DNA from: Romanomermis culicivorax
Taxonomy: Eukaryota > Nematoda > Enoplea > Mermithida > Mermithidae
Direction of reading: 5' to 3'
Assembly: GCA_963922205.1 (NCBI GenBank)
Contig: CAWUHX010000228.1
Coordinates: forward strand, 372,001-436,000
Length of the DNA stretch: 64,000 bases
The position numbers and the translations under genes were made by a program. The notes beneath the pieces are model-generated. The model was not told the origin of the DNA and made no database searches. It saw nothing but the letters and a program-made list of their open reading frames with translations. This document shows, piece by piece, positions 1 to 64,000 of this stretch. The first letter of the stretch is position 1; every line of letters starts with the position of its first letter.

Positions 1-540
1 ATTACCAATAACTTGTTCGTGATTCTCTGGAGTCATATAAGGCCACTCAAGTGACCACTGGTAACCCAAATGACCTTTCCATCAAAAAATGTGTAAATGA
101 GAGGACAAACAACTCCTTTCTTATTGGAGCAAGATCAAAGTGTTCTAAAACAAGACTTGATTTTGAAGTGATTGAAATTGATTCCTCGAAAAATGATCGT
201 CTGAAAGTTCGATCAGTACCTCATAATCAAATCAAATCACATATTCATCCGATCATTTACATGTTTCATAATTAGATTCTCAGCATTCAAATTTATTCAG
301 GTCTGGATCTTTCGTGTCAAACATTTTCAGTGGAAAGAAGTATTGACTTATCAATAACAAAAATTCAATCCTAAAATGCTGAGAAACTGGTGACCGTTTC
401 ATCAAAGAGATCTAAGCTCCAGCTAAACTGCAGCTTAACTTGTACACAAAAAATATCGAATAAGTCAAACTAAGGCTGAGCTGTAGTTTAACTTACTCTG
501 TATGTTGCTTAATTCTATATGCTATACTATCGCCTTTAAC

Positions 541-1803
541 CCTTTTGCGGTCAACAGGGTCATTTTTTACCCGACCCTAGAGAGATCGAAATATCATGTT
601 GTCCCATGATTCTTCGATCTTTCGAATGATTAGAGCTAGAGGATGATGAAAAATCAGTTAAAACAAGTGCCAAAACAATATAATGCAGCTTAATCTCAGA
701 AAACCTTTAAAAATCAAGTTCCCAGTGGGCCCCATCTTAAATCTCAAAAGCGACCTTCTAAAAGATATCCGCCTAATGGTATTATCGAATTTGAGTGTGA
801 TAGCAGTAAAAAAGTTAAATAAATCCGATAAAATGAGCGTCAAAACTGTCTGACATTGCCTAATCTCGGAAAACTGATAAATATCGAGTTTCCGTGGCGC
901 ATACTTTGAAAAACGTCAAAATTTTTGATTCTAATGGTTCTGCTCCTAACTGTTCCAGAAAGGTTCGGAAAAGAAAAGTGGTCTAGACGGGTAAAAATGA
1001 TTCAGGAATTGAATGAAAGAATCATCCAAGGTGTTTCAGCCATAACTCATAAAACTGACGAATATCAAGTTTCTGATTTGCAGCACCAGATGAAACCCTA
1101 AAAAAAAGCCTTCTAAAAGATCTCCGCTTTACGCGATATGAGTGTTTCAAGTTAATAAACGTGATCCACACTAGGTAAAAATGATTGAAAAATCGAATAA
1201 GACAAGTCTTAAAAGCTATCACTAGGGCCTAAAATCAGAAATTCAATGGAAACCAAATTTTTGAGGGGGCAGCGCCAAGAAAAACAGAAAACCCCAAAAA
1301 ATTTCAAAACCAAAAAGTTTCTGATGTTCGTTAATTTCTCAGCAAAAATAGATTCAATCGACTCGCGGTTTTGTTTAAAAGATACACCAGAGTCTGTAGT
1401 TTGTGAATATGTGCATTATATTCGGTTGTTCCACCGAGCTTTTATTTTGCACGGCCGCACCGAGGATAAAAATTAAAATTTTGTGTTTCACTTCGTTTTT
1501 CAGTGTTATAAGGAGAGAATGACGCTTTTATAAGTATAAATTATAAAGTATAAATTAAACTCAGTATAAATTTTCTCTCTTGGGGGGCTGCAGTACGACA
1601 CGACGAAAAAACATTTTTTCCGAACTTTGATGGTTAATTTCGGGTCTGTTTCACAGTATTCATGGCAATTCTTGGACAAAGTCAGAAGCTCCAAAAACGT
1701 GCGAATCAGATAAAAAAAGAATGCTGAATTTCGTGGAATGTTTGCCGACTTATTCCAGTTTGAAAATAGACCATGATTTTTGCATGACTTTTTAAGGGTT
1801 ACG
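541..1803. mobile_element. Insertion in copy A, probable non-autonomous DNA element
   Basis: The segment is absent from the otherwise collinear copy B, so it is an insertion or was lost there. It begins near TTAACCCTTTT and ends near TTTTTAAGGGTTA, a short inverted terminal match. Inside, a unit of roughly 190 bp recurs in diverged form; each copy contains an AATCTCAGAAAAC-like and a CCTTCTAAAAGAT-like word. No transposase or other recognisable protein is visible. Exact ends and target duplication could not be fixed by eye. Confidence 0.55.
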
Positions 1804-2374
1804 GTATAGCTCAGCTGCAGCTTAGCTTGTACACACAAAATAATCGAATGCGTTAAACCACAGCAGAGCAGTAACTCAACTCTGTTTGTTATAACATTGC
1901 TGCAAGGTTGCAGCTCGCCTACAGCTTAACTTTCCTGATATGTTTTGTTTGTACGAGTTAATCTGTAGCTGAGCTGCACCTTGGCAGTTAAGCAGTAGTT
2001 TAAGTTGAACCTCAGCTTGAGCTTAAGTCTTTTTGGCGAAACAGGTCCCTGGGGTAAAAGCCGCCAGAAATATTGTCCTGTACACATACTATTCAATCTT
2101 GCGACCTGTGAGCAAAATTTGCTCTAAAGTGCAATGGTGGAATAAAGATCCACATACAAAGCATTCGTATGGCAATAAATTGTGCAACTCAGTAGTTTCA
2201 TAGCTCTCGAATACAACCGACTTTTTTCAGGGAATCACACCTGCCACTGGATTCTTTTCGCTACTGACTCCGACCCTGAACCCTGAACTCTAAAATTTCT
2301 TACAAACACTGAAGAAGGCCAACTCGTTACAGTGATTAAATTGATTGGTTCTTTGATTTCTGAAAAGGACTCAC

Positions 2375-2905
2375 TTGTCAATGATGCAGTCCTCTTCTTA
2401 TCGTCGCAGTCGAATGTGTAGGATGCAAATACCAACGGTTCGCAGCCCCTTCGGGCGCAATTATCATAACATTGATCGTGGTGCTGGCAACACCTATTGA
2501 AAAGTATCTGATATGTCGCAACATGAATTGCAATTAGAGTAAAGTATTGCATACATGAACTCCATGTTTTTTGCATACAGCTATGGAAATCACGTAAAAT
2601 AAGTTTTTGTGTCAACTGCTTGTGAAAGAGGTTGGTTCTGTTCCTCCTTTCTTATACTTCACGATTTACTTGTCAATATCGTCGACTGGTTGCCCGGATC
2701 CACCTAGACCACAATAGCAACCGTAATTGTTGAACTTGAAAGGGTTTTCATTCGTGATACATCTGATTCTGTCGTGGAAATTCACCATGTTCTCTTTAAA
2801 TGCCATTTTTGTTGGAAAAATTCAAAAATTTCGAATAAATATTTTACCTGAACTAAGGTTGATACATAATGAAATTAGCCAAATAAAAAATTTCATGATC
2901 GCCAT
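2375..2905 (-). CDS. Secreted phospholipase A2-like protein, copy A (three exons seen, 3' end not found)
   Basis: Predicted secreted phospholipase A2, the family that cuts the sn-2 ester bond of phospholipids with calcium. Exons read on the minus strand: 2905-2848 (signal peptide, [19 protein letters not shown]), 2793-2670 ([12 protein letters not shown] followed by the calcium-binding loop [11 protein letters not shown] and PVDDID), and 2493-2375 (active-site helix [10 protein letters not shown] with the catalytic His, then [10 protein letters not shown]). The introns are 54 and 176 bp, have GT-AG ends, and keep the frame (phase 1, then phase 2). The third exon ends at a strong GTGAGT donor. 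The next family segment, with the second catalytic Asp (CxCDxxAxxC type), was not found down to base 1. The gene is therefore truncated or has a distant last exon. If the donor is not used, translation runs on to a stop at 2235. Confidence 0.82.
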
Positions 2906-2940
2906 TTGGAGAATGATGCGACGTCGTTCATTTTTCGGGT

Positions 2941-2947
2941 ATTTATA
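2941..2947 (-). promoter_or_regulatory. TATA box of PLA2 copy A
   Basis: Read on the minus strand this is TATAAAT inside CTATAAATACCC, about 36 bases upstream of the start codon at 2905. The same motif at the same distance is kept in copy B (12863-12869). The short distance implies a very short 5' leader. Confidence 0.6.
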
Positions 2948-3085
2948 GAACAGATGAACAAAATTTGTGACGTTTGATGAATGAATTGAACAATGTTTTC
3001 GACTTGTACAATATTGCGTAACTCTTCTGTACGAAAACCTGAATTTTTGTAGTCAAATAATTTTTTTGCTGATATACCGTACTTC

Positions 3086-3429
3086 GTCATAAAATAATAT
3101 ATGAAAAGTGTATTAATTCGCAGTTCATCTAAAAAATGTGATTGAACTGCCGCAGGTATTATTGTATGCAACATTGGTATCCCTGCAAAATATACTGGAC
3201 ATAATATACTGATAAAAACTTACAAGACAAAATGTACTTTTTTATATTCAGTAGCCATATCGGCTAGCGAATTGGCTACTGAAATAATGAGCCCCTAATA
3301 AAAAGCAAAAGGGTCAAAGAACAAGAATAACAAGGGTACAAGATAACATACAAGACTATTTCTAATCTTACTGTCCCTTCTCTGGCTGGACAGCCCTTTT
3401 TCCTTGCTATGGCACTGCATTTTACCACA
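3086..3429. other. Unassigned spacer
   Basis: Lies between the duplication edge and the FLYWCH relic. I see no coding signal, RNA gene or repeat; it may hold a further decayed part of the FLYWCH gene. Confidence 0.4.
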
Positions 3430-3719
3430 ATTCAAAAAGGGAAGCCTCAGCTGATTCAAAATGAGTATATCTTCAATTATTCTCAAGATTTGGCTAATGG
3501 CAATAAATCCTAGATTTGTTAGAATTATTACAAATTTCACTGTGCCGCCCGTTTAAAAACCAATAATGAAAAATCAGCTTTATTAGAAGAATCCAGTGAT
3601 CATAACCATGCCCTAGATGCTGTGAAGATTAGCGTGAAAAAAGTCATTCAAGAGCTTCATAATCGTGCAGCTGATACACAGGAAGCCCCACAGCAAATCT
3701 TAGCAAATGTCACAGTGGG
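3430..3719 (+). pseudogene. FLYWCH zinc-finger / MULE-type relic
   Basis: One frame reads a FLYWCH-type zinc finger: KGKPQLIQNEYIFNYS, then a degenerate region with two in-frame TAG stops (3511-3513 and 3520-3522), then NYYKFHCAARL and the closing His pair DHNHA. It continues with a helix-rich stretch ending at a GTAAGT-like donor at 3720. This is the layout of FLYWCH domains fused to MULE transposases, and of host FLYWCH genes derived from them. The two stops and the missing transposase core argue for a dead fragment. Confidence 0.6.
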
Positions 3720-4628
3720 TAAGTTTTTACAAAACAGTATGTTTGTAACGTACCTGCTAACACAGTACTGTAAATATATAGCATACTGTATGTGATAGAC
3801 ATATATTAAACATTATTTAATTTTCATATTTTATTGTCTCAAGGGTGTCTGGGATTCACATCAAACATTCCTATTAAATTACGTGAAGTACTTTATTTTG
3901 ATCAATTCACACCCCGGTAGCCCAATTAAGATGCCCCAATTAATTTGCACAAATGGCAGCTGGTCCCCTAGAACCTACACTAAACCACACATTCCACGGC
4001 TACCCTAATCCCCCGTAAAAATTGTAAACAACACCTGCACACAGTAAAATAAGTAAAAACACCGCCAGACAGTAGTCTCAAGTGCAATGGTAGCGACCGC
4101 CGCACAAAACATGTATATTCAGAGAATTAGATACAGGAAGCATGAACAGAAGCACAGAGGTGTGGCTAAGCCCACCGTGGGAAGCAAGCAAGACACGAAA
4201 AGCATGCTGTACTAGAAAAGGGTTAAAAGGTGTGACTAAATAAGCCCGAACAGTAAAGCAGGAAGCGACGATTGGCGGAAGAAGATGGACAGAAGCAAGG
4301 CCTCCCGGGACACCCATGGAGTGGCCAAAAACGTTGTATTTAAAGAGAAGCAAAGCATGATTTTGATCATTATTCATAGTTTCCAGTTTTTGGTTTCAAC
4401 GCTCGTATCATTTATATTTGCAAGCAGCCATTTTTGAAAGCAGTTAAACTGAGTCGTATTTTTATTTGCAAGCAAACGCGCCATTCAATTTTGTGTAGTC
4501 GACGTTCAAGCGACCGTTGAATATCCGTTGTATTATCATAGCTACCACGCCCCGCGCCCCTTCTTGTCGGCTGTAACGTCTGTAATTGGATAGAGTAAAG
4601 TGCTTCACAAACCTGGTCATTACATATT
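3720..4628 (+). other. Probable 5' LTR and leader of retroelement 1
   Basis: No coding frame. The right end is followed at about 4629 by TGGTGACCGTACCG, which looks like a primer-binding site (starts TGG, sits just before gag). A TATA-like TTGTATTTAAAG lies near 4335. No second LTR copy exists in the window, because the 3' half of the element is missing, so the LTR's left end cannot be fixed. The composition is less AT-rich than the flanks, as in the rest of the element. Confidence 0.4.
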
Positions 4629-4886
4629 TTGGTGACCGTACCGTACCATTAACCACTGGAACTCCCTACCCCCAATTAGGTGTACTCTTATCCAGGCATC
4701 CTGAAGCAGTAGATAATACAGTAGTAATCATTTCCTACAGTAAGACAGATACTCGTAGAAATCATTAGAGAACAGTTAAACGATTTATTTCCTGAACATT
4801 TTCGCACTCTACGCACACAATTAAATCAGAGTACAGTAAACCCTACCCTAATAGACGATCTAAGAACAGCAAACATTCATAATAAC

Positions 4887-5909
4887 ATGGCAAATAATTT
4901 TTACGCAAAACCTACAGTATTCACAAGCAGTGTGACCCAATATTTTGGTGAATGGAACAAACGTTTAGAACAATTCTTGGCACTCCAAGGCATGAAAGAT
5001 ACAGACGTACAGTTAAAGTTGGCATGTTTAGAGATTCATTTAGGAGGAGCTGCATTAGCAAAATTCAAAAGTCTATTCAATTCCAAAAACCCTCCCAACA
5101 CATACAAGCAGTATAAAATTGCATTGCAGGCCTTTTTCCCAAACAATCGAGATAATGAGCTACATCAACAATTTTTACGGGAGCCAAAACAAAAATGATC
5201 AGAAACAGTAACTCAATTCTTGTTTGATCTAGAACACCTCACAACCCTCACCTACCCTAACTTTAACACAGACGCAAGAGAAATAATCATCAAACCCCTC
5301 TTTGTAGAAGGCATGCAAAATGAAATCAGGGAAGCAATTAAGTACACCCGGTTCACAACTCCAAAAGAAATGTCAGAGGAAGCAGCTTACTTTGAACAGC
5401 AAATCCTTAGAAATGAGTTAAAGTCCAACGCCCTTCCATTTATACCCCCAAAACCCGAACCCATCTTTTCCCTAACCAAAAATACAGACCAACAGGACCT
5501 TTTGCATCAGTTAGAACAACAAGTAAAAGATTTACAGTTGCAGATCAAACAAAAATCCCAACCTCCACAACAGAGTAACTACAACAGTTTTAGTAACAAT
5601 ACTTTCAGCAGGAATAATGCTTACAGCAACAATACTGCCCCCAGGCAACCCACATGCTTCCAGTGTGGACAACTTGGACACGTAGCTCGAAATTGTAAAT
5701 CAGTAGGCACCTGAAAATCATGTGAAATTTGTTTTCGTAATAATCACAGTACCCGTGATTGTAAAAGCCGATGCATCCACTGCTCCCAAACAGGACATAG
5801 ATCTGATAACTGCCATTCTAAACCCTACTCAAATTTTCAATGTTTTTTATGCAAGCGGAGAGGTCATATAAGCAGGTACTGTCCAAATCAACAAAGTCGT
5901 AATATTTAA
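4887..5909 (+). pseudogene. gag: gag of retroelement 1, with four CCHC zinc knuckles
   Basis: One reading frame of about 340 codons starts at the ATG at 4887 and is interrupted only by TGA at 5196-5198 and 5712-5714. It contains a capsid-like helical region, a heptad-rich stretch, and four Cys-His boxes starting near 5655, 5721, 5772 and 5841 (for example CFQCGQLGHVARNC and CFLCKRRGHISRYC), which bind RNA in retroviral nucleocapsids. Four knuckles in a row is more than the usual one or two. Both stops are TGA, which a C-to-T change of an Arg CGA codon would explain. Confidence 0.8.
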
Positions 5910-6463
5910 AATTGCATTGAGTACAGGCAACTCCAACCCTTAATGGACATTGATGACCCTGCATTCTACTCAACCTCACCCGCCATAACTAAAGACGCTC
6001 AGACTTCATTAGGAACTATAATGCCACCACTCACTGCCATAGTCAGGAGGAGTACGTCCTCCACCTGGACTTACCCGATTGGTGCGCCATGTCACCACCC
6101 CCTATGCCCAAAGCTGCCAAAATCGAAAAATCGCCGCCCACCATCCTGGCAGACTACAAAATCCCCCGAAAAAAGGAAACCAAGCCGCCCACCGCCCCCG
6201 ATACACCCTTGAATACAGGCCGTAACCTTTTGTCCCTCCTACATGGCCTCACAACCGAACCCTACTGATTCCGCCCCCCAAACACTACTACCAACCCCCA
6301 CAAGTAAGCAAATCCAAACCATGATTCAACTTCTAAAGTTTTACAGACTGTTCAGATTGTAAACCAGCCACCCCCGCAACACAACAACCCAAAACACCAA
6401 CAGCAGCCATGCCAAACCGGCCAGAACAAAAAAACACAGTGCCACGCCGCCTCCAATAAGACA

Positions 6464-8210
6464 TTGTGTTGGCGCATATTTTATATATTTCTTTGTATAA
6501 TAATCCCCACATCATGTAGTGCCCAATTCCAGATCTGTGGAACTTCATTGAGTGGTCACTCGGTCAGCATACCAAAACTTGTATCATGCATGCCCCCTTC
6601 CACAGTAGACAAACCAGTACAGACATTCAGAAAAATCTATATCCCCTTCACTAAACCTCACATAACAGATGCATACAAATGCAGTGTTCGCAAACGGAAA
6701 ATTTGTACCAATACTGGATTTTTTGGCTCAAAAGGTATTGTTTTCCACCAAACCGAAATGCAAAATCTAACCCCGCATGTTTGTAAGGCAATCGTTATAG
6801 ACAAAGAACACAACGGTCAAAAATTATACGAAACTCAACCAGGATTTTGGTCAACAAATAACTCCCTAAGCGTAGAATACACATGGTGTTGTACAGACCA
6901 CTGTACATCAGTCACTAATGTCATCATAGAAATAGGACAAATAGCATCTTGGAATGGAAAATCTATGACAGATAATAAGGTGACCTGGGGTCATGCAAAC
7001 GGACATCAGGTCATTGTGTTACAGCCCATGGGTCCATTATCTGGAATAAAACAGCATTCAAAAACTTATGCCCTTTCGAATACAAAAATACACATCCCAT
7101 AAAACTGACACAAACCCACATGATAATAGAAGAGCTACAAGGTGCATTTTCCCCTAAAAATACACTCTTTTCGAACCCCAATCGCCCAGATATCCAAGAC
7201 AGTGTCCCAACTGAACAGGGCATTGTTGTACGTTTGGACAAAAGCGCCCCAGATTGTAACACATTTTTGACCCCAAAAATCAACGAAACTAATACTACAC
7301 TCTATGATTTTGAGGATTTTGAACCCATTAACGCAAAATTAAATTATCTAGCAGACAAAATCCAGGAATTGGAAATTCAAAATTTCAAAAACGTATAGAG
7401 TGAATTATGCAGACAGGCACAGCGTCACCTTGATCTCGTATGGCAAATTTTGTGCCTTGATGCAAACCTTGGAGCGGGTGCATTTCTACAGGGAACCGAC
7501 ATAATAGCAGAATTCACAGGAGAAGCCCTCACCATCTGGCCCTGTAAACAAGTAAATGCATCTAAAGTCTTCTACAACCATAAAATCAACCAAACCTGCT
7601 ACAAACTTTAGCCCATTCTGGTAGGAACCGAACTCATGTTTTCCAATCCAGGAGGCAACGATTTGACCCCTTTTGCACAAACAGTTGATTGCCATCATAT
7701 GCATGCACCCTCTATAAACAGAATAATACATGGGTCAGTGAAACAGGATCCCCACATGTCGCAAATTTACCTTTAGAAATCGTCTGGAACCAAAATTTCC
7801 CAATTTTCCATTTTAACACACCTGCAATTTTCCATGATCAACTTGCAACAATTTCAAAAAACTTACTCTTTTTGAAACAATACATTTACAAAACTCACAC
7901 ACTGGAAAATGTTGTTAAGAAACTCGTCAATTACACAGCCCAAATGTCTCTCAACTCAGATACAGTTTATAGCATGATCTCAGGCAGTGGCCAAGCAATT
8001 GGAAATACCCTCTCTGGCGCTGATCAAGGCATAGAACATGTAATCACCAGCACTACCTAAAGCCTCACAGACTGATTAAATAATTTATTCAAAGGACCCC
8101 TGCAAATCATTATTAATCTAGCCGTTATTACTGTAGTCATTGCATGTGTCTTTTACTCTTTTCTCATTCTTCGAAAGTATTTCCCTTCCACAAAGCATCA
8201 GGTCACAAAT
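6464..8210 (+). pseudogene. Envelope-like membrane glycoprotein region, retroelement 1
   Basis: Begins with a good signal peptide at 6464, followed by a Cys-rich ectodomain with the motif WCCTDHCTSVTN. Near 8100-8165 there is a long hydrophobic membrane anchor followed by basic residues, as expected of a type I viral glycoprotein. It is broken by stops at 7100, 7396, 8058 and 8076 and by frame changes near 7110 and 7690. After the anchor the same frame runs on into the protease. Related sequence at 53409-54366 supports it as a real, once-conserved segment. Assignment as an envelope protein is inference from topology and context; I recognise no specific viral glycoprotein class. Confidence 0.55.
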
Positions 8211-8285
8211 GAACATGCGTACGAAATACCATCACACAGCACGCATTTACATGAGACCATTCCCCCATCATTCGGCCATGCTCTC

Positions 8286-8912
8286 TTGGAGTTAGCTGAT
8301 CGCTGTGAGGCCCAAACGCAGCAGAAATACGTCCTCATCAATAACGATACCCCCAGAACCCCTGCAATTGGACTCATGAATCAAATCCACCAATCTGTAT
8401 CAAATAAGCCCCCCCCCCAGAACATGCCTGAGAAACATACTCCTCAGATCCCAATCACACTTAATGGCAAGCTAATTACAAAAGGCATGATTGACACTTG
8501 TGCTGTATACTCACTCATTGAATCGCGAATCACTCAAATTCTCCAGCTAGACATGAAACCCCCGCTAGTCCAAGCCAAAGCAGCCAATAATCTTCCGATT
8601 CACTTTGTAGGAACCACTTTTGTTACAGTAACAGCCCAAACTATCCAGGAAACAATAATGGTCCATGTCCAAAAAGATTGCACAGCAGACGTCCTTCTAG
8701 GCAAAAACTTTCTCAGTCCATTCTCGGAATACACTATCAACAATCAGAAATCCCAGGTCAAATTTGGCAATGTTATACTACCTTGTGATGGCCTAGAATA
8801 TAGCCCCCTTTCGACCTGTGGTGGAACTTATTTAGACGAAAAATTAGAATTACCACCCCGTACAGTAACCGAATTTACTGTCCCCCTTGCCCAAATCGTA
8901 CCTACAAGTTAA
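8286..8912 (+). pseudogene. Retroviral-type aspartic protease, retroelement 1
   Basis: Carries the retropepsin pattern: the active-site strand MIDTCAVYSLI at about 8490-8520 and the later LLGKNFL strand. The usual active-site triad is Asp-Thr/Ser-Gly; here the third residue is Cys (TGT at 8499-8501), one base from Gly. It is in the same frame as the membrane anchor upstream, and the frame is lost near 8890 before the RT. Confidence 0.75.
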
Positions 8913-9819
8913 ACAACTTGAATTAACTCCGAAACCCAAACACAATACCAAAGTTCATTTTGCAGCTTGTGTCTCTGAAAACCAAATCAGTCGCATACGC
9001 ATATTGGTCCTAAACACACAAGACATGCCCCAAACTCTTTACCCTGGAACATGCATCAGTACCCTCTAATGTTACATCCCAAAACAAGATGCTTCTGCTA
9101 AAGTAACCCCCTCCACGCAAAACCAGGCAAACACTTGTGATACATTCACATGGTTGAAAGAAAATGTTAACTTAGCCTCCTGTGACCTCACAGAACCAGA
9201 AAAAACTCAACTTCTATGTGCCCTATCGAAGTACCCTAAGTTATATGCTAAATCGAAAATGGACGTAGGTAGAACCACCCTTGTCTCACATACAATTGAC
9301 ACCAATTCCTCCCAACCCGTATGCAGGAACCTTTTTCGTACCTCCCCAAAGGAAAAGCAAATCATACAAGCAGAAGTTGAGCAACTCACAGCAGCAGGTG
9401 TCATAAGCCAGAGCCATTCTCCATGGTGCACCAACACAGTTTTAGTCCCCAAAAAAGATGGTGGCCATCGTTTATGCTTTGATTTTAGAGGCTTCAATAA
9501 AGTAACAAAAAAAGATACCTATCTCTTGCCCCTCATAGACGAAATTCTAGACACCCCGCATGGAATGAAATATTTTACGTCCCTTGACCAATCCAATGCC
9601 TATTATTCCATTCCAATTGCACAAGCAGACAGAGAGAAAACTGCATTTAATTGCTCAGCCAGACAATATCAGTTTAACTATTTCCCCTTTGGTCTCACCA
9701 ATGCTCCAGCCACATTCCAAAGGTTAATGGATGTTATCCTCTCGGGATTGCAATGGAACACATGTCTTGTCTATCTCGAGGATGTTTTAGTCTCCCATGC
9801 ACAAAATGCCCAACTATGA
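8913..9819 (+). pseudogene. pol: Reverse transcriptase, retroelement 1 (truncated)
   Basis: A short linker with a stop at 9067-9069 leads into a long open frame (9154-9819). It holds the RT signatures VLVPKKDGGHRLCFDFRG, FTSLDQSNAYYSIPI, QFNYFPFGLTNAPATFQRLM and then YLED at 9771-9782. The usual motif is Y-x-D-D, so the first catalytic Asp of the pair is Glu (GAG). The frame ends ten codons later. The thumb, RNase H and integrase are missing, and 9820 onward is unrelated DNA. The polymerase would be inactive. Confidence 0.85.
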
Positions 9820-11273
9820 GGTCAAACACTTCGACCATCCCTACATCGATGTGTGAAGCTGATCCAGGCCAGCATTTAAAAATCTTAAAAATCAGTCGAA
9901 CTTTTTCCTATTTATTGCAACAAAATATTCCGACATTTCCAGCATACATCTAACTCGACTAAATTTCTATACGAAAATATTATGATGTGTTTCTTCTGAT
10001 TCATTTGAACGGAAAAACGACCCTGTCGCTCAAACTCCTGAAAAAATTGGCTATCGAATAGTAAACTTTTTCCAATTGACCGTCTATCGACGGAAACCAG
10101 GGCGTCGATTCGAGCGATGTTACCGTATTCCTCAACGGGTTGGTTTTGCATTGGACTTGCGAATCGGTTCTATTTTTCAATGTCGAAAGGTTGTCCCGAA
10201 AACATCGGCTGGCTTTTAAATCGCAATCGAAGGCGCATTTAGAGCATTCGTTGCTTTCTATATAGAATAGATTGATAAAATTTAAAAAGGCTTTTTGACT
10301 TCCATGACTTCTATGAGCGATTCATTGATTAGACATGTTTGGATGATAAAAAATTTTGTAACAAAAACAGCTGATGGTTTTTCAAATTTATCTTAAATAT
10401 ATTTTGCAGAGACAATAAATCGTGCAGATTTTGTTCATTTTTCAAGAAAAGCTTATTTCATTCTGCTAGTTATTTCCGATTACAATGGCTTTTGGGATCT
10501 GGTAGTTCTTGAGACTGTAATAAATATTGAGTGTCAATTAACCAGCATTTCACTTGGCCACTGTGGTCACTTGGCCAGCAAAAATGTATATTATGACCAG
10601 GGTACTATACAGTAGGGAGCCTGGGTGTAATCCGGATCTGGCTGCAGTAGAGAGCCTGGGTGTAATCCGGATCTGGCTGCAGTCCACACAGATTCAAAAA
10701 TTTTCGGGTGAGACTTGATGCGACCCTGTTGTCTACAACAGCGCTGGATCTTTCTGGCCGAGCCGACATTTGTGTATAAGGCCAGGACTGAATTTTGGCC
10801 GGATCTAGGTTAGTTTTAATGTAGTTCTTGACATGGATGCAGTCACGGGGCTGGAACCATAATGAGATATTATGTACGATCGCATAAGTGACCTGTGTCA
10901 TATCATGTCCTGATTTAAACATTGAATGATGTGCAGACATGCGGATGATCCGAGTGACCACCATTCTTTCATATGACTTTTTACTAAACAATTGTCCAAA
11001 TTCTCACGAGAAGGTTTTGATGATTATCTGACGTCATGTATTGTCGTGCGAATGATTCTAGTGGTTCAACTGAGCCCAAGAAAAATTTTCCTCTAATGCA
11101 GTGGGTTCTGGATATGGTTGCAGCCTTGGTCTTGAGTATCAACCATACTACTTGAAACCTGTTGAGATGCATAAAATGAACACTCTGACGACTACTGTCA
11201 TTTCTCGTTTATCCGAGTGACCCAGCTGTCCAATAATCACTCAAATGACCCTTCCATCAAAAATAGTGGAAAT
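9820..11273. other. Unassigned stretch between retroelement 1 and PLA2 copy B
   Basis: No protein family or RNA gene recognised on either strand; short open frames here look like chance. The only clear structure is the 35-bp tandem duplication listed separately. The missing 3' part of retroelement 1 is not here. Confidence 0.5.
10617..10686. repeat. 35-bp tandem duplication
   Basis: The unit GAGCCTGGGTGTAATCCGGA plus 15 further bases occurs twice head to tail, virtually unchanged, so it is recent. It is not part of any recognised gene. Confidence 0.85.
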
Positions 11274-12310
11274 TATTACCAAAAACTTCTTCGTGATTCC
11301 CTGGAGTCATATGAGGCCACTTGAGTGACCACTGGTAACCCACATGATTTCTTCATCAAAAATTGTGGAAATAGTAGGGCAAGCAACTCCTTTCTCATTG
11401 GAGCAAGATCAAAGTGTTGTACAAGAAGAACTGATTTTGAAGTAATTGAAATTGATTCCACGAGAACTGATCATGTGAAAGTTCGATCAGTTCCTCTCGT
11501 AAGGACCTCACAATCAAATCACATTCATTCGATTATTTACCTGCTCCATAATTAGATTCTCAGTTAGATTCTCAACATTCAACTTTATTCGGGTATGGAT
11601 CTTTCGTATCAAACATTTTCAGTGGAATAAAGTACTGACTTATCAATAACGAAGTTGCAATCCTAAAATGCTGAGAAACTGGTGACGGTTTCATCAAAGA
11701 GATCTAAGCTCCAGCTAAACTGCAGCTTAACTTGCACACAAAAAATATCGAATAAGTCAAACTAAGGCTGAGCTGTAGTTTAACTTACTATGTATGTTGC
11801 TTAATTCTATATGCTATACTATTGCTTCTAACGTGCAGGTCAGCTGCAGCCTATCTTGTACACACAAAATACATCGAATACGTTGAACTACAGCAGAGCT
11901 GTAACTTAACTCTGTATGTTATAACATTGCTATTAGGTTGCAGCTCGCCTTAACTTTGCTTTCCTGATATGTTTTGTTTGTACGAGTTAATCTGTAGCAG
12001 AGCTGCACCTTGGCAGTTAAGCTGTAGTTTAAGTCGAACGTCAGCTTGAGCTTAAGTCTCTTTGGTGAAACCGATCCCTGGAGTAAAAGTCGCCAGAAAT
12101 GCTGTCCTGTAAACATACTGTTAAATCTTACGACATGTGAGCTAAATTTTCTCTAAATTGCAATGGTGGAATAAAGATCCACATACAAAGCATTCGTATG
12201 AAAATAAATTGTGCAACTCAGTAGTTCCAGTAGCTCCTCAATACAACCGACTTCTTTCAGGGAATCACTGCAGCCACTGAATTACGGTCACTACTGACTC
12301 CGACCCTCAC

Positions 12311-12824
12311 TTGTCAATGATGCAGTCCTCTTCTTATCGTCACATTCGAATGTGTAGGATGCAAATACCAACGGATCGCAGCCCCTTTGGGCGCAATGTT
12401 CATAGCATTGATCGTGGTGCTGGCAACACCTATTGAAAAGTATCTGACATGTTGCAACATGAATTGCAATTAGAGTAAAGTATTGCATACAGCAACTCCA
12501 CGTTTTTTGCATAAAGCTTGCTGTCACATGGAAATTACGTAGAAGAAATTTTTTGTGTCAACTGCTTGCACTTCACGATTTACTTATCAATATCGTCGAC
12601 TGGTTGCCCGGATCCACCTAGACCACAATAGCAACCGTAATTGTTGAACTTGAAAGGGTTTTCATTCGTGATACATCTGATCATGTCGTGGAAATTCACC
12701 ATGCTCTCTTTAAATGTTCGTTTTATTGGAGAAAATTCAAAAATTTAGAATAAACTTATATTTTACCTGAACTAAGGTTTATACATAATGAAATTAGCCA
12801 AATAACAAATTTCATGGTCGCCAT
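12311..12824 (-). CDS. Secreted phospholipase A2-like protein, copy B (three exons seen, 3' end not found)
   Basis: Second copy of the phospholipase A2 gene, with the same exon structure: 12824-12767 (signal peptide), 12707-12584 (calcium loop [11 protein letters not shown]) and 12429-12311 ([12 protein letters not shown] with the catalytic His). The splice sites keep the same positions and phases. Differences from copy A are mostly single substitutions, such as Met for Arg before RCITNEN and Glu-His for Asp-Asn after CY. The donor after exon 3 is GTGAGG. As in copy A, no exon with the second catalytic Asp region was found downstream. That two copies preserve the open frame and splice sites suggests selection before or after the duplication. 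Confidence 0.8.
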
Positions 12825-12862
12825 TTGGAGATAAATGATGCGACGTCGTTCATTTTCCCGGT

Positions 12863-12869
12863 ATTTATA
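12863..12869 (-). promoter_or_regulatory. TATA box of PLA2 copy B
   Basis: TATAAAT on the minus strand about 39 bases upstream of the start codon at 12824, conserved with copy A. Confidence 0.6.
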
Positions 12870-13044
12870 GAAAAGATGAACAAAATTTGTGACGTTTGAT
12901 AACCCTGAATTAAAGTATTATTGAGTGTTTGTCACTTTGAATGGACTGAACAATGTTTTCGACTTGTACAATAATTAATTACGTGACTTTTCTGTACGAA
13001 AACATGAATTTTTGTAGTCAAATAATTTTTTTGAATATACCGTA

Positions 13045-13437
13045 CAGCAAAGCTTCGGGTTACAAAGTAGAACGTTCGAACCTTGAAAAAACCGGACTCG
13101 TCAGTCAAAGGGTCGCCTACGTTACACAGAAGAAAGTATTTTTTCCGGAAAAAATTTGCCAATTCGAATTCGTATACATCATTCAAGCAAGGTGTATTTT
13201 TTTAGATATCTTCGTTTTTTACTGCTCTGAAAAAATCTTTTGGGTTTTCGTTCCACTTAACCTTTCTACCACCATGTTTAACTAGAGCTCTCTCAATGTT
13301 TCAAATCATTGGGTCATTGTCGCTTTACTTGATAGACGCAGTGAGATCGAAAAAGGTAAGTTCAACGTGATACGGAGCTTTCACAGGGAGAAAAATTTTA
13401 TACTGTTAAAAAAAGCTACATTTGTCAAGGTCTATTC
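13045..13437. other. Unassigned spacer
   Basis: Between duplication copy B and the fold-back element. An open frame at 12953-13285 spans the junction but resembles no family I know. Confidence 0.4.
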
Positions 13438-14490
13438 GCAACTGAGCGATTCCCAAGTGAGCAAATTCCCAAGTAAGCGAATTCCCAATTGAACGATTCT
13501 CAATTTAGCGAATTTCCAAGTGAGCGAATACCCGATTGGGCGATTCCAAACGAACAATAGGGAATGTGATAACACCTTCTTCATGTTTTCGTTCTTTACA
13601 TTATATTTTTCTTCGTATATATTTCTTTTTCTTTCGTTTACCGTGTGTATTGTTCATATTTTCGTTTATGTATGTTTTTGCATTTTCATCTTTTGTCTCT
13701 GCTCTTTTCATTTTTTTCTTGTCATCTACTTTTTTTGCTCATGAATCAATACTATACAAGTTGGCATTTTTAATGAGCATCGTCTCCCATATAATTTTTA
13801 TACAATTCGGAGTGGTCTATTTCCTATTAATCTTATCCTTGGTGATTTTTTTCTTTTTTCTTGCTTACTTATCATCTTAGTTTTCTGCTTTTACTTTTTA
13901 TCATTCCTTTTTCCTATTCATCCGCTTCCTTCTGTTTTTGTTCTTTTTTCACATTATTCTTTCTTCCTCGCTGCTTTCTCTATCTTGCTTCCTCTTTCTT
14001 GTCACTTTTTCAGGTTTTTTCTTATGCTTTTCGATCTATTTTCTCTTTTTTTAATGTCTTAATTTTTGTTGACGTTTCCTTCCTCGTAATGCTTTGTTTC
14101 TACAAGCATTCTTTTTTTAATGTTTTTCATGAAGACTTTCACATTTACAACAATGAAAGATTCAATCATGCTAACTGTAAAGGAATTCTACGGGAGACCG
14201 CTGTTATTTGAAATGACAACTTGTAATGTATCGTATCATGAGCAAAAAAAGTAAAAATTAGATGACAAGGAGGAAGGAAATGAAAGAAAGCAGAGACAAA
14301 AGATGAAAACGTAAAAACACACCCAAACAAAAACATAAGCAATACACACGGAAAAAAAAGAAAAAAGAAACACATAATCGACCAATCTGGAATTCTCTCA
14401 GTTGGGAATTCGCTCAGTTAGAAATATCTGACGTGGGAATTGCTCAATTCGGAAATGGCTCAGTTAGGAATTTGCTCAATGGGGAGAATA
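13438..14490. mobile_element. Fold-back element with iterated-word ends, copy 1
   Basis: The left end is a run of 15-16-bp words of the form CGAATTCCCAAGTGAG. The right end carries the same words inverted (GGGAATTCGCTCAGTTAG). Inside these, a pyrimidine-rich arm (about 13570-14050) faces a purine-rich arm (about 14225-14370) that is partly its inverse; both contain a match to GATGACAAG / CTTGTCATC. The hydrophobic open frames here are products of TTC/TTT-rich DNA. A relative is at 47545-48440. No transposase is seen. Confidence 0.65.
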
Positions 14491-16368
14491 CATGAGAATA
14501 CCTCTTTCTCAATGTCATTGAGAACGCAAAAATGATAGGGAGATAACGCGGCTTATCCGCTTTTGTTTGACATTTGACTATCAATCAAAAAATGGGCCAT
14601 TGTACGAGGTTATAGAGAGAATATTTCCGATCATGGACGAGAAATCTCTTTCATTCATTACAGTAATAAGCTTTAAGAGTTTTTCCGTGTGTTTCCCATG
14701 GAATCGATCATTTTAAAATGAATGTAGCCACGATCGTGGTTTTGATTATTTATGTTTGCTTTAATACACGACGTCTAGAGAGGATTTAGCTTTGTTTTGA
14801 TAAATCAAAACAAAATTGTGCCTAAAAGAGCAGTGCTAAATCTGATATTCATTTTGCTTGAAACTGCAAATTTGTTCTTCTACAATAAAGTGTATTTCAC
14901 GAATTTTTATTTTTTTGGTGCGTTTTTTTATGTATATTGTCGTGCGAATACGATTAGTCTTGTCTTTTTTCTTTGTTAATTATGTACAATATTGGTACCA
15001 AGGTCCAGAAAGCCAAATTTCGACATGGGGGACGTATATTTTTTCGCCTGAATGCATAGCAATGCGATTGAATATTATCATCATCAAGGCCAATGACTTT
15101 GATAATTTTGCAACAGAAAGTCGTGCGAAAGAGTCGATCCACTCTACAGCGCTGCACAGAAGCTATTTCTTACCTGTGGACATTGGGTGACCACTATGTT
15201 AAAACATTGTTCCAGATCAGTGCCCGCCCTGTGCGACGCTCTGGAAACAACATCCGGGAAGCCATGTTCAACTCTTTTTCTGCTTTAGCCTTCGATTTTG
15301 ACTCGTCTGATCGTGGGTCATGATTTAGCCCAAATTTTACAGTCTATACTCTATAGACTGATTACGGATTCCAGTCGTTATATTTGTTTTGTATCTCGTA
15401 TTCAGCTTTTTCACGATCCAGATTTTAATTTTAGTTCGAAAATTTCTGTATCGGACAGCAAGTGGTACTATGTCTCGCACCGACTAGATCCTGCTACACA
15501 CTACATCCAGGTCTGCTACCAAATATGATAGAACATTCCGCATTTCGGGTATATTTTTTCCGAATATGTTCTTACCCTAGTTTTGTCTATTTCAATATAT
15601 TTTGTCTGACATATTTTGGCTCGGTATATTTTGACCCAGTATATTTTTACCTCAGTATATTTTTACCTCAGTATATTTTGTCCAGATAACGAAGTTAGAA
15701 CACACGCAAAGTAGTGAAGTGAAAAACCAGCACCAAAATCGGTATGCTATAGTAACCGCTGGAAATGATCCATGCACGCGCAACCAGCTATCCTCTTCTT
15801 TGGGATCACCTTCGAAATTGGCACAAATATGAAAACGCAAATACATCGGTGGTTTTATTTAGCTTGTTTGAAAAGTTTTCCTGCTAAGATTGAAAAGCCA
15901 ATAGCCTCGGATATGGAAGAAATGAATAAGGCTAGTTGACACCAACACATGTTGTATGTTAATTAGAGATTTCAATCCTGCCGCCTAGCAAGACTAATAT
16001 CGACTTCACAACCAATAGAAAACTGTAAAATGTGTTTTTGGTGTCTGTTTGATGTTCTATAACCTGCCAGATAAATCTTATGCTTATTTATTCTCATGAT
16101 CATTCACAGTGACGGCTTTAGGGACGGTGAACGGCCGCCTCCCCATTGGTGTCGGGATAATTTTGTTCTTTTTGTGGGAAAAATGAGCATGTGCTTACTT
16201 TTTATAAGTTCGCATGGATTTCTTGTGTATTTACTGTAGAATAATTGTCATTCGTTCGGCCTATTGTTGAAATTTCACCTTCACTTTTCTAGGCCTATTG
16301 TTGAAAGTTTTCATTTTACTTATGCTTCTGATTATTTTTCCTTTTAGAACTATTAACGAGTAAATTAT
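14491..16368. other. Unassigned stretch with a short iterated-word block
   Basis: No gene recognised. Between about 15545 and 15680 an 18-bp word of the type CCTCAGTATATTTTTAC is repeated about six times with changes, resembling the ends of the fold-back elements in this window. The rest is featureless AT-rich DNA. Confidence 0.5.
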
Positions 16369-16403
16369 ATGGAATCTTTGGAGTGAAAACAAATTTGAAA
16401 AAT

Positions 16404-16480
16404 AGGGTGTAGCCGGGAGTTGAACCAAAGTTACCAAAATTCCGGGTTGATGTCCTCACCACTAGACCACCACACCATAA
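16404..16480 (-). repeat. tRNA-like SINE head, copy 1
   Basis: On the minus strand it has an A-box match TGGTCTAGTGG and a B-box match GTTCAACTC, in tRNA spacing, followed by CTATTTTTC. The acceptor and anticodon stems are poor, so it is tRNA-derived rather than a working tRNA. Confidence 0.6.
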
Positions 16481-16668
16481 GGTAAACCCAGATCAAGGTG
16501 CTACCCTAGGCTATTATTTTCAGCATACAACTCCAACACTTGGTGATTGTGAACCTACGACTTTTGGCAAGTAGCAGCATACCTGCTGCCTTTACCTGCC
16601 TACCAATGAAGTTGCTGACTTTTTAGAAATGAAGCCAAGGGGAGCACCTTGATTTAGGTTAACCTCGT

Positions 16669-16741
16669 GGTGTGATGGTCTTGTTGTGAGGACGTCAGAT
16701 TGGAATGGTGGTAAACCAGGTTCGACTCCTGGCTACTCACT
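16669..16741 (+). repeat. tRNA-like SINE head, copy 2
   Basis: B box GTTCGACTC is intact; the A box is damaged (TGGTCTTGTTG). It is followed by CTATTTTTCAAATTTACTTT. Truncated relative of copies 1 and 3. Confidence 0.55.
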
Positions 16742-16942
16742 ATTTTTCAAATTTACTTTCACTCCAGAAATTCCGTATAATTTCCATTTCTAAAAAGTCA
16801 GTAACTACATCATTGGTGTGCAGTTTAAAGCAGCAGGAACGCTGCTACTTGCCAAAGGTTGTAGGTTCACGATCACCAAGCATTGGAGTTGTATGCTGAA
16901 ACTCTCAGCCAAGGAGAGCACCTTAACCTGGGTTCACCCCAT

Positions 16943-17013
16943 GGTGTCATGGTCTAGTGGTGAGTACATCAGCCCAGAATGGCGACAACCCAGGTTCGAC
17001 TCCTGGCTACACC
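16943..17013 (+). repeat. tRNA-like SINE head, copy 3
   Basis: Best preserved copy: A box TGGTCTAGTGG, B box GTTCGACTC, T-arm CCAGGTTCGACTCCTGG, and ends GGTGT / ACACC that can pair as an acceptor stem. A T-run follows. Confidence 0.65.
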
Positions 17014-17033
17014 CTATTTTTCAAATCTACTTA

Positions 17034-18417
17034 CAAGTAGTTCTTCAAATAATGAAACGTGGTATAGAAATATTTTGTAGAAAGTTTCCAATCAACAAGC
17101 CAGCAAATGCTATTGATGCTCTAGCAGTGTTAAGGCAACCTGTACCCACTACTCAGGGCTTCATTGAAAGTTAGGCTTAGTCTGATACTTGAACTCGAGA
17201 TCTTGCGGCTACCATCCATATATATATATATATGTACATGACAATTTTAGCTAATTTTATGACCTGATCATTGTAATTTTCATATATTTGCGTCATTGCC
17301 AATTAAAATGGCTACTAACGAGGACAGTTTTTCAACACTTAAGCTTCTGAAAACATATCTACGGTCAACAAGGGCCTTTCTGTATATTCATATTCACAGA
17401 GAGGTGCAATTACTAGTAAGGAAGTAATAGTTTTCAAGAAAGCATGGACGAAGAACTGAATTTGTTATTTGAAAATTTATCCATTTTTAATTTTGGCATA
17501 AAAATTTTGTGTTCTCTAATTAACAACATTTTTCGTACAAGAAATTTGACAATCCATCAGAATTTGTATTTTCAGTGAACCACAATGAAATCAATTACTT
17601 TTATACGTAAATTTTAAAAAAATTTCCACCCCTTTAAAAATCCTACTCCTCATTCAAGCATTTACGTGAGTTGTCAAGTTCCCGAAAAAAATCTTTCAAA
17701 GTGCATAATTCATAAAGTAAGCTTGCTTGAAATCAAAATCGAGAAGGCACTTGTAGTGTGCTACTCGGTGCACAAATCCAAGCACTACACTGGATGCCAA
17801 TGTTCATGAAATTCCTTAATTGAAATGAAATGTTGCTTTTTGATTTTAGAAGTTTGCATTATGCCACCTTCATTATTAATCGGGCATGCATTCCACAAAA
17901 AGTTCCTGGATATTCTAATATCTAAAACTTCATCTCAGCTTGACGTTTGGATATGTTCAGTGTAAGATCTTTTAATCAATTTCTAACATCGGCAATCATG
18001 ATGCTATTCGCTGGACTGATAATGATATGTACTCTTTTGCTGAATTGAAAGTATTTTTTAAATTAAAATTGCTACAAGTATTTGGGATCAAGAAAAATGT
18101 CGTATAAAAGGATTAAAAATTCAACTTCGATATTTAGTTTAATTGTTATTCAGAATTTTAATCCAGTTTCATTGGAGTGTAAACGTTAGTGCTATTTCAA
18201 GTTTGAAGTGCTTTTCACAACTCTTTCCAGAGTTTAATTTTCTTTGATAAATTGCGTCCTATTGTAATTTTTTTCAAAGGACATTTAAGTCATAAATTCA
18301 TGAGCAAATATGCAATATTTGAAAGTATATGAGATTATCAGTCACGAAACCAAAAGTAAATCAGATAGCCCCAAAGAATCAAAAAAAAATTTTAATAGGA
18401 TTCATATAATTCATATA
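17034..18417. other. Unassigned AT-rich stretch
   Basis: No coding or RNA gene recognised. Contains a short (TA)n run at about 17217-17233. Confidence 0.5.
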
Positions 18418-18661
18418 TAGTCTGTTTTTTTATAAAATGCCTCCAGATGCAAAAGTGACACAAATCAGTACTGTCGTCGAAATCGTTTACATAAAGTTCT
18501 TACTGTGAAATTTTTTACTCGAAAAATCGCTGAAGGTTAGATCAGTATGCTCATATTTCTAGCCCTACATGATATTTTGTTTATCAGAAAATCGCAAAAA
18601 TCTGAAATACTACTCTCTTTCCACTTTCATTATTTGGAAGCATTTCAAGAAAAACAGACTA
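18418..18661. mobile_element. MITE with about 28-bp inverted ends and TA flanks
   Basis: Starts TAGTCTGTTTTTTTATAAAA and ends with the near inverse, GGAAGCATTTCAAGAAAAACAGACTA, with TA at both borders. About 244 bp, without coding capacity. This is the form of a Tc1/mariner-type MITE. A diverged copy is at 49252-49478. Confidence 0.75.
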
Positions 18662-18839
18662 TAGTACACTCTACTTTAGAAATAGACCTGTCAACATGGA
18701 GTTTGCATAATTCATAAAAGTGTACTCTATTGTTTGAAAAATGATTTATGTAACAAGAGCTTTTATAAAAATCGGGAGACATCACATTCAAATTTAAACC
18801 AAAAATTGAATGAACATGATTTTCATTTTCACTTGAACT

Positions 18840-21445
18840 TTTGATGAAAGATCTGATTCAACTTCATCTTGTTATTGTCAATTGTTTTTGTTGTGAAACT
18901 GTGTCTCTGTAGCTGTGAGACTGCATTTTATAGAGGAAACATTTACCGCAAGAGCTGCAATATAGAATATGTTATAATGTGCTTAGAATAGATTACAATG
19001 AAATTAGCTGTTTTACATTATTTACTTGGGAGCTGTGGATGTTGAATGAAACTGACCCTTGAGTTTAGGAAAAGGAAGTTGCAATAGTTCAACCATACCC
19101 TAACAAAACCAAGAACACTTTGTAACTCAATCTCGACTTTCCGGATACTCAACCAAGAAACTCTCCAGACCTGCCACAGAACACGTTGACGTCTGCAACA
19201 GAAGTTTCTACCCTAGCCTTCACTCTCCTAATCGTATGTGATCCTTCTCCTATGCTCACAAAACACAACAAGTTACCCTTGGTGAGATTGTATAATGTAA
19301 AACGGCATAAAATCTCCGAAATAAACAATAATGAAACACTACCAAAAATACATGGACAGTGGCCACAACATTCTACGTAAATTTACCATTCCTGCCACTT
19401 GTGCTGCATCCATGCCGCGTGCCCACCGACGCCTGGCGCGAGTTGAACACGTGCACCTACAGTAACCCTGATATATTCTTTTTTACCAGTAAACTTCATT
19501 CACTCTAAAATTTACATATGTTTTATTGAGTTCACTATACTTGGTTCAAACTAATGAAGTATTTCAAATCATACAAGGAAATTCGATCATCGATGTTTAT
19601 TTATTACACTCAGCACAGTCAACTGTGATCATCTGGGTGAACAAGGATATCCATTGTACGAGGCGATGATTTCGAAGAAGAAATAGTGCTGATGCTGAAA
19701 ATTCGCTATATGAAGGAGGTTGAACAATATATTGGCGAGTTTAAAACCCTAAACCCTCCTCGCCAATTTATGCATGGAATTCCGACTCAGATGACCCTTG
19801 AAAAAGTTTAGGTAGAAAATTCTACACTGAAAAATTAGAATGTGCTGAAAAATGCCAAAACCACGATTTATACACTTTTGGGATATGGACTTTGGGGTAC
19901 AACATCGGACTTGGAGAAAAATTTCCGGATAAACATTACTAAAATATGCACCAAAGACAAAGCGCTAGCTCCAGTCCATACACCCAGTACACCACCGACA
20001 TTAGCAATGATAGTATAAGCTTTGAATACAGGAGCGTATTCTTTAACAACATACTGTTCCCATGATGGCGTAACAAAAAGTATTTCTGTGCAGGAGAAAT
20101 CTCCATTGAAAATTTCCATACACTCCTTATTCAAGTCATCTGATGATAACCATAATTGGCTCAGTTCATTGAGTATATTGAGTCTAAAATTCCACTCGAA
20201 ACAATCTATGCCACGTTTTTCGATTGCCTTAAAATCCGTTGGTTCAATTCGGCACTGCCTTTCTCTATATTCCGGGTAATTCGACAATTCTGGAAGGATT
20301 TCTACTGCTACTATGTTCCGATTACTAATATCTTGAATTGAACGGAGTGGATTCATTGGTGGAATGATTAAAAAAAGTCGGTTGTTATTGTAATTATCAT
20401 AGTTTAGTGTTGCATCTAGAAACTCGCCCAGATTTTCATTCAACTTGATCAAAATAATATCACCATCTTCAGGAAATGGGCAATAGAAGTGAACTGAGTC
20501 ATGGAATTCAGCGAACTGTGCAAACATTCCATTTGAACAAAAAACAGGAACTTCGAATCTCACTAAATCTAACTATGTTTTAACTTTCTTTGCAGTCACT
20601 TTAGCACTATCTAATATGTCTCTTGATTGTGAAATCCATTCATTGATCAGCTTATTCCAGTCACTAATGTTCGTGGAGTTTCGCCATTTGAAGCGTTTCA
20701 CCAATTGAACAGAAATATTAGCAGATAGATTCAGTTTTATTGAAGCTTCTTCAACAGCTCTCCAGTCGATGGTGTCCATCCAATTAGTGAAAACTACAAT
20801 AATCTTCTTCGACTTCAATGTCTCTATCTCAAGTTCAGTAAAAGCCCTGTACTGTATGGTAAATCGAACATCAGAAACGATCCGACTAATTTCTCGGGCA
20901 ACCTGTACTGTTGCAAACGTCATCGTCAGGCAAGTTATGATCAGCCAAAACATGAATGATCTTTTCGATTTCGCTTTCGATATGTAGGATAAACCGTGCA
21001 ATGTACTGTCTTGAAAACTCGAAATTGCCATTATTAAGATATGATTCAATAAAAAATAATACAACAAAATAGCATCATAGGATACATTTTCACTATTAAG
21101 CTTTCCTCTTCAAAAACTAACCATTTCTATCTGAAGTTCTTTACAGCTAGAGCAATTGGAACTAGGCGGTATTCCAATATATTGCGACCTTTGCGTTTTC
21201 TAGTAGCATGAACGTTCTGATATCCGCATTAAGTGAAATTCAGGTTACAGGTAGCCACATTTTCAAAGTCCCAGATGATCAAAAGTTCAAAAAACAGGTC
21301 AGCACGAGAAAGATTTTTTGGTTGGATAGTAATTAATCACAGACAAGTAAGTAGTTCATACTTTTCCAATCATGACAAACTCCTATGTCATTCTCGAAAA
21401 TATCGTGATAAAAATTCATGGAAGCTAAGAAGATTAATTTCAATG
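18840..21445. repeat. Segmental duplication carrying the DEG/ENaC gene, copy 1
   Basis: Aligns with about 25840-28030 across 3' flank, gene and 5' flank. Copy 1 has about 465 extra bp (about 19013-19478) ahead of the shared TTTTTTACCAGTAAACTT; this is either an insertion here or a loss in copy 2. The 5' flank up to the shared GATTAATTTCAAT is also duplicated, so promoter regions were copied with the genes. Confidence 0.85.
19868..21031 (-). pseudogene. DEG/ENaC-type cation channel subunit, copy 1 (one in-frame stop)
   Basis: Same length as the open copy at 26462-27625 and aligned to it along the whole frame, without introns. The N-terminus has the channel family's His-Gly motif (QDSTLHGLSYI), then a first membrane segment; the C-terminus has the second membrane segment with the selectivity-filter tract VWTGASALSLVHI. 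A single TAG at 20573-20575, where the sister gene has TTT (Phe), splits it about 153 codons in. Unless the stop is read through or is a sequencing error, the product would be a one-membrane-segment fragment. The start is taken at MAISSF, 12 codons inside the longest frame, because that fits the third paralogue. Confidence 0.85.
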
Positions 21446-21474
21446 TTTCGCTTACTCTGAGTCAATAATTTTTT

Positions 21475-22000
21475 CCAGTTACTCCTAGTGTCCCGTTTCC
21501 TCAAGTGTCCCAGTAGCTCAGGTGTCCCGTTACTCCAAGTAATGCTATATATCTCTCTAACCCAAGCAATGCAATTTTTTGCAAAAAACATGATGTCCCA
21601 TTATTCCAAAAATGCTATAAGTATCTTCATAAATTTTCCATAGGTACATTAACACTCTAACATAACAACTTAAACAAACCCTTAAGCAAAACACAGAAAA
21701 CAATAGAAAAACAAATACAAAAAAGTATAAGGCGAAGAAAGAACAGCATGAGCATAAACCAAAACATAAACCAAGACACAGAAAACAAAGGAAACATGAT
21801 ACAAAGAAAAATAATAGTTAAAAAAGAGAAAGATAAGAAATAAAGAGAACGAAGAAAATGGAAGAAAAAAATAAAATGGAAAGAAAATCAGTTTGGTACC
21901 AAAACAGCAGGCGCTAAAATTGCAGGTGCTGGAACAGCCAGTGCGAAAATGACCCAGTATCGAACTAGCTGGACCAAATCGTGGCACCGATATAGCACCA
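21475..22000. repeat. Iterated-word block plus purine-rich stretch
   Basis: About 21480-21560 repeats a word of the type AGTGTCCCGTTACTCCA. About 21680-21890 is a long purine-rich run, and 21900-21985 repeats GCAGGTGCTGGAA-like words. The layout (iterated words beside a purine tract) matches the fold-back elements at 13.4 and 47.5 kb, with different words. No coding sequence. Confidence 0.5.
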
Positions 22001-25000
22001 CCGAAACATGCTTTCCATACTTTGCATGACCTTTGCATTATTCTGTCTTTAGAGAAATTGTAGTGCAATAATTGTAGCAGGGCGCCATTCGACTACAGTG
22101 TAAACTCGTTAGCTTTTCAGAGTGATTCGCAAGGATGCATCGTTTTGGAGTTCAAAGTTGTTGAAGGTTCTCAACATCAAGGATTACACTCCCAGCAAGT
22201 TTGTGATAAAGTTAGTTGTTGTTTTGTTTGTCTTAGTGAGCGGTCAGTTTCTTGTGAGGCTCTGTGCATCCCTAGTAAAACGAAAATTGAACGTGTGGTC
22301 TAGATTGAGCCAAACTATTTGGAAAATAGTTTGAGTATTCAGGTTCAACTCCTAGAAGTATTAGCTAGTGCATTCTGAGTTTTGGCATCTGAAAATCTCG
22401 AACGATTAAGGGACGTTTCATGGATAAATTGACATAGCACTCTATACGAGCCCGTCAATCTCCTGCATTTGATCATCGTTGCATAAATTCCATTTGACAC
22501 TCCATGTGTCCCGACTCCTCTGCATTCCGCACGCATGTACAGGCTACGATCTACAGCATTCCACATGCTCATCTTTTACGTTGCACACGTTTTCTACACA
22601 CATGCATACGACATAATGAAAATTGAGAACCAAAAATATAGCAAGTCAGTAATTTGATTACATAGCTTAAATTATACATTCAAAAAATTGAAACACCCTG
22701 TTTTTTTGATGCAAAATGGGTGCAGGAGATTACCCATAGTTTCCTCTGTAGCGGACTTTAAAGTACTATCAATGTCGTGCAGGTCTTTCTTTAGGGTTAG
22801 AGAAAGATAGTTGGTCATAACTAGTTAGAACTTCTCCTTGGCTAGGCCTCAGATATAGTGCAACAGTTCACGCTCAGACCTGGCAACAACAACCAATACT
22901 TACCTTTAAATAGGCTCTCACAATGGCTCCTCATAGACTCCCAGGGGAAAATGTAAATCCGAACATCGAAAAACTCTTCTTGATTTTTTTGCGAAGCATC
23001 TTGAAAAAATCCTGTGCATCTTGTTCGAAAGTAACGATTCTTTTCAAGTGACAACAAATTTTTTCAAGTGGTAACGATTTTTTTCGAGTGGCCGCTCTTA
23101 TACTCATTTCTGATCAATATTCCCTTTCGGGAATATTGATCAGAAATGATAAAAAATCTGACTCTGGGAAGTTGTGTTTCAGATGGATTATTTACTCATT
23201 CGCAATCATGATTGACCATACATTACATTAGACGTGAATATATCAGAAACAGGAGCATCTGCAGGCTTTTCTATGTGGATGGATAATGGATGGCCAAAAG
23301 TTTAGGCAGGGTGTTCTCTGAAAGAAAAAAGTCTGTGTTTTCTCTCAATGGTCGGACAAATGTACTTAAAAGCTGGCTCTATTCAATATGTAATTCACCA
23401 CTCTTTTTTATCATTTTCTATTTGAAAATTAGTATTTTCTATTGAAAAATTTGCCTTCTTTATCCGAGCGGTAAATCCTTGAATGTCGCCATATAGCTAG
23501 ATAGAAATTAAGGTCAGCCATTCCTAGATGGATTCATCAGGCACTTCCACCAAATGCATCAGTAAAATTTAACTGAATACTCTCAGTTGAATTTTCGCAA
23601 GAATACTCGATGCCTTTATATACTCATTTTGAAGCAGACTCAACAACGCAATAATACCTGTGTGCAAAATATCAAAAAACACAAAGCCACCTAAAGTATA
23701 TCAATATTCTGCAAAAGATGTTGGACGGATCATGCTCCATTGAATATCGTATTTGACCAGTATTGTCCTATTTGTTCGATATTTTCCATGAATCGTGAAT
23801 GAAACACGTAGAATAGGATAAGAATAAATCATTGCATCTGTTGGCTAAAATATAGAGCCGTGTTATATTTGAAAATAGAATGAGGTTGTTACGGATTTCC
23901 GAGAGATTAGATCTACTGCTACATTGACCTATGATAAAATGAATATTAAGAGTGAAATATTTTGGGTAGTTTTACATGCTGAGTATCGTGGCAGCATTCA
24001 TTCCGTATAAAAGTTAGAATTAGTATAGCTACACTACCCCAATTTTCGAATTTCTACATTTTTTGACTGTATAGGTATTTATAAATATCACAGCTCAGAA
24101 TAGACATGATTCCATAGCCACATGTTCATTACATGCAGAAGACCATGTTCTATATTAAGGCTTGGGAGCGAACTTTCAGTCCTCTGTTTGACACTCTTTA
24201 TGTCATTTTAAAGTATAAAAGAGGAAGGCGAAATAAACCGAAAAAGTCATTTGAAGGATTACTTGGGCACCTTCCCATACGATTTTTTTTCTTGATTTCT
24301 GTACCCACTAATGTCGAACATATTGTATTGGAATTTTGTATCAGATTTGTGTACCGTTCTGGGAGCTGCAAGGGTCCACGGATTCTGAAAGTTGAAGCAA
24401 AAATCCTGACTAATCCTACTAAATATGCCATTACCGAGATGCAGAAAAAGTTGAAAATGTTTAATAAAAAGAAAAGATGTGAATCGAATCACTAGTAAAA
24501 TTTCATCCATCTATCTACAATGGTTATGTGTCACAGGATGTTTCAGGAGAGATGCAATAAAACATCTTTTTTTCAGGAATTTTATTGTAAAAGATTCAAA
24601 TCGGCTGCCTGGCTCCAACCTATGTTATAAGCTACGAGAAAGAGCTCTACAGTTGCAGACACACTGTTTAACACCACGTGATGTTAGCCAGACGAAAATA
24701 GATCAAATGATAGTTGTTTGAAGTGCCTTCCTAATACAATGAAGGGCATCTTAAATAACTCTTGCCGTTTTCCTATAATTGGATTTTGTTGTATATGAAG
24801 GAGGAATAATTGTTGAATGATGAGGAGATACGGGTGGAGCCGGAGGTCGGAGGTGCGAGGGGAGATCCATTCCGGGAGCTTTGTGGAGAAGGCCTGGCAA
24901 GAATAGTAGGTCCTTTCAATCGATAAATCTGCTAGTCATGCGGAGCAGAACAGATGAAAAAACGCAACCTATAGTTTTGGGCCAAAAAACCTACTATTCC

Positions 25001-25839
25001 TTTATGTTTATTCCTTTATGGCCTATTCTTTTATGGCCTAAACAACATTTACATGATTTACGCAAATATAAAGCGAAAACAAAACAAAACATGAAAATAA
25101 GTATGCATTTTATCGTTGATATGTTTGATGTTTATTGAGTTTACTGTAATTACGAAAAATAGAGAGTAGTACCGGTTTAGCTATAATGTAGTATACTACC
25201 GTACAACAAATTCAAGCAATCACTCAATTTCTATGAAAATTCGCTAAATTTTTGATTTTTTATTTGATGCTCTTTGTTCAGCGAGCATCAAATCTAGATC
25301 AGTGAAAATTGAGCAAGACTTCGAGCCACATTTTTTTTCTCTAATGCCTCAGGTAAATAAGCATTCTTTATTCACAAAACTTTATTGGTTGGGCATTTAT
25401 CCAGATTCAAAAACATATTGGAATGACAATGCTGTGTATGCAAATCTCTACAGCTCCAAAAACGGTGTGCGATGATGAGGATGTAACTTTCACAGCTACT
25501 GTAGCAGTATGAACTGAAGAACAAGAAGATGAAACTCTACAGTATCAGTGGCGGACACGAGGTGGGGTGGAGAGCGGCCGCCACCCAAACTCATGTTCCA
25601 AAAATAAAAATTATCAAGATCCGGTGAAATGGAAATTATTAGAAATAAACTAGAACAAGGAATACCTATCTAATTTTCTTTAATTTAAAAATTTATTGTT
25701 TCGAAACGTTGGAATCGATGGTAAATTTATAATTAATTTATTTTATTTTTCTGTATTTATTTCATTTTAAACCAGAGGCTTTCATAAAAATCAGAATAAT
25801 TCAACTTAAAACCAAAAAGTAACTGAATGAGATTTTTAT
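22001..25839. other. Unassigned 3.8-kb stretch
   Basis: I recognise no gene, domain or RNA here on either strand. Open frames up to 120 codons (for example 24133-24495 on the plus strand) have no motif I can name. The one distinct structure is the perfect hairpin at 23104-23149. At about 25545-25600 a GC-rich word (GGCGGACACGAGGTGGGGTG) looks like the tip of a transposable element. Confidence 0.5.
23104..23149. repeat. Perfect 21-bp palindrome with 4-base loop
   Basis: The left arm (23104-23124) and right arm (23129-23149) are exact reverse complements, with TTTC between them. The arms include TCTGATCAATATTCCC. The DNA or RNA could form a stable hairpin. No T-run or gene is directly attached. 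Confidence 0.9.
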
Positions 25840-28030
25840 CTGAGAATGAGTTGTCTGATGAAAGCTTTGTTTCAGGTTCATCTAATTATTGTCAATTGTT
25901 TTGTGAAACTGCGTCTTTGTAGCTGTAAAAATGATTCCTAAAGTGGGAACGCTTAACACATAAAGTTCAATATGAAATATGTTATAGTGTTGTTAAATAG
26001 ATTAGAATGAAATTATTTAATTTCCACTAGTCTTTTTTACCAGTAAACTTTGTTTGCCTTATTATTTACATAAATTATATTAAGGTTTTTACATGTGGTC
26101 CAAACTAATACAGTCAAGCGAATTGGACAAGGAAATCCCACCGACAAATTTTATTCATTAAACTGGGCGTGGTCAACTGTGATAATATGTATAAACATGG
26201 ATATCCAATGGGTGACAAGACAAGTAATCGATAACTTCATCAAAAGAGTGCATACGTTTTTAAAAAATATTGCACTTTCGAAGAAGAAATCCTACAAAAT
26301 TTACTATTTAAATGAGGTTATACACTTTCTGGGCAAGTCCAAAACCCTAAACACTTCACGCCAATGGATGTATGAAATCCGAACTCAGCTGACTCATTGT
26401 TAAAATCAAGACATAATATTTTAAAAAATAGAATGTGCTAAAAAATGTTGAAAACCACAATTTATACACTCTTGGGATATGCACTTTGCGGTACAACATC
26501 GGATTTGGGAAAAATTTTCCGGATAAACAGTACTAAAAGATGGACCAAAGACAAAGCACTAGCTCCAGTCCATACACCCAGTATTCCACCGATATTAGCA
26601 ATGATAGTATAAGGTTTGAATAAAGGAGCATATTCTTTAACAGCATACCGTTCCCATGATGGCGTAACAAAAAGTATTTCTGCACAGGAAAAATTTCCGT
26701 TGAAAGTGTTGATACAGTCCATGTTCGAGCTGCCTGATGATGACCATAATTGGCTCACACCATTGAGTATCGTGAGTCTAAAAGTCCACTCGAAGCAATC
26801 TATGCCACTTCTTTTGATTTCTTTAAAATCCATTGGTTCAATTCGGCACATTCTTTCTTCATATTCCGGGTAATTCGACAATTCGGGAATGATTTCTACG
26901 GCCATCATCTTCTCATTACTAATATCACGATAAGAATGGAGTAGATTCGTTCCTGGAATGATTAACAAAAGTCGGTTGCTATTGTTATAATCGTAATTGA
27001 GTATTGAATCTAGAAATTCACCCGGCTTTTTGTTCTGCTTGATCAAAATGATATCACCATCTTCAGGAAACGGACAAGAGAAGCGAACTGGATCAGTGTG
27101 GCCGGTGAACTGTGCAATCACTTCGGGTGAACAAAAAACAGGAACTTCGAGTTTTACCAAATCTAAAAATGTTTCAACTTTCTGTGCAGTCACGTTGGCA
27201 CTATCCGATATGTCTCTTGATTGTGAAATCCATTCATTGATCAGCTTATTCCGGTCGCTATTGTTCGTTAAGTTTAGCCATTTGAAGTGTCTCACCAATT
27301 CAACAGAAATATTAGCGGTGAGATTCAGTTCGAGTGCTGCTTCTCCCACAACATTCCAGTCGATGGCGTCCATCCAATTAGAGAAAAATACAAAAATCTT
27401 CTTCGACTTTAATGCCTCTATCTCCACTTCAGTGATAGCCCTGTACTGTGCAGTAAATTTAACATCGGAAAGGATTTGACCAATTTCTCGGGCAACCTGT
27501 ACCGTTGCAAAAATCAGCGTCATGCAAGTTATGATCAGCCAAAATATGAATGACCTTTTCGATTTTGCTTTCGACATGTAGAACAAACCGTGCAATGTAC
27601 TGTCTTGAAAACTCGAAATTGCCATAGTTAAGCTATGATTCAGTAAAAAATGATACAACAAAATAGCATCATAGGATACACTTTAGCTCTCCTTTTCGCA
27701 AACTAACCATTTTTATCAAAAGTTTTGAACAGTTAGAACAATTGCATCAAGAGCGGTATTCCAAAATATTGCGACCTTTGCATTTTCTAGTACATTCAAG
27801 TGTCCTGAGTAAACGAAATTTAGGTCGCAGATAGCCACAGTTATTAATTCCCCGACGATCAAAAGTTGAAAAAACAGGTCAGCACGAGAAAGATTTTTTG
27901 GTAGGGTAGTAATCAATCACCGACATTTAAGTAGATCATACTTTCCAAATCATGATAAACTTCTACGTCATTCTCGAAAATGTCATGATAAAAATTTATG
28001 GATGGTAAAAAGATTAATTTCAATACGTTG
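25840..28030. repeat. Segmental duplication carrying the DEG/ENaC gene, copy 2
   Basis: Partner of 18840-21445. It holds the open-frame gene copy. Confidence 0.85.
26462..27625 (-). CDS. DEG/ENaC-type cation channel subunit, copy 2 (open, 387 aa)
   Basis: Predicted subunit of an amiloride-sensitive-type (degenerin/ENaC) sodium channel; such subunits form trimers in the plasma membrane. Seen: short cytosolic N-terminus with the gating-related His-Gly motif (QDSTLHGLFYM, residues about 7-17), first membrane segment about residues 24-48, an extracellular part of about 285 residues with several N-glycosylation sequons (for example NLTAN), and the second membrane segment with IGGILGVWTGASALSLVHLL, whose Gly-Ala-Ser tract is the selectivity filter. 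At 387 aa it is shorter than usual members (500 or more), and the ectodomain has only about six Cys (VFCS, FSCPF, MCRIE, IDCFEW, MDCIN, FSCAEI). The Cys-rich finger and thumb parts look reduced. Intronless. The longest frame starts at 27661. Confidence 0.85.
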   Translation of the reverse strand: MAISSFQDSTLHGLFYMSKAKSKRSFIFWLIITCMTLIFATVQVAREIGQILSDVKFTAQYRAITEVEIEALKSKKIFVFFSNWMDAIDWNVVGEAALELNLTANISVELVRHFKWLNLTNNSDRNKLINEWISQSRDISDSANVTAQKVETFLDLVKLEVPVFCSPEVIAQFTGHTDPVRFSCPFPEDGDIILIKQNKKPGEFLDSILNYDYNNSNRLLLIIPGTNLLHSYRDISNEKMMAVEIIPELSNYPEYEERMCRIEPMDFKEIKRSGIDCFEWTFRLTILNGVSQLWSSSGSSNMDCINTFNGNFSCAEILFVTPSWERYAVKEYAPLFKPYTIIANIGGILGVWTGASALSLVHLLVLFIRKIFPKSDVVPQSAYPKSV

Positions 28031-28589
28031 AACCATTTCACAAAGCAGATTTCGGACATAAAAAAAAGAATCACTATTCTAGATTTGACTAATTTAAATA
28101 TTATATCCAAGTTCAGATCGAATATCTGAATCAATTGCTGATTCATCAGAAGTAGGTGCTCTCTTTTTGTACAAGAACGAATTTCTTAATAAACTGATCA
28201 ACAGTCGACAGAATTCATTTGAATTTTCTGTTCTGTAAGTTCCACTTTCATTTTGTTGACGGAACAATTATATTCATGAGTATTTTTACATTTCTGTAAT
28301 ATGTTGTCAGTAAAAAGAGAGTAAACAACAGAAAATAAAAAAATTAGGGAAAAGGATTAACAAAATGATTTTTTAGTGTTCACGTCATTTTTCTAATGTA
28401 GGATTTTCATAACGTTGTCACAGCACGTACTGTTGATTTTATGATTTAAATTAGTATATAAATAATTAGCACAAGATATGGCAGTTTACTAAAAGATTCC
28501 AGCGAAGTACAAAATTTTCGTACAGGAAAGTATAACAGATATTTTATATCGTAAAGCAGGATGTAAAATTTAAAACTGCTCCTTGACGG
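28031..28589. other. Unassigned AT-rich spacer
   Basis: Upstream of the copy 2 duplication; nothing recognised. Confidence 0.5.
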
Positions 28590-28705
28590 GCACTAAAGTG
28601 AGGTGGGCGCCAAAGTAAGACACAGCTTGGGGCGCCAAAAGTGAGACAAAGCGTCAAAGTAAGGCTGACGCCAAAGAGAGATGGGCGCCAAGTTGCGACA
28701 CACAA
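28590..28705. repeat. Iterated GGGCGCCAAAGTGAGACA-like words
   Basis: Five or so imperfect repeats of a 17-20-bp GC-rich word in AT-rich surroundings; resembles one end of the iterated-word elements found elsewhere in the window. Confidence 0.6.
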
Positions 28706-28836
28706 TCCTTCAAAACATTGGAACATAGAACACAAAAAAATTACAAAATTGATCAATCAATACATTTGAATTAAAGAGGACTACTAATTTTTGTCCTTTT
28801 TTTGTACATTGAAAAACGGCTGTTATGAACAGTTAA

Positions 28837-29535
28837 GGCGGATTCATACTTCATCCAGCGTCCGGCATCCGGCGTCCGGCAAGTTATTTTTAGCTTCCAG
28901 CATTCAGTGTCCGGCATCCCATCCGGCAATTTGGCTTCCGGCAAGTTGCCGGATCGGATGGAAATTCATACTTCTTACAGCGGCGGAAAGGCCGGATGAC
29001 AATTTCTTCTTGATTTTACTATGTTTAAATATTTTGAAATCTGTTCAATATTTTGTTTCAAGAGAAAGGGCGTATGAAAAATATATATAATATTATTTTC
29101 CGAGTCTACTCGGAATTATTAGTTGATGATGTCAGACGAACAAGATATTCTTGATCTAACATTTTTTTAGAACCGAAAAAACATTCAAAATATTCAGCAA
29201 TCAAAAATTAAACGAATGTCATGATTAAAAACACGAAATTTTGCCTTAACTAAAAAATCGATATCTCCCACATACATTGTATTTGCAAAAACCAATGAAA
29301 CACGTGGTTCTATAGAAATTACATACAAAATATGCTTTCCGGCATCGGGAAAAGTACAAACTGTTTCTACTCTTCCGATCCGGCCAAATTCCAGTCTTCC
29401 GGCAAGAAAATGGGACAGCAGCGTGGGAAAATAAAAAAAAATGACGTCATCCGGTGCCGGATTGCCGGACGATTTGCTGATGAAAAATCTAACATAGACT
29501 TTTTTCGGATGCCGGATGAAGAATGCCCATGAATA
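28837..29535. mobile_element. Non-autonomous element with inverted CCGGC-word ends
   Basis: The left end reads TTCATACTTCATCCAGCGTCCGGCATCCGGCG, with more CCGGC words to about 29000. The right end (about 29330-29530) holds CCGGC words and closes with the inverse, GGATGCCGGATGAAGAATG. About 700 bp with no transposase. The words are GC-rich in AT-rich DNA. Family unknown; a hAT- or PIF-like MITE is possible. Confidence 0.6.
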
Positions 29536-31330
29536 ATCTTTGTCCCGGCTTTCCGTATTACATTTGCATAATATTAGTGGTCCATCCACTTTCTTTTAAT
29601 AGTATTACTGTTTGATATTATTTCGCATTTTTGTCGATGGTTACAGTAAGTCTACGAAGGACTATATGTCCAGACGTCGCTTGCTTGCCGACGTCAAGTA
29701 AGAGACGATCCATTGTGGGTCTCTCCAACTCCATCCCTACCAGTGAATATAGATTTTCCTTTGAATGTAAACGAGGTCCACTGTGTGATTAGCCATTTAT
29801 CTGTTGTTGTTTGTCATTGCCAGGTCTGGGTGACAACTGTTTCATTAGATCCGAGGCCTAGCCAAGGAGTAGTTTTAACTTGTCAGCCAGACTATAGTCC
29901 TTTCTTTTATCTGAAGTAATGACCTGCAGAACAATAGTGTATTCGACAGCTATAGCAACCTGAGTAATTTTGCAAAAATTTTTGCCTAGAGCCTTCTTCA
30001 TACTAAAATTTCATGATTGAGCTGAAAAAGCAAATTTATATTCACCCGATCACAGCAACTATAACCAAAATGAGTGAGAAATCACATTTATAATTGCTGA
30101 CGTAAGAGAAATTCTGACATGAAGATAGTTTGTTTTCAGTCTGTAGAATTCTGGAAATTTAACAATGTTCAGAACACTGTATTTCACAGAGTGGGAAAGA
30201 TGAGAATTTCTTCCTCTGCACATTATTGTAGGACTCGAAATTATTTATTTAATGCATGTTTTAATATCTTTTTAATATTTTTCTGGTGCTATCTGTTGTA
30301 GTTAATATTTATGCAAGTTTTAGTGTTAATATGGCACATGGGAAACAATGATTAGTTTAACATCAATTGAATGTCTATAGGCTATCGAAATGTAACATAT
30401 AATGTAAAGACAAACTTTAATCTATTAATAAAATTGCAGACCCTAGTGATAAACGATGGAAACAAGTTTTAAAATTATTTTTTCATCACATACTACCAGA
30501 CGAAATTGACCACATACGCCGGACGCGTGCAATACGCGTTCAGAATGCGTCTGGGACACGTCCAATACATTTTACCGACAGGCTGTTCATTTGCTTATGT
30601 CACACAAAACCGAATCTTTTTGCCGGGGCTTTCTTCTTACCTTCCTATAGAAATCAAACATTATTTGGCGAATATAAAAGAAAGGTCAACTGTTATTATA
30701 CTGTAGGTCAAAACAAAGTGCACCTCCACTACACATTCTGAAAAATTTATAATTGAAAGTAATTGCATGAATCTTCACTTATTAAGAATGATCAAAATCT
30801 GCCGAAAAAGACACGTCCTAGACATGTTTTGGATTCGAATTTTCGAGGGTTGATTTCGTCTGGTAGTGAAGGTGGCGCTGTTGCGGCAACCATAAAAATT
30901 TGGGCGATATTGACCCTCAGCAGATTCTTCCTAACTCCCAGCAGAGTTGATTCCGCAGCAATGATTGAGAAGATGACGAAGGAAAATGAGCAAGAGAGAA
31001 GAGAAAGTCATCATAAGAATGAAAATGATACTGTAATCAAACAATTTTTCTAAATGAAGCATACTTGATTCAAAAGGAGTAACATTAAAACTTTGAAAAG
31101 TTATGTCTTGGCAAATAATTTTATATATTTGACTAATATAGATTGAAGGATTTGCTGCTCAGATGTTAGAAAACTTTTCTTTTTGTTATCATGAAGGAAA
31201 GAGATTTCTATCGCACCTATGTACTGGCTGACCCCCAGCAGAATTTCTATGATGTGCATGTATGGTGACAACCTATAATATACATTGACCGCCAATAATC
31301 GCGTCTCTGCCCTCAAAAGCCGAAACTGCA
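29536..31330. other. Unassigned stretch
   Basis: No gene recognised on either strand. The frame 30763-31053 (+) has a charged tail but no family motif and no clear splice sites. Confidence 0.45.
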
Positions 31331-31640
31331 AGATCTAGAACCTTGGATTTTTTTCATACACTTTCGGGCTCAGTGACAAACTATGGGTTGCATGTGGTCA
31401 TTTAGCCTTTATCTGCAAATGGTGCTCGATGGGGCTCAACACATGCAAAAAACAGCCTTTTTCTGGACCTCCAGTTTCAGCATGGGCTGTATTGAATGTA
31501 GCGTTCCCGAGTTCGATACTTCGCCCCATGCATCTATCTACCCAGTGCCCCTCAAAATACACCCGAAATTTCACAATGTTGTTATATAAAGTTTACAGTT
31601 TCAAAAAAATATTTTTTCGCATAAAATTTTTTGATGTATG
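31331..31640 (+). repeat. Dispersed repeat, copy 1 (partner 35000-35350, inverted)
   Basis: Shares with the reverse strand of 35000-35350 a collinear stretch that includes CTATGGG, TTTATCTGCAAATGGTGCTCG, CAAAAAACAGCC and CGATACTTCGCCCCATGCATC. Unknown family; the local open frame is a by-product. Confidence 0.65.
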
Positions 31641-31964
31641 TTTTTCTAACCATTAGACATTCACGTCCACATGTCTGTATGCATAGAGTCGTAGATGGAC
31701 TCAGTAGTTACTTATATGGGGTGCATCTGATCATTTGACTACCGTGGTTCGCAATTGTTAAGAATAGGCGAAACAGGTGGTCCTCAATAACTACATGTTT
31801 GCATGTCTACGAGGGCAATCTGGTGGATGGGGCGGCAGCAGGCGGGTCTGAACATGTTTGGCGAAAGGCTACCGCAGGTGGTTCATTTCAGATACTGTGC
31901 TACCTTGCTGTATCTGATTGTAACCTGAAATAAAATCATAGGTGGCGCAGTAGTTCATAGGCCT

Positions 31965-32255
31965 ACTTATGTTATCAGAGCTCCACCTAGATGGGCTGTC
32001 GGAGCTCTGCCTAGCCGGACTGTGTAACCGTCCAGAGTAAGTGAGACGTAGCTGTCCACAATCCAGACGCAGCTGGCTGCAAGTGAGACATAGCGAGACA
32101 CAGCCATCCACAAGTGAGATGCTGCAGTCCGCAAGGGAGACGCAGCCATCCGTAACTGATACGCAGCAGGACGAAGCCATTAACAAGTGACATATAGCAC
32201 AAGTGAGATGCAGCCGCCCGCAAGTGAGACTTAGCTGTCCGCAATGAAAAGCAGC
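31965..32255. repeat. Minisatellite of about 28-bp words (AGTGAGACGCAGCCGTCCGC)
   Basis: About ten imperfect repeats of a word of the type AGTGAGACGCAGCCGTCCGC. The open frames across it on the minus strand are repeat artefacts (Cys/Leu/His cycles). Confidence 0.7.
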
Positions 32256-32410
32256 CGTTTGCAGACATGATGACAATCAATGAGAACTTGATCAAATTAT
32301 CGCGTTCCAACTAGTCGGAGCAAAATGAAAAAAAAAAGAAAAATTTAATGGATGTGAAAAGAAAACTAAAAGTAATTTTCGACCATAATCGACTCTCCTA
32401 ACAACATGTG

Positions 32411-34276
32411 TTAAGCACTATGCAGTTAACACATCTTTTGCTTTTACCAATAATAGCTAAGATTGTTTTTTATTGCTTCTTTAATACGAAGACGGCCAAA
32501 TTTAAAACTTCAATTTGCTTCATGGAAGGTTTGCATGCATGTTCAAGGCCCACTAAAAAGAGGTGGACTAGTTTTTTTGAAAATATCCCGACGGGTCAGA
32601 AAACGGAGAAGGTACCTGCTGGGATAGTTGCCCAGCTAGAAAAATGGATGGACTAGATTTTTGGGAACTTGGGTGGGAGTTTGAAAAATCCAGTTTTGTA
32701 ATATTGAATTAACATTCTTTCTTAATAAAAAATTTCCAATGTCTGTGATTAAGTGTATTCTGCATCAACACACCTTCCAAACATGCATGTGCAGCTCGAA
32801 AATTTTGAGAGAGCGTACGGGGAGTTGACCCTGTTTTTTGACCTTTTTTGAAACTAAAATCCAAAAAGTGACTGAAATTTTCTTCACATGAAAAATTTTC
32901 CATTCAAAACTATGGTGATATGTACCACCCATACGCCCCTTATTTGCACATGTGTGCTTCCAACTGCATGAAACTTTTTTACTAAATTTAGCGTCCATAA
33001 AACAGGAATCACATGTCGTAAGTTATGAAATCCAATTCAGTTTCTTCGATAAAAAGTTAGAGCACAATGTCTTTTTAAAACTTAATCAATTGTGTGAACC
33101 AAATGCAAGCATTTATGCAAATATGCAAAAATCTGTAATTGAGTCAAAATAATATCAAGTCTATCTATTACATTATAGGCATAGCTGAATCAGGAGCTTT
33201 TCAAAGGCATTTTTGTATGCTTTACGCTGTTGTCCCATTTGCAGATGGTGCATAATGACTGTAAACAGAGCGCAGTTGCATTAAAGGGATCCAAGCTCGA
33301 ATCTCGAACAAAAAAGTGACCACTTCAGTTCGAGCAGTTGCTCTTACATGTTGATCATCTCAAGTTTGATATAATATCGACGTCTTCGGGATTATCTCGG
33401 CTCGATGTCGATATTATCCAGATGTCGAGCTGTATGGCAGGATCAACATTTTCTTACAATTTTTTTTATGTCTAATGCAAATAAATTTAAAAATGTCTGC
33501 AATTTCCCAACTCGTACTTAAGCTAAAGTATTGATTAATCCTGAAGTGAAACTTGTTAGTGCAACTACAAGAAAATAATCTCGACATTATGATTGACTGA
33601 AACTGAAGATCAGCAATTTAATCCCGATGTTGATATTATTTTCAGGCTGGGCTAGTGTAATCTCACGTTTTTATTGTGCTTAGGGACGCCTTTTTAATCG
33701 CAGGCATAAGTTATAAAAATTGTAAAAAGTAGTGACTATAATTTGCACATCCCTCACAATTTTTCAGTTAGAATCAGAGGCACAGTCTCGAATCAGTTAG
33801 GATTTAGAGTGCTTTTGGCTTAGCATTTCTATAGATTTGAGTGAAGTCAGCCATCAGCACCTTTGTATATAATTTTCACTCAGAAAAATTTACAACGCTA
33901 GGTGAGAGACAAAATGCACGAAGTTGCAGAATATACTTTTTCATAGACATGGAAAATGTTTTAGTGAGAAAGAATGAAAATACAATATTACAAAACTGGA
34001 TTTTTTAAACTCTCATCCATGTTCTCAAAAATCTAGTCCACCCCTTTTTTAGCTTGGCAACTATCCATATTCTCCTTTTTCTGCCCATCGGGGCATTTTC
34101 TAATAAACTAGTTCACTTCTTTTTAGTGGGCCTCAACCATGCACGAAAACTTTCATAGAAGCACATTGAAGTTTTAAATTTGGTCATCAGCACTTCAAAA
34201 AACAATAAAAAAACTTCAACCAACGAATTCTCCCCTCCAGCAAAAGTAAAGCATGTGTAAAGCGCATAGTACTTAA
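32411..34276. mobile_element. Fold-back element with about 290-bp inverted arms
   Basis: The stretch 32411-32706 and the reverse complement of 33982-34276 match along their length; shared words are CCAAATTTAAAACTTCAAT, GGCCCACTAAAAAGA, GGACTAGATTTTTG and AATCCAGTTTTGTAATATTG. The middle 1.3 kb has no recognised protein. Near 33380-33420 it contains an imperfect inner palindrome (ATAATATCGACGTC with GATGTCGATATTAT). Confidence 0.75.
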
Positions 34277-34367
34277 AAAACGTTGTAAAGATACCGAAAG
34301 GTGACCATATCTATTGAATTCCTCATGGTTCAGAATACTTCAACCCAAAAAATCGCAGAAATAGCTT

Positions 34368-34955
34368 TGTTTACACAATTGATTTTTCTCGTGTAAACTG
34401 ACTCCGTCCATTGAATTCCCCATGGTCAGAAACATCTTCCCTCAAAAATAGTAGAAATACATTTGTTTACACTCAATATGAATTAGTGTGTAAAGTGATC
34501 ATTTTCATTAAATTCTCAGTGGTCGAAAACCCCTCCCACAAAAAGCTCACGAAAACAGGCTTGGTTAAATTCGGAATAATTTTTTTGTGTAAAGTGACAC
34601 ATGCATTGAATTCCCCGTGGTCGAAAACCTCTTCCAGCAAAAAATCACGAACATACATTTGTTTACACACGGGATAATTTTTGGTGTAAAGTGATCACAT
34701 TCATTAAATTCCTCGTGGTCGAAAATCCCCTCCACAAGAAAATTACGGCAGTACGCTTGTTTACACCGTGGATAATTTTTTTGTGTAAAGTGAGGACGTC
34801 TATTGAATTCGCCGCGGTCGAAAACTCCCTCCACTGAAAAATCACGGAAATACGCTTGTTTACACCCGGGATAATTTTTCGTGTAAAGTGACCGTGTCCT
34901 TCAAATTCCCAATGGTCGAAAACCCTTGCAGTCCAAAAATCGCAATAAGGCTACA
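34368..34955. repeat. Tandem satellite, about 97-bp unit, six copies
   Basis: Units begin with TGTTTACAC at about 34368, 34464, 34561 (diverged), 34659, 34758 and 34857. Each contains ATAATTTTT, GTGTAAAGTGA, ATTGAATTCC and GGTCGAAAACC. It lies directly beside the fold-back element. Open frames on both strands are repeats of the unit and not genes. Confidence 0.9.
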
Positions 34956-34999
34956 GGTTTATTTGAAACTGCAAAAAAATTAGTAGTGCATTATGCTGC

Positions 35000-35350
35000 A
35001 AAAAATTATTTTTTTGAACCCATAAGTATTATATAACAAAATTGGGGAATTTGGCGTTTTCCGGGACTTTGGACAACCATATAATTGAATTGAGGCCATA
35101 TTTCAAAAAAAGAAAAATTCGCATTTGAGATTACACCCCCAAGATGCTTAGGCCGAAGTATGGAGGTTGGATATGGCACACCGATTGCTGGGCATGGTGG
35201 AACTGGGGGGGCCTTAAAAAGTGCGTTTTTTACCTGTTTTTGGGGCCCACCGAGCACCACTCGCAGATAGAAGCGAAATGTCAAAAGGCACCCCATAGTT
35301 TGCCCCTATGCCCGATATTATACAAAAAACCCGAAGGTTCTAGCTCTTAC
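35000..35350 (-). repeat. Dispersed repeat, copy 2 (partner 31331-31640)
   Basis: Inverted relative of the repeat at 31331-31640. It contains a G-rich run (GGGGGGGG) just to its right at about 35368. Confidence 0.65.
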
Positions 35351-35494
35351 CGTTTTGGCTCTAGAGGGGGGGGGGACATGAAATTTGGGGGCCAAGTATA
35401 TTATAGGTTGACGCTGTCGCGCCACCTATGATAAACTAGTTATATATTTTCAAGTTTTTTCTCTAGTTTATTCCACCATAAAGCTCTCATCATC

Positions 35495-36695
35495 ATGATG
35501 TTTCACTGTTCTATCCTCTACTGTGTATATTCTGGGATATTAATTTCTCTATTATCTTCGTGGATTTTTTGTGAAATCGGCTATGACCCTTTCATAGACA
35601 AAGGTATGTTGCAAATTCAGTCACATAGCAGGTAGTTTGGATTAAAAAACTTGATTAGATTACCACCGTCTAATATATCTCATTGGGTCTAACTGCAAAG
35701 TTTAAATTCGATCGACAAATAAATTTTGGAATAATTTGCAACTCGAAATCATTCTTAAGAATATATCTGTCAGCATTTTTGTATAAGCTAATTCTCATAG
35801 TATGACTTTTGTTCCCGCGCAGCATTGAACAGTTCAACGATTTGCAATCAGCCAAGCGACATCGGATCATGCCATATAGCCAACTATACTAGATTTTACT
35901 ACAATTCAACCAAAAAGAAATGCCAAAAATTCGTGTTTGGCGGTTGCTATACTAACGACAACAATTTTATGACCGTGGATGAATGTCAACGAGTTTGCAT
36001 CAATAAAACAGGTGACACCATCAAGGACTGGTTTTGTGATTTGAGGGATTTTTACGTCTGCTCTGAGTATTCTTTTTGACCCAAGTTACTGTCAACTGAT
36101 CTCCCATGAGCTTTTGCTATCAGTTATGTTTTGTTCCTTTCGTATGATGATTTTCTACTCATTCAAGAATTTCACAATAGAGAGTCGTCAGAATGAGATT
36201 TAATCACATTACGTTACTGTTGGTACGAAAAAAATTGATCATGGTGATTTCTATGAAGTTGTTAATCATTTGCTGAGTTTAATCCCGTTTAATCTTCCAC
36301 ATGCAAATGAATTCGGTTTCTGCGGCTTTTACCTATCAGACCCATTGTTAAATCAAACTTGCATTATTTACGTTTTTCAGCTTGCCCTACTGTGAAAGTT
36401 GATCCCAATCCGAAATCCGGTTGTCGTTATGACATGAGCCATGACAAAGTTGGTTGCCCCAAAAATAAATTAGTTTGTGATGGTAAGATTATCATCTTCT
36501 TCTGTTATAGTTTTGATGAAACATTTTATCTTTATTGCAGTACGCCCAGGCAAATGTCCTCCACCAGACCGAAATTCCAGTGATTTGAAACCATCTTCTT
36601 GTACATATCAATGCGTTCACAGTGATCAAGAATGTCAAAAGCCAAAAAAATGTTGTCGAGTTGGTTGCAACCGGTTTTGTGTGATAGGTGTTTGA
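35495..36695 (+). CDS. Secreted Kunitz + WAP domain protein (184 aa, four exons)
   Basis: Predicted secreted small protein of protease-inhibitor type. Exons: 35495-35603 (signal peptide, MMFHCSILYCVYSGILISLL start, ends at donor GTATGT), 35823-36011 (Kunitz), 36381-36482 (Cys-rich linker with GCRYDMSHDKVGCP), 36541-36695 (WAP). All introns are GT-AG and phase 1, the usual pattern for shuffled extracellular modules. The Kunitz domain has all six Cys in normal spacing and FVFGGC; the residue after the second Cys (the P1 site, often Lys or Arg) is His, so trypsin is an unlikely target. The WAP domain has its eight Cys, starting KCPPPD and ending KKCCRVGCNRFC. A second in-frame ATG follows at once (35498). 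Confidence 0.88.
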
Positions 36696-36705
36696 AGGAA
36701 TGAGT

Positions 36706-36711
36706 AATAAA
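36706..36711 (+). terminator. Poly(A) signal AATAAA
   Basis: AATAAA eleven bases after the stop codon of the Kunitz-WAP gene. Confidence 0.6.
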
Positions 36712-37784
36712 TACCATCCGTAATTAATTGATTAGTTCAAGAATTGTAATACAAAATGGGATTTATGGTTTGTCACATTGTGGCATCTCATTCAATGCGC
36801 TTCATTATAGAACGATCCTATTGTCTCACTGGATTCTTTCACTGATGGCTTCAAGGACTTACATTGAGACTACCGGATTGGTTGCCAAATGATTTGTCCG
36901 TTTCTTCAAACGCTACTTATTAGAGAAGCGTTGGAAGCAAATGTTTATTTTGAAAATTCAGCTATATCAAACACACAGCGATTAAATTTTTGGAGCCAGT
37001 GTTTAATACAAATCGTGATAGAAAGTCTGGGATACTGTCACATGACTAAGTAGCCATTAGTTTCTGTTGATTGAGCAGGGTACTATCTGCTTACCCTGAC
37101 AAAAATCTGGATATCCCAGAAAAATGTCTCTGTGCATGATACTATAGTTAGTCTCTTCCTTATAAAAAACTTGTAATCCAAAACATCAGTCGCAAAGGGA
37201 TCGCATTTTTAGAAAACTTATGGCTGAATTGAAACTTTTCAACCGTCATCAGACAATGAGGAAAAACCACGAGGACACAGCTTACGGCTGTGCATGCCAC
37301 TAGAAAAAGCCAGTGATCAAGACATGACAAATATTTTTGATAAACCTCTTCGGAATAATTTTCGATAGAAACAAAAATTTTTGCACTCGCACTGCTTCTG
37401 TGATTCAGTGTCCTAGTTATGATACATGAAAGTATGTCGCCCACGCACAATGGCCATCGGGGAAAAATGTAGAAAATTTTTAACTAGTATTTTACAGCAT
37501 CAAAAATCGGCATGAATCAATGAAGAAGTTTGAAATGCATTTTCTTGGAATAGGGAAACACGAAGCATTCAAAACGAGAGTTTACATATTCTACTTAGTT
37601 GGCAAGAAACTAATGTCCGTTTTTGATCATGTGTTGTGAATCAACTTTTTTTCATAAAATTCAGCCATATAAATTTGGCTGTTGATTGTTTGTTTTAGAA
37701 CAGCAGACAAAATTTTTTTGAAAAATGGGGTCGGTTTTTAGTCAGCTCATACTGACGATTTTATTGATACCTAAAACAAAGTGT
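36712..37784. other. Unassigned spacer before the mariner
   Basis: No gene recognised. The minus frame 37160-37450 has a hydrophobic stretch but no family motif. The left mariner terminus should lie in the last 100-150 bp but could not be fixed. Confidence 0.45.
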
Positions 37785-38720
37785 CACATCATTGCATTTT
37801 GTATGAGTATGATTTGGGCAGAACTGCCACTGAGGCAATAAGAAATATATGGCGAGTATATCATGAACCTGCTGTGTCCGAGCATGCGGTCCAATGGTGG
37901 TTTGCAAAGTAGTATCAAAAATGAACCCCTAGTGGATGACCAGGTGAAGTATCAGAAGCAGACTTGCAAGAATAGCTGGATCGCGATCCAAAAGCAACCA
38001 CTGGGGAAATAGCAGAAGTCCTCGCCATTACCCACACTACTATTAAAAATCGAAAGAAGCAGATAAACAAGGTTTACAAACTCCAAACATGGGGGCCTCA
38101 CAAGTTGAGTGATCATGCTATGCAACATGTCGTTACTTTCATGGTACAAAATCGAGCCTTTCCTTGATCCAATCATCACTGGTGATGAAAAGTGGGTTGT
38201 GTATGTTAACATCATCCGGAGGCGAAAATCGGTCAGCAAAGGCTCTGAACCAGCACAAGTGCCAAGGCCTGATCTACACCCACACAAGGTTATGTTATGC
38301 GTATGGTGGTCAACCCAGCTAATCGTCCCCTTTAAGCTGGTTCCATCTGGTTAGACTATCACTGCTAAAGTCTATGAAGACCAGCTCGATCGTGTACAAA
38401 ATATGTTGATTCAAAAGCAGCCTGCATTGGTAAACTGTTAAGGAGTACTTCTGTTCCATGACAATGCCCAAACATACCACTGCCATTGTCCTGGAAAAAA
38501 TTGAGAAATTAAATTTTGCGTTTTTACCCCATCCATCACCAGACATTGCAGCATCAGATTATTATTGGTTCCAGTCATTGCAGAATAGCCTTGTCGATAT
38601 GGAATCTGATAACAATGACCAGGTCGAAACGTTCATCTAAAACTTTTTTGATTCAAAGCCCCAAGTCTTTCATTATGCAGGAAGTGCAAAGCTACCTGTA
38701 AAATGGCCTAGTGTGATTGT
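37785..38720 (+). pseudogene. Mariner-family transposase, broken
   Basis: Pieces of a mariner transposase appear in order but in shifting frames: the helix-turn-helix part (GRTATEAIRNIWRVYHEP, then VQWWFAK), the linker GPHKLSDHA, the first catalytic Asp in ITGDEKWVVYV (38184-38186), the second in FHDNAQ (38460-38462) and the third in HPSPDIAASDYYWF (38557-38559). This is the D,D34D arrangement of mariner. Stops and frameshifts show that it is dead. Confidence 0.88.
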
Positions 38721-40690
38721 TAGTAGCGGGGCATATTTTGATGACAAATGCAATAAAACTTTGAAAATGTAGTCAAATTTTCGACATTACTTTCTTGCCA
38801 ATGGTATAGTTACAAAATCCACAAAATTATACATTATTCCAACAAGATTATTGTCACTAACTAAGTTATTTCTTTTGCTCGAAATTTTGGATGATCAACT
38901 AGCAATGCAGTTTCATTGAGATTAAAGTAGACATTTTAAAACACAAGGTTTGATTGCTTTTAAAGTGAATTTGAAATCAGAAATGTGATATGTATGCTAC
39001 GACCTTTTTTTGATAATTATTTATCAATAACTCCGACGAAATATTAAAAAATGTGGATAAACCACAGTTGAAGTTTATGCAAAACAAAGACGACTTGCTG
39101 GGAATTATATTTGGGGACGCCAGCAAAAATAACAAAACTATAATAAAAACGAAATATAGTGAAGAATGATTTCACTATCATTTTTTGGTCTTTCTTTGGC
39201 GCTCCACTTCTATGCAAATGTCTGCGCCGCTGGTCGTCCATTTCTTCGATTTGCATGGCGATTTCCCCACGCGAATTGGCATCAACAGGGTGCCCAACAT
39301 ATCCATGGCATAAGAACCCCCGAAATCATCGACCATATGGTTGGCTATTGATTCGGTGAGCTCAAAATGTGTCAATCATATGGCTATCAATTAGAAAAAA
39401 CATTTTTGCATGAAAAGGAGGTGAAAAGTGTCTATTTTACTTAGATAATTTCCTTGCATTGCATCTTTGAGTCCTAATTTCTACGTCCTGACGCCCATAA
39501 AAGTCTAAGGTCTAAAAGTCGGTCCAAATTGGTCAACTTTTAGACCAAAAATTTAGCCTGCTACCCTAGCGGGCTAATTGTACTTAGGCCAAAATTATTC
39601 ATTGAGATGCCGACTTTTTTTAATTTGGGTGTTGAATAAGAGCGTTGATGTGGGAAAAAGTTTTTCGAGATATGAGATCCCTTAGTTTTGTCTGATAGGA
39701 AACTCATGCGAAGATTTTGTTCTGATTGTCAAGATATCCGAAATTATCCGAACTAGTCCGAAATTCCTACAATTTTGAAAGTTTGCATTGATTTAAGGTA
39801 CCATTCATCTGGGACATTTCAAATGATAAATGGTGGCACAGAAAGTATTAGTCAACCAAATTCATGTCGAATTATTCATAAAGTTACTGCTGCGATTTTA
39901 TGCCATTTGCCACACTATATTCGTATACAGCTGGAGACAAAATTTAAAAAGTGAAATCTGACTTTCACTCAAAAGCTGATTTTCATTCAAAACTTGAATT
40001 TGAGGCATGACGACGCTTGTTTCCCCTTGTTTAATAATTGATATAATATTTTGGAGTATTTTTTTACTATTGCAATTTTTATTTTCATTGATTGAAAGTG
40101 GATTTTTTTACAAATAGCAACACTATTGTATATTTATCGGTGACGAGGCTTCAGCGACTATCGTATCGCATTGTTGGTGATATAATGACGAGAAAATATT
40201 TGATTGGGCAATTAGGAAATATTATCATTTTCTCTCTCGCATATTTGAACATTTTATGCATAAATTAACGGTTTGGGAAACCTTTTTTCTGGACATTTGG
40301 GTTTTTTGTCCCAGAATGTAGCAAACTTGGCATTGATCTGTAGATATTTCTGACACCGACCAAAATATATCTTTCAAAAAGTTCTAACTTAATTTTTTTA
40401 GTTATGGTTACTAATAATTGATTCTATTAGTAATATCAGTTTCTACAAGTCTTTTTGTAACGGCCTAAAGTCCATAAACCGTTGTACATCTAGACAGCCA
40501 AAAAATTATTTTATAAATATTTTTTCATACTTTAGTCCAGTCTAAATGTAGACCGGTCTATAGACTTTAGACATTAGTCATCTTTATGAATACGGCGCCT
40601 GATGTCCTTGCCTCTTAGTGTCCTGCTTCTTAATGTCCTTGCGTCCTAATGTCACGCATCCTAATGCTCTGCGTCCTAATATCTGCATGC
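38721..40690. other. Unassigned stretch with iterated-word blocks
   Basis: No gene. At 39480-39560 and 40460-40570 words of the type GGTCTAAAAGTC / AGACCGGTCTATAGACTTTAGAC recur. At 40600-40690 there are about six repeats of TGTCCTGCGTCCTAA-like words. These blocks may bound another non-autonomous element. Confidence 0.45.
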
Positions 40691-40958
40691 TAACGACATA
40701 GTTCAATCCTTCATATCATTGCCAGGGCGATCGAAAATTAACAATTATTAATTAATTAACAATTAAAAATTAACAACTAAGAATCAATAACAAACAAAAA
40801 ATAATAATTAACGACAGAAAACATTTCTTATACACGAGTCGTGTACATAGCATCTCCTTTGAAATATACAAATGAAGCTTTATCAAAAAAATGAATCCAA
40901 TCGTCATAAATTTGGAATTTCGACCCGCAAGTAAAAGATTTTGCACAGTCAATCAATT

Positions 40959-42113
40959 TTAGACTTTGTTGTCTTGCTCCTGCGCGATGCGTTTTTTGGG
41001 AAAAATCTTGGAGCACAGGACAATGATAAGGTGGACAAATGATAACACGCTTGCACCAGTCCATACGCCTAAAGCTCCGCCGATATTCGCAATAATAGCA
41101 TACAGCTGAAATATTTGGACAAACTCCTCTACCAAATATTTTTCCGGTAGACTGGACTCTATATGCAGGTAAGTACATGAGCCGTAAATATCATTAGTTC
41201 TGTTACAAAAGGGAATATTCGAAAATAATGCAATTTTCTTTTTTTCTAAAATATTTGGTTCCACATCCCAGTGAAAACAGTCGATACCGCGTTTACGAGA
41301 TAGCGACCAAGGCGTTTGGCACTCCATTTTTTCAGTGGTCGGATAATTGGATAATTTGGGCAAAATGTGCAGATGTACTAAATTTTCAGTGCCAAAATAG
41401 AAATGGTAACGATTATTCACTATAGAGTTTTGTTTGGTATTAACTCTCGTAAATAGAATAGAGAAAACGATGGTATAATCATTTCGTTCCTCGTTCGAAT
41501 AGAAATTAGAAATTCCACTATCCAAATCGCTTTCTGATTTTCGATTGCGATGTTCCATAATAATTAGACCCACTTGATGTGGAAACGGGCAACGGAAGTA
41601 GACGTTTGAGTCGATTCTGTTGAAAGTTGCGGATTTTCCGGCAGAAGCACACTTTACCGGAACTAAAGCTTGCGTCAAGTTGAGAAATGTATGGACTAAG
41701 TCGGTGGTCACAATAGAATCTTTACTCAAAACCCATTTATTGATATCGATGGACAATTGACTGTCGTTCTTCCATCCAAAACGTTCGATTATGTCGAAGG
41801 CAAGATCGATAGTCATGTTCAAAGTCGATGCTGATTCCCTGACTACATCCCAGTCGATAGTGTCAAAAAAATTCACGTACCTTACCGACACTTCCTCACT
41901 CCATAGCATTTGTAGTTCTGTCTTTGTAGCCGTCCTATAATGCACGTTGAACTGAGTATTCGACGAAATTTGTCGAATTTCATACATAACTTGCACCGTC
42001 GCATAAACCAATGCTGCAAAAGTGATGACCGACCAAAATGCCAGGGCTTTCTTCGATCTGGCTCTCGACATATAGTAGATTCCGTGCAATGTGCTGTCTT
42101 GTAGACCGAGCAT
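40959..42113 (-). CDS. DEG/ENaC-type cation channel subunit, copy 3 (384 aa)
   Basis: Third, more diverged paralogue of the channel genes at 19.9 and 26.5 kb; single exon, same strand. Shows the His-Gly motif (LQDSTLHGIYYM), a first membrane segment (FWSVITFAALVYATVQVM), an extracellular part with six Cys (KCAS, RCPF, ECQT, DCFH, FCNR, SCTY), the shared RGIDCFHWD block, and the second membrane segment with IGGALGVWTGASVLSFVHLI. The filter tract Gly-Ala-Ser is intact. Its length equals that of the others, so the short ectodomain is a family trait and not a truncation. A Lys/Arg tail (KKRIAQEQ) follows the last membrane segment. Confidence 0.87.
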   Translation of the reverse strand: MLGLQDSTLHGIYYMSRARSKKALAFWSVITFAALVYATVQVMYEIRQISSNTQFNVHYRTATKTELQMLWSEEVSVRYVNFFDTIDWDVVRESASTLNMTIDLAFDIIERFGWKNDSQLSIDINKWVLSKDSIVTTDLVHTFLNLTQALVPVKCASAGKSATFNRIDSNVYFRCPFPHQVGLIIMEHRNRKSESDLDSGISNFYSNEERNDYTIVFSILFTRVNTKQNSIVNNRYHFYFGTENLVHLHILPKLSNYPTTEKMECQTPWSLSRKRGIDCFHWDVEPNILEKKKIALFSNIPFCNRTNDIYGSCTYLHIESSLPEKYLVEEFVQIFQLYAIIANIGGALGVWTGASVLSFVHLIIVLCSKIFPKKRIAQEQDNKV

Positions 42114-42229
42114 TGCTAGGTTCTGATCAAATGCATGTATTTTTACTTCTTCCTTCTGAAAAGAAGATTGAAGCAGAGTAGCCGATTTATTTCGAATAGA
42201 TTCAGTCCTAAAATTATTATATGCATTAA

Positions 42230-42440
42230 CACATTAATCAAACTAATTTCTTAATTAAACTTATTAATTCGACTAATTAATCAGATTGTCAAATTAAACT
42301 AATTAACTAAAAAATAATAGTAAGGCCGGCCCGAATAGATTGTATGGCTTAAGATGCTCTATCTTTAATGTGACTGCACTATACAAATCTGGGATTTGGT
42401 CCATTTATAGGCCTTATGGTATAGATTATAGGCTAGAAGC
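42230..42440 (+). repeat. Dispersed repeat next to the channel genes (also 42760-42905 and, inverted, 45105-45260)
   Basis: AT-rich TTAATTAAACTAATT run followed by TAGTAAGGCC, CAAATCTGGGATTTGGTCCATTTATAGG and TATAGATTATAGGCT-like words. A second copy follows copy 4's upstream flank and a third, inverted, is at about 45105-45260. No coding capacity. Confidence 0.65.
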
Positions 42441-42624
42441 ACTGGTGGATGTGAGTTACAGTAATGAATGATACAATTATACACGCACGTGGGGACATAA
42501 CTTGCACTGTCACATAAATTAAGACTGCAAGAGCGATGATCGACCAGAATGCAAGGGACTTCTGTGATTTGCCTCTCGAAATATAATAGATTCCATGCAA
42601 TGTGCTGTCTTGTAGACTGAGCAT
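42433..42624 (-). pseudogene. DEG/ENaC 5' fragment, copy 4
   Basis: Reads LQDSTLHGIYYISRGKSQK and the first membrane segment, closely like copy 3, then leaves the family after about residue 44 (near 42493), where a dispersed repeat begins. The 5' flank also matches the flank of copy 3 (GTAGCC.ATTT.TTTC.AATAGAT words), so a gene with its upstream region was duplicated in tandem and then cut. Confidence 0.85.
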
Positions 42625-42905
42625 TACTTGATTTTGATCTTAAAAATGCAAATGTTCTCACAGCCTTTGCATATTGAAGTAGAGTAGCCAATTTGTTTCA
42701 AATAGATGCAGTCTTGATTTGTTGGAAAATTAAATGCATTAATGCATTAATTTAAGTAATTTCTCTATTAAACTAATTAATTAAACTAACTGATTATAAC
42801 CAATAATAATTAGGCCAGCCCGTATAGGCAATATACCGAAGGTTGCTCCATCTTTTGCGTACGGTTTACAAATTTGGATTTTTGTTCATTAATAGACCAT
42901 ATGAT

Positions 42906-43669
42906 GAAGAATATAGGCTCGAAGCCCTGATTGAGGTGAGTTACGGTAATGTATACAATACAATAAGGAAGAGAGGAAGGCAAAGGTTGAAAGTAGAGGA
43001 ACGTTGTTGCTTAAGGAGTACTGCAGGCTGCCTAGAAGAAATGTAAGGGATGAAAAAAAGATAAACTGTTATTGATCTCAAGGGTTTTGTTTTGGACAGA
43101 GGAGAAGAAACATGCCAAATAGTGTAATTGATCGACTGCTTTTTTATTTCAGGTTGGCTGATCTCCAAAATAAATACAAAAAGGCTAAGCTACACCAGTA
43201 TCCTAATGGTAATACAGAAAGTCGATATACCCCATAAGAACGATTATGAATGCGAAAAAGAGAAAAGTCAAAATTCAAAAACATAGCTGGCATAAAAGAG
43301 GCTTTTTTGGTCTTTTTAACCTGCAATGCACACGGTTAGTTTTAGTTACGCTTGAAACTGAAAGAATCGTCACAATATTTTACTAGGCAAACAGGATTTT
43401 TGATAGAGGTTTCAAAAACCTGAATAAATATGGTGAGGAAAGCACCATTTGACCAGAAAATCTATAAAGTATTAAGACATGTAGTGAACAGTATTTAATG
43501 TTTTTGATCTAAAGACTCAAAATAAAAACGCCAAATTGAAAGTTTTAGTATAATTTTCAATTTTGATGTTTATGCTATTTTATCGTCATTTATAATATGG
43601 TAAAATAGCATGTCTTCAATTTGAAAATAATCGATAAATACACTTTTTCCGAAATGTTTAGATGTGCAT
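42906..43669. other. Unassigned spacer
   Basis: Nothing recognised apart from ordinary AT-rich DNA. Confidence 0.45.
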
Positions 43670-45012
43670 CCTTATCCCCACTGTTTTCCTTACCCCAACG
43701 GTCAAAATACTCCGAGCATGTTTTTACCTGATCATCCAACTACCCAGACTAATGTACAAAATTCTCATTAGCCCAATCAATGGAAATTATTCAGACAGTG
43801 TATTTTTAAGACGGATTCTTGATGTACAACTGCACTGCAGATCAAAAGTGCAACACAAAAGAAGTTCTGAAATTAGATGAGTAGGCGCAGACAGCATTTG
43901 ATAGCAAGAGGCAATGCTAATTATTGCATAGAAATTGAAACATTTTTGTGAATGAGGAGTAATGTTATCAAAATAACGAAATTGAAATGAATCGATTTCA
44001 TTAATCTAACTCATTCGTGTTAAATGTCAAAGCTAACGTTTCGAAAGCCGCAGCATTCGTTGAACCACAGAGTGGATTTTGCCGAGCATCAGGATCATCG
44101 ACCACTACATTAATTTTAACTTCAGTGAAATTTTTTTCAACTATATGCTTAATGCAACTTTGACATTCATAACAGTCCATTGTTAAACTATGAACCATAG
44201 TTTATCCATTTTAAAATGACATATGCAGTGAATGAATGATAGTAAGTTTAATTGGGAAAAATAGCAATTTTATTACTGTAATCAATGGGAAAAACTTTCT
44301 CGTCCATCAGCAACAAACAAACTAACTGAGAATTTTCTCCAATAATCAGACTGAATGCACCTACGTTTCAGTAAAAGATCTTATTTAAATAAAAAAAAAG
44401 ATTGGTAAGATATTATTCATTTGATTTTGGCCTCTTTTTTGTCATGAACGAATGTGTATTTATTTTATAGTATGAAGCCATTTATCCCTTTAGGGTTGTT
44501 CGTCAAATTGAACCTACTTTTTATCTTGTCTCTGCACCTGCCATATCAGTATTAATATGCTATAGTCTAACATACTTATTCTTCTCGAATAAATGGAATC
44601 TATTTGGATAGGTGGTGCTTTAAACTTTGATAAGCTTGAAGTTCGGTTTTTTGTGTGCATGGACGTAGCTCCACTTTATTATTCACGATAATGACCAGAC
44701 AAGACTTTGATTGATTTTATATCACTAGAAGGTAACCTTTGGAAAATATGAACATTTACATTATTAAAACTAATGCATAGTTGGAATAAAGAGACTGTTG
44801 GGGTAATGGTAATGGGAATTGTGTCGTCATTCTTTGAGCATTAGTAGAGGTAATGGTGTAGTCGGGGTAATGGGATCGTCAGGGTAACGCAAATTTCGGT
44901 GTCATTCTTTCATCAATAATCGGGATAATGACATAGTTTGAGTGATGGGATGGTCAGGATAACGGAATAGTCAGGGTGAAAGGACAGTCGGGGTAGAGGG
45001 ACAGTTGGGGTA
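43670..45012. mobile_element. Element with inverted iterated-word ends (GGGGTAATGGGATCGTC)
   Basis: The right part (about 44802-45012) has about ten 15-20-bp words of the type TCGGGGTAATGGGATCG. The left end (about 43670-43770) carries the same words inverted (CCTTATCCCCACTG, CCTTACCCCAACGGTC). Same architecture as the elements at 13.4 and 47.5 kb but different words. Inside lies an unidentified open frame at 44001-44198. Confidence 0.6.
44001..44198 (-). other. Unidentified exon-like open frame
   Basis: Minus-strand frame reading DCYECQSCIKHIVEKNFTEV, followed by an alternating hydrophobic strand-like stretch (KINVVVDD), ending in a stop at 44001. An acceptor-like AG precedes it near 44183. 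The CxxCxxC cluster followed by a helix loosely recalls zinc-binding ends of deaminases, but no H-x-E half was found. Could be a chance frame inside the element at 43670-45012. Confidence 0.25.
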
Positions 45013-47544
45013 ACAAAGCACATCAAATATGTTCACATATCATCACGGCAGTGATTGAAATTCTGAAAATCTGCTCAGTTTTTATGGCGAGGCAGACTAA
45101 TTCTTATAATGTCTAACTTTTAATCGTTACCATGCAGTCTATAAATGGATATTGGATCCGGATTTATAGACCGTAAACAAAAGATAGGGTATCCTTGACC
45201 ATGTGGTCTATACGGATAGGCCTTACTATTACAAATTAATTAAACTAATTACAATTATTTTATTTTATAATTGATATTATAATTTATTTATTATTATTTT
45301 TATTAATTAAATGATTGCTTAAAAATTAATTAAGCGCAGTAAATGAAGAAGATTAGTTGCTCATCATCTGTATTGAGCTTGATGAGTGTTCATTCAAAAA
45401 TACGTGATAATTTATGATTTGCCAATCAGCAAACGTCATGTATCTGTGGTCCTGCAAAGAGCTTTTTGGTTTCTTATTACTGTAAATTACCTATAAAATA
45501 TTGAATCTAAATTTTTAACGCTCTGCTAAATGTTTTGCTAAAATATCGCTCATAAGTTGATTCTGTAAGAAAATGAACATTACTTCTAAACCGATCTGGT
45601 GAGTCTTCTAAATCAAAAAGTGACACAGATAGCAGGATCTTATTATCTTGGAATTTTCTATCACAAGGAATGATTGAGCATGTATACAAATTTTCAATTC
45701 CACCTGTTATATGGTTCAAAATAAAACCGTTATAGTGTATGATAGTACTGACTTTCCATTGTTATCATTTACGAGAATTTCAAAAAAAATCTGAGTAGGC
45801 ATCTTTTTAAACTATATTTACTTGACTAGATTGCTGACGTTTACAGTTCGTTTTTGTTGAACGCCTCTAAATAATAAATTTAGAATGCAAGTAAAATTCT
45901 AGTCTTTTACTGTTTTTGTTGAAATGAGATTTGGGTTAGACTGAGAAATATATTGAATAGATTGGAATCAAAAGTAGACCTAATCAGTCACTTGCTAATT
46001 CACCTAATCAGGCCAAAACCTTAGGTAGAATAAGTCTGCAACAGTTCGGTCAGTCTCAAGTTCAACAAAAGATCACCTGCTTTCATTCCAAGGAACTGCA
46101 GAAGATCGATAACACTCTGATCTCAAGTAACTTCCAATCAGGGACAAACATAGAAGTCAGGCCGAGAATTGAGTTGCAAATGTAGACTTGCACATTGGGT
46201 GGCTCTCCAGAGATCTGGGGTCTAACCTGCATTCCCTCCACTGCAAGGTCGAAATCAAATGTCCACATGGGGGGGGCGTTGTAATTGGGTGGAAACTCCA
46301 CAAACAATATAATATAAATTAATATAAATAATGGCCGTCTGGCCCCCGATATTTTACTTTATAAAAATACAACAAAGAATGACCAAAAACATAAGCAACT
46401 GGCACGTTTATGCACGGTGTCTATGCAAATCGGCTTCGACACAAATTGCCTCGACTTTGGCTATTTCTTCCCAACCTGGAGATAGACTATGTCCATCCCC
46501 GACATTTTTCCGCTTAACCATCTGTAATGACTGGAAATTTGTGACCGTTTCCGACACATCTGTAACAATTTTCTATTTTATTTTTCAATTTATAAGCACA
46601 ATATAAAAAGTAGAATGTAAGCATATCAGATGGTTACAGCACTTTCTACACAATCTTGGAAAGTTCAATCGTCTTGTGCCTTTCCGGTAAGACAATTAAA
46701 TTGACTGCCTAATTTTCGACAGTAACAGTACTAAACCTGCAGGAATCTTTCATCTTCACAAAACTCAACCAGATTTTTGACAGAATAGTCAGACAAGCCG
46801 CAATGCCTATTACAGAATGGATTAAGTTTAAATGAAAAAAAAGTTTAGATCAACATCATCTCGTCTCATATTTAGGTACAGTTGGTAATATTCGGACCTA
46901 ATATACCATTTCCTTAACTATTATGCAAAATTCAATTAATATTCAATAGGATAGATGCGTTGCAATATTTGTTTACTTTCGAGCATAGTGATCAGTAAAT
47001 GCAGAACTGTGAATTAACATTCAGCACAAAATAGAATCTAATCAGAATAGAAATACATAATCAGGATGGAATCTATTTCGGAAAGTACTATAATATTCAA
47101 TGCATTTTGCAACCAAGCTAGAGAGCTTAGAATTGAGAAATAATAAATACCCTTGATTTCAAATCAAAGAAAAAAAATCAATTACTTGCAGTCTTAGAAA
47201 TCAAGAATGATACTTTTTTGTAATCTTACTTGTTTATGAAGAGAGTGAGAAAAAACCATTTTTGTTCTTTCTGTTTCATCACCAATGACTTTGAATAAGA
47301 AATGCTCAAAGATGGTAGAGCATAATAAAATGATTAATATCATAATCATTTTAGCAAAAAGTTTTGTTTGTAAAAAAAGAACACAGGAAAACGTTAATCT
47401 AACAGCTTTTTTTGAATGTTGCAATGAGTGAAATCAACACAAGGACATGTAACAAAGAAATGGAGAATATGTCAAAAAGGCTAACAAAACCTTAATTTTT
47501 TAGAAATGAAATTACCTCAAGTCAATAGCGGGCTTTATTCCCAT
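45013..47544. other. Stretch with three unassigned minus-strand frames
   Basis: The minus frames 45507-45719 (contains ENLYTCSIIPCDRKF; a good acceptor AACAG lies just upstream of GGTGGAATT), 46083-46307 (FVEFPPNYNAPPMWTFDFDL) and 46408-46570 (open on the minus strand, ending VEADLHRHRA) look more protein-like than average. I recognise no family and cannot join them. The remainder holds nothing I can name. Confidence 0.3.
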
Positions 47545-48440
47545 GCGAGCGATTATCAAGTGAATGAATTCCCAAATGAGAAAATTCCCAATTGGACGAT
47601 TCCAAACGGGCGATCGAGAACTTAATAACATTTTCTTCATATTTTCCTTCTTTACCTCATATTTTTTATTGTATGTATTTCTTTTTTCCTTTGTTTTTTG
47701 TGTGTATCGCTTATGTCTCCGTTTATGTATGTTTTTACGTTTTCAATTCTTGTCTATGCTTTCTTTCTTTTTCTTCTTTCTTGTCATCTTATTCTTTCTT
47801 TTTTTTACACTACAAGTTGTCATTTTACATAACCGTAGTCTTCCGTAATATTCTTGTATAGTTCGGCATGCTTGGGTCTTTCATCGTTGTAAGTGTGAAA
47901 ATCTTCGTAAAACTATAAACAAAGCAATGCTGGAAGAAACAATACATGTAGAGAAAGGAAACGTCAACAAAAATGAAGACATTAAGATAAAGTGAAAATA
48001 GGTGAAAAAGCATCAGAAAGGAAAAAAGAACATACAAAAAGTGACAAGAAAGGAGAAGCAAAATAGAAAAAGCAGCAAGCAAGAAAGAAAAAATAATGTG
48101 AAAAAATAACAAAAAAATAAAGAATCAGGACCATAGAAAGAGAAAAAGATAAAGAAGTAAAAGCAAAAAACTGAGATAAAAAGTAGGTAAGCATGAAGAA
48201 AAAATCACGAAGAATAAAATTAGAGCATGCCGAATTTCAGAAGAATTATATAGGGGGCAGTGCTTATTAAGAAGGACAAATTGTAATCTATTGTTTCATG
48301 AGCAAAAAAGAAAAAAGTAGATGACATGGAAAAAATAAAAGAAAGAAGATAAAAATCGTGGATAAATGAAAACATAAGCAACACGCAGGACGAAAGAAAA
48401 AAGAAATATATATAAAGAAAAATATAAGGTAAGAAATAAA
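47545..48440. mobile_element. Fold-back element with iterated-word ends, copy 2
   Basis: Same family as 13438-14490: the left end has GAATTCCCAAATGAG and TTCCCAATTGGACGATTCCAAACGGGCGAT words, followed by a TTC/TTT-rich arm with TTCTTGTCATCT, a centre with CTTCGTAAAACTATAAACAAAGCAATG, and a purine-rich right arm containing GAGCAAAAAAGAAAAAAGTA and GATGACATGG. The right-end words are missing. Confidence 0.65.
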
Positions 48441-49251
48441 AAACTGGTAAGCTTACTACGATAATCAATGAATAATTTTTTGTCAAGTTTATATTCCATA
48501 TTTGTTCAAGACCTACTTCTTTTGAATCGTCCGAACCTAATTGAAATTCAGTTCAGCACTTTCCCCATATGTTATGCATTTTCTCAGCTACACTTTGGCT
48601 CAAATCAAATTCATTATAAAATTGAAGATCGTAGGTTCGGAGAAGTAATATGCAGATTTGATAGGAAAACGTGTGTTCGAGAAAATCACCATGAATCAAA
48701 AGCATCGAATCAAAAAAAAGAAAACAGCAGCATTGTGAATAGTATTGTGTCGCCAATGGACGCATTCCCAGCTGCAATGCAAGTTAGAGTACTCTCAGAT
48801 CTAGCAACTACATCCCACAACTAGATTACAGTACATTTTCGTAATTCTCAACAAAAGTGATTCTCGATTGAGAAATTATTGGCTGAAATATGGGCACTGA
48901 TTTTCATCAAGCGACAAGAGATGGCATGCCAAAGATAAGTATAAGCAAGACTTCTCTGACATGAATTTATTGACAGGCTGAGAAAGATCATCAGCAGTTA
49001 TCACATATTCCTATATATTTTATTTATTTTAAAATGATCGATGCAGCGAGGTCGCAGCCAAACATTTATCTTCAACATTATGGAAGACTTGTTGACTGCG
49101 TTCAATAAAGCTTTCTTTCAATGACACACACTGATGATCATCCTTTTCTTTCTTGATATCAAAATGATGCTGCGTTTGCTGAAACCCCATCCACTGAACA
49201 AATCACTTAAAAATGAATGAAATGCAGTCACGCGAACGCAGGGCTATTATA
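48441..49251. other. Unassigned stretch
   Basis: A plus-strand frame at 48468-48824 ends in a charged, unassigned sequence; no splice evidence. Otherwise nothing. Confidence 0.4.
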
Positions 49252-49478
49252 ATATTTTTTTATAAAATGCCTCCAAAATACAAATAGCGCAAATATGCAA
49301 TGACTTTAAAATCTTCTACGTGTACCTTTTACTGTAGATTTTTTTACTCAGAAAAATTGTCGTTGCAAGCTAAGTGTTGCTACAAATTCTCAGTTCTTAG
49401 CCGAAAATGAACAAAATTTAAAATAGTACTTGCTTTCCGAACTATTTGGAAGCATTTTAAGAAAAACAGATCATATGT
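49252..49478. mobile_element. MITE, diverged copy (see 18418-18661)
   Basis: Shares TTTTTTTATAAAATGCCTCC at the left and TATTTGGAAGCATTTTAAGAAAAACAGA at the right with the copy at 18.4 kb, and collinear words between. The outermost bases are mutated. Confidence 0.7.
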
Positions 49479-49630
49479 AAACAAACTTATATAACGGATT
49501 GGTTATACGACCAGTATATATAAGGCGCACATGAAATATTAAAAACGAGCTTCAAAATCTTTTCGTCTCTAAACCAAAATACAACGAGTAATTTTTTTCT
49601 GAATCCTGGTGTGCAGGTGTCGCAACTTAT

Positions 49631-50148
49631 GCCTAAGCCTAAGCCTAAACCTTAGCCTAAGCCTAAGCTTAAGCCTGAGCCTGAGCCTAAGCCTAAGCCT
49701 AAGCCTAAGCCTAAGCCTAAGCCTAAGCCTAAGCCTAAGCCTAAGCCTGAGCCTGAGCCTAAGCCTAAGCCTAAGCCTAAGCCTAAGCCTAAGCCGAAGC
49801 CTAAGCCTAAGCCTAAGCCTAAGCCTAAGCCTAAGCCTAAGCCTAAGCCTAAGCCTAAGCCTAAGCCTAAGCCTAAGCCTAAGCCTAAGCCTAAGCCTAA
49901 GCCTAAGCCTAAGCCTAAGCCTAAGCCTAAGCCTAAGCCTAAGCCTAAGCCTAAGCCTAAGCCTAAGCCTAAGCCTAAGCCTAAGCCTAAGCCTAAGCCT
50001 AAGCCTAAGCCTAAGCCTAAGCCTAAGCCTAAGCCTAAGCCTAAGCCTAAGCCTAAGCCTAAGCCTAAGCCTAAGCCTAAGCCTGAGCCTAAGCCCAAGT
50101 CTAAGCTTCATCCTAAGCCTAAGGCTGTGCCTAAGCAAGGCTAAGCCC
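49631..50148. repeat. Interstitial telomeric repeat, (GCCTAA)n on + strand
   Basis: About 518 bp of hexamer GCCTAA (TTAGGC on the minus strand), the nematode-type telomere unit. The core is nearly perfect; variant units (CCTGAG, CCGAAG, CTTAAG, CCTAAACCTT) gather towards the ends, with one CCGAAG at about 49793. The C-rich strand is the plus strand, the orientation of a left chromosome end. It is embedded between ordinary sequence on both sides, so it is not the chromosome end itself in this assembly. Confidence 0.95.
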
Positions 50149-51479
50149 CTAAATTTTTTGACAATTGGGCAGATGGGCAATTTTTGGGGGGTTCGAGCAA
50201 AAAGAGAGTTACCAACATGCACAAATAAATGTCTGTTCGTAATAACAGGAATTAGTCAGTGTGATGGAATAAAAAATAAGATCGTGATGTTAGGGCGCGA
50301 ATTCATGCATTATTTCGGTATAACGTACATTCGATATGAAGAATCGATACATTCGGTATAACGATACATTTCGAATACCGATACACCGGGATGCCGATAG
50401 ACAACGGAATTCACTGCCTAGTTAAGGGATGAATTATTTCATTACACCTATAAATCTGTTTTCGAAGTAATGGGACGTTCGTGGTAACTGGACGTTCAGG
50501 GTGAGGATCGTTCGAGGTAAACATTCCATTTCATGGTCTGCGTAGGTCTCTATCATGCAGGCGAGTTTGGATTCTCGAAGAATATATATTGATACACTTT
50601 TGTGTAACCAATGCCTCTAAATTTGCAACATTTTTGACGATCCTACAATTTCTGCATTAACATCTCATCAAATGCGGAATCTGTATAACTCTTGACTTAC
50701 TGCCGCTACGTCCAACAATTCAAACCAACATTAGTCGATTTTATTTGGATTTCTGCACTTCTGATTTACTATATAAAATAAATCTGAAAAAATCGTCTGA
50801 AAATGTTTTTATTCAAAATCCTCTTGTGGAAATGTTTTACTTGATGCCAAGTCCGGACTCCTGGAACAAGGACTCTTCTGAATGTCTTTTGTGCAAATGA
50901 CCATTCCTTACCAGTGACTTTCTAGATTGGTGGAAGCATCGAGGGTCCATCTTGCACCAACGACTTAAATTTTTGGAAAGTTGAGAAGTCCAAATGTGCA
51001 AAAATCTGCTTGCACACCAAAGGACTACTGGGCAACCACAAAGTGTAGAAGATTTTTTCCTTTAGAAAGGTTCACCTTGAATTGAACCTTCTATAAGTTT
51101 ATTACATCAGAAATTCAGAATTCTAGTGATCTTGATAAACCTGATTCATACCTCACTTAGCTTTCTTCTGCCAATCGTGTAAGTAGAGAAGCCAACCCGC
51201 CTAAGAAAAACTGTGAGTGTTGGGTTTGCTTCATTCATGGAATGGCAAGTCCATACTTAGTCCTGTCACATTCATCACATCAATGTGCATGTTTTCACTA
51301 CATATATTGTTTTTGTACTTTGCTGTCATTTTCATTGTATTTTTATCCGTTTGATTGGGTGTCTGATCACATTTTTGTGCCCTCTGGCATAACTAATCAA
51401 TCACTTGTTTTCGGCACTTTTCAGCTCTGTTTCTCTCCCCTAGGCCTGATGTGATTCATGCCTATGTTCAAACGTTAGC
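50149..51479. other. Unassigned stretch right of the telomeric block
   Basis: About 50310-50400 holds repeats of CGGTATAACGATACATTCG-like words, and about 50475-50540 holds CGTTCGTGGTAACTGGA-like words. No gene recognised. The GC level rises towards the retroelement remnant at the right. Confidence 0.45.
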
Positions 51480-54369
51480 ATCAAACACACTCTAACATGC
51501 ACTACTTTTCACCCAAATCAAGAGAAGTCAGCACATCATCATCTCACCATCAACTCACAGATCATATAAACACCTCATCATGCTCTTGAGTTGTAGTTGT
51601 TAGGGAGTTTTGGGTTTGCGGCTGCCCCGCATTACTCTTTATTATCCACGCCCTGGCTCTCAATTACATATTGAATAAAATCGACCCTCGTCTACTGTAA
51701 GTACCCTTTTTGTGTTGTCAATCTGGGAACATCGTCCCCTTGTGTTTACTCATTCCCTCAGGTCACCCTCTAACAGCTTAGAGTGACCTCCTGTATCATC
51801 CTCAGGTTTTCTTCAAAGTTGACCTTCAAACAGAGTCACCTCTTTAAAACAACCTGTTGATGACACAAGTGACTCCTATCACATAGAAACACTTTAATCA
51901 ACCAACAGGCATATTTCTCATGATATACTCAATCTGGATTATCTCCATGAGACAACCTGTTAACTATTCAGGTGTCCACTGCTATGCATGCACCCCTCTT
52001 GCTCACAATACATGCCGAAGTCAAGCATACAGTCATCCCCTACCTACAGTACCCCTCTGGCTGCCATCCCTATGGCCAGTTACATATCCTTAGGTCACAA
52101 TGCCCTCATTGCTACTAATGGCTTTCCCGTATTGTGACATGGCAAGGCACATCCATTTCTCCAAAATCAGTATTCTCAGAATTATTACCGCAACCATGCA
52201 CAATCCAGAAACAACACTTGACCTACCCATCGGTATAACAATGCCATTAGTGGTTCGAACCAGCCCTCACAGCCAAATGTTCTGGATCTTGATGATGAGG
52301 TTCTTGCCATGCATCTGGGGAACAATACTGCGCAGTACTTTACTGTTTGTGTTGTTTCAGCCACCACTGCCACCCCCATGACTGCCACCTATTCATCGCT
52401 GCTGCTCTCCCACCACTGCAAGCAGCCCATGCATCCCCTCGGTCACCACTGCACAGGGATCCATGGTTAGCTGAATGCCACCCAGCACTGAAGGTTCCAC
52501 ACCACAACCACCACTGCCCTTGTGTGACACACATGCCATTGGTCACACTGCCACCATCACAGCAACAGCAGCCCTCATACACAGCCACACTGCACAACAC
52601 CCCTGCTGCTTCACTGATCAATCCTCATGGAGATTGATGAGTTTCCTGATTTTCTCCCAAAATCGATGATAGCTGAGACACCCTGTCTTACTCATTTCAC
52701 TGACAAAGTTTCTCCTTTTGAGGCCACCTGTCTGCATCCCACCCATTGCCCCATATACAGGCACTTGGGCAGATGTGGTCTCCAAGGAAGACGACCTCAG
52801 CACTGCACTGGAAGCCATTCGCAATATGGAACAGGGTGGAATTGATGCAGCTGTGGCAGACATCGACGCAACCATACCTGCCTCTATCCCCACTGCTGCT
52901 GCCACCACCAAAGCCAGCATTTCAGCGACTGCAGATGCTGCAGCAACGACCACAGCCACTGGTACTGCCGCTGTTGTCTATGATGACAACAACATCATAG
53001 AAGTGGATGATGTTCGGCCACCCACTCCAGGCGCTGGACTTCGAGTGTCAGCTGCTGCTGCCACCCATCACAGCTGCACTGCTGCCGACATCTTTGCCCC
53101 CAGCCCCAAAGATGATGCTGCCTGCCAGTAGTTACCACAGCCGCATAGGGCTGCTGGTGACAAATTTTAAAATTTAGTTTTTATTTGTTATAAAAATGAA
53201 TTTTGTGTTTGCAATGTTTTGCATTGCATCTCTCCACACTGCAGCACCCCTCCAATCTTTTCAACTTTGGGGCCTTTGAGGCAATGGTCATGCACTTGAG
53301 ATTCCTAAAAACATTGACTGCAAACCGCCACTCTCTTCCTGGATTCCACAGCATGCTAATGTCCTAATCTCTCTGTCTTTGCATTGCACTCTGATCCTTT
53401 GACAAGCCATGCCTGGAAATGCACACTCAAAATGCGCAAAATCTGCACCCATACTGGCTTTTTCGGCTCCAAAGGGATCACTGCAGACGTCTTCACTGCA
53501 CAGCTGCTGCCACTACTTGCTTGCGCACGTGCAGAGTACAAAAACGTATGACAACCACAAACTTGTGCTCATCCACCCAGGGTTCTATTCCACAAATCAA
53601 ACCCTCGATGTTGCTTATCAGTGGTGCTGCAAAGATTTTTGCACCTCTGTCACAAATTTTTTCATTAAGGAAGGTCAAGTCACCTCATGGAATGGCATCA
53701 CAACCCAAAGCACTCTTGGAGATGTTGAGGGACGTCCTCCCACTGCTGGCAAATGTACCACCACTGATAGCGTAATTATGTGGTCAGACAAAAACTTTAC
53801 AGCACAGTTCCCTCTGACCTATAAAGGCAATTACACTGTCTCTGTATCAAGTCTACATGTGATTTTAGATGACCTTGAGGTTGCTCTGAAGATCACTGAT
53901 AATGTCTTGTCCCATGCCAACATCTGCCCCCACCTCATCTATAACACCGGCACTGAGCAAGGAATTGCTTTGCATCTCAGCAAATGATTCCATTTTGAGC
54001 GCACCAGAATAGGGCAGACTGCAGATGCTCCAGTTGACCCAGGCAACACCAAATTAGACTACTTGGCAAAATGGATTCATGAACCCAAAATAGCATCTTT
54101 GCGTTATACATGGCTTGAGCTCTACTCTCACGGACAGTGCTATCTTGATCTGACTTGGCAGCTGTTATGCTTTGACTGCATGCTTGACGCCCATGCATTC
54201 CTTCAATGTAAAGACATCATGGCCCAGTTTACTGGCGAAGCACTAACCACCTGACCATGCAGAAAGGTCACTGAAACACACATCTATCACTCTTATCATG
54301 TTGGTGATGTGCGTTACAAATTTTTTTCAGTAGAAATTGACCATACACTCCGTTTTACCATTCTAGGAG
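51480..54369 (+). mobile_element. Retroelement 2 remnant (relative of retroelement 1)
   Basis: A less AT-rich stretch. At 51568 CATATAAACACC and at 51676 AATAAAATCG could be the TATA and poly(A) parts of an LTR. From 52300 to 53130 there are His/Pro/Thr/Ala-rich frames (for example 52718-53131, rich in Ala and Thr) in the place where retroelement 1 has its proline-rich stretch. Then comes the envelope-like region (53409-54366). It is cut at 54370 by the 5' LTR of retroelement 3, so protease and RT are not seen. Confidence 0.6.
53409..54366 (+). pseudogene. Envelope-like region, retroelement 2
   Basis: The open frame 53409-53987 and shorter downstream pieces match 6690-7600 of retroelement 1 in order: a Lys/Cys block, the FYSTNQTLDVAYQWCCKDF part with the same WCC-x2-xCTSVTN pattern, SWNG, and later a QFTGEAL block at about 54225. 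Signal peptide and membrane anchor are not preserved here. It is broken by stops and by the retroelement 3 insertion. That two diverged elements share it suggests it was a functional component. Confidence 0.65.
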
Positions 54370-54973
54370 TGTTGGGGATGTGCTTACGGCAGTAGCAATC
54401 CCACATCTATGCAAAATTGGTGAATCGACAAAGTTACGATGCCACCAAAAAAGAGAAAGGTGGTCATTCTTGCATTCTCGTAATTTTGGTGTGTCGTAGG
54501 CGAGTCGCGTTCGTTTTGTATTGTATTATTCTTTTTCGAATAGTAAAGGCAAGCGTCGACAGCCCGACACCCAAATTTACATATTATTAGTAATATTATT
54601 ATTTATTATTTATTACATTATTACTTGCGCATTAAGCGGAAGGAGGGAGCCGCATAACATGGGAGCCAAGCCAAGGTAAAGCCCCAGTTCCTTTGGACAT
54701 TATTATAGTGAGTTTTGTGTATTTAAGTAAACCTTTAGGAGGCATCTGGGGAGACCCTGAGTGCCCTTCGATTGCAAGAGTTAGAGTTTCCAGTTACTTA
54801 TTAGTGACTGAAGGTTGTGTTTATTTCTGATTAAGGACTGTTGCACTGTGTTTAGTTGATTGCTAATAGGAAGCTCCTTTGAGTGACCTACAGTAGTCAG
54901 TTGGATACAAGCCAATAGGACTTGAGTCATATTGCTGACATCCTCGGACTTCAGCAGAGATATAAACATAACA
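54370..54973 (+). repeat. 5' LTR of retroelement 3
   Basis: Starts TGTTGGGGATGTGC and ends ...ATAACA, the TG...CA form, about 604 bp. It is followed two bases on by TGGTGGCTTCTGACAC (54976), a primer-binding-site-like sequence. No second copy in the window confirms the ends, so they are inferred. The left flank is coding-like DNA of retroelement 2. Confidence 0.6.
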
Positions 54974-55067
54974 AGTGGTGGCTTCTGACACTTGCAATAC
55001 GGAAGAGCGCAGAGTCACTCGAGGTGTCACAAAATCTAAAGGTTTTTACAAAGACTTAGGACTCAAA

Positions 55068-56705
55068 ATGTCCAAAAATGCTGAGGATTTAGCCTCTGGT
55101 ACGACTTTACCGAGGACTCCGCCTGGTGTAAGGCATGATGAGATGGATAAATCTTTTCCACTGCCCGTGGTATCTAATACCACGAGCAAGCGGGAAGGCT
55201 CCGACTCAGGTGCCATAAGCCAGCGGGCTGAGGTAAAATTGGACCCGGTAAGTGCGCCCAATTCCGTAGCGCCCATAATGGCCAGTAATAATATCAATAA
55301 TATGGCCACGGCAAAGGAACTATTGACTGCCGATGATAGAGAGGCTCAATTATTGGCGCCTATCGATAGAAGGCCGAAATTGGCCCAGGATCATATTGAT
55401 CCATTTGATCAATTTAGAGAGGAACGTTTTCAACGACCTCGACAACGATTTGATACGTATCATCATGAATACGTCAACGAAAATTTGGATAATATTCGGG
55501 ACGATTACCGTCATGATCCATTGGACGATTTACGATTCGAAATGAGTCAAAAGGACGACGAAATTAGACGACTAAACGTCAAAATTGACAAAATGGCCAA
55601 TTCGATGGTCGGAGTCCAAGGACTATTGGAAAGATTCGTCCTGGATCAGAAAGAAAGGGATATCCAAGTGAGTAGGACTACAGATAGACCATTGCAAACA
55701 CAGGATATGTGTAGAACTTTGCCAATGACGTCTGCAACCTGTATTGCCAATGACCAAAGGTTACGGCAGATGGAAGCAGATGAGTCACAGCAAAAGTTCA
55801 CAGTCAAACCTACTGTGAAATCAAAGGCTTCTACGGAAAAACGGGCAACTGAACCGCTTGCTGTTCAAGAACAAGCAAGTCATATAGTTGCTCAATTTTT
55901 CCAAGAAGCTGATGAGGAAGCAGCAGGTAGTCATAAGGAAAGCAAACATACTACGTCGAAGCACAAACGATCCAAAAAATCCACACGAGGAAATTCATCA
56001 GATTCTGATGACTCCTCAGTGGATGGATTGGAGCCTACTGTGTCAGATATAGTGAAGGCTGTAAAGCCAAAGCTACTCCTTGATGACATGACTGAGACAC
56101 AAGTTCTCAGCTTCCTAAATGATTTAGAGGCAGAGTTTACGTCGGAGACTACTGATAAAATGAAGCTGGCTGCCTTACAAGTGCTTTCTAAGGGTGTACT
56201 GAAAGCTACTGCCAAAAGATTCAAAAGTTACGAAAAAGCCCGAAGGAAGTTGCTCAAAGTGCAAGCTCCAGATTCAAATGTCGGTATGCAAACAAGGGAG
56301 CCGATGAACATAAAGCAGGAATTTGATGAACCTCCAGTGGAATTCCTCAAGAGAATTAGTGTGCTAGTACATAGATTGTATCCTAATAAGACCAAAGAGT
56401 TCAGAGATCGTTTCATAATAGATACCTTTTTGTATAAAGCATCTGAAGAGTATCAGATGGAGTTGCTGGATCAGAGAGAGAAGTATGAAACATGGCATGA
56501 TCTAGCAGAGGATGTGCACAAGATTGATAAGCGGAACACAGCTGCTTATAAAAAGAGAGGAACTGTGGAATCTCCAATTGTGATAAATGAAGTGACGATG
56601 GGGGAAGGGCAAGCTGAAGTGGCTTATGTCAGTAGAAATAAATTTGGCAATGCCCCACAAAGGCAGTTTCAAAATAAAGCTATGGGACAGCAAGCAAGGA
56701 GATAG
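55068..56705 (+). pseudogene. gag: gag (capsid) of retroelement 3
   Basis: A 545-codon open frame from the ATG at 55068 (MSKNAEDLASG) to TAG at 56703-56705. The N-terminal half is charged, with a heptad stretch (RFEMSQKDDEIRRLNVKID). The C-terminal half has a capsid-type helical domain (FLNDLEAEFTS, PVEFLKRISVLVHRLYP, FLYKASEEYQMELL). The start was chosen over the upstream non-ATG extension. The frame continues past the TAG into the nucleocapsid part. Confidence 0.75.
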
Positions 56706-57185
56706 AAGCAAGCCCCGATCCTAGTGTCAGAAAAGAAGGATTCCGATACTTCTATAGAAGAGAATAACTCACAGGGGACTCAAATGGCTACTACTCCCCA
56801 AAAGGGAAAAGAGCCTGAGGAACCTAGCAGTGATTCTGTTCTAGCAAAGTTGTCACAGAAGATTGCCAAGTTGGCTCAATGTTATCAGGAGATAAGTCAA
56901 AAGACTGATGTTAAATTGAATGAAATTTCTGCCAAAGTTAATAAGGGTAAACCCCAAAAACCTGGTGGAAACGAGTTCAGGAAACCATATTGTCGATAAC
57001 ATAGAAATAATTCTCATGACACGTCCGAATGTAAAACCCTTCAATGGAAAAAATCACAAGGACGTAATTGGGATAATCGATATGGTGGAAACAGAGGTTT
57101 CAGGCAACAGTTTGGAGGCTTTAGAGGAGGATATGTTGGCAGGAGCAGTAGAGGAGCTCATGCCGTAGGTTATTATGGTGATACT
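56706..57185 (+). pseudogene. Nucleocapsid region of retroelement 3
   Basis: Same frame as gag: an acidic/Lys-rich spacer, then the Cys/His pattern YCR-stop-HRNNSHDTSEC in which TAA (56997-56999) sits inside a zinc knuckle, then a Gly/Arg-rich (RGG-like) tail before the protease. An RNA-binding role is inferred. Confidence 0.6.
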
Positions 57186-58136
57186 ATGGATTATGATACT
57201 TATCAACAGTTCATTGATTACCAGAATAGATTGCGGAGTGAGCAACTCTATATGGCACCACAACTGCCAGCCCCTAGCCAACAGCTGACGATCACAGCTC
57301 CACCTCAAGGTCAAGTTCAAATCAGTAACCCTAGCCCAAGTGTGCAAGCCATTTCCAGTAGTCAACCATCCACGTCGAGTCAGACAGAGTTGGGATCTGC
57401 TGGAAGTGTTAATAGCATTGCCACTACGGGTCAAGGTGTTAGTGAGATGAAATGGCCTGGAGTGTTGAAGTGTGCCATGATGAACGAAGATTATTCAAAG
57501 GTTACAAAAGTGTTCAAGCATGGGATAATTCCTAATCAGGAGGAACGATTAAGGTTTTCAAAATTTCCGCGAACTCTCCCATTTCACATTAATGTGACCC
57601 TATGTAATACTAACACCAAGGCTTTAGTGGATACTGGTGCTCAGTGTTCCATGATGTCTTCATGGTTTATTAAGGAAGGATTTGATGAAGAATATACCGG
57701 ATATCCTGAGATACTAAAAGTCACTGTTGCTGATGGTGCAGTAGTACATGCACATGGTTACATACAATTCAAAATGCATTGTGAATTTGGAGTTTTCTTG
57801 GTGAAGGCCATAATCATTCCTAATGCAGAGGAAAATCTCATAATTGGAACAGATTTTTTAGCACATCGGGATGTTGGAGCAGTGATAGATTTTGGTAAAG
57901 GTATCATGAAGCTCAATGGAGTTGAGAAAGCTATAAGTGTTGTACCTAAAGATCACGCGAGTCATATACAAGCTATTGATTGTATAGGGGAAGCACCTAT
58001 AGTACATTCAAGTCCTGAAGAGGATCAATACCCCAGGATCTGCCAATTAGGTATAGTGGTTCCAGTGGTATCATGTATGAAAGTATACATACCACACGGA
58101 ACTGATGTGCTTATTAAGGCAAGATTATGGGAATGA
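57186..58136 (+). pseudogene. Aspartic protease region, retroelement 3
   Basis: Pro/Ser/Gln-rich linker, then a retropepsin domain with intact active site ALVDTGAQCSMM at about 57624-57660 and the later strand ENLIIGTDFLAHRDVG. The open frame is closed by TGA at 58134-58136, but the same frame continues beyond it into the RT. Confidence 0.82.
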
Positions 58137-59445
58137 TCGTCTAAAACAGATCTGAATTGTTTGGTCATAGAAGGAAATAAAGAGGAAAAGAAATTCAGAG
58201 TTGATAGCACTCTGGTTGATGGTAAATGGGAAGACTTTGTTCTGATGATTTCGAATAATACGGGTTCTGGATGCCAATTGCAACCTAATCAGGTTGTAGG
58301 CTACTGTGACTCAATATTACAAGAAAATTCATGAGTATCAGACGTACAAAGTACGAGTTGTGGGATATTTAGTGTTGAAGATAATTTTAATGCCACTCCC
58401 AGAATGTCCGTGCATGATGCATTGAAATTTAGGGAAGCACTATATAAAATGATCTCCAAGGCTGATATCAATGAGGAATTAAAGGAAAAAGCTGTAGCAA
58501 AACTGTCTAAATACAGAGATGTTTTCAGCTTACCCAATGATCCCTTAACTACAACACCGTATCTTACGTGCAAAATTGATACTGGTAATGCAATGCCAGT
58601 GGCAAAACATTATTACAGAGCTCCCATTAACCAAAGATCAGGGATTAGAGCTCAAGTCCAAGACATGTTAGATAAAGGAGTTGTTGAACCCAGCGGGTCA
58701 CCATGGGCTGCTCCACTTTTCCTAGTTGGGAAAAAGGATGGTACCATGAGACCAGTTGTGGACATCAGAGGTATAAATGAAGTTACTAAGGACAATAGGT
58801 ACCCTATACCTAGAATGGATGATTATTTGGATTGTCTAGGTAATGCCAAATTTTATACCACCTTGGATCTAAAGTCTGGATATTGGCAAGTCCCACTTGA
58901 GGAAAGTAGCAAAGAGAAAACTGCATTTATATGTCAGGAAGGCCTATATCAGTTTGAAGTTATGCCTTTCGGACTTAAAAATGCACCTGCAGAATTTCAG
59001 AGAATGATGGAGAGAGTATTGCACTGTCTAGTCTGGAGAGTCTGTTTGGTTTATATTGATGATATCATTGTGTTCTCTAAGACTTATGAAGAACATTTGG
59101 AGAACTTAGAATTGGTCTTGCAAGCTCTTCGGAAAGCAAAGCTAACACTTAAACCGGAGAAGTGCGAATTTCTTCCAAAAAGAGTTCATTTTCTTGGACA
59201 CATACTGGACGAAAATGGAATCTCATCAGATCCGAAAAAAGTGAAGGCGATTATGGAATTCGAATTTCCCAGTAGCATTAAGCGTATGCAACGATTTTTG
59301 GGGATACTGCAATGGTGTAAGAAATTTATCCCAAACCTTGCAAATCTTGCAGAACCATTGTATAAGCTTACCACTACAGGAACAAAGAAGTTCCGAGCAA
59401 CAGAGGAACATCGCCAAGGGTTTGAAGAACTGAAAAAAGCACCTC
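58137..59445 (+). pseudogene. pol: Reverse transcriptase, retroelement 3
   Basis: After a linker with TGA at 58332-58334, the RT is open from 58335 to about 59445. Signatures: PLFLVGKKDGTMRPVVDIRG, FYTTLDLKSGYWQVPL, QFEVMPFGLKNAPAEFQRMM and the catalytic YIDD at 59052-59063, all intact. Then come the thumb and connection (GHILDENGISSDPKKV, QRFLGILQWCKKFIPNLA). A frameshift near 59445 breaks the join to RNase H. Confidence 0.9.
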
Positions 59446-59446
59446 A

Positions 59447-59944
59447 GTGCCATTTCTACGGTATCCTGTTTTGGATGGAACTGCGGAGTTCATTCTCCAA
59501 TCAGATGCCAGTGGAACCGCACTGGGAGCAGTACTTTATCAGAAGACTAAAGATGACCAATGGGTAATAGCCTATAGCAGCCGAATCCTTAAGGAAGAAG
59601 AGAGGAAGTGGTGTGCTACAGAGCAAGAATGCCTAGCGGTTGTCTATGGTCTTAAAGTTTACCGGCACTATTTGTTTGGACAAAAAGTATTGATCAAAAC
59701 TGATCATAAACCTCTTTTATCTATGAAAGTTAATACTCAAACCAATGATAAATTGAAAAGATGGTATTCCATTATAAATCAATTGAATCATAGATTGGAG
59801 TACGTCCCTGGTAGACAAAATGCAATGGCTGATTTTCTCTCAAGGAAAGATGAACCCGAAGACGCTAAGGATAAGAACCCCCAAAATGGGAATATGTCTT
59901 CAAAATTCAATTTCGTAATTTCAGAACTCAAACCAATGAAATGA
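59447..59944 (+). pseudogene. RNase H domain, retroelement 3
   Basis: Open in the second frame: ILQSDASGTALGAVL (first catalytic Asp), then WCATEQECLAVVYGLKVYRH (catalytic Glu), IKTDHKPLLSM (catalytic Asp) and EYVPGRQNAMADFLSR. It removes the RNA strand during reverse transcription. The domain itself is complete; only its frame relative to RT is wrong. Confidence 0.87.
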
Positions 59945-59954
59945 AAGCCAAATA

Positions 59955-60664
59955 TTGGTACAACAATTTCAGAGGATAAGAGACGAAGAAATTGAAAGTA
60001 GAGATGGAAAAATTGTCACCGAGCAGACCAAGGAATTGACGGATATTCAGGAATTGATGGTAACAATGGACAATATTGCACCGACTGCCAAAGATATATT
60101 GCAGAGCAGAGATGAAATGCAGAAGCTTACGGTAGTTGATGCAGTCACAACTAGAAGACAAGCAAAACTTCAGGATCAGTGTGCAGGAAATCAAGAACCA
60201 GGTACATCTGTACCAATTGATCCTGAAAACATTGCTTGGCTTTTCCCAAATAGAGAGAAAGAATTTGAAGAAGTGGAAGAAGTGGAAAATGGAGAAAAGG
60301 ATGATGATAAGATCAATTATCCAATTGATCTAAAGGTTATTGCTCAATTGCAAAAAGAAGACACTAATCTTACCCCAATTGGGGAAAGATTAGGGGTCAA
60401 AAGCACTATGAAGTATCATAGTGGATTCTATGAGGATAAGGAGTTGTTTATAGGGAAACTGAGGCACGTTGCCATGATCAGATCGTGGTCCCGAATTCCC
60501 TCAGAGACAGTATTCTTCACCAATATCACAGAGCCGTTATAATGACACACCAAGGGTTCAAAAGAACTCTGAGTGTTGTCAAACAGTGATTCTGGTGGCC
60601 TGGCTGCCAAGTGGCTACTCCCGGTAAAAGCTTTATATCCCCATTGATACCCATTATACCGGAG
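59955..60664 (+). pseudogene. Pol linker and integrase N-terminal part, retroelement 3
   Basis: A charged linker (60240-60320 is Glu/Lys-rich), then YPIDLKVIAQLQKEDTNL and the start of the integrase zinc-binding region (HQGFKRTLSVVKQ, stop, FWWPGCQV) in a shifted frame. The second Cys pair of the HHCC zinc site appears lost before the insertion of the miniature element. The target duplication GGAG occupies 60661-60664. Confidence 0.65.
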
Positions 60665-60849
60665 TGTCACGTGTCGCACGGCCGTACATCACCCCTTTGT
60701 AGCTATTGCAACACTGGCTCGGTAGTTCAATGGGTAGAACGCTGCACTGTAGTCAACGAGATCCGGGTTCGAATCCCGGTCGAGCATTATTTTTCGAACA
60801 GTGTTTGGCGATGGTTACGATGACAATGCGTTTACCCAATTACGTGTCA
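60665..60849 (+). repeat. TRIM left LTR (185 bp)
   Basis: Differs from the right LTR at 7 of 185 positions with no gaps, by direct comparison. Contains the tRNA-like unit at 60716-60786. Confidence 0.88.
60716..60786 (+). other. tRNA-like sequence with Pol III boxes in left LTR
   Basis: A box TAGTTCAATGG (60723-60733) and B box GTTCGAATC (60767-60775) match the consensus fully. Acceptor-like GCTCGG (60717-60722) pairs with TCGAGC (60780-60785), the D stem is GTTC/GAAC, and the T arm is CCGGGTTCGAATCCCGG. TTTTT at 60790-60794 could end transcription. The anticodon arm (around CTGTAGT, GTA by position) does not pair well, so a working tRNA is unlikely. Confidence 0.75.
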
Positions 60850-60863
60850 TGGCGAGACTTGGA
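60850..60863 (+). other. Primer-binding-site-like sequence of TRIM
   Basis: TGGCGAGACTTGGA begins directly after the left LTR; the TGG start matches the CCA end of a tRNA primer. The primer tRNA was not identified. Confidence 0.55.
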
Positions 60864-60923
60864 TTGGTCCCACATTGGTGGGCTGCAGAACCTGCATCTT
60901 CAACGGACGAGGTCGTCCTTCTT

Positions 60924-60939
60924 GCAAGGGGGGGGGGAA
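60924..60939 (+). other. Polypurine tract of TRIM
   Basis: GCAAGGGGGGGGGGAA directly before the right LTR, the position of the plus-strand primer in LTR elements. Confidence 0.7.
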
Positions 60940-61124
60940 TGTCACGTGTCGCACGGCCGTACATCACCCCTTCGTAACTATCGCAACACTGGCTCAGTAG
61001 TTCAATCGGAAGAACGCTGCACTGTAGTCAACGAGATCCGGGTTCGAATCCCGGTCGAGCATTATTTTTCGAACAGTGTTTGGCGATGGTTACGATGACA
61101 ATGCGTTTACCCAATTATGTGTCA
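60940..61124 (+). repeat. TRIM right LTR (185 bp)
   Basis: Same length as the left LTR, starts TGTCAC, ends GTGTCA. Followed by the GGAG target duplication. Confidence 0.88.
60991..61061 (+). other. tRNA-like sequence with Pol III boxes in right LTR
   Basis: A box TAGTTCAATCG (60998-61008) and B box GTTCGAATC (61042-61050) keep the consensus despite substitutions between them; T-run at 61065-61069. One acceptor pair is lost (GCTCAG). Confidence 0.72.
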
Positions 61125-61977
61125 GGAGGGTCCCTTCGATATTGTGTCTGTGGACATAGTAGGGATTGCTCCCTTGAGGGAATGTCACCCATATGTCATT
61201 GTCTTTCAGGATTATTTCACTAAATGGGTTGAAGCTATATTGATTCCTGATCAGATGGCTGAAACCATAGTGGATGCATTCTTAGAGCATGTGATATTTA
61301 GGTACGGTACCCCAAGGAAACTTCTTAGTGATAATGGATCTGGATTTAATTCAGATCTTATGAAAGCAGTCTGTAAACTGTTAGAGTGCAGAAAAATTTT
61401 CACAACAGCATACCACCCACAGGGTGATGGTATGGTTGAGAGATTTAACCAAACTCTAATAAAGCAGCTGCGAAAAGTTGCTATTGAGGATAACAATAAA
61501 TGGCCAAGGTACCTTAGTGCAGTGGTATTTGCATATAATGCCACACCCCACACAGCAACGAAATGCTCGCCATTTTCACTGTTGCGGGGGCATGAAGCAA
61601 ATTTTGGTATCAATTTCACTGCTGCACTTAGAATAGTCATGCCTAATGACTATGAGGCTTACAAAGATGTTTTGACTACCCATCTTACAAATTTGTATGA
61701 AAGTATTGCCGAAAACATACAAAAAGCCGCTAAGGACAGCAAGAAATATTTTGATAACAAAATTAAAACTTCTGGTTTTAAAAATCAAGATTGGGTTCTG
61801 TTGAAAGTAGACAGACAGAAAAAATTGGGGTTACCTTGGCAAGGACCATATATCATCATCGATGATAAAAGATTGAAAGACAATGTGCTCACAATAGCGC
61901 ATTGGAACAACCCGTTTAAAAAGCAGGTCGTATCGGCAAGTAGGCTAAAACACTTTCGATACGAAGGTACCAGATGA
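61125..61977 (+). pseudogene. Integrase catalytic core and C-terminus, retroelement 3
   Basis: DDE integrase core: first Asp in SVDIVG (codon 61153-61155), second in LLSDNGSGF (61330-61332), Glu in GDGMVERFNQT (61438-61440). This gives 35 residues between the last two, the D,D35E pattern. The C-terminus has the WPRYLSAVVFAYNATPH and FSLLRGHEANF blocks typical of Ty3/gypsy. Open through to TGA at 61975-61977; the frame then runs on for 37 codons to TAG at 62086-62088. The triad is intact, so decay here is recent or slight. Confidence 0.88.
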
Positions 61978-62088
61978 TCTCGACACAAAATGTCGCAGGT
62001 CTTCCAGGATACTCCAGTTAACGCAACTGGAAATCTTGAAGAGACCGAAGATCATCCAGTCGTTATTTCTGTGTCTAAAAATTTTTAG

Positions 62089-63196
62089 TGGAAAATGCCG
62101 TATACTGTATTTTATGTCAATAAAATTTTTATTTTTTGTGTTATTTAACCGATTTATATTCGTTTAATATCTTTTTAAAATTTGTGTAGCGAAGGGTCAA
62201 ATTTTCAGAATAATATTGTTAATTTGTACACCTGACCCTAAAATTTTTGGATTACATTTTGGGAGGTTTACGACCAATTTTCATTCTCAATTTCAAAAGT
62301 CGTGTTTTTCCTGTGCTCCGCGTCGCACAAATCTTTTCGAACAAAATTTTTTGTCCAGCCCAAGGACCCGATAAAATTATTTTTGGTAATTTTGTATATT
62401 GTATTGATATTGAAGTAACGATGAATGTTCTTTAACATTTTGTTTACTTTAGAAGATACAATGCGAAATTTAGAAAAAATTTTTCAAAAAATTAAATTTC
62501 AATGTCAAAATTAGGTGTCACGCCTTTCGCACGAAATTATTGCGCGCACGCCGACCACATTAAGGCGGGCCAACCGCAAGGCCGCCAAAACAATTGTTAT
62601 TTTTTGACTGACGGTAAGTTTTATCTAATTATTTCTTGGTATGTGGGACGAATTCGCCCATTTAGGTGTCTTAGGAGTGATTTCTTCACGCTCAATTTTC
62701 TGAATGGGCCAACCAAGGGGAAAAGGAGTTCGAAGAAAAGTTTCTTAAAAATGTTAGGATAGGTGAAAAGAAAAAACCTAATGGATTTACGGCCCTAAAA
62801 AAGCCAAAATCTAATGGTTTTTACCTTGGATCCGATTCCGAAGCATTTATTTTTGGTTTTATTAAAGCCCCTGGTTTACTAAATTCATTTCTTGGATTAA
62901 TTAAAACCTTAATTGGTTATTTATTCATTATTTAATTTTGGTACCAAGGCGTGAAGTTATCGCTAGGGTAAGTGGTAAATTGACAGCAGCCGATGTCGAG
63001 AAGCGAGAGGTGGTGCAAATGTGAGGTTCCTGAAAAATTGGTGTAGCATTTGCGTTAACCACCGGGCCTGCTTACTTTATGACTTTGACACCTAACCTCA
63101 CTTAATTAATTTATTTTTCCCCACGCTAAATCTTTTTCTTAATTTGGTGCCAGTCAAAGTTGATTATTTAATTGGTGGTGGTGGCCTAATGCCTGA
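62089..63196 (+). other. Stretch upstream of the exonuclease gene, possible 5' exons
   Basis: No 3' LTR of retroelement 3 is seen. Two plus-strand frames could be exons of the downstream gene: 62502-62608 (starts MSKLGVTPFARNYC, ends at a GTAAGT donor at about 62609) and about 62690-62935 (contains KEFEEKFLKNVRIGEKK and FYLGSDSEAFIFGF). Splicing between them and the exonuclease exon could not be worked out. Treat as unproven. Confidence 0.35.
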
Positions 63197-64000
63197 TTTA
63201 TAAAGGGTCAAGGGGCAAATTCTTTTTCATTTTTAAACTACAACATCAAGCGTCTGGTCCGCGTCGGAGAGATCGAACAATGGTCCGCCGGTGCGATGGG
63301 TTATTGGCCGCAACGACCAATGGAACCCGAACGGGTCCACGGTGGCAACCTCGAACCATACCTGAAGCAATTGGCCACAAGCCAGTTTCGGGGGCTAGGC
63401 ATTGTCGGATTTGACGTAGAAAAGGTCAAGAAGACCGAGGTATGTATCATACCTTATAAGGTAGCGATCCAGAACCCGGAAGGGAAAGAGTTCGCTAGGC
63501 TGGTGTCATTTGCACATATAGATGGTTCCAGCTTTGTCATCGACCTTACAACATTGAAGCCGCAGGAATGGGATCTTTTGATTTCATTCCTTTCATCGGT
63601 GGATTGTTTCTTGGTCGGTTTCAAAGTTGTGGACGATCTAGTTGCAATTTTGAACGTCTATGGATCCCGGTCAGGGGCCTCGGCTCATGATAAGATGAAA
63701 ATTATACAGGCCCGTATACTCCAAGGATTTGGAAAATATTGGGACTGTGGAATTTGCATCAGAATGATGACGGGGCCCATGGCCAATCACACTCGTGATT
63801 TAGGATTGTGTCCTGGAAACCTTGGGTTAAAAGGACTTTTCACCAAATTTTACTTGGCTGATGTTGGCAAATATCAATGCGACTTCGGTGACAAAAAAGT
63901 TCGAGAAAAGTTCTTGGCCCCCAAGATTCAGGAGAAAGAAATTGTGTATGCTGGCCTAGATGCCTATTACTCAATTGCCGTATTTTTGGGGTTTTTTCAC
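63197..64000 (+). CDS. 3'-5' exonuclease domain protein (DEDDy type), runs off the window
   Basis: An uninterrupted frame to the window edge. Exonuclease motifs are in order: IVGFDVEKV (motif I, Asp and Glu), LVGFKVVDDL (motif II Asp) and YAGLDAYYS (motif III, Tyr-x3-Asp). Spacing and strands (SFVIDLTTL, LGLKGLF) fit the family of WRN, EXD and nematode MUT-7 exonucleases, which digest RNA or DNA from the 3' end with two metal ions. All four metal-binding acids and the Tyr are present. The frame is open from 63197, but the true exon start is probably nearer 63251. No Met precedes the GAMGYW block at about 63290, so upstream exons are expected. The first 150 bases are clearly more GC-rich than the surroundings. 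Confidence 0.82.

Follow-up and report, generated by a model that had tools for sequence, protein, structure and literature searches.

A Helenus-type miniature LTR element with tRNA-like units in its LTRs in the mermithid nematode Romanomermis culicivorax, and a proposed Pol III–Gypsy cycle for its mobilization

Inside a degraded Ty3/Gypsy element of Romanomermis culicivorax, a mermithid (enoplean) nematode that parasitizes mosquito larvae, lies a 460-bp insertion in which the ends of an LTR retrotransposon are combined with two tRNA-like units. This raises the questions of what kind of element it is, and of which polymerase might make the RNA from which it is copied. We addressed these in a stretch of 64,000 nucleotides (hereafter the window; contig CAWUHX010000228.1 of GCA_963922205.1, C228:372001–436000) and in the R. 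culicivorax assembly as a whole (359,112,060 bases in 595 contigs). A COX1 frame from this assembly shows 97% identity to R. culicivorax COX1, ahead of two congeners at 84% and 82%. In our reading, to which we give a probability of roughly 0.8, the insertion belongs to a multi-copy, non-autonomous family of miniature LTR elements (TRIMs) of the Helenus type (TRIMp3), with a cycle that probably joins transcription by Pol III to mobilization by Gypsy proteins.

The element spans positions 60665–61124 of the window and has the form LTR–90 bp–LTR. A repeat search recovers two gap-free copies at 60661–60849 and 60936–61124 (96%), within which the LTRs proper, each of 185 bp on the + strand, are 60665–60849 and 60940–61124; they are identical at 178/185 positions, leaving 7 differences. 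Their termini are of the TG...CA type (TGTCAC...GTGTCA), and the sequence together with a comparison of the ends places GGAG on either side as a target-site duplication (TSD; 60661–60664 and 61125–61128). The middle, likewise read on the + strand, opens with a primer-binding site (PBS), TGGCGAGACT (60850–60859), complementary at 9/10 positions to the 3' end of tRNA-Arg(TCG) plus CCA, runs through a remaining non-coding internal region (60860–60925), and closes with a G-rich polypurine tract (PPT), AAGGGGGGGGGGAA (60926–60939). A stop codon in each of the six frames marks the whole element as non-coding. Every one of the components by which a preliminary description had defined a 460-bp TRIM is thus found in the sequence. 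In folding, the internal region does not surpass shuffled sequence (z 0.51), and therefore we claim no packaging hairpin; in the rest of the window, none of its matches exceeds 17 nt. Further afield, a 33-bp piece of the LTR has 0 exact matches among viral contigs, and the element has no match among phage records.

The sequence that received the insertion is a Ty3/Gypsy-type coding stretch on the + strand (54975–61977), with several broken frames that retain pieces of the protease, reverse transcriptase (RT), RNase H and integrase, and the element sits inside the integrase. When 120 integrase homologues were compared with each flank separately, 27 matched both flanks in order; the gap in residues equals the available codons in one of these (P0122), is 3 off in two (P0006 and P0074), and is off by 14–15 in the other 24. 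Insertion inside the integrase is therefore shown and an exact empty site is not, since the gap is exact in only 1/27. No long repeat that could represent the LTRs of this host Gypsy is shared between 50301–55200 and 61901–64000.

A genome search with the LTR returned 79 matches from the best 40 of 445 candidates. Grouping them gave 40 places, among them that of the window copy, all of which we extracted; because the copies taken were the ones closest to the query, the sample leans toward near relatives. Two LTRs are present at 25 places (the second being incomplete in L019 and L042), three at 7 and one at 8. A corresponding search with the internal region gave 40 matches from the best 40 of 298 candidates, some of them outside the 40 LTR places. 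Among 39 internal regions, 37 measure 85–92 bp and two measure 63 and 67 bp, and all 39 begin with TGG. Once 5 of the 40 places with incomplete outer ends are dropped, exact 4-bp duplications flank 26 of the remaining 35, whereas 2000 shuffles of the right ends gave 0.96 on average and never more than 6. Such duplications flank 6 of the 8 single-LTR places, as expected of solo LTRs; of the other two single units, L015 continues into PBS-like sequence and L012 is without an exact duplication. By the preliminary description, a TRIM would gain support from many genome copies of the form LTR–middle–LTR that have short target duplications and the same tRNA boxes. This is what we see (32/40 places with two or three LTRs), in place of the single units alone that would have spoken against a TRIM. 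The family extends beyond this sample: a 33-bp stretch that surrounds the B box described below has 202 genome matches at up to 3 mismatches, with 0 for the reversed control.

Two features bear on the age and turnover of the family. Four two-LTR copies (L014, L037, L038 and L043) have identical LTRs (187/187), which suggests recent movement. Further, L010 (on C72) and L030 (on C3) have 500-bp flanks that are 99.2% and 98.0% identical and carry three and two LTRs, respectively, a pattern that fits retained haplotypes or a duplication, differing through unequal recombination. As a separate observation, the right flank of L015 resembles the left flank of L036 (94% over 446 bases).

The claim of a tRNA-like unit in each LTR is borne out by the Rfam tRNA model (RF00005, gathering score 29), which is exceeded in both: 38.9 bits for the unit at 60716–60787 in the 5' LTR and 30.3 bits for that at 60991–61062 in the 3' LTR, both on the + strand. 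ARAGORN calls a tRNA, tRNA-Thr(TGT), for the 5' LTR unit only. Scored against the consensus patterns for the Pol III boxes, the 5' LTR presents, in order on the + strand, an A box, TAGTTCAATGGG (60723–60734), a B box, GGTTCGAATCC (60766–60776), and a run of five Ts that resembles a Pol III terminator (60790–60794); the matching T5 run of the 3' LTR (61065–61069) is the putative end of the genomic RNA. Against shuffled sequence, the two units have only a slight folding advantage (z −1.02 and −1.26). In the 5' LTR unit the D stem, the T stem and the larger part of the acceptor stem persist, and the canonical anticodon stem is lost, with at best 3/5 pairs.

A similar picture holds across the copies examined. 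The Rfam gathering score was passed by 25 of the 26 LTR units scanned (from 12 of the 40 loci), the single failure being in L027. Of the 76 full LTRs, 71 show the A-box pattern, 70 contain an exact copy of the 11-nt B box, and 72 have a run of at least four Ts within 35 nt 3' of the B box, with 3 of the 76 having no relaxed B-box match from which to measure. The D stem is paired in 76/76 at each position, the T stem in 71–75 and the acceptor stem in 70–76, with the exception of its first pair, which is paired in 0/76. By these stem measures the unit is not a working tRNA.

The LTR–PBS–PPT–LTR order, the 4-bp TSDs, the solo LTRs, the three-LTR arrays, the tRNA units and the tRNA-Arg(TCG) primer site establish the element as a TRIM. 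The preliminary description had further held that no animal counterpart with tRNA sequence was known; this is wrong, as Kojima (2024) described Helenus (TRIMp3), tRNA-bearing TRIMs whose hosts span six animal phyla as well as fungi and a plant (PMC10886601). Helenus elements are 311–1263 bp long, bear a PBS and PPT between their LTRs, have 4-bp TSDs in animals, where Gypsy is reported to mobilize them, and in most families show the box motifs TRGCY, YGG and GGTTC (PMC10886601). The R. culicivorax element resembles them in that each of its LTRs contains a tRNA-like stretch with an A and a B box, and likewise in its PBS, PPT and 4-bp TSDs, a length within their range, and a short non-coding middle. 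It also shares with them solo LTRs (reported in Helenus for fungal families), tandem arrays (e.g., LTR-11_DR), and a tRNA body mostly judged not to be functional. Of the box motifs, GGTTC is present and YGG takes the form CGG in the 3' LTR and most of the 76 (GGG in the 5' LTR of the window copy), whereas the A box differs in beginning with TAGTT in place of the usual TRGCY. The other difference is the host phylum: Nematoda is absent from the Helenus Table 1, and the string "nematod" from the main text (PMC10886601). A search by title and opening of the abstract found no report of a tRNA-bearing TRIM in a nematode. We hence take Nematoda, which is missing from that table, as a new host phylum for this known kind of element, as far as the literature was searched and with the published families compared by their description.

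Among other TRIMs, the plant Cassandra elements likewise carry a small-RNA Pol III unit and a terminator in their LTRs and are reported to form short arrays of about three LTRs (PMC7215508, PMC10886601). They differ in their plant hosts and in that their unit is 5S rRNA where ours is tRNA sequence; 5S rRNA has no Rfam match in the window at gathering score. Ajax of nemerteans is an animal TRIM with Pol III promoter sequence in its LTR, yet it is 5S-derived and has 5-bp TSDs (PMC10886601). The biv-TRIM of bivalves is reported to have LTRs of ~200 bp, an internal region of 77–80 bp and LTR–internal arrays, which recall the dimensions and arrays seen here; unlike our element, it has no LTR tRNA unit and no clear PBS in the accessible part of its description (PMC6934838).

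How might such an element be copied? We infer that Pol III transcribes the full-length template, through the following plausible steps. The internal A and B boxes would recruit Pol III, which would initiate a short way ahead of the 5' LTR's tRNA unit, pass the T5 run of that LTR and terminate at the matching T5 run of the 3' LTR. The resulting RNA would then carry a tRNA-like unit at both ends, serving as the repeated R region. This RNA would be packaged by the proteins of an autonomous Ty3/Gypsy element, which would use tRNA-Arg(TCG) as primer for its reverse transcription and insert the product with a 4-bp duplication. A difficulty is that Pol III ought to halt frequently at the first T5 run. 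Nevertheless, we take leaky read-through, followed by a stop at the second T run, as the most likely course because the same layout is reported for Cassandra: its RNA is described as extending from within the 5S unit of the upstream LTR to within that of the downstream LTR (PMC10886601), and its arrays are said to yield multi-element transcripts by presumed read-through of the LTRs (PMC7215508). The narrower proposition, that this is the first nematode Helenus, with the tRNA unit plus T run coinciding exactly with R, a leaky Pol III and tRNA-Arg(TCG) as primer, we hold to be unlikely as a whole.

The most serious competitor accepts the same TRIM and assigns its genomic RNA to Pol II, with the tRNA unit either giving rise only to a side RNA of ~90 nt or persisting as a neutral SINE relic in the LTR. 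We regard it as a tentative alternative, appreciably less probable than our own reading. The T5 run after the tRNA unit, kept in nearly all LTRs, speaks for it insofar as Pol III would often stop in the 5' LTR; further, transcripts of biv-TRIM, with no tRNA unit in the accessible description, are reported from shotgun transcriptome data (PMC6934838). Against it, a Pol II promoter would have just 51 bp of LTR to occupy ahead of the unit, and the Rfam tRNA cut-off is still passed by 25/26 of the units scanned.

The conservation of the boxes cuts both ways. On a tree of 64 distinct LTRs, the number of changes per site is 1.25 in the A box, 0.55 in the B box, 0.60 in the T run and 1.74 between the boxes, with 1.37 overall. 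The A box, with 15 changes, evolves at about the average rate (random-site p 0.47), and 98 of 174 comparison stretches have as few changes or fewer; this lack of special conservation favors the Pol II alternative. In contrast, the B box, with 6 changes, is modestly slower (p 0.066) and lies among the slower stretches, 6 of 175 being as low or lower, which counts against that alternative; the T run stands at p 0.24. A cruder count of minority bases gives the B box as the lowest of the 175 stretches (1/175), while the A box is equalled or beaten by 59/174, itself included. Within this genome, box conservation is thus weak evidence, modest for the B box and none for the A box. The preliminary description had seen a hint of use in both boxes staying intact while bases between them changed. 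The boxes do match, but only one of the 7 LTR differences (60735) falls between them, another (60732) lying at a free position inside the 12-nt A-box span, and the hint itself proves weak on the 64 LTRs. The better argument for use, and against a Pol II template, is that the boxes are reported to be kept across distant Helenus families (PMC10886601).

The two remaining explanations fare far worse. A tRNA-derived SINE, with the pair of units as a chance tandem, would account for the A and B boxes, the T run and the single units at 8/40 places, but is refuted by the two or three units around a near-constant middle at 32/40 places and the exact TSDs at 26/35, together with the LTR-type TG...CA ends, the PBS, the PPT and the solo-LTR-like duplications of 6/8 single units, and we give it a negligible chance. 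An equally negligible chance falls to a duplicated pair of real tRNA genes, for, although Rfam scores both units as tRNA and ARAGORN one, the window unit has no 5-bp anticodon stem, the first acceptor pair is broken in all 76 LTRs, the anticodon position reads TAT in 72, TGT in 3 and TAG in 1, and the flanks are LTR sequence with TSDs.

Returning to the Helenus-type TRIM with its proposed Gypsy partner, the primer site may offer a lead to that partner. The first 10 PBS bases match tRNA-Arg(TCG) plus CCA in full in 34 of the 39 internal regions, and of the first 18 bases, 18 match in L018 (first middle), 17 in L019 and only 12 in 29/39. A pattern derived from L019, which has a short middle with a long tRNA complement, matched 8 genome places. 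At these ARAGORN called tRNA-Arg(TCG) at three and tRNA-Arg(CCG) at one; at L019's own place it called the two LTR units tRNA-Ile(TAT); and at L049, L053 and L055, where the complement lies in other sequence, it made no call. In these last three loci, extracted at greater length as L060, L061 and L062, the match to tRNA-Arg(TCG) covers 43, 42 and 41, respectively, of the initial 44 bases. In these and in L019 (1188–1254) the complement thus runs for ~40 nt and reaches the anticodon loop, where the usual primer site has 18 nt; this might reflect copying past the T loop, even of the whole tRNA 3' half, or the use of a 3' tRNA half as primer. The two of these loci that were scanned for domains are clearly retroelements: L061 has paired LTRs (95% identity) and an RNase H match, whereas L062 matches gag, RT and RNase H, with a Ty3 protease match slightly below the cut-off, and showed no LTR pair in its 9.9 kb. 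Through this primer complement only, L060–L062 are candidate helpers; among them and the window, no autonomous element shares more than the PBS with the TRIM.

L062 (C320:77100–87000) is unusual in another respect. Its long open frame (~1102–7368) includes a match to a Monjiviricetes-type viral fusion glycoprotein (PF24664, 64.7 bits), placed between the gag and the protease/RT part, an uncommon gene order. In the window, the ORFs at 6464–7102 and 53409–53987 have a Cys-rich stretch in common (29/52), and the former matches the glycoprotein-bearing frame at 12/26 residues.

With this element, Nematoda joins the phyla in which TRIMs carry tRNA sequence, and a tractable host is at hand, a long-read assembly of R. 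culicivorax being available and adult RNA reported as sequenced (PMC10879605). The copies with identical LTRs and the pair with two versus three LTRs (L010/L030) are material for asking whether Pol III makes the template of an LTR retrotransposon. On a practical note, the number of tRNA genes counted in this genome may be too high, as the family's tRNA-like unit has matches at 202 places.

The window holds several other features. A fold-back repeat at 16362–17035, with both inverted and direct repeats, has tRNA-like arms in opposite orientation and T runs near the arms; the arm at 16405–16476 on the − strand scores 35.1 bits with the Rfam tRNA model and is called tRNA-Ser by ARAGORN. Three DEG/ENaC-type ORFs lie on the − strand (19868–21067, 26462–27661 and 40959–42113), of which the two scanned, 26462–27661 and 40959–42113, match Pfam ASC. 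The region 19868–21067 is a 79% repeat of 26462–27661, and the ORF at 26462–27661 is 72% identical to a Romanomermis protein over 35%; a search of solved structures for the DEG/ENaC-like ORF gave 0. A long simple repeat at 49569–50361 yields LR/LS repeat ORFs on both strands. Elsewhere in the assembly, L057 (C117:992573–993922) has a COX1 frame that is open in the invertebrate mitochondrial code and stands inside a numbered contig, and it is either a nuclear copy of recent origin or mitochondrial DNA that has been joined in.
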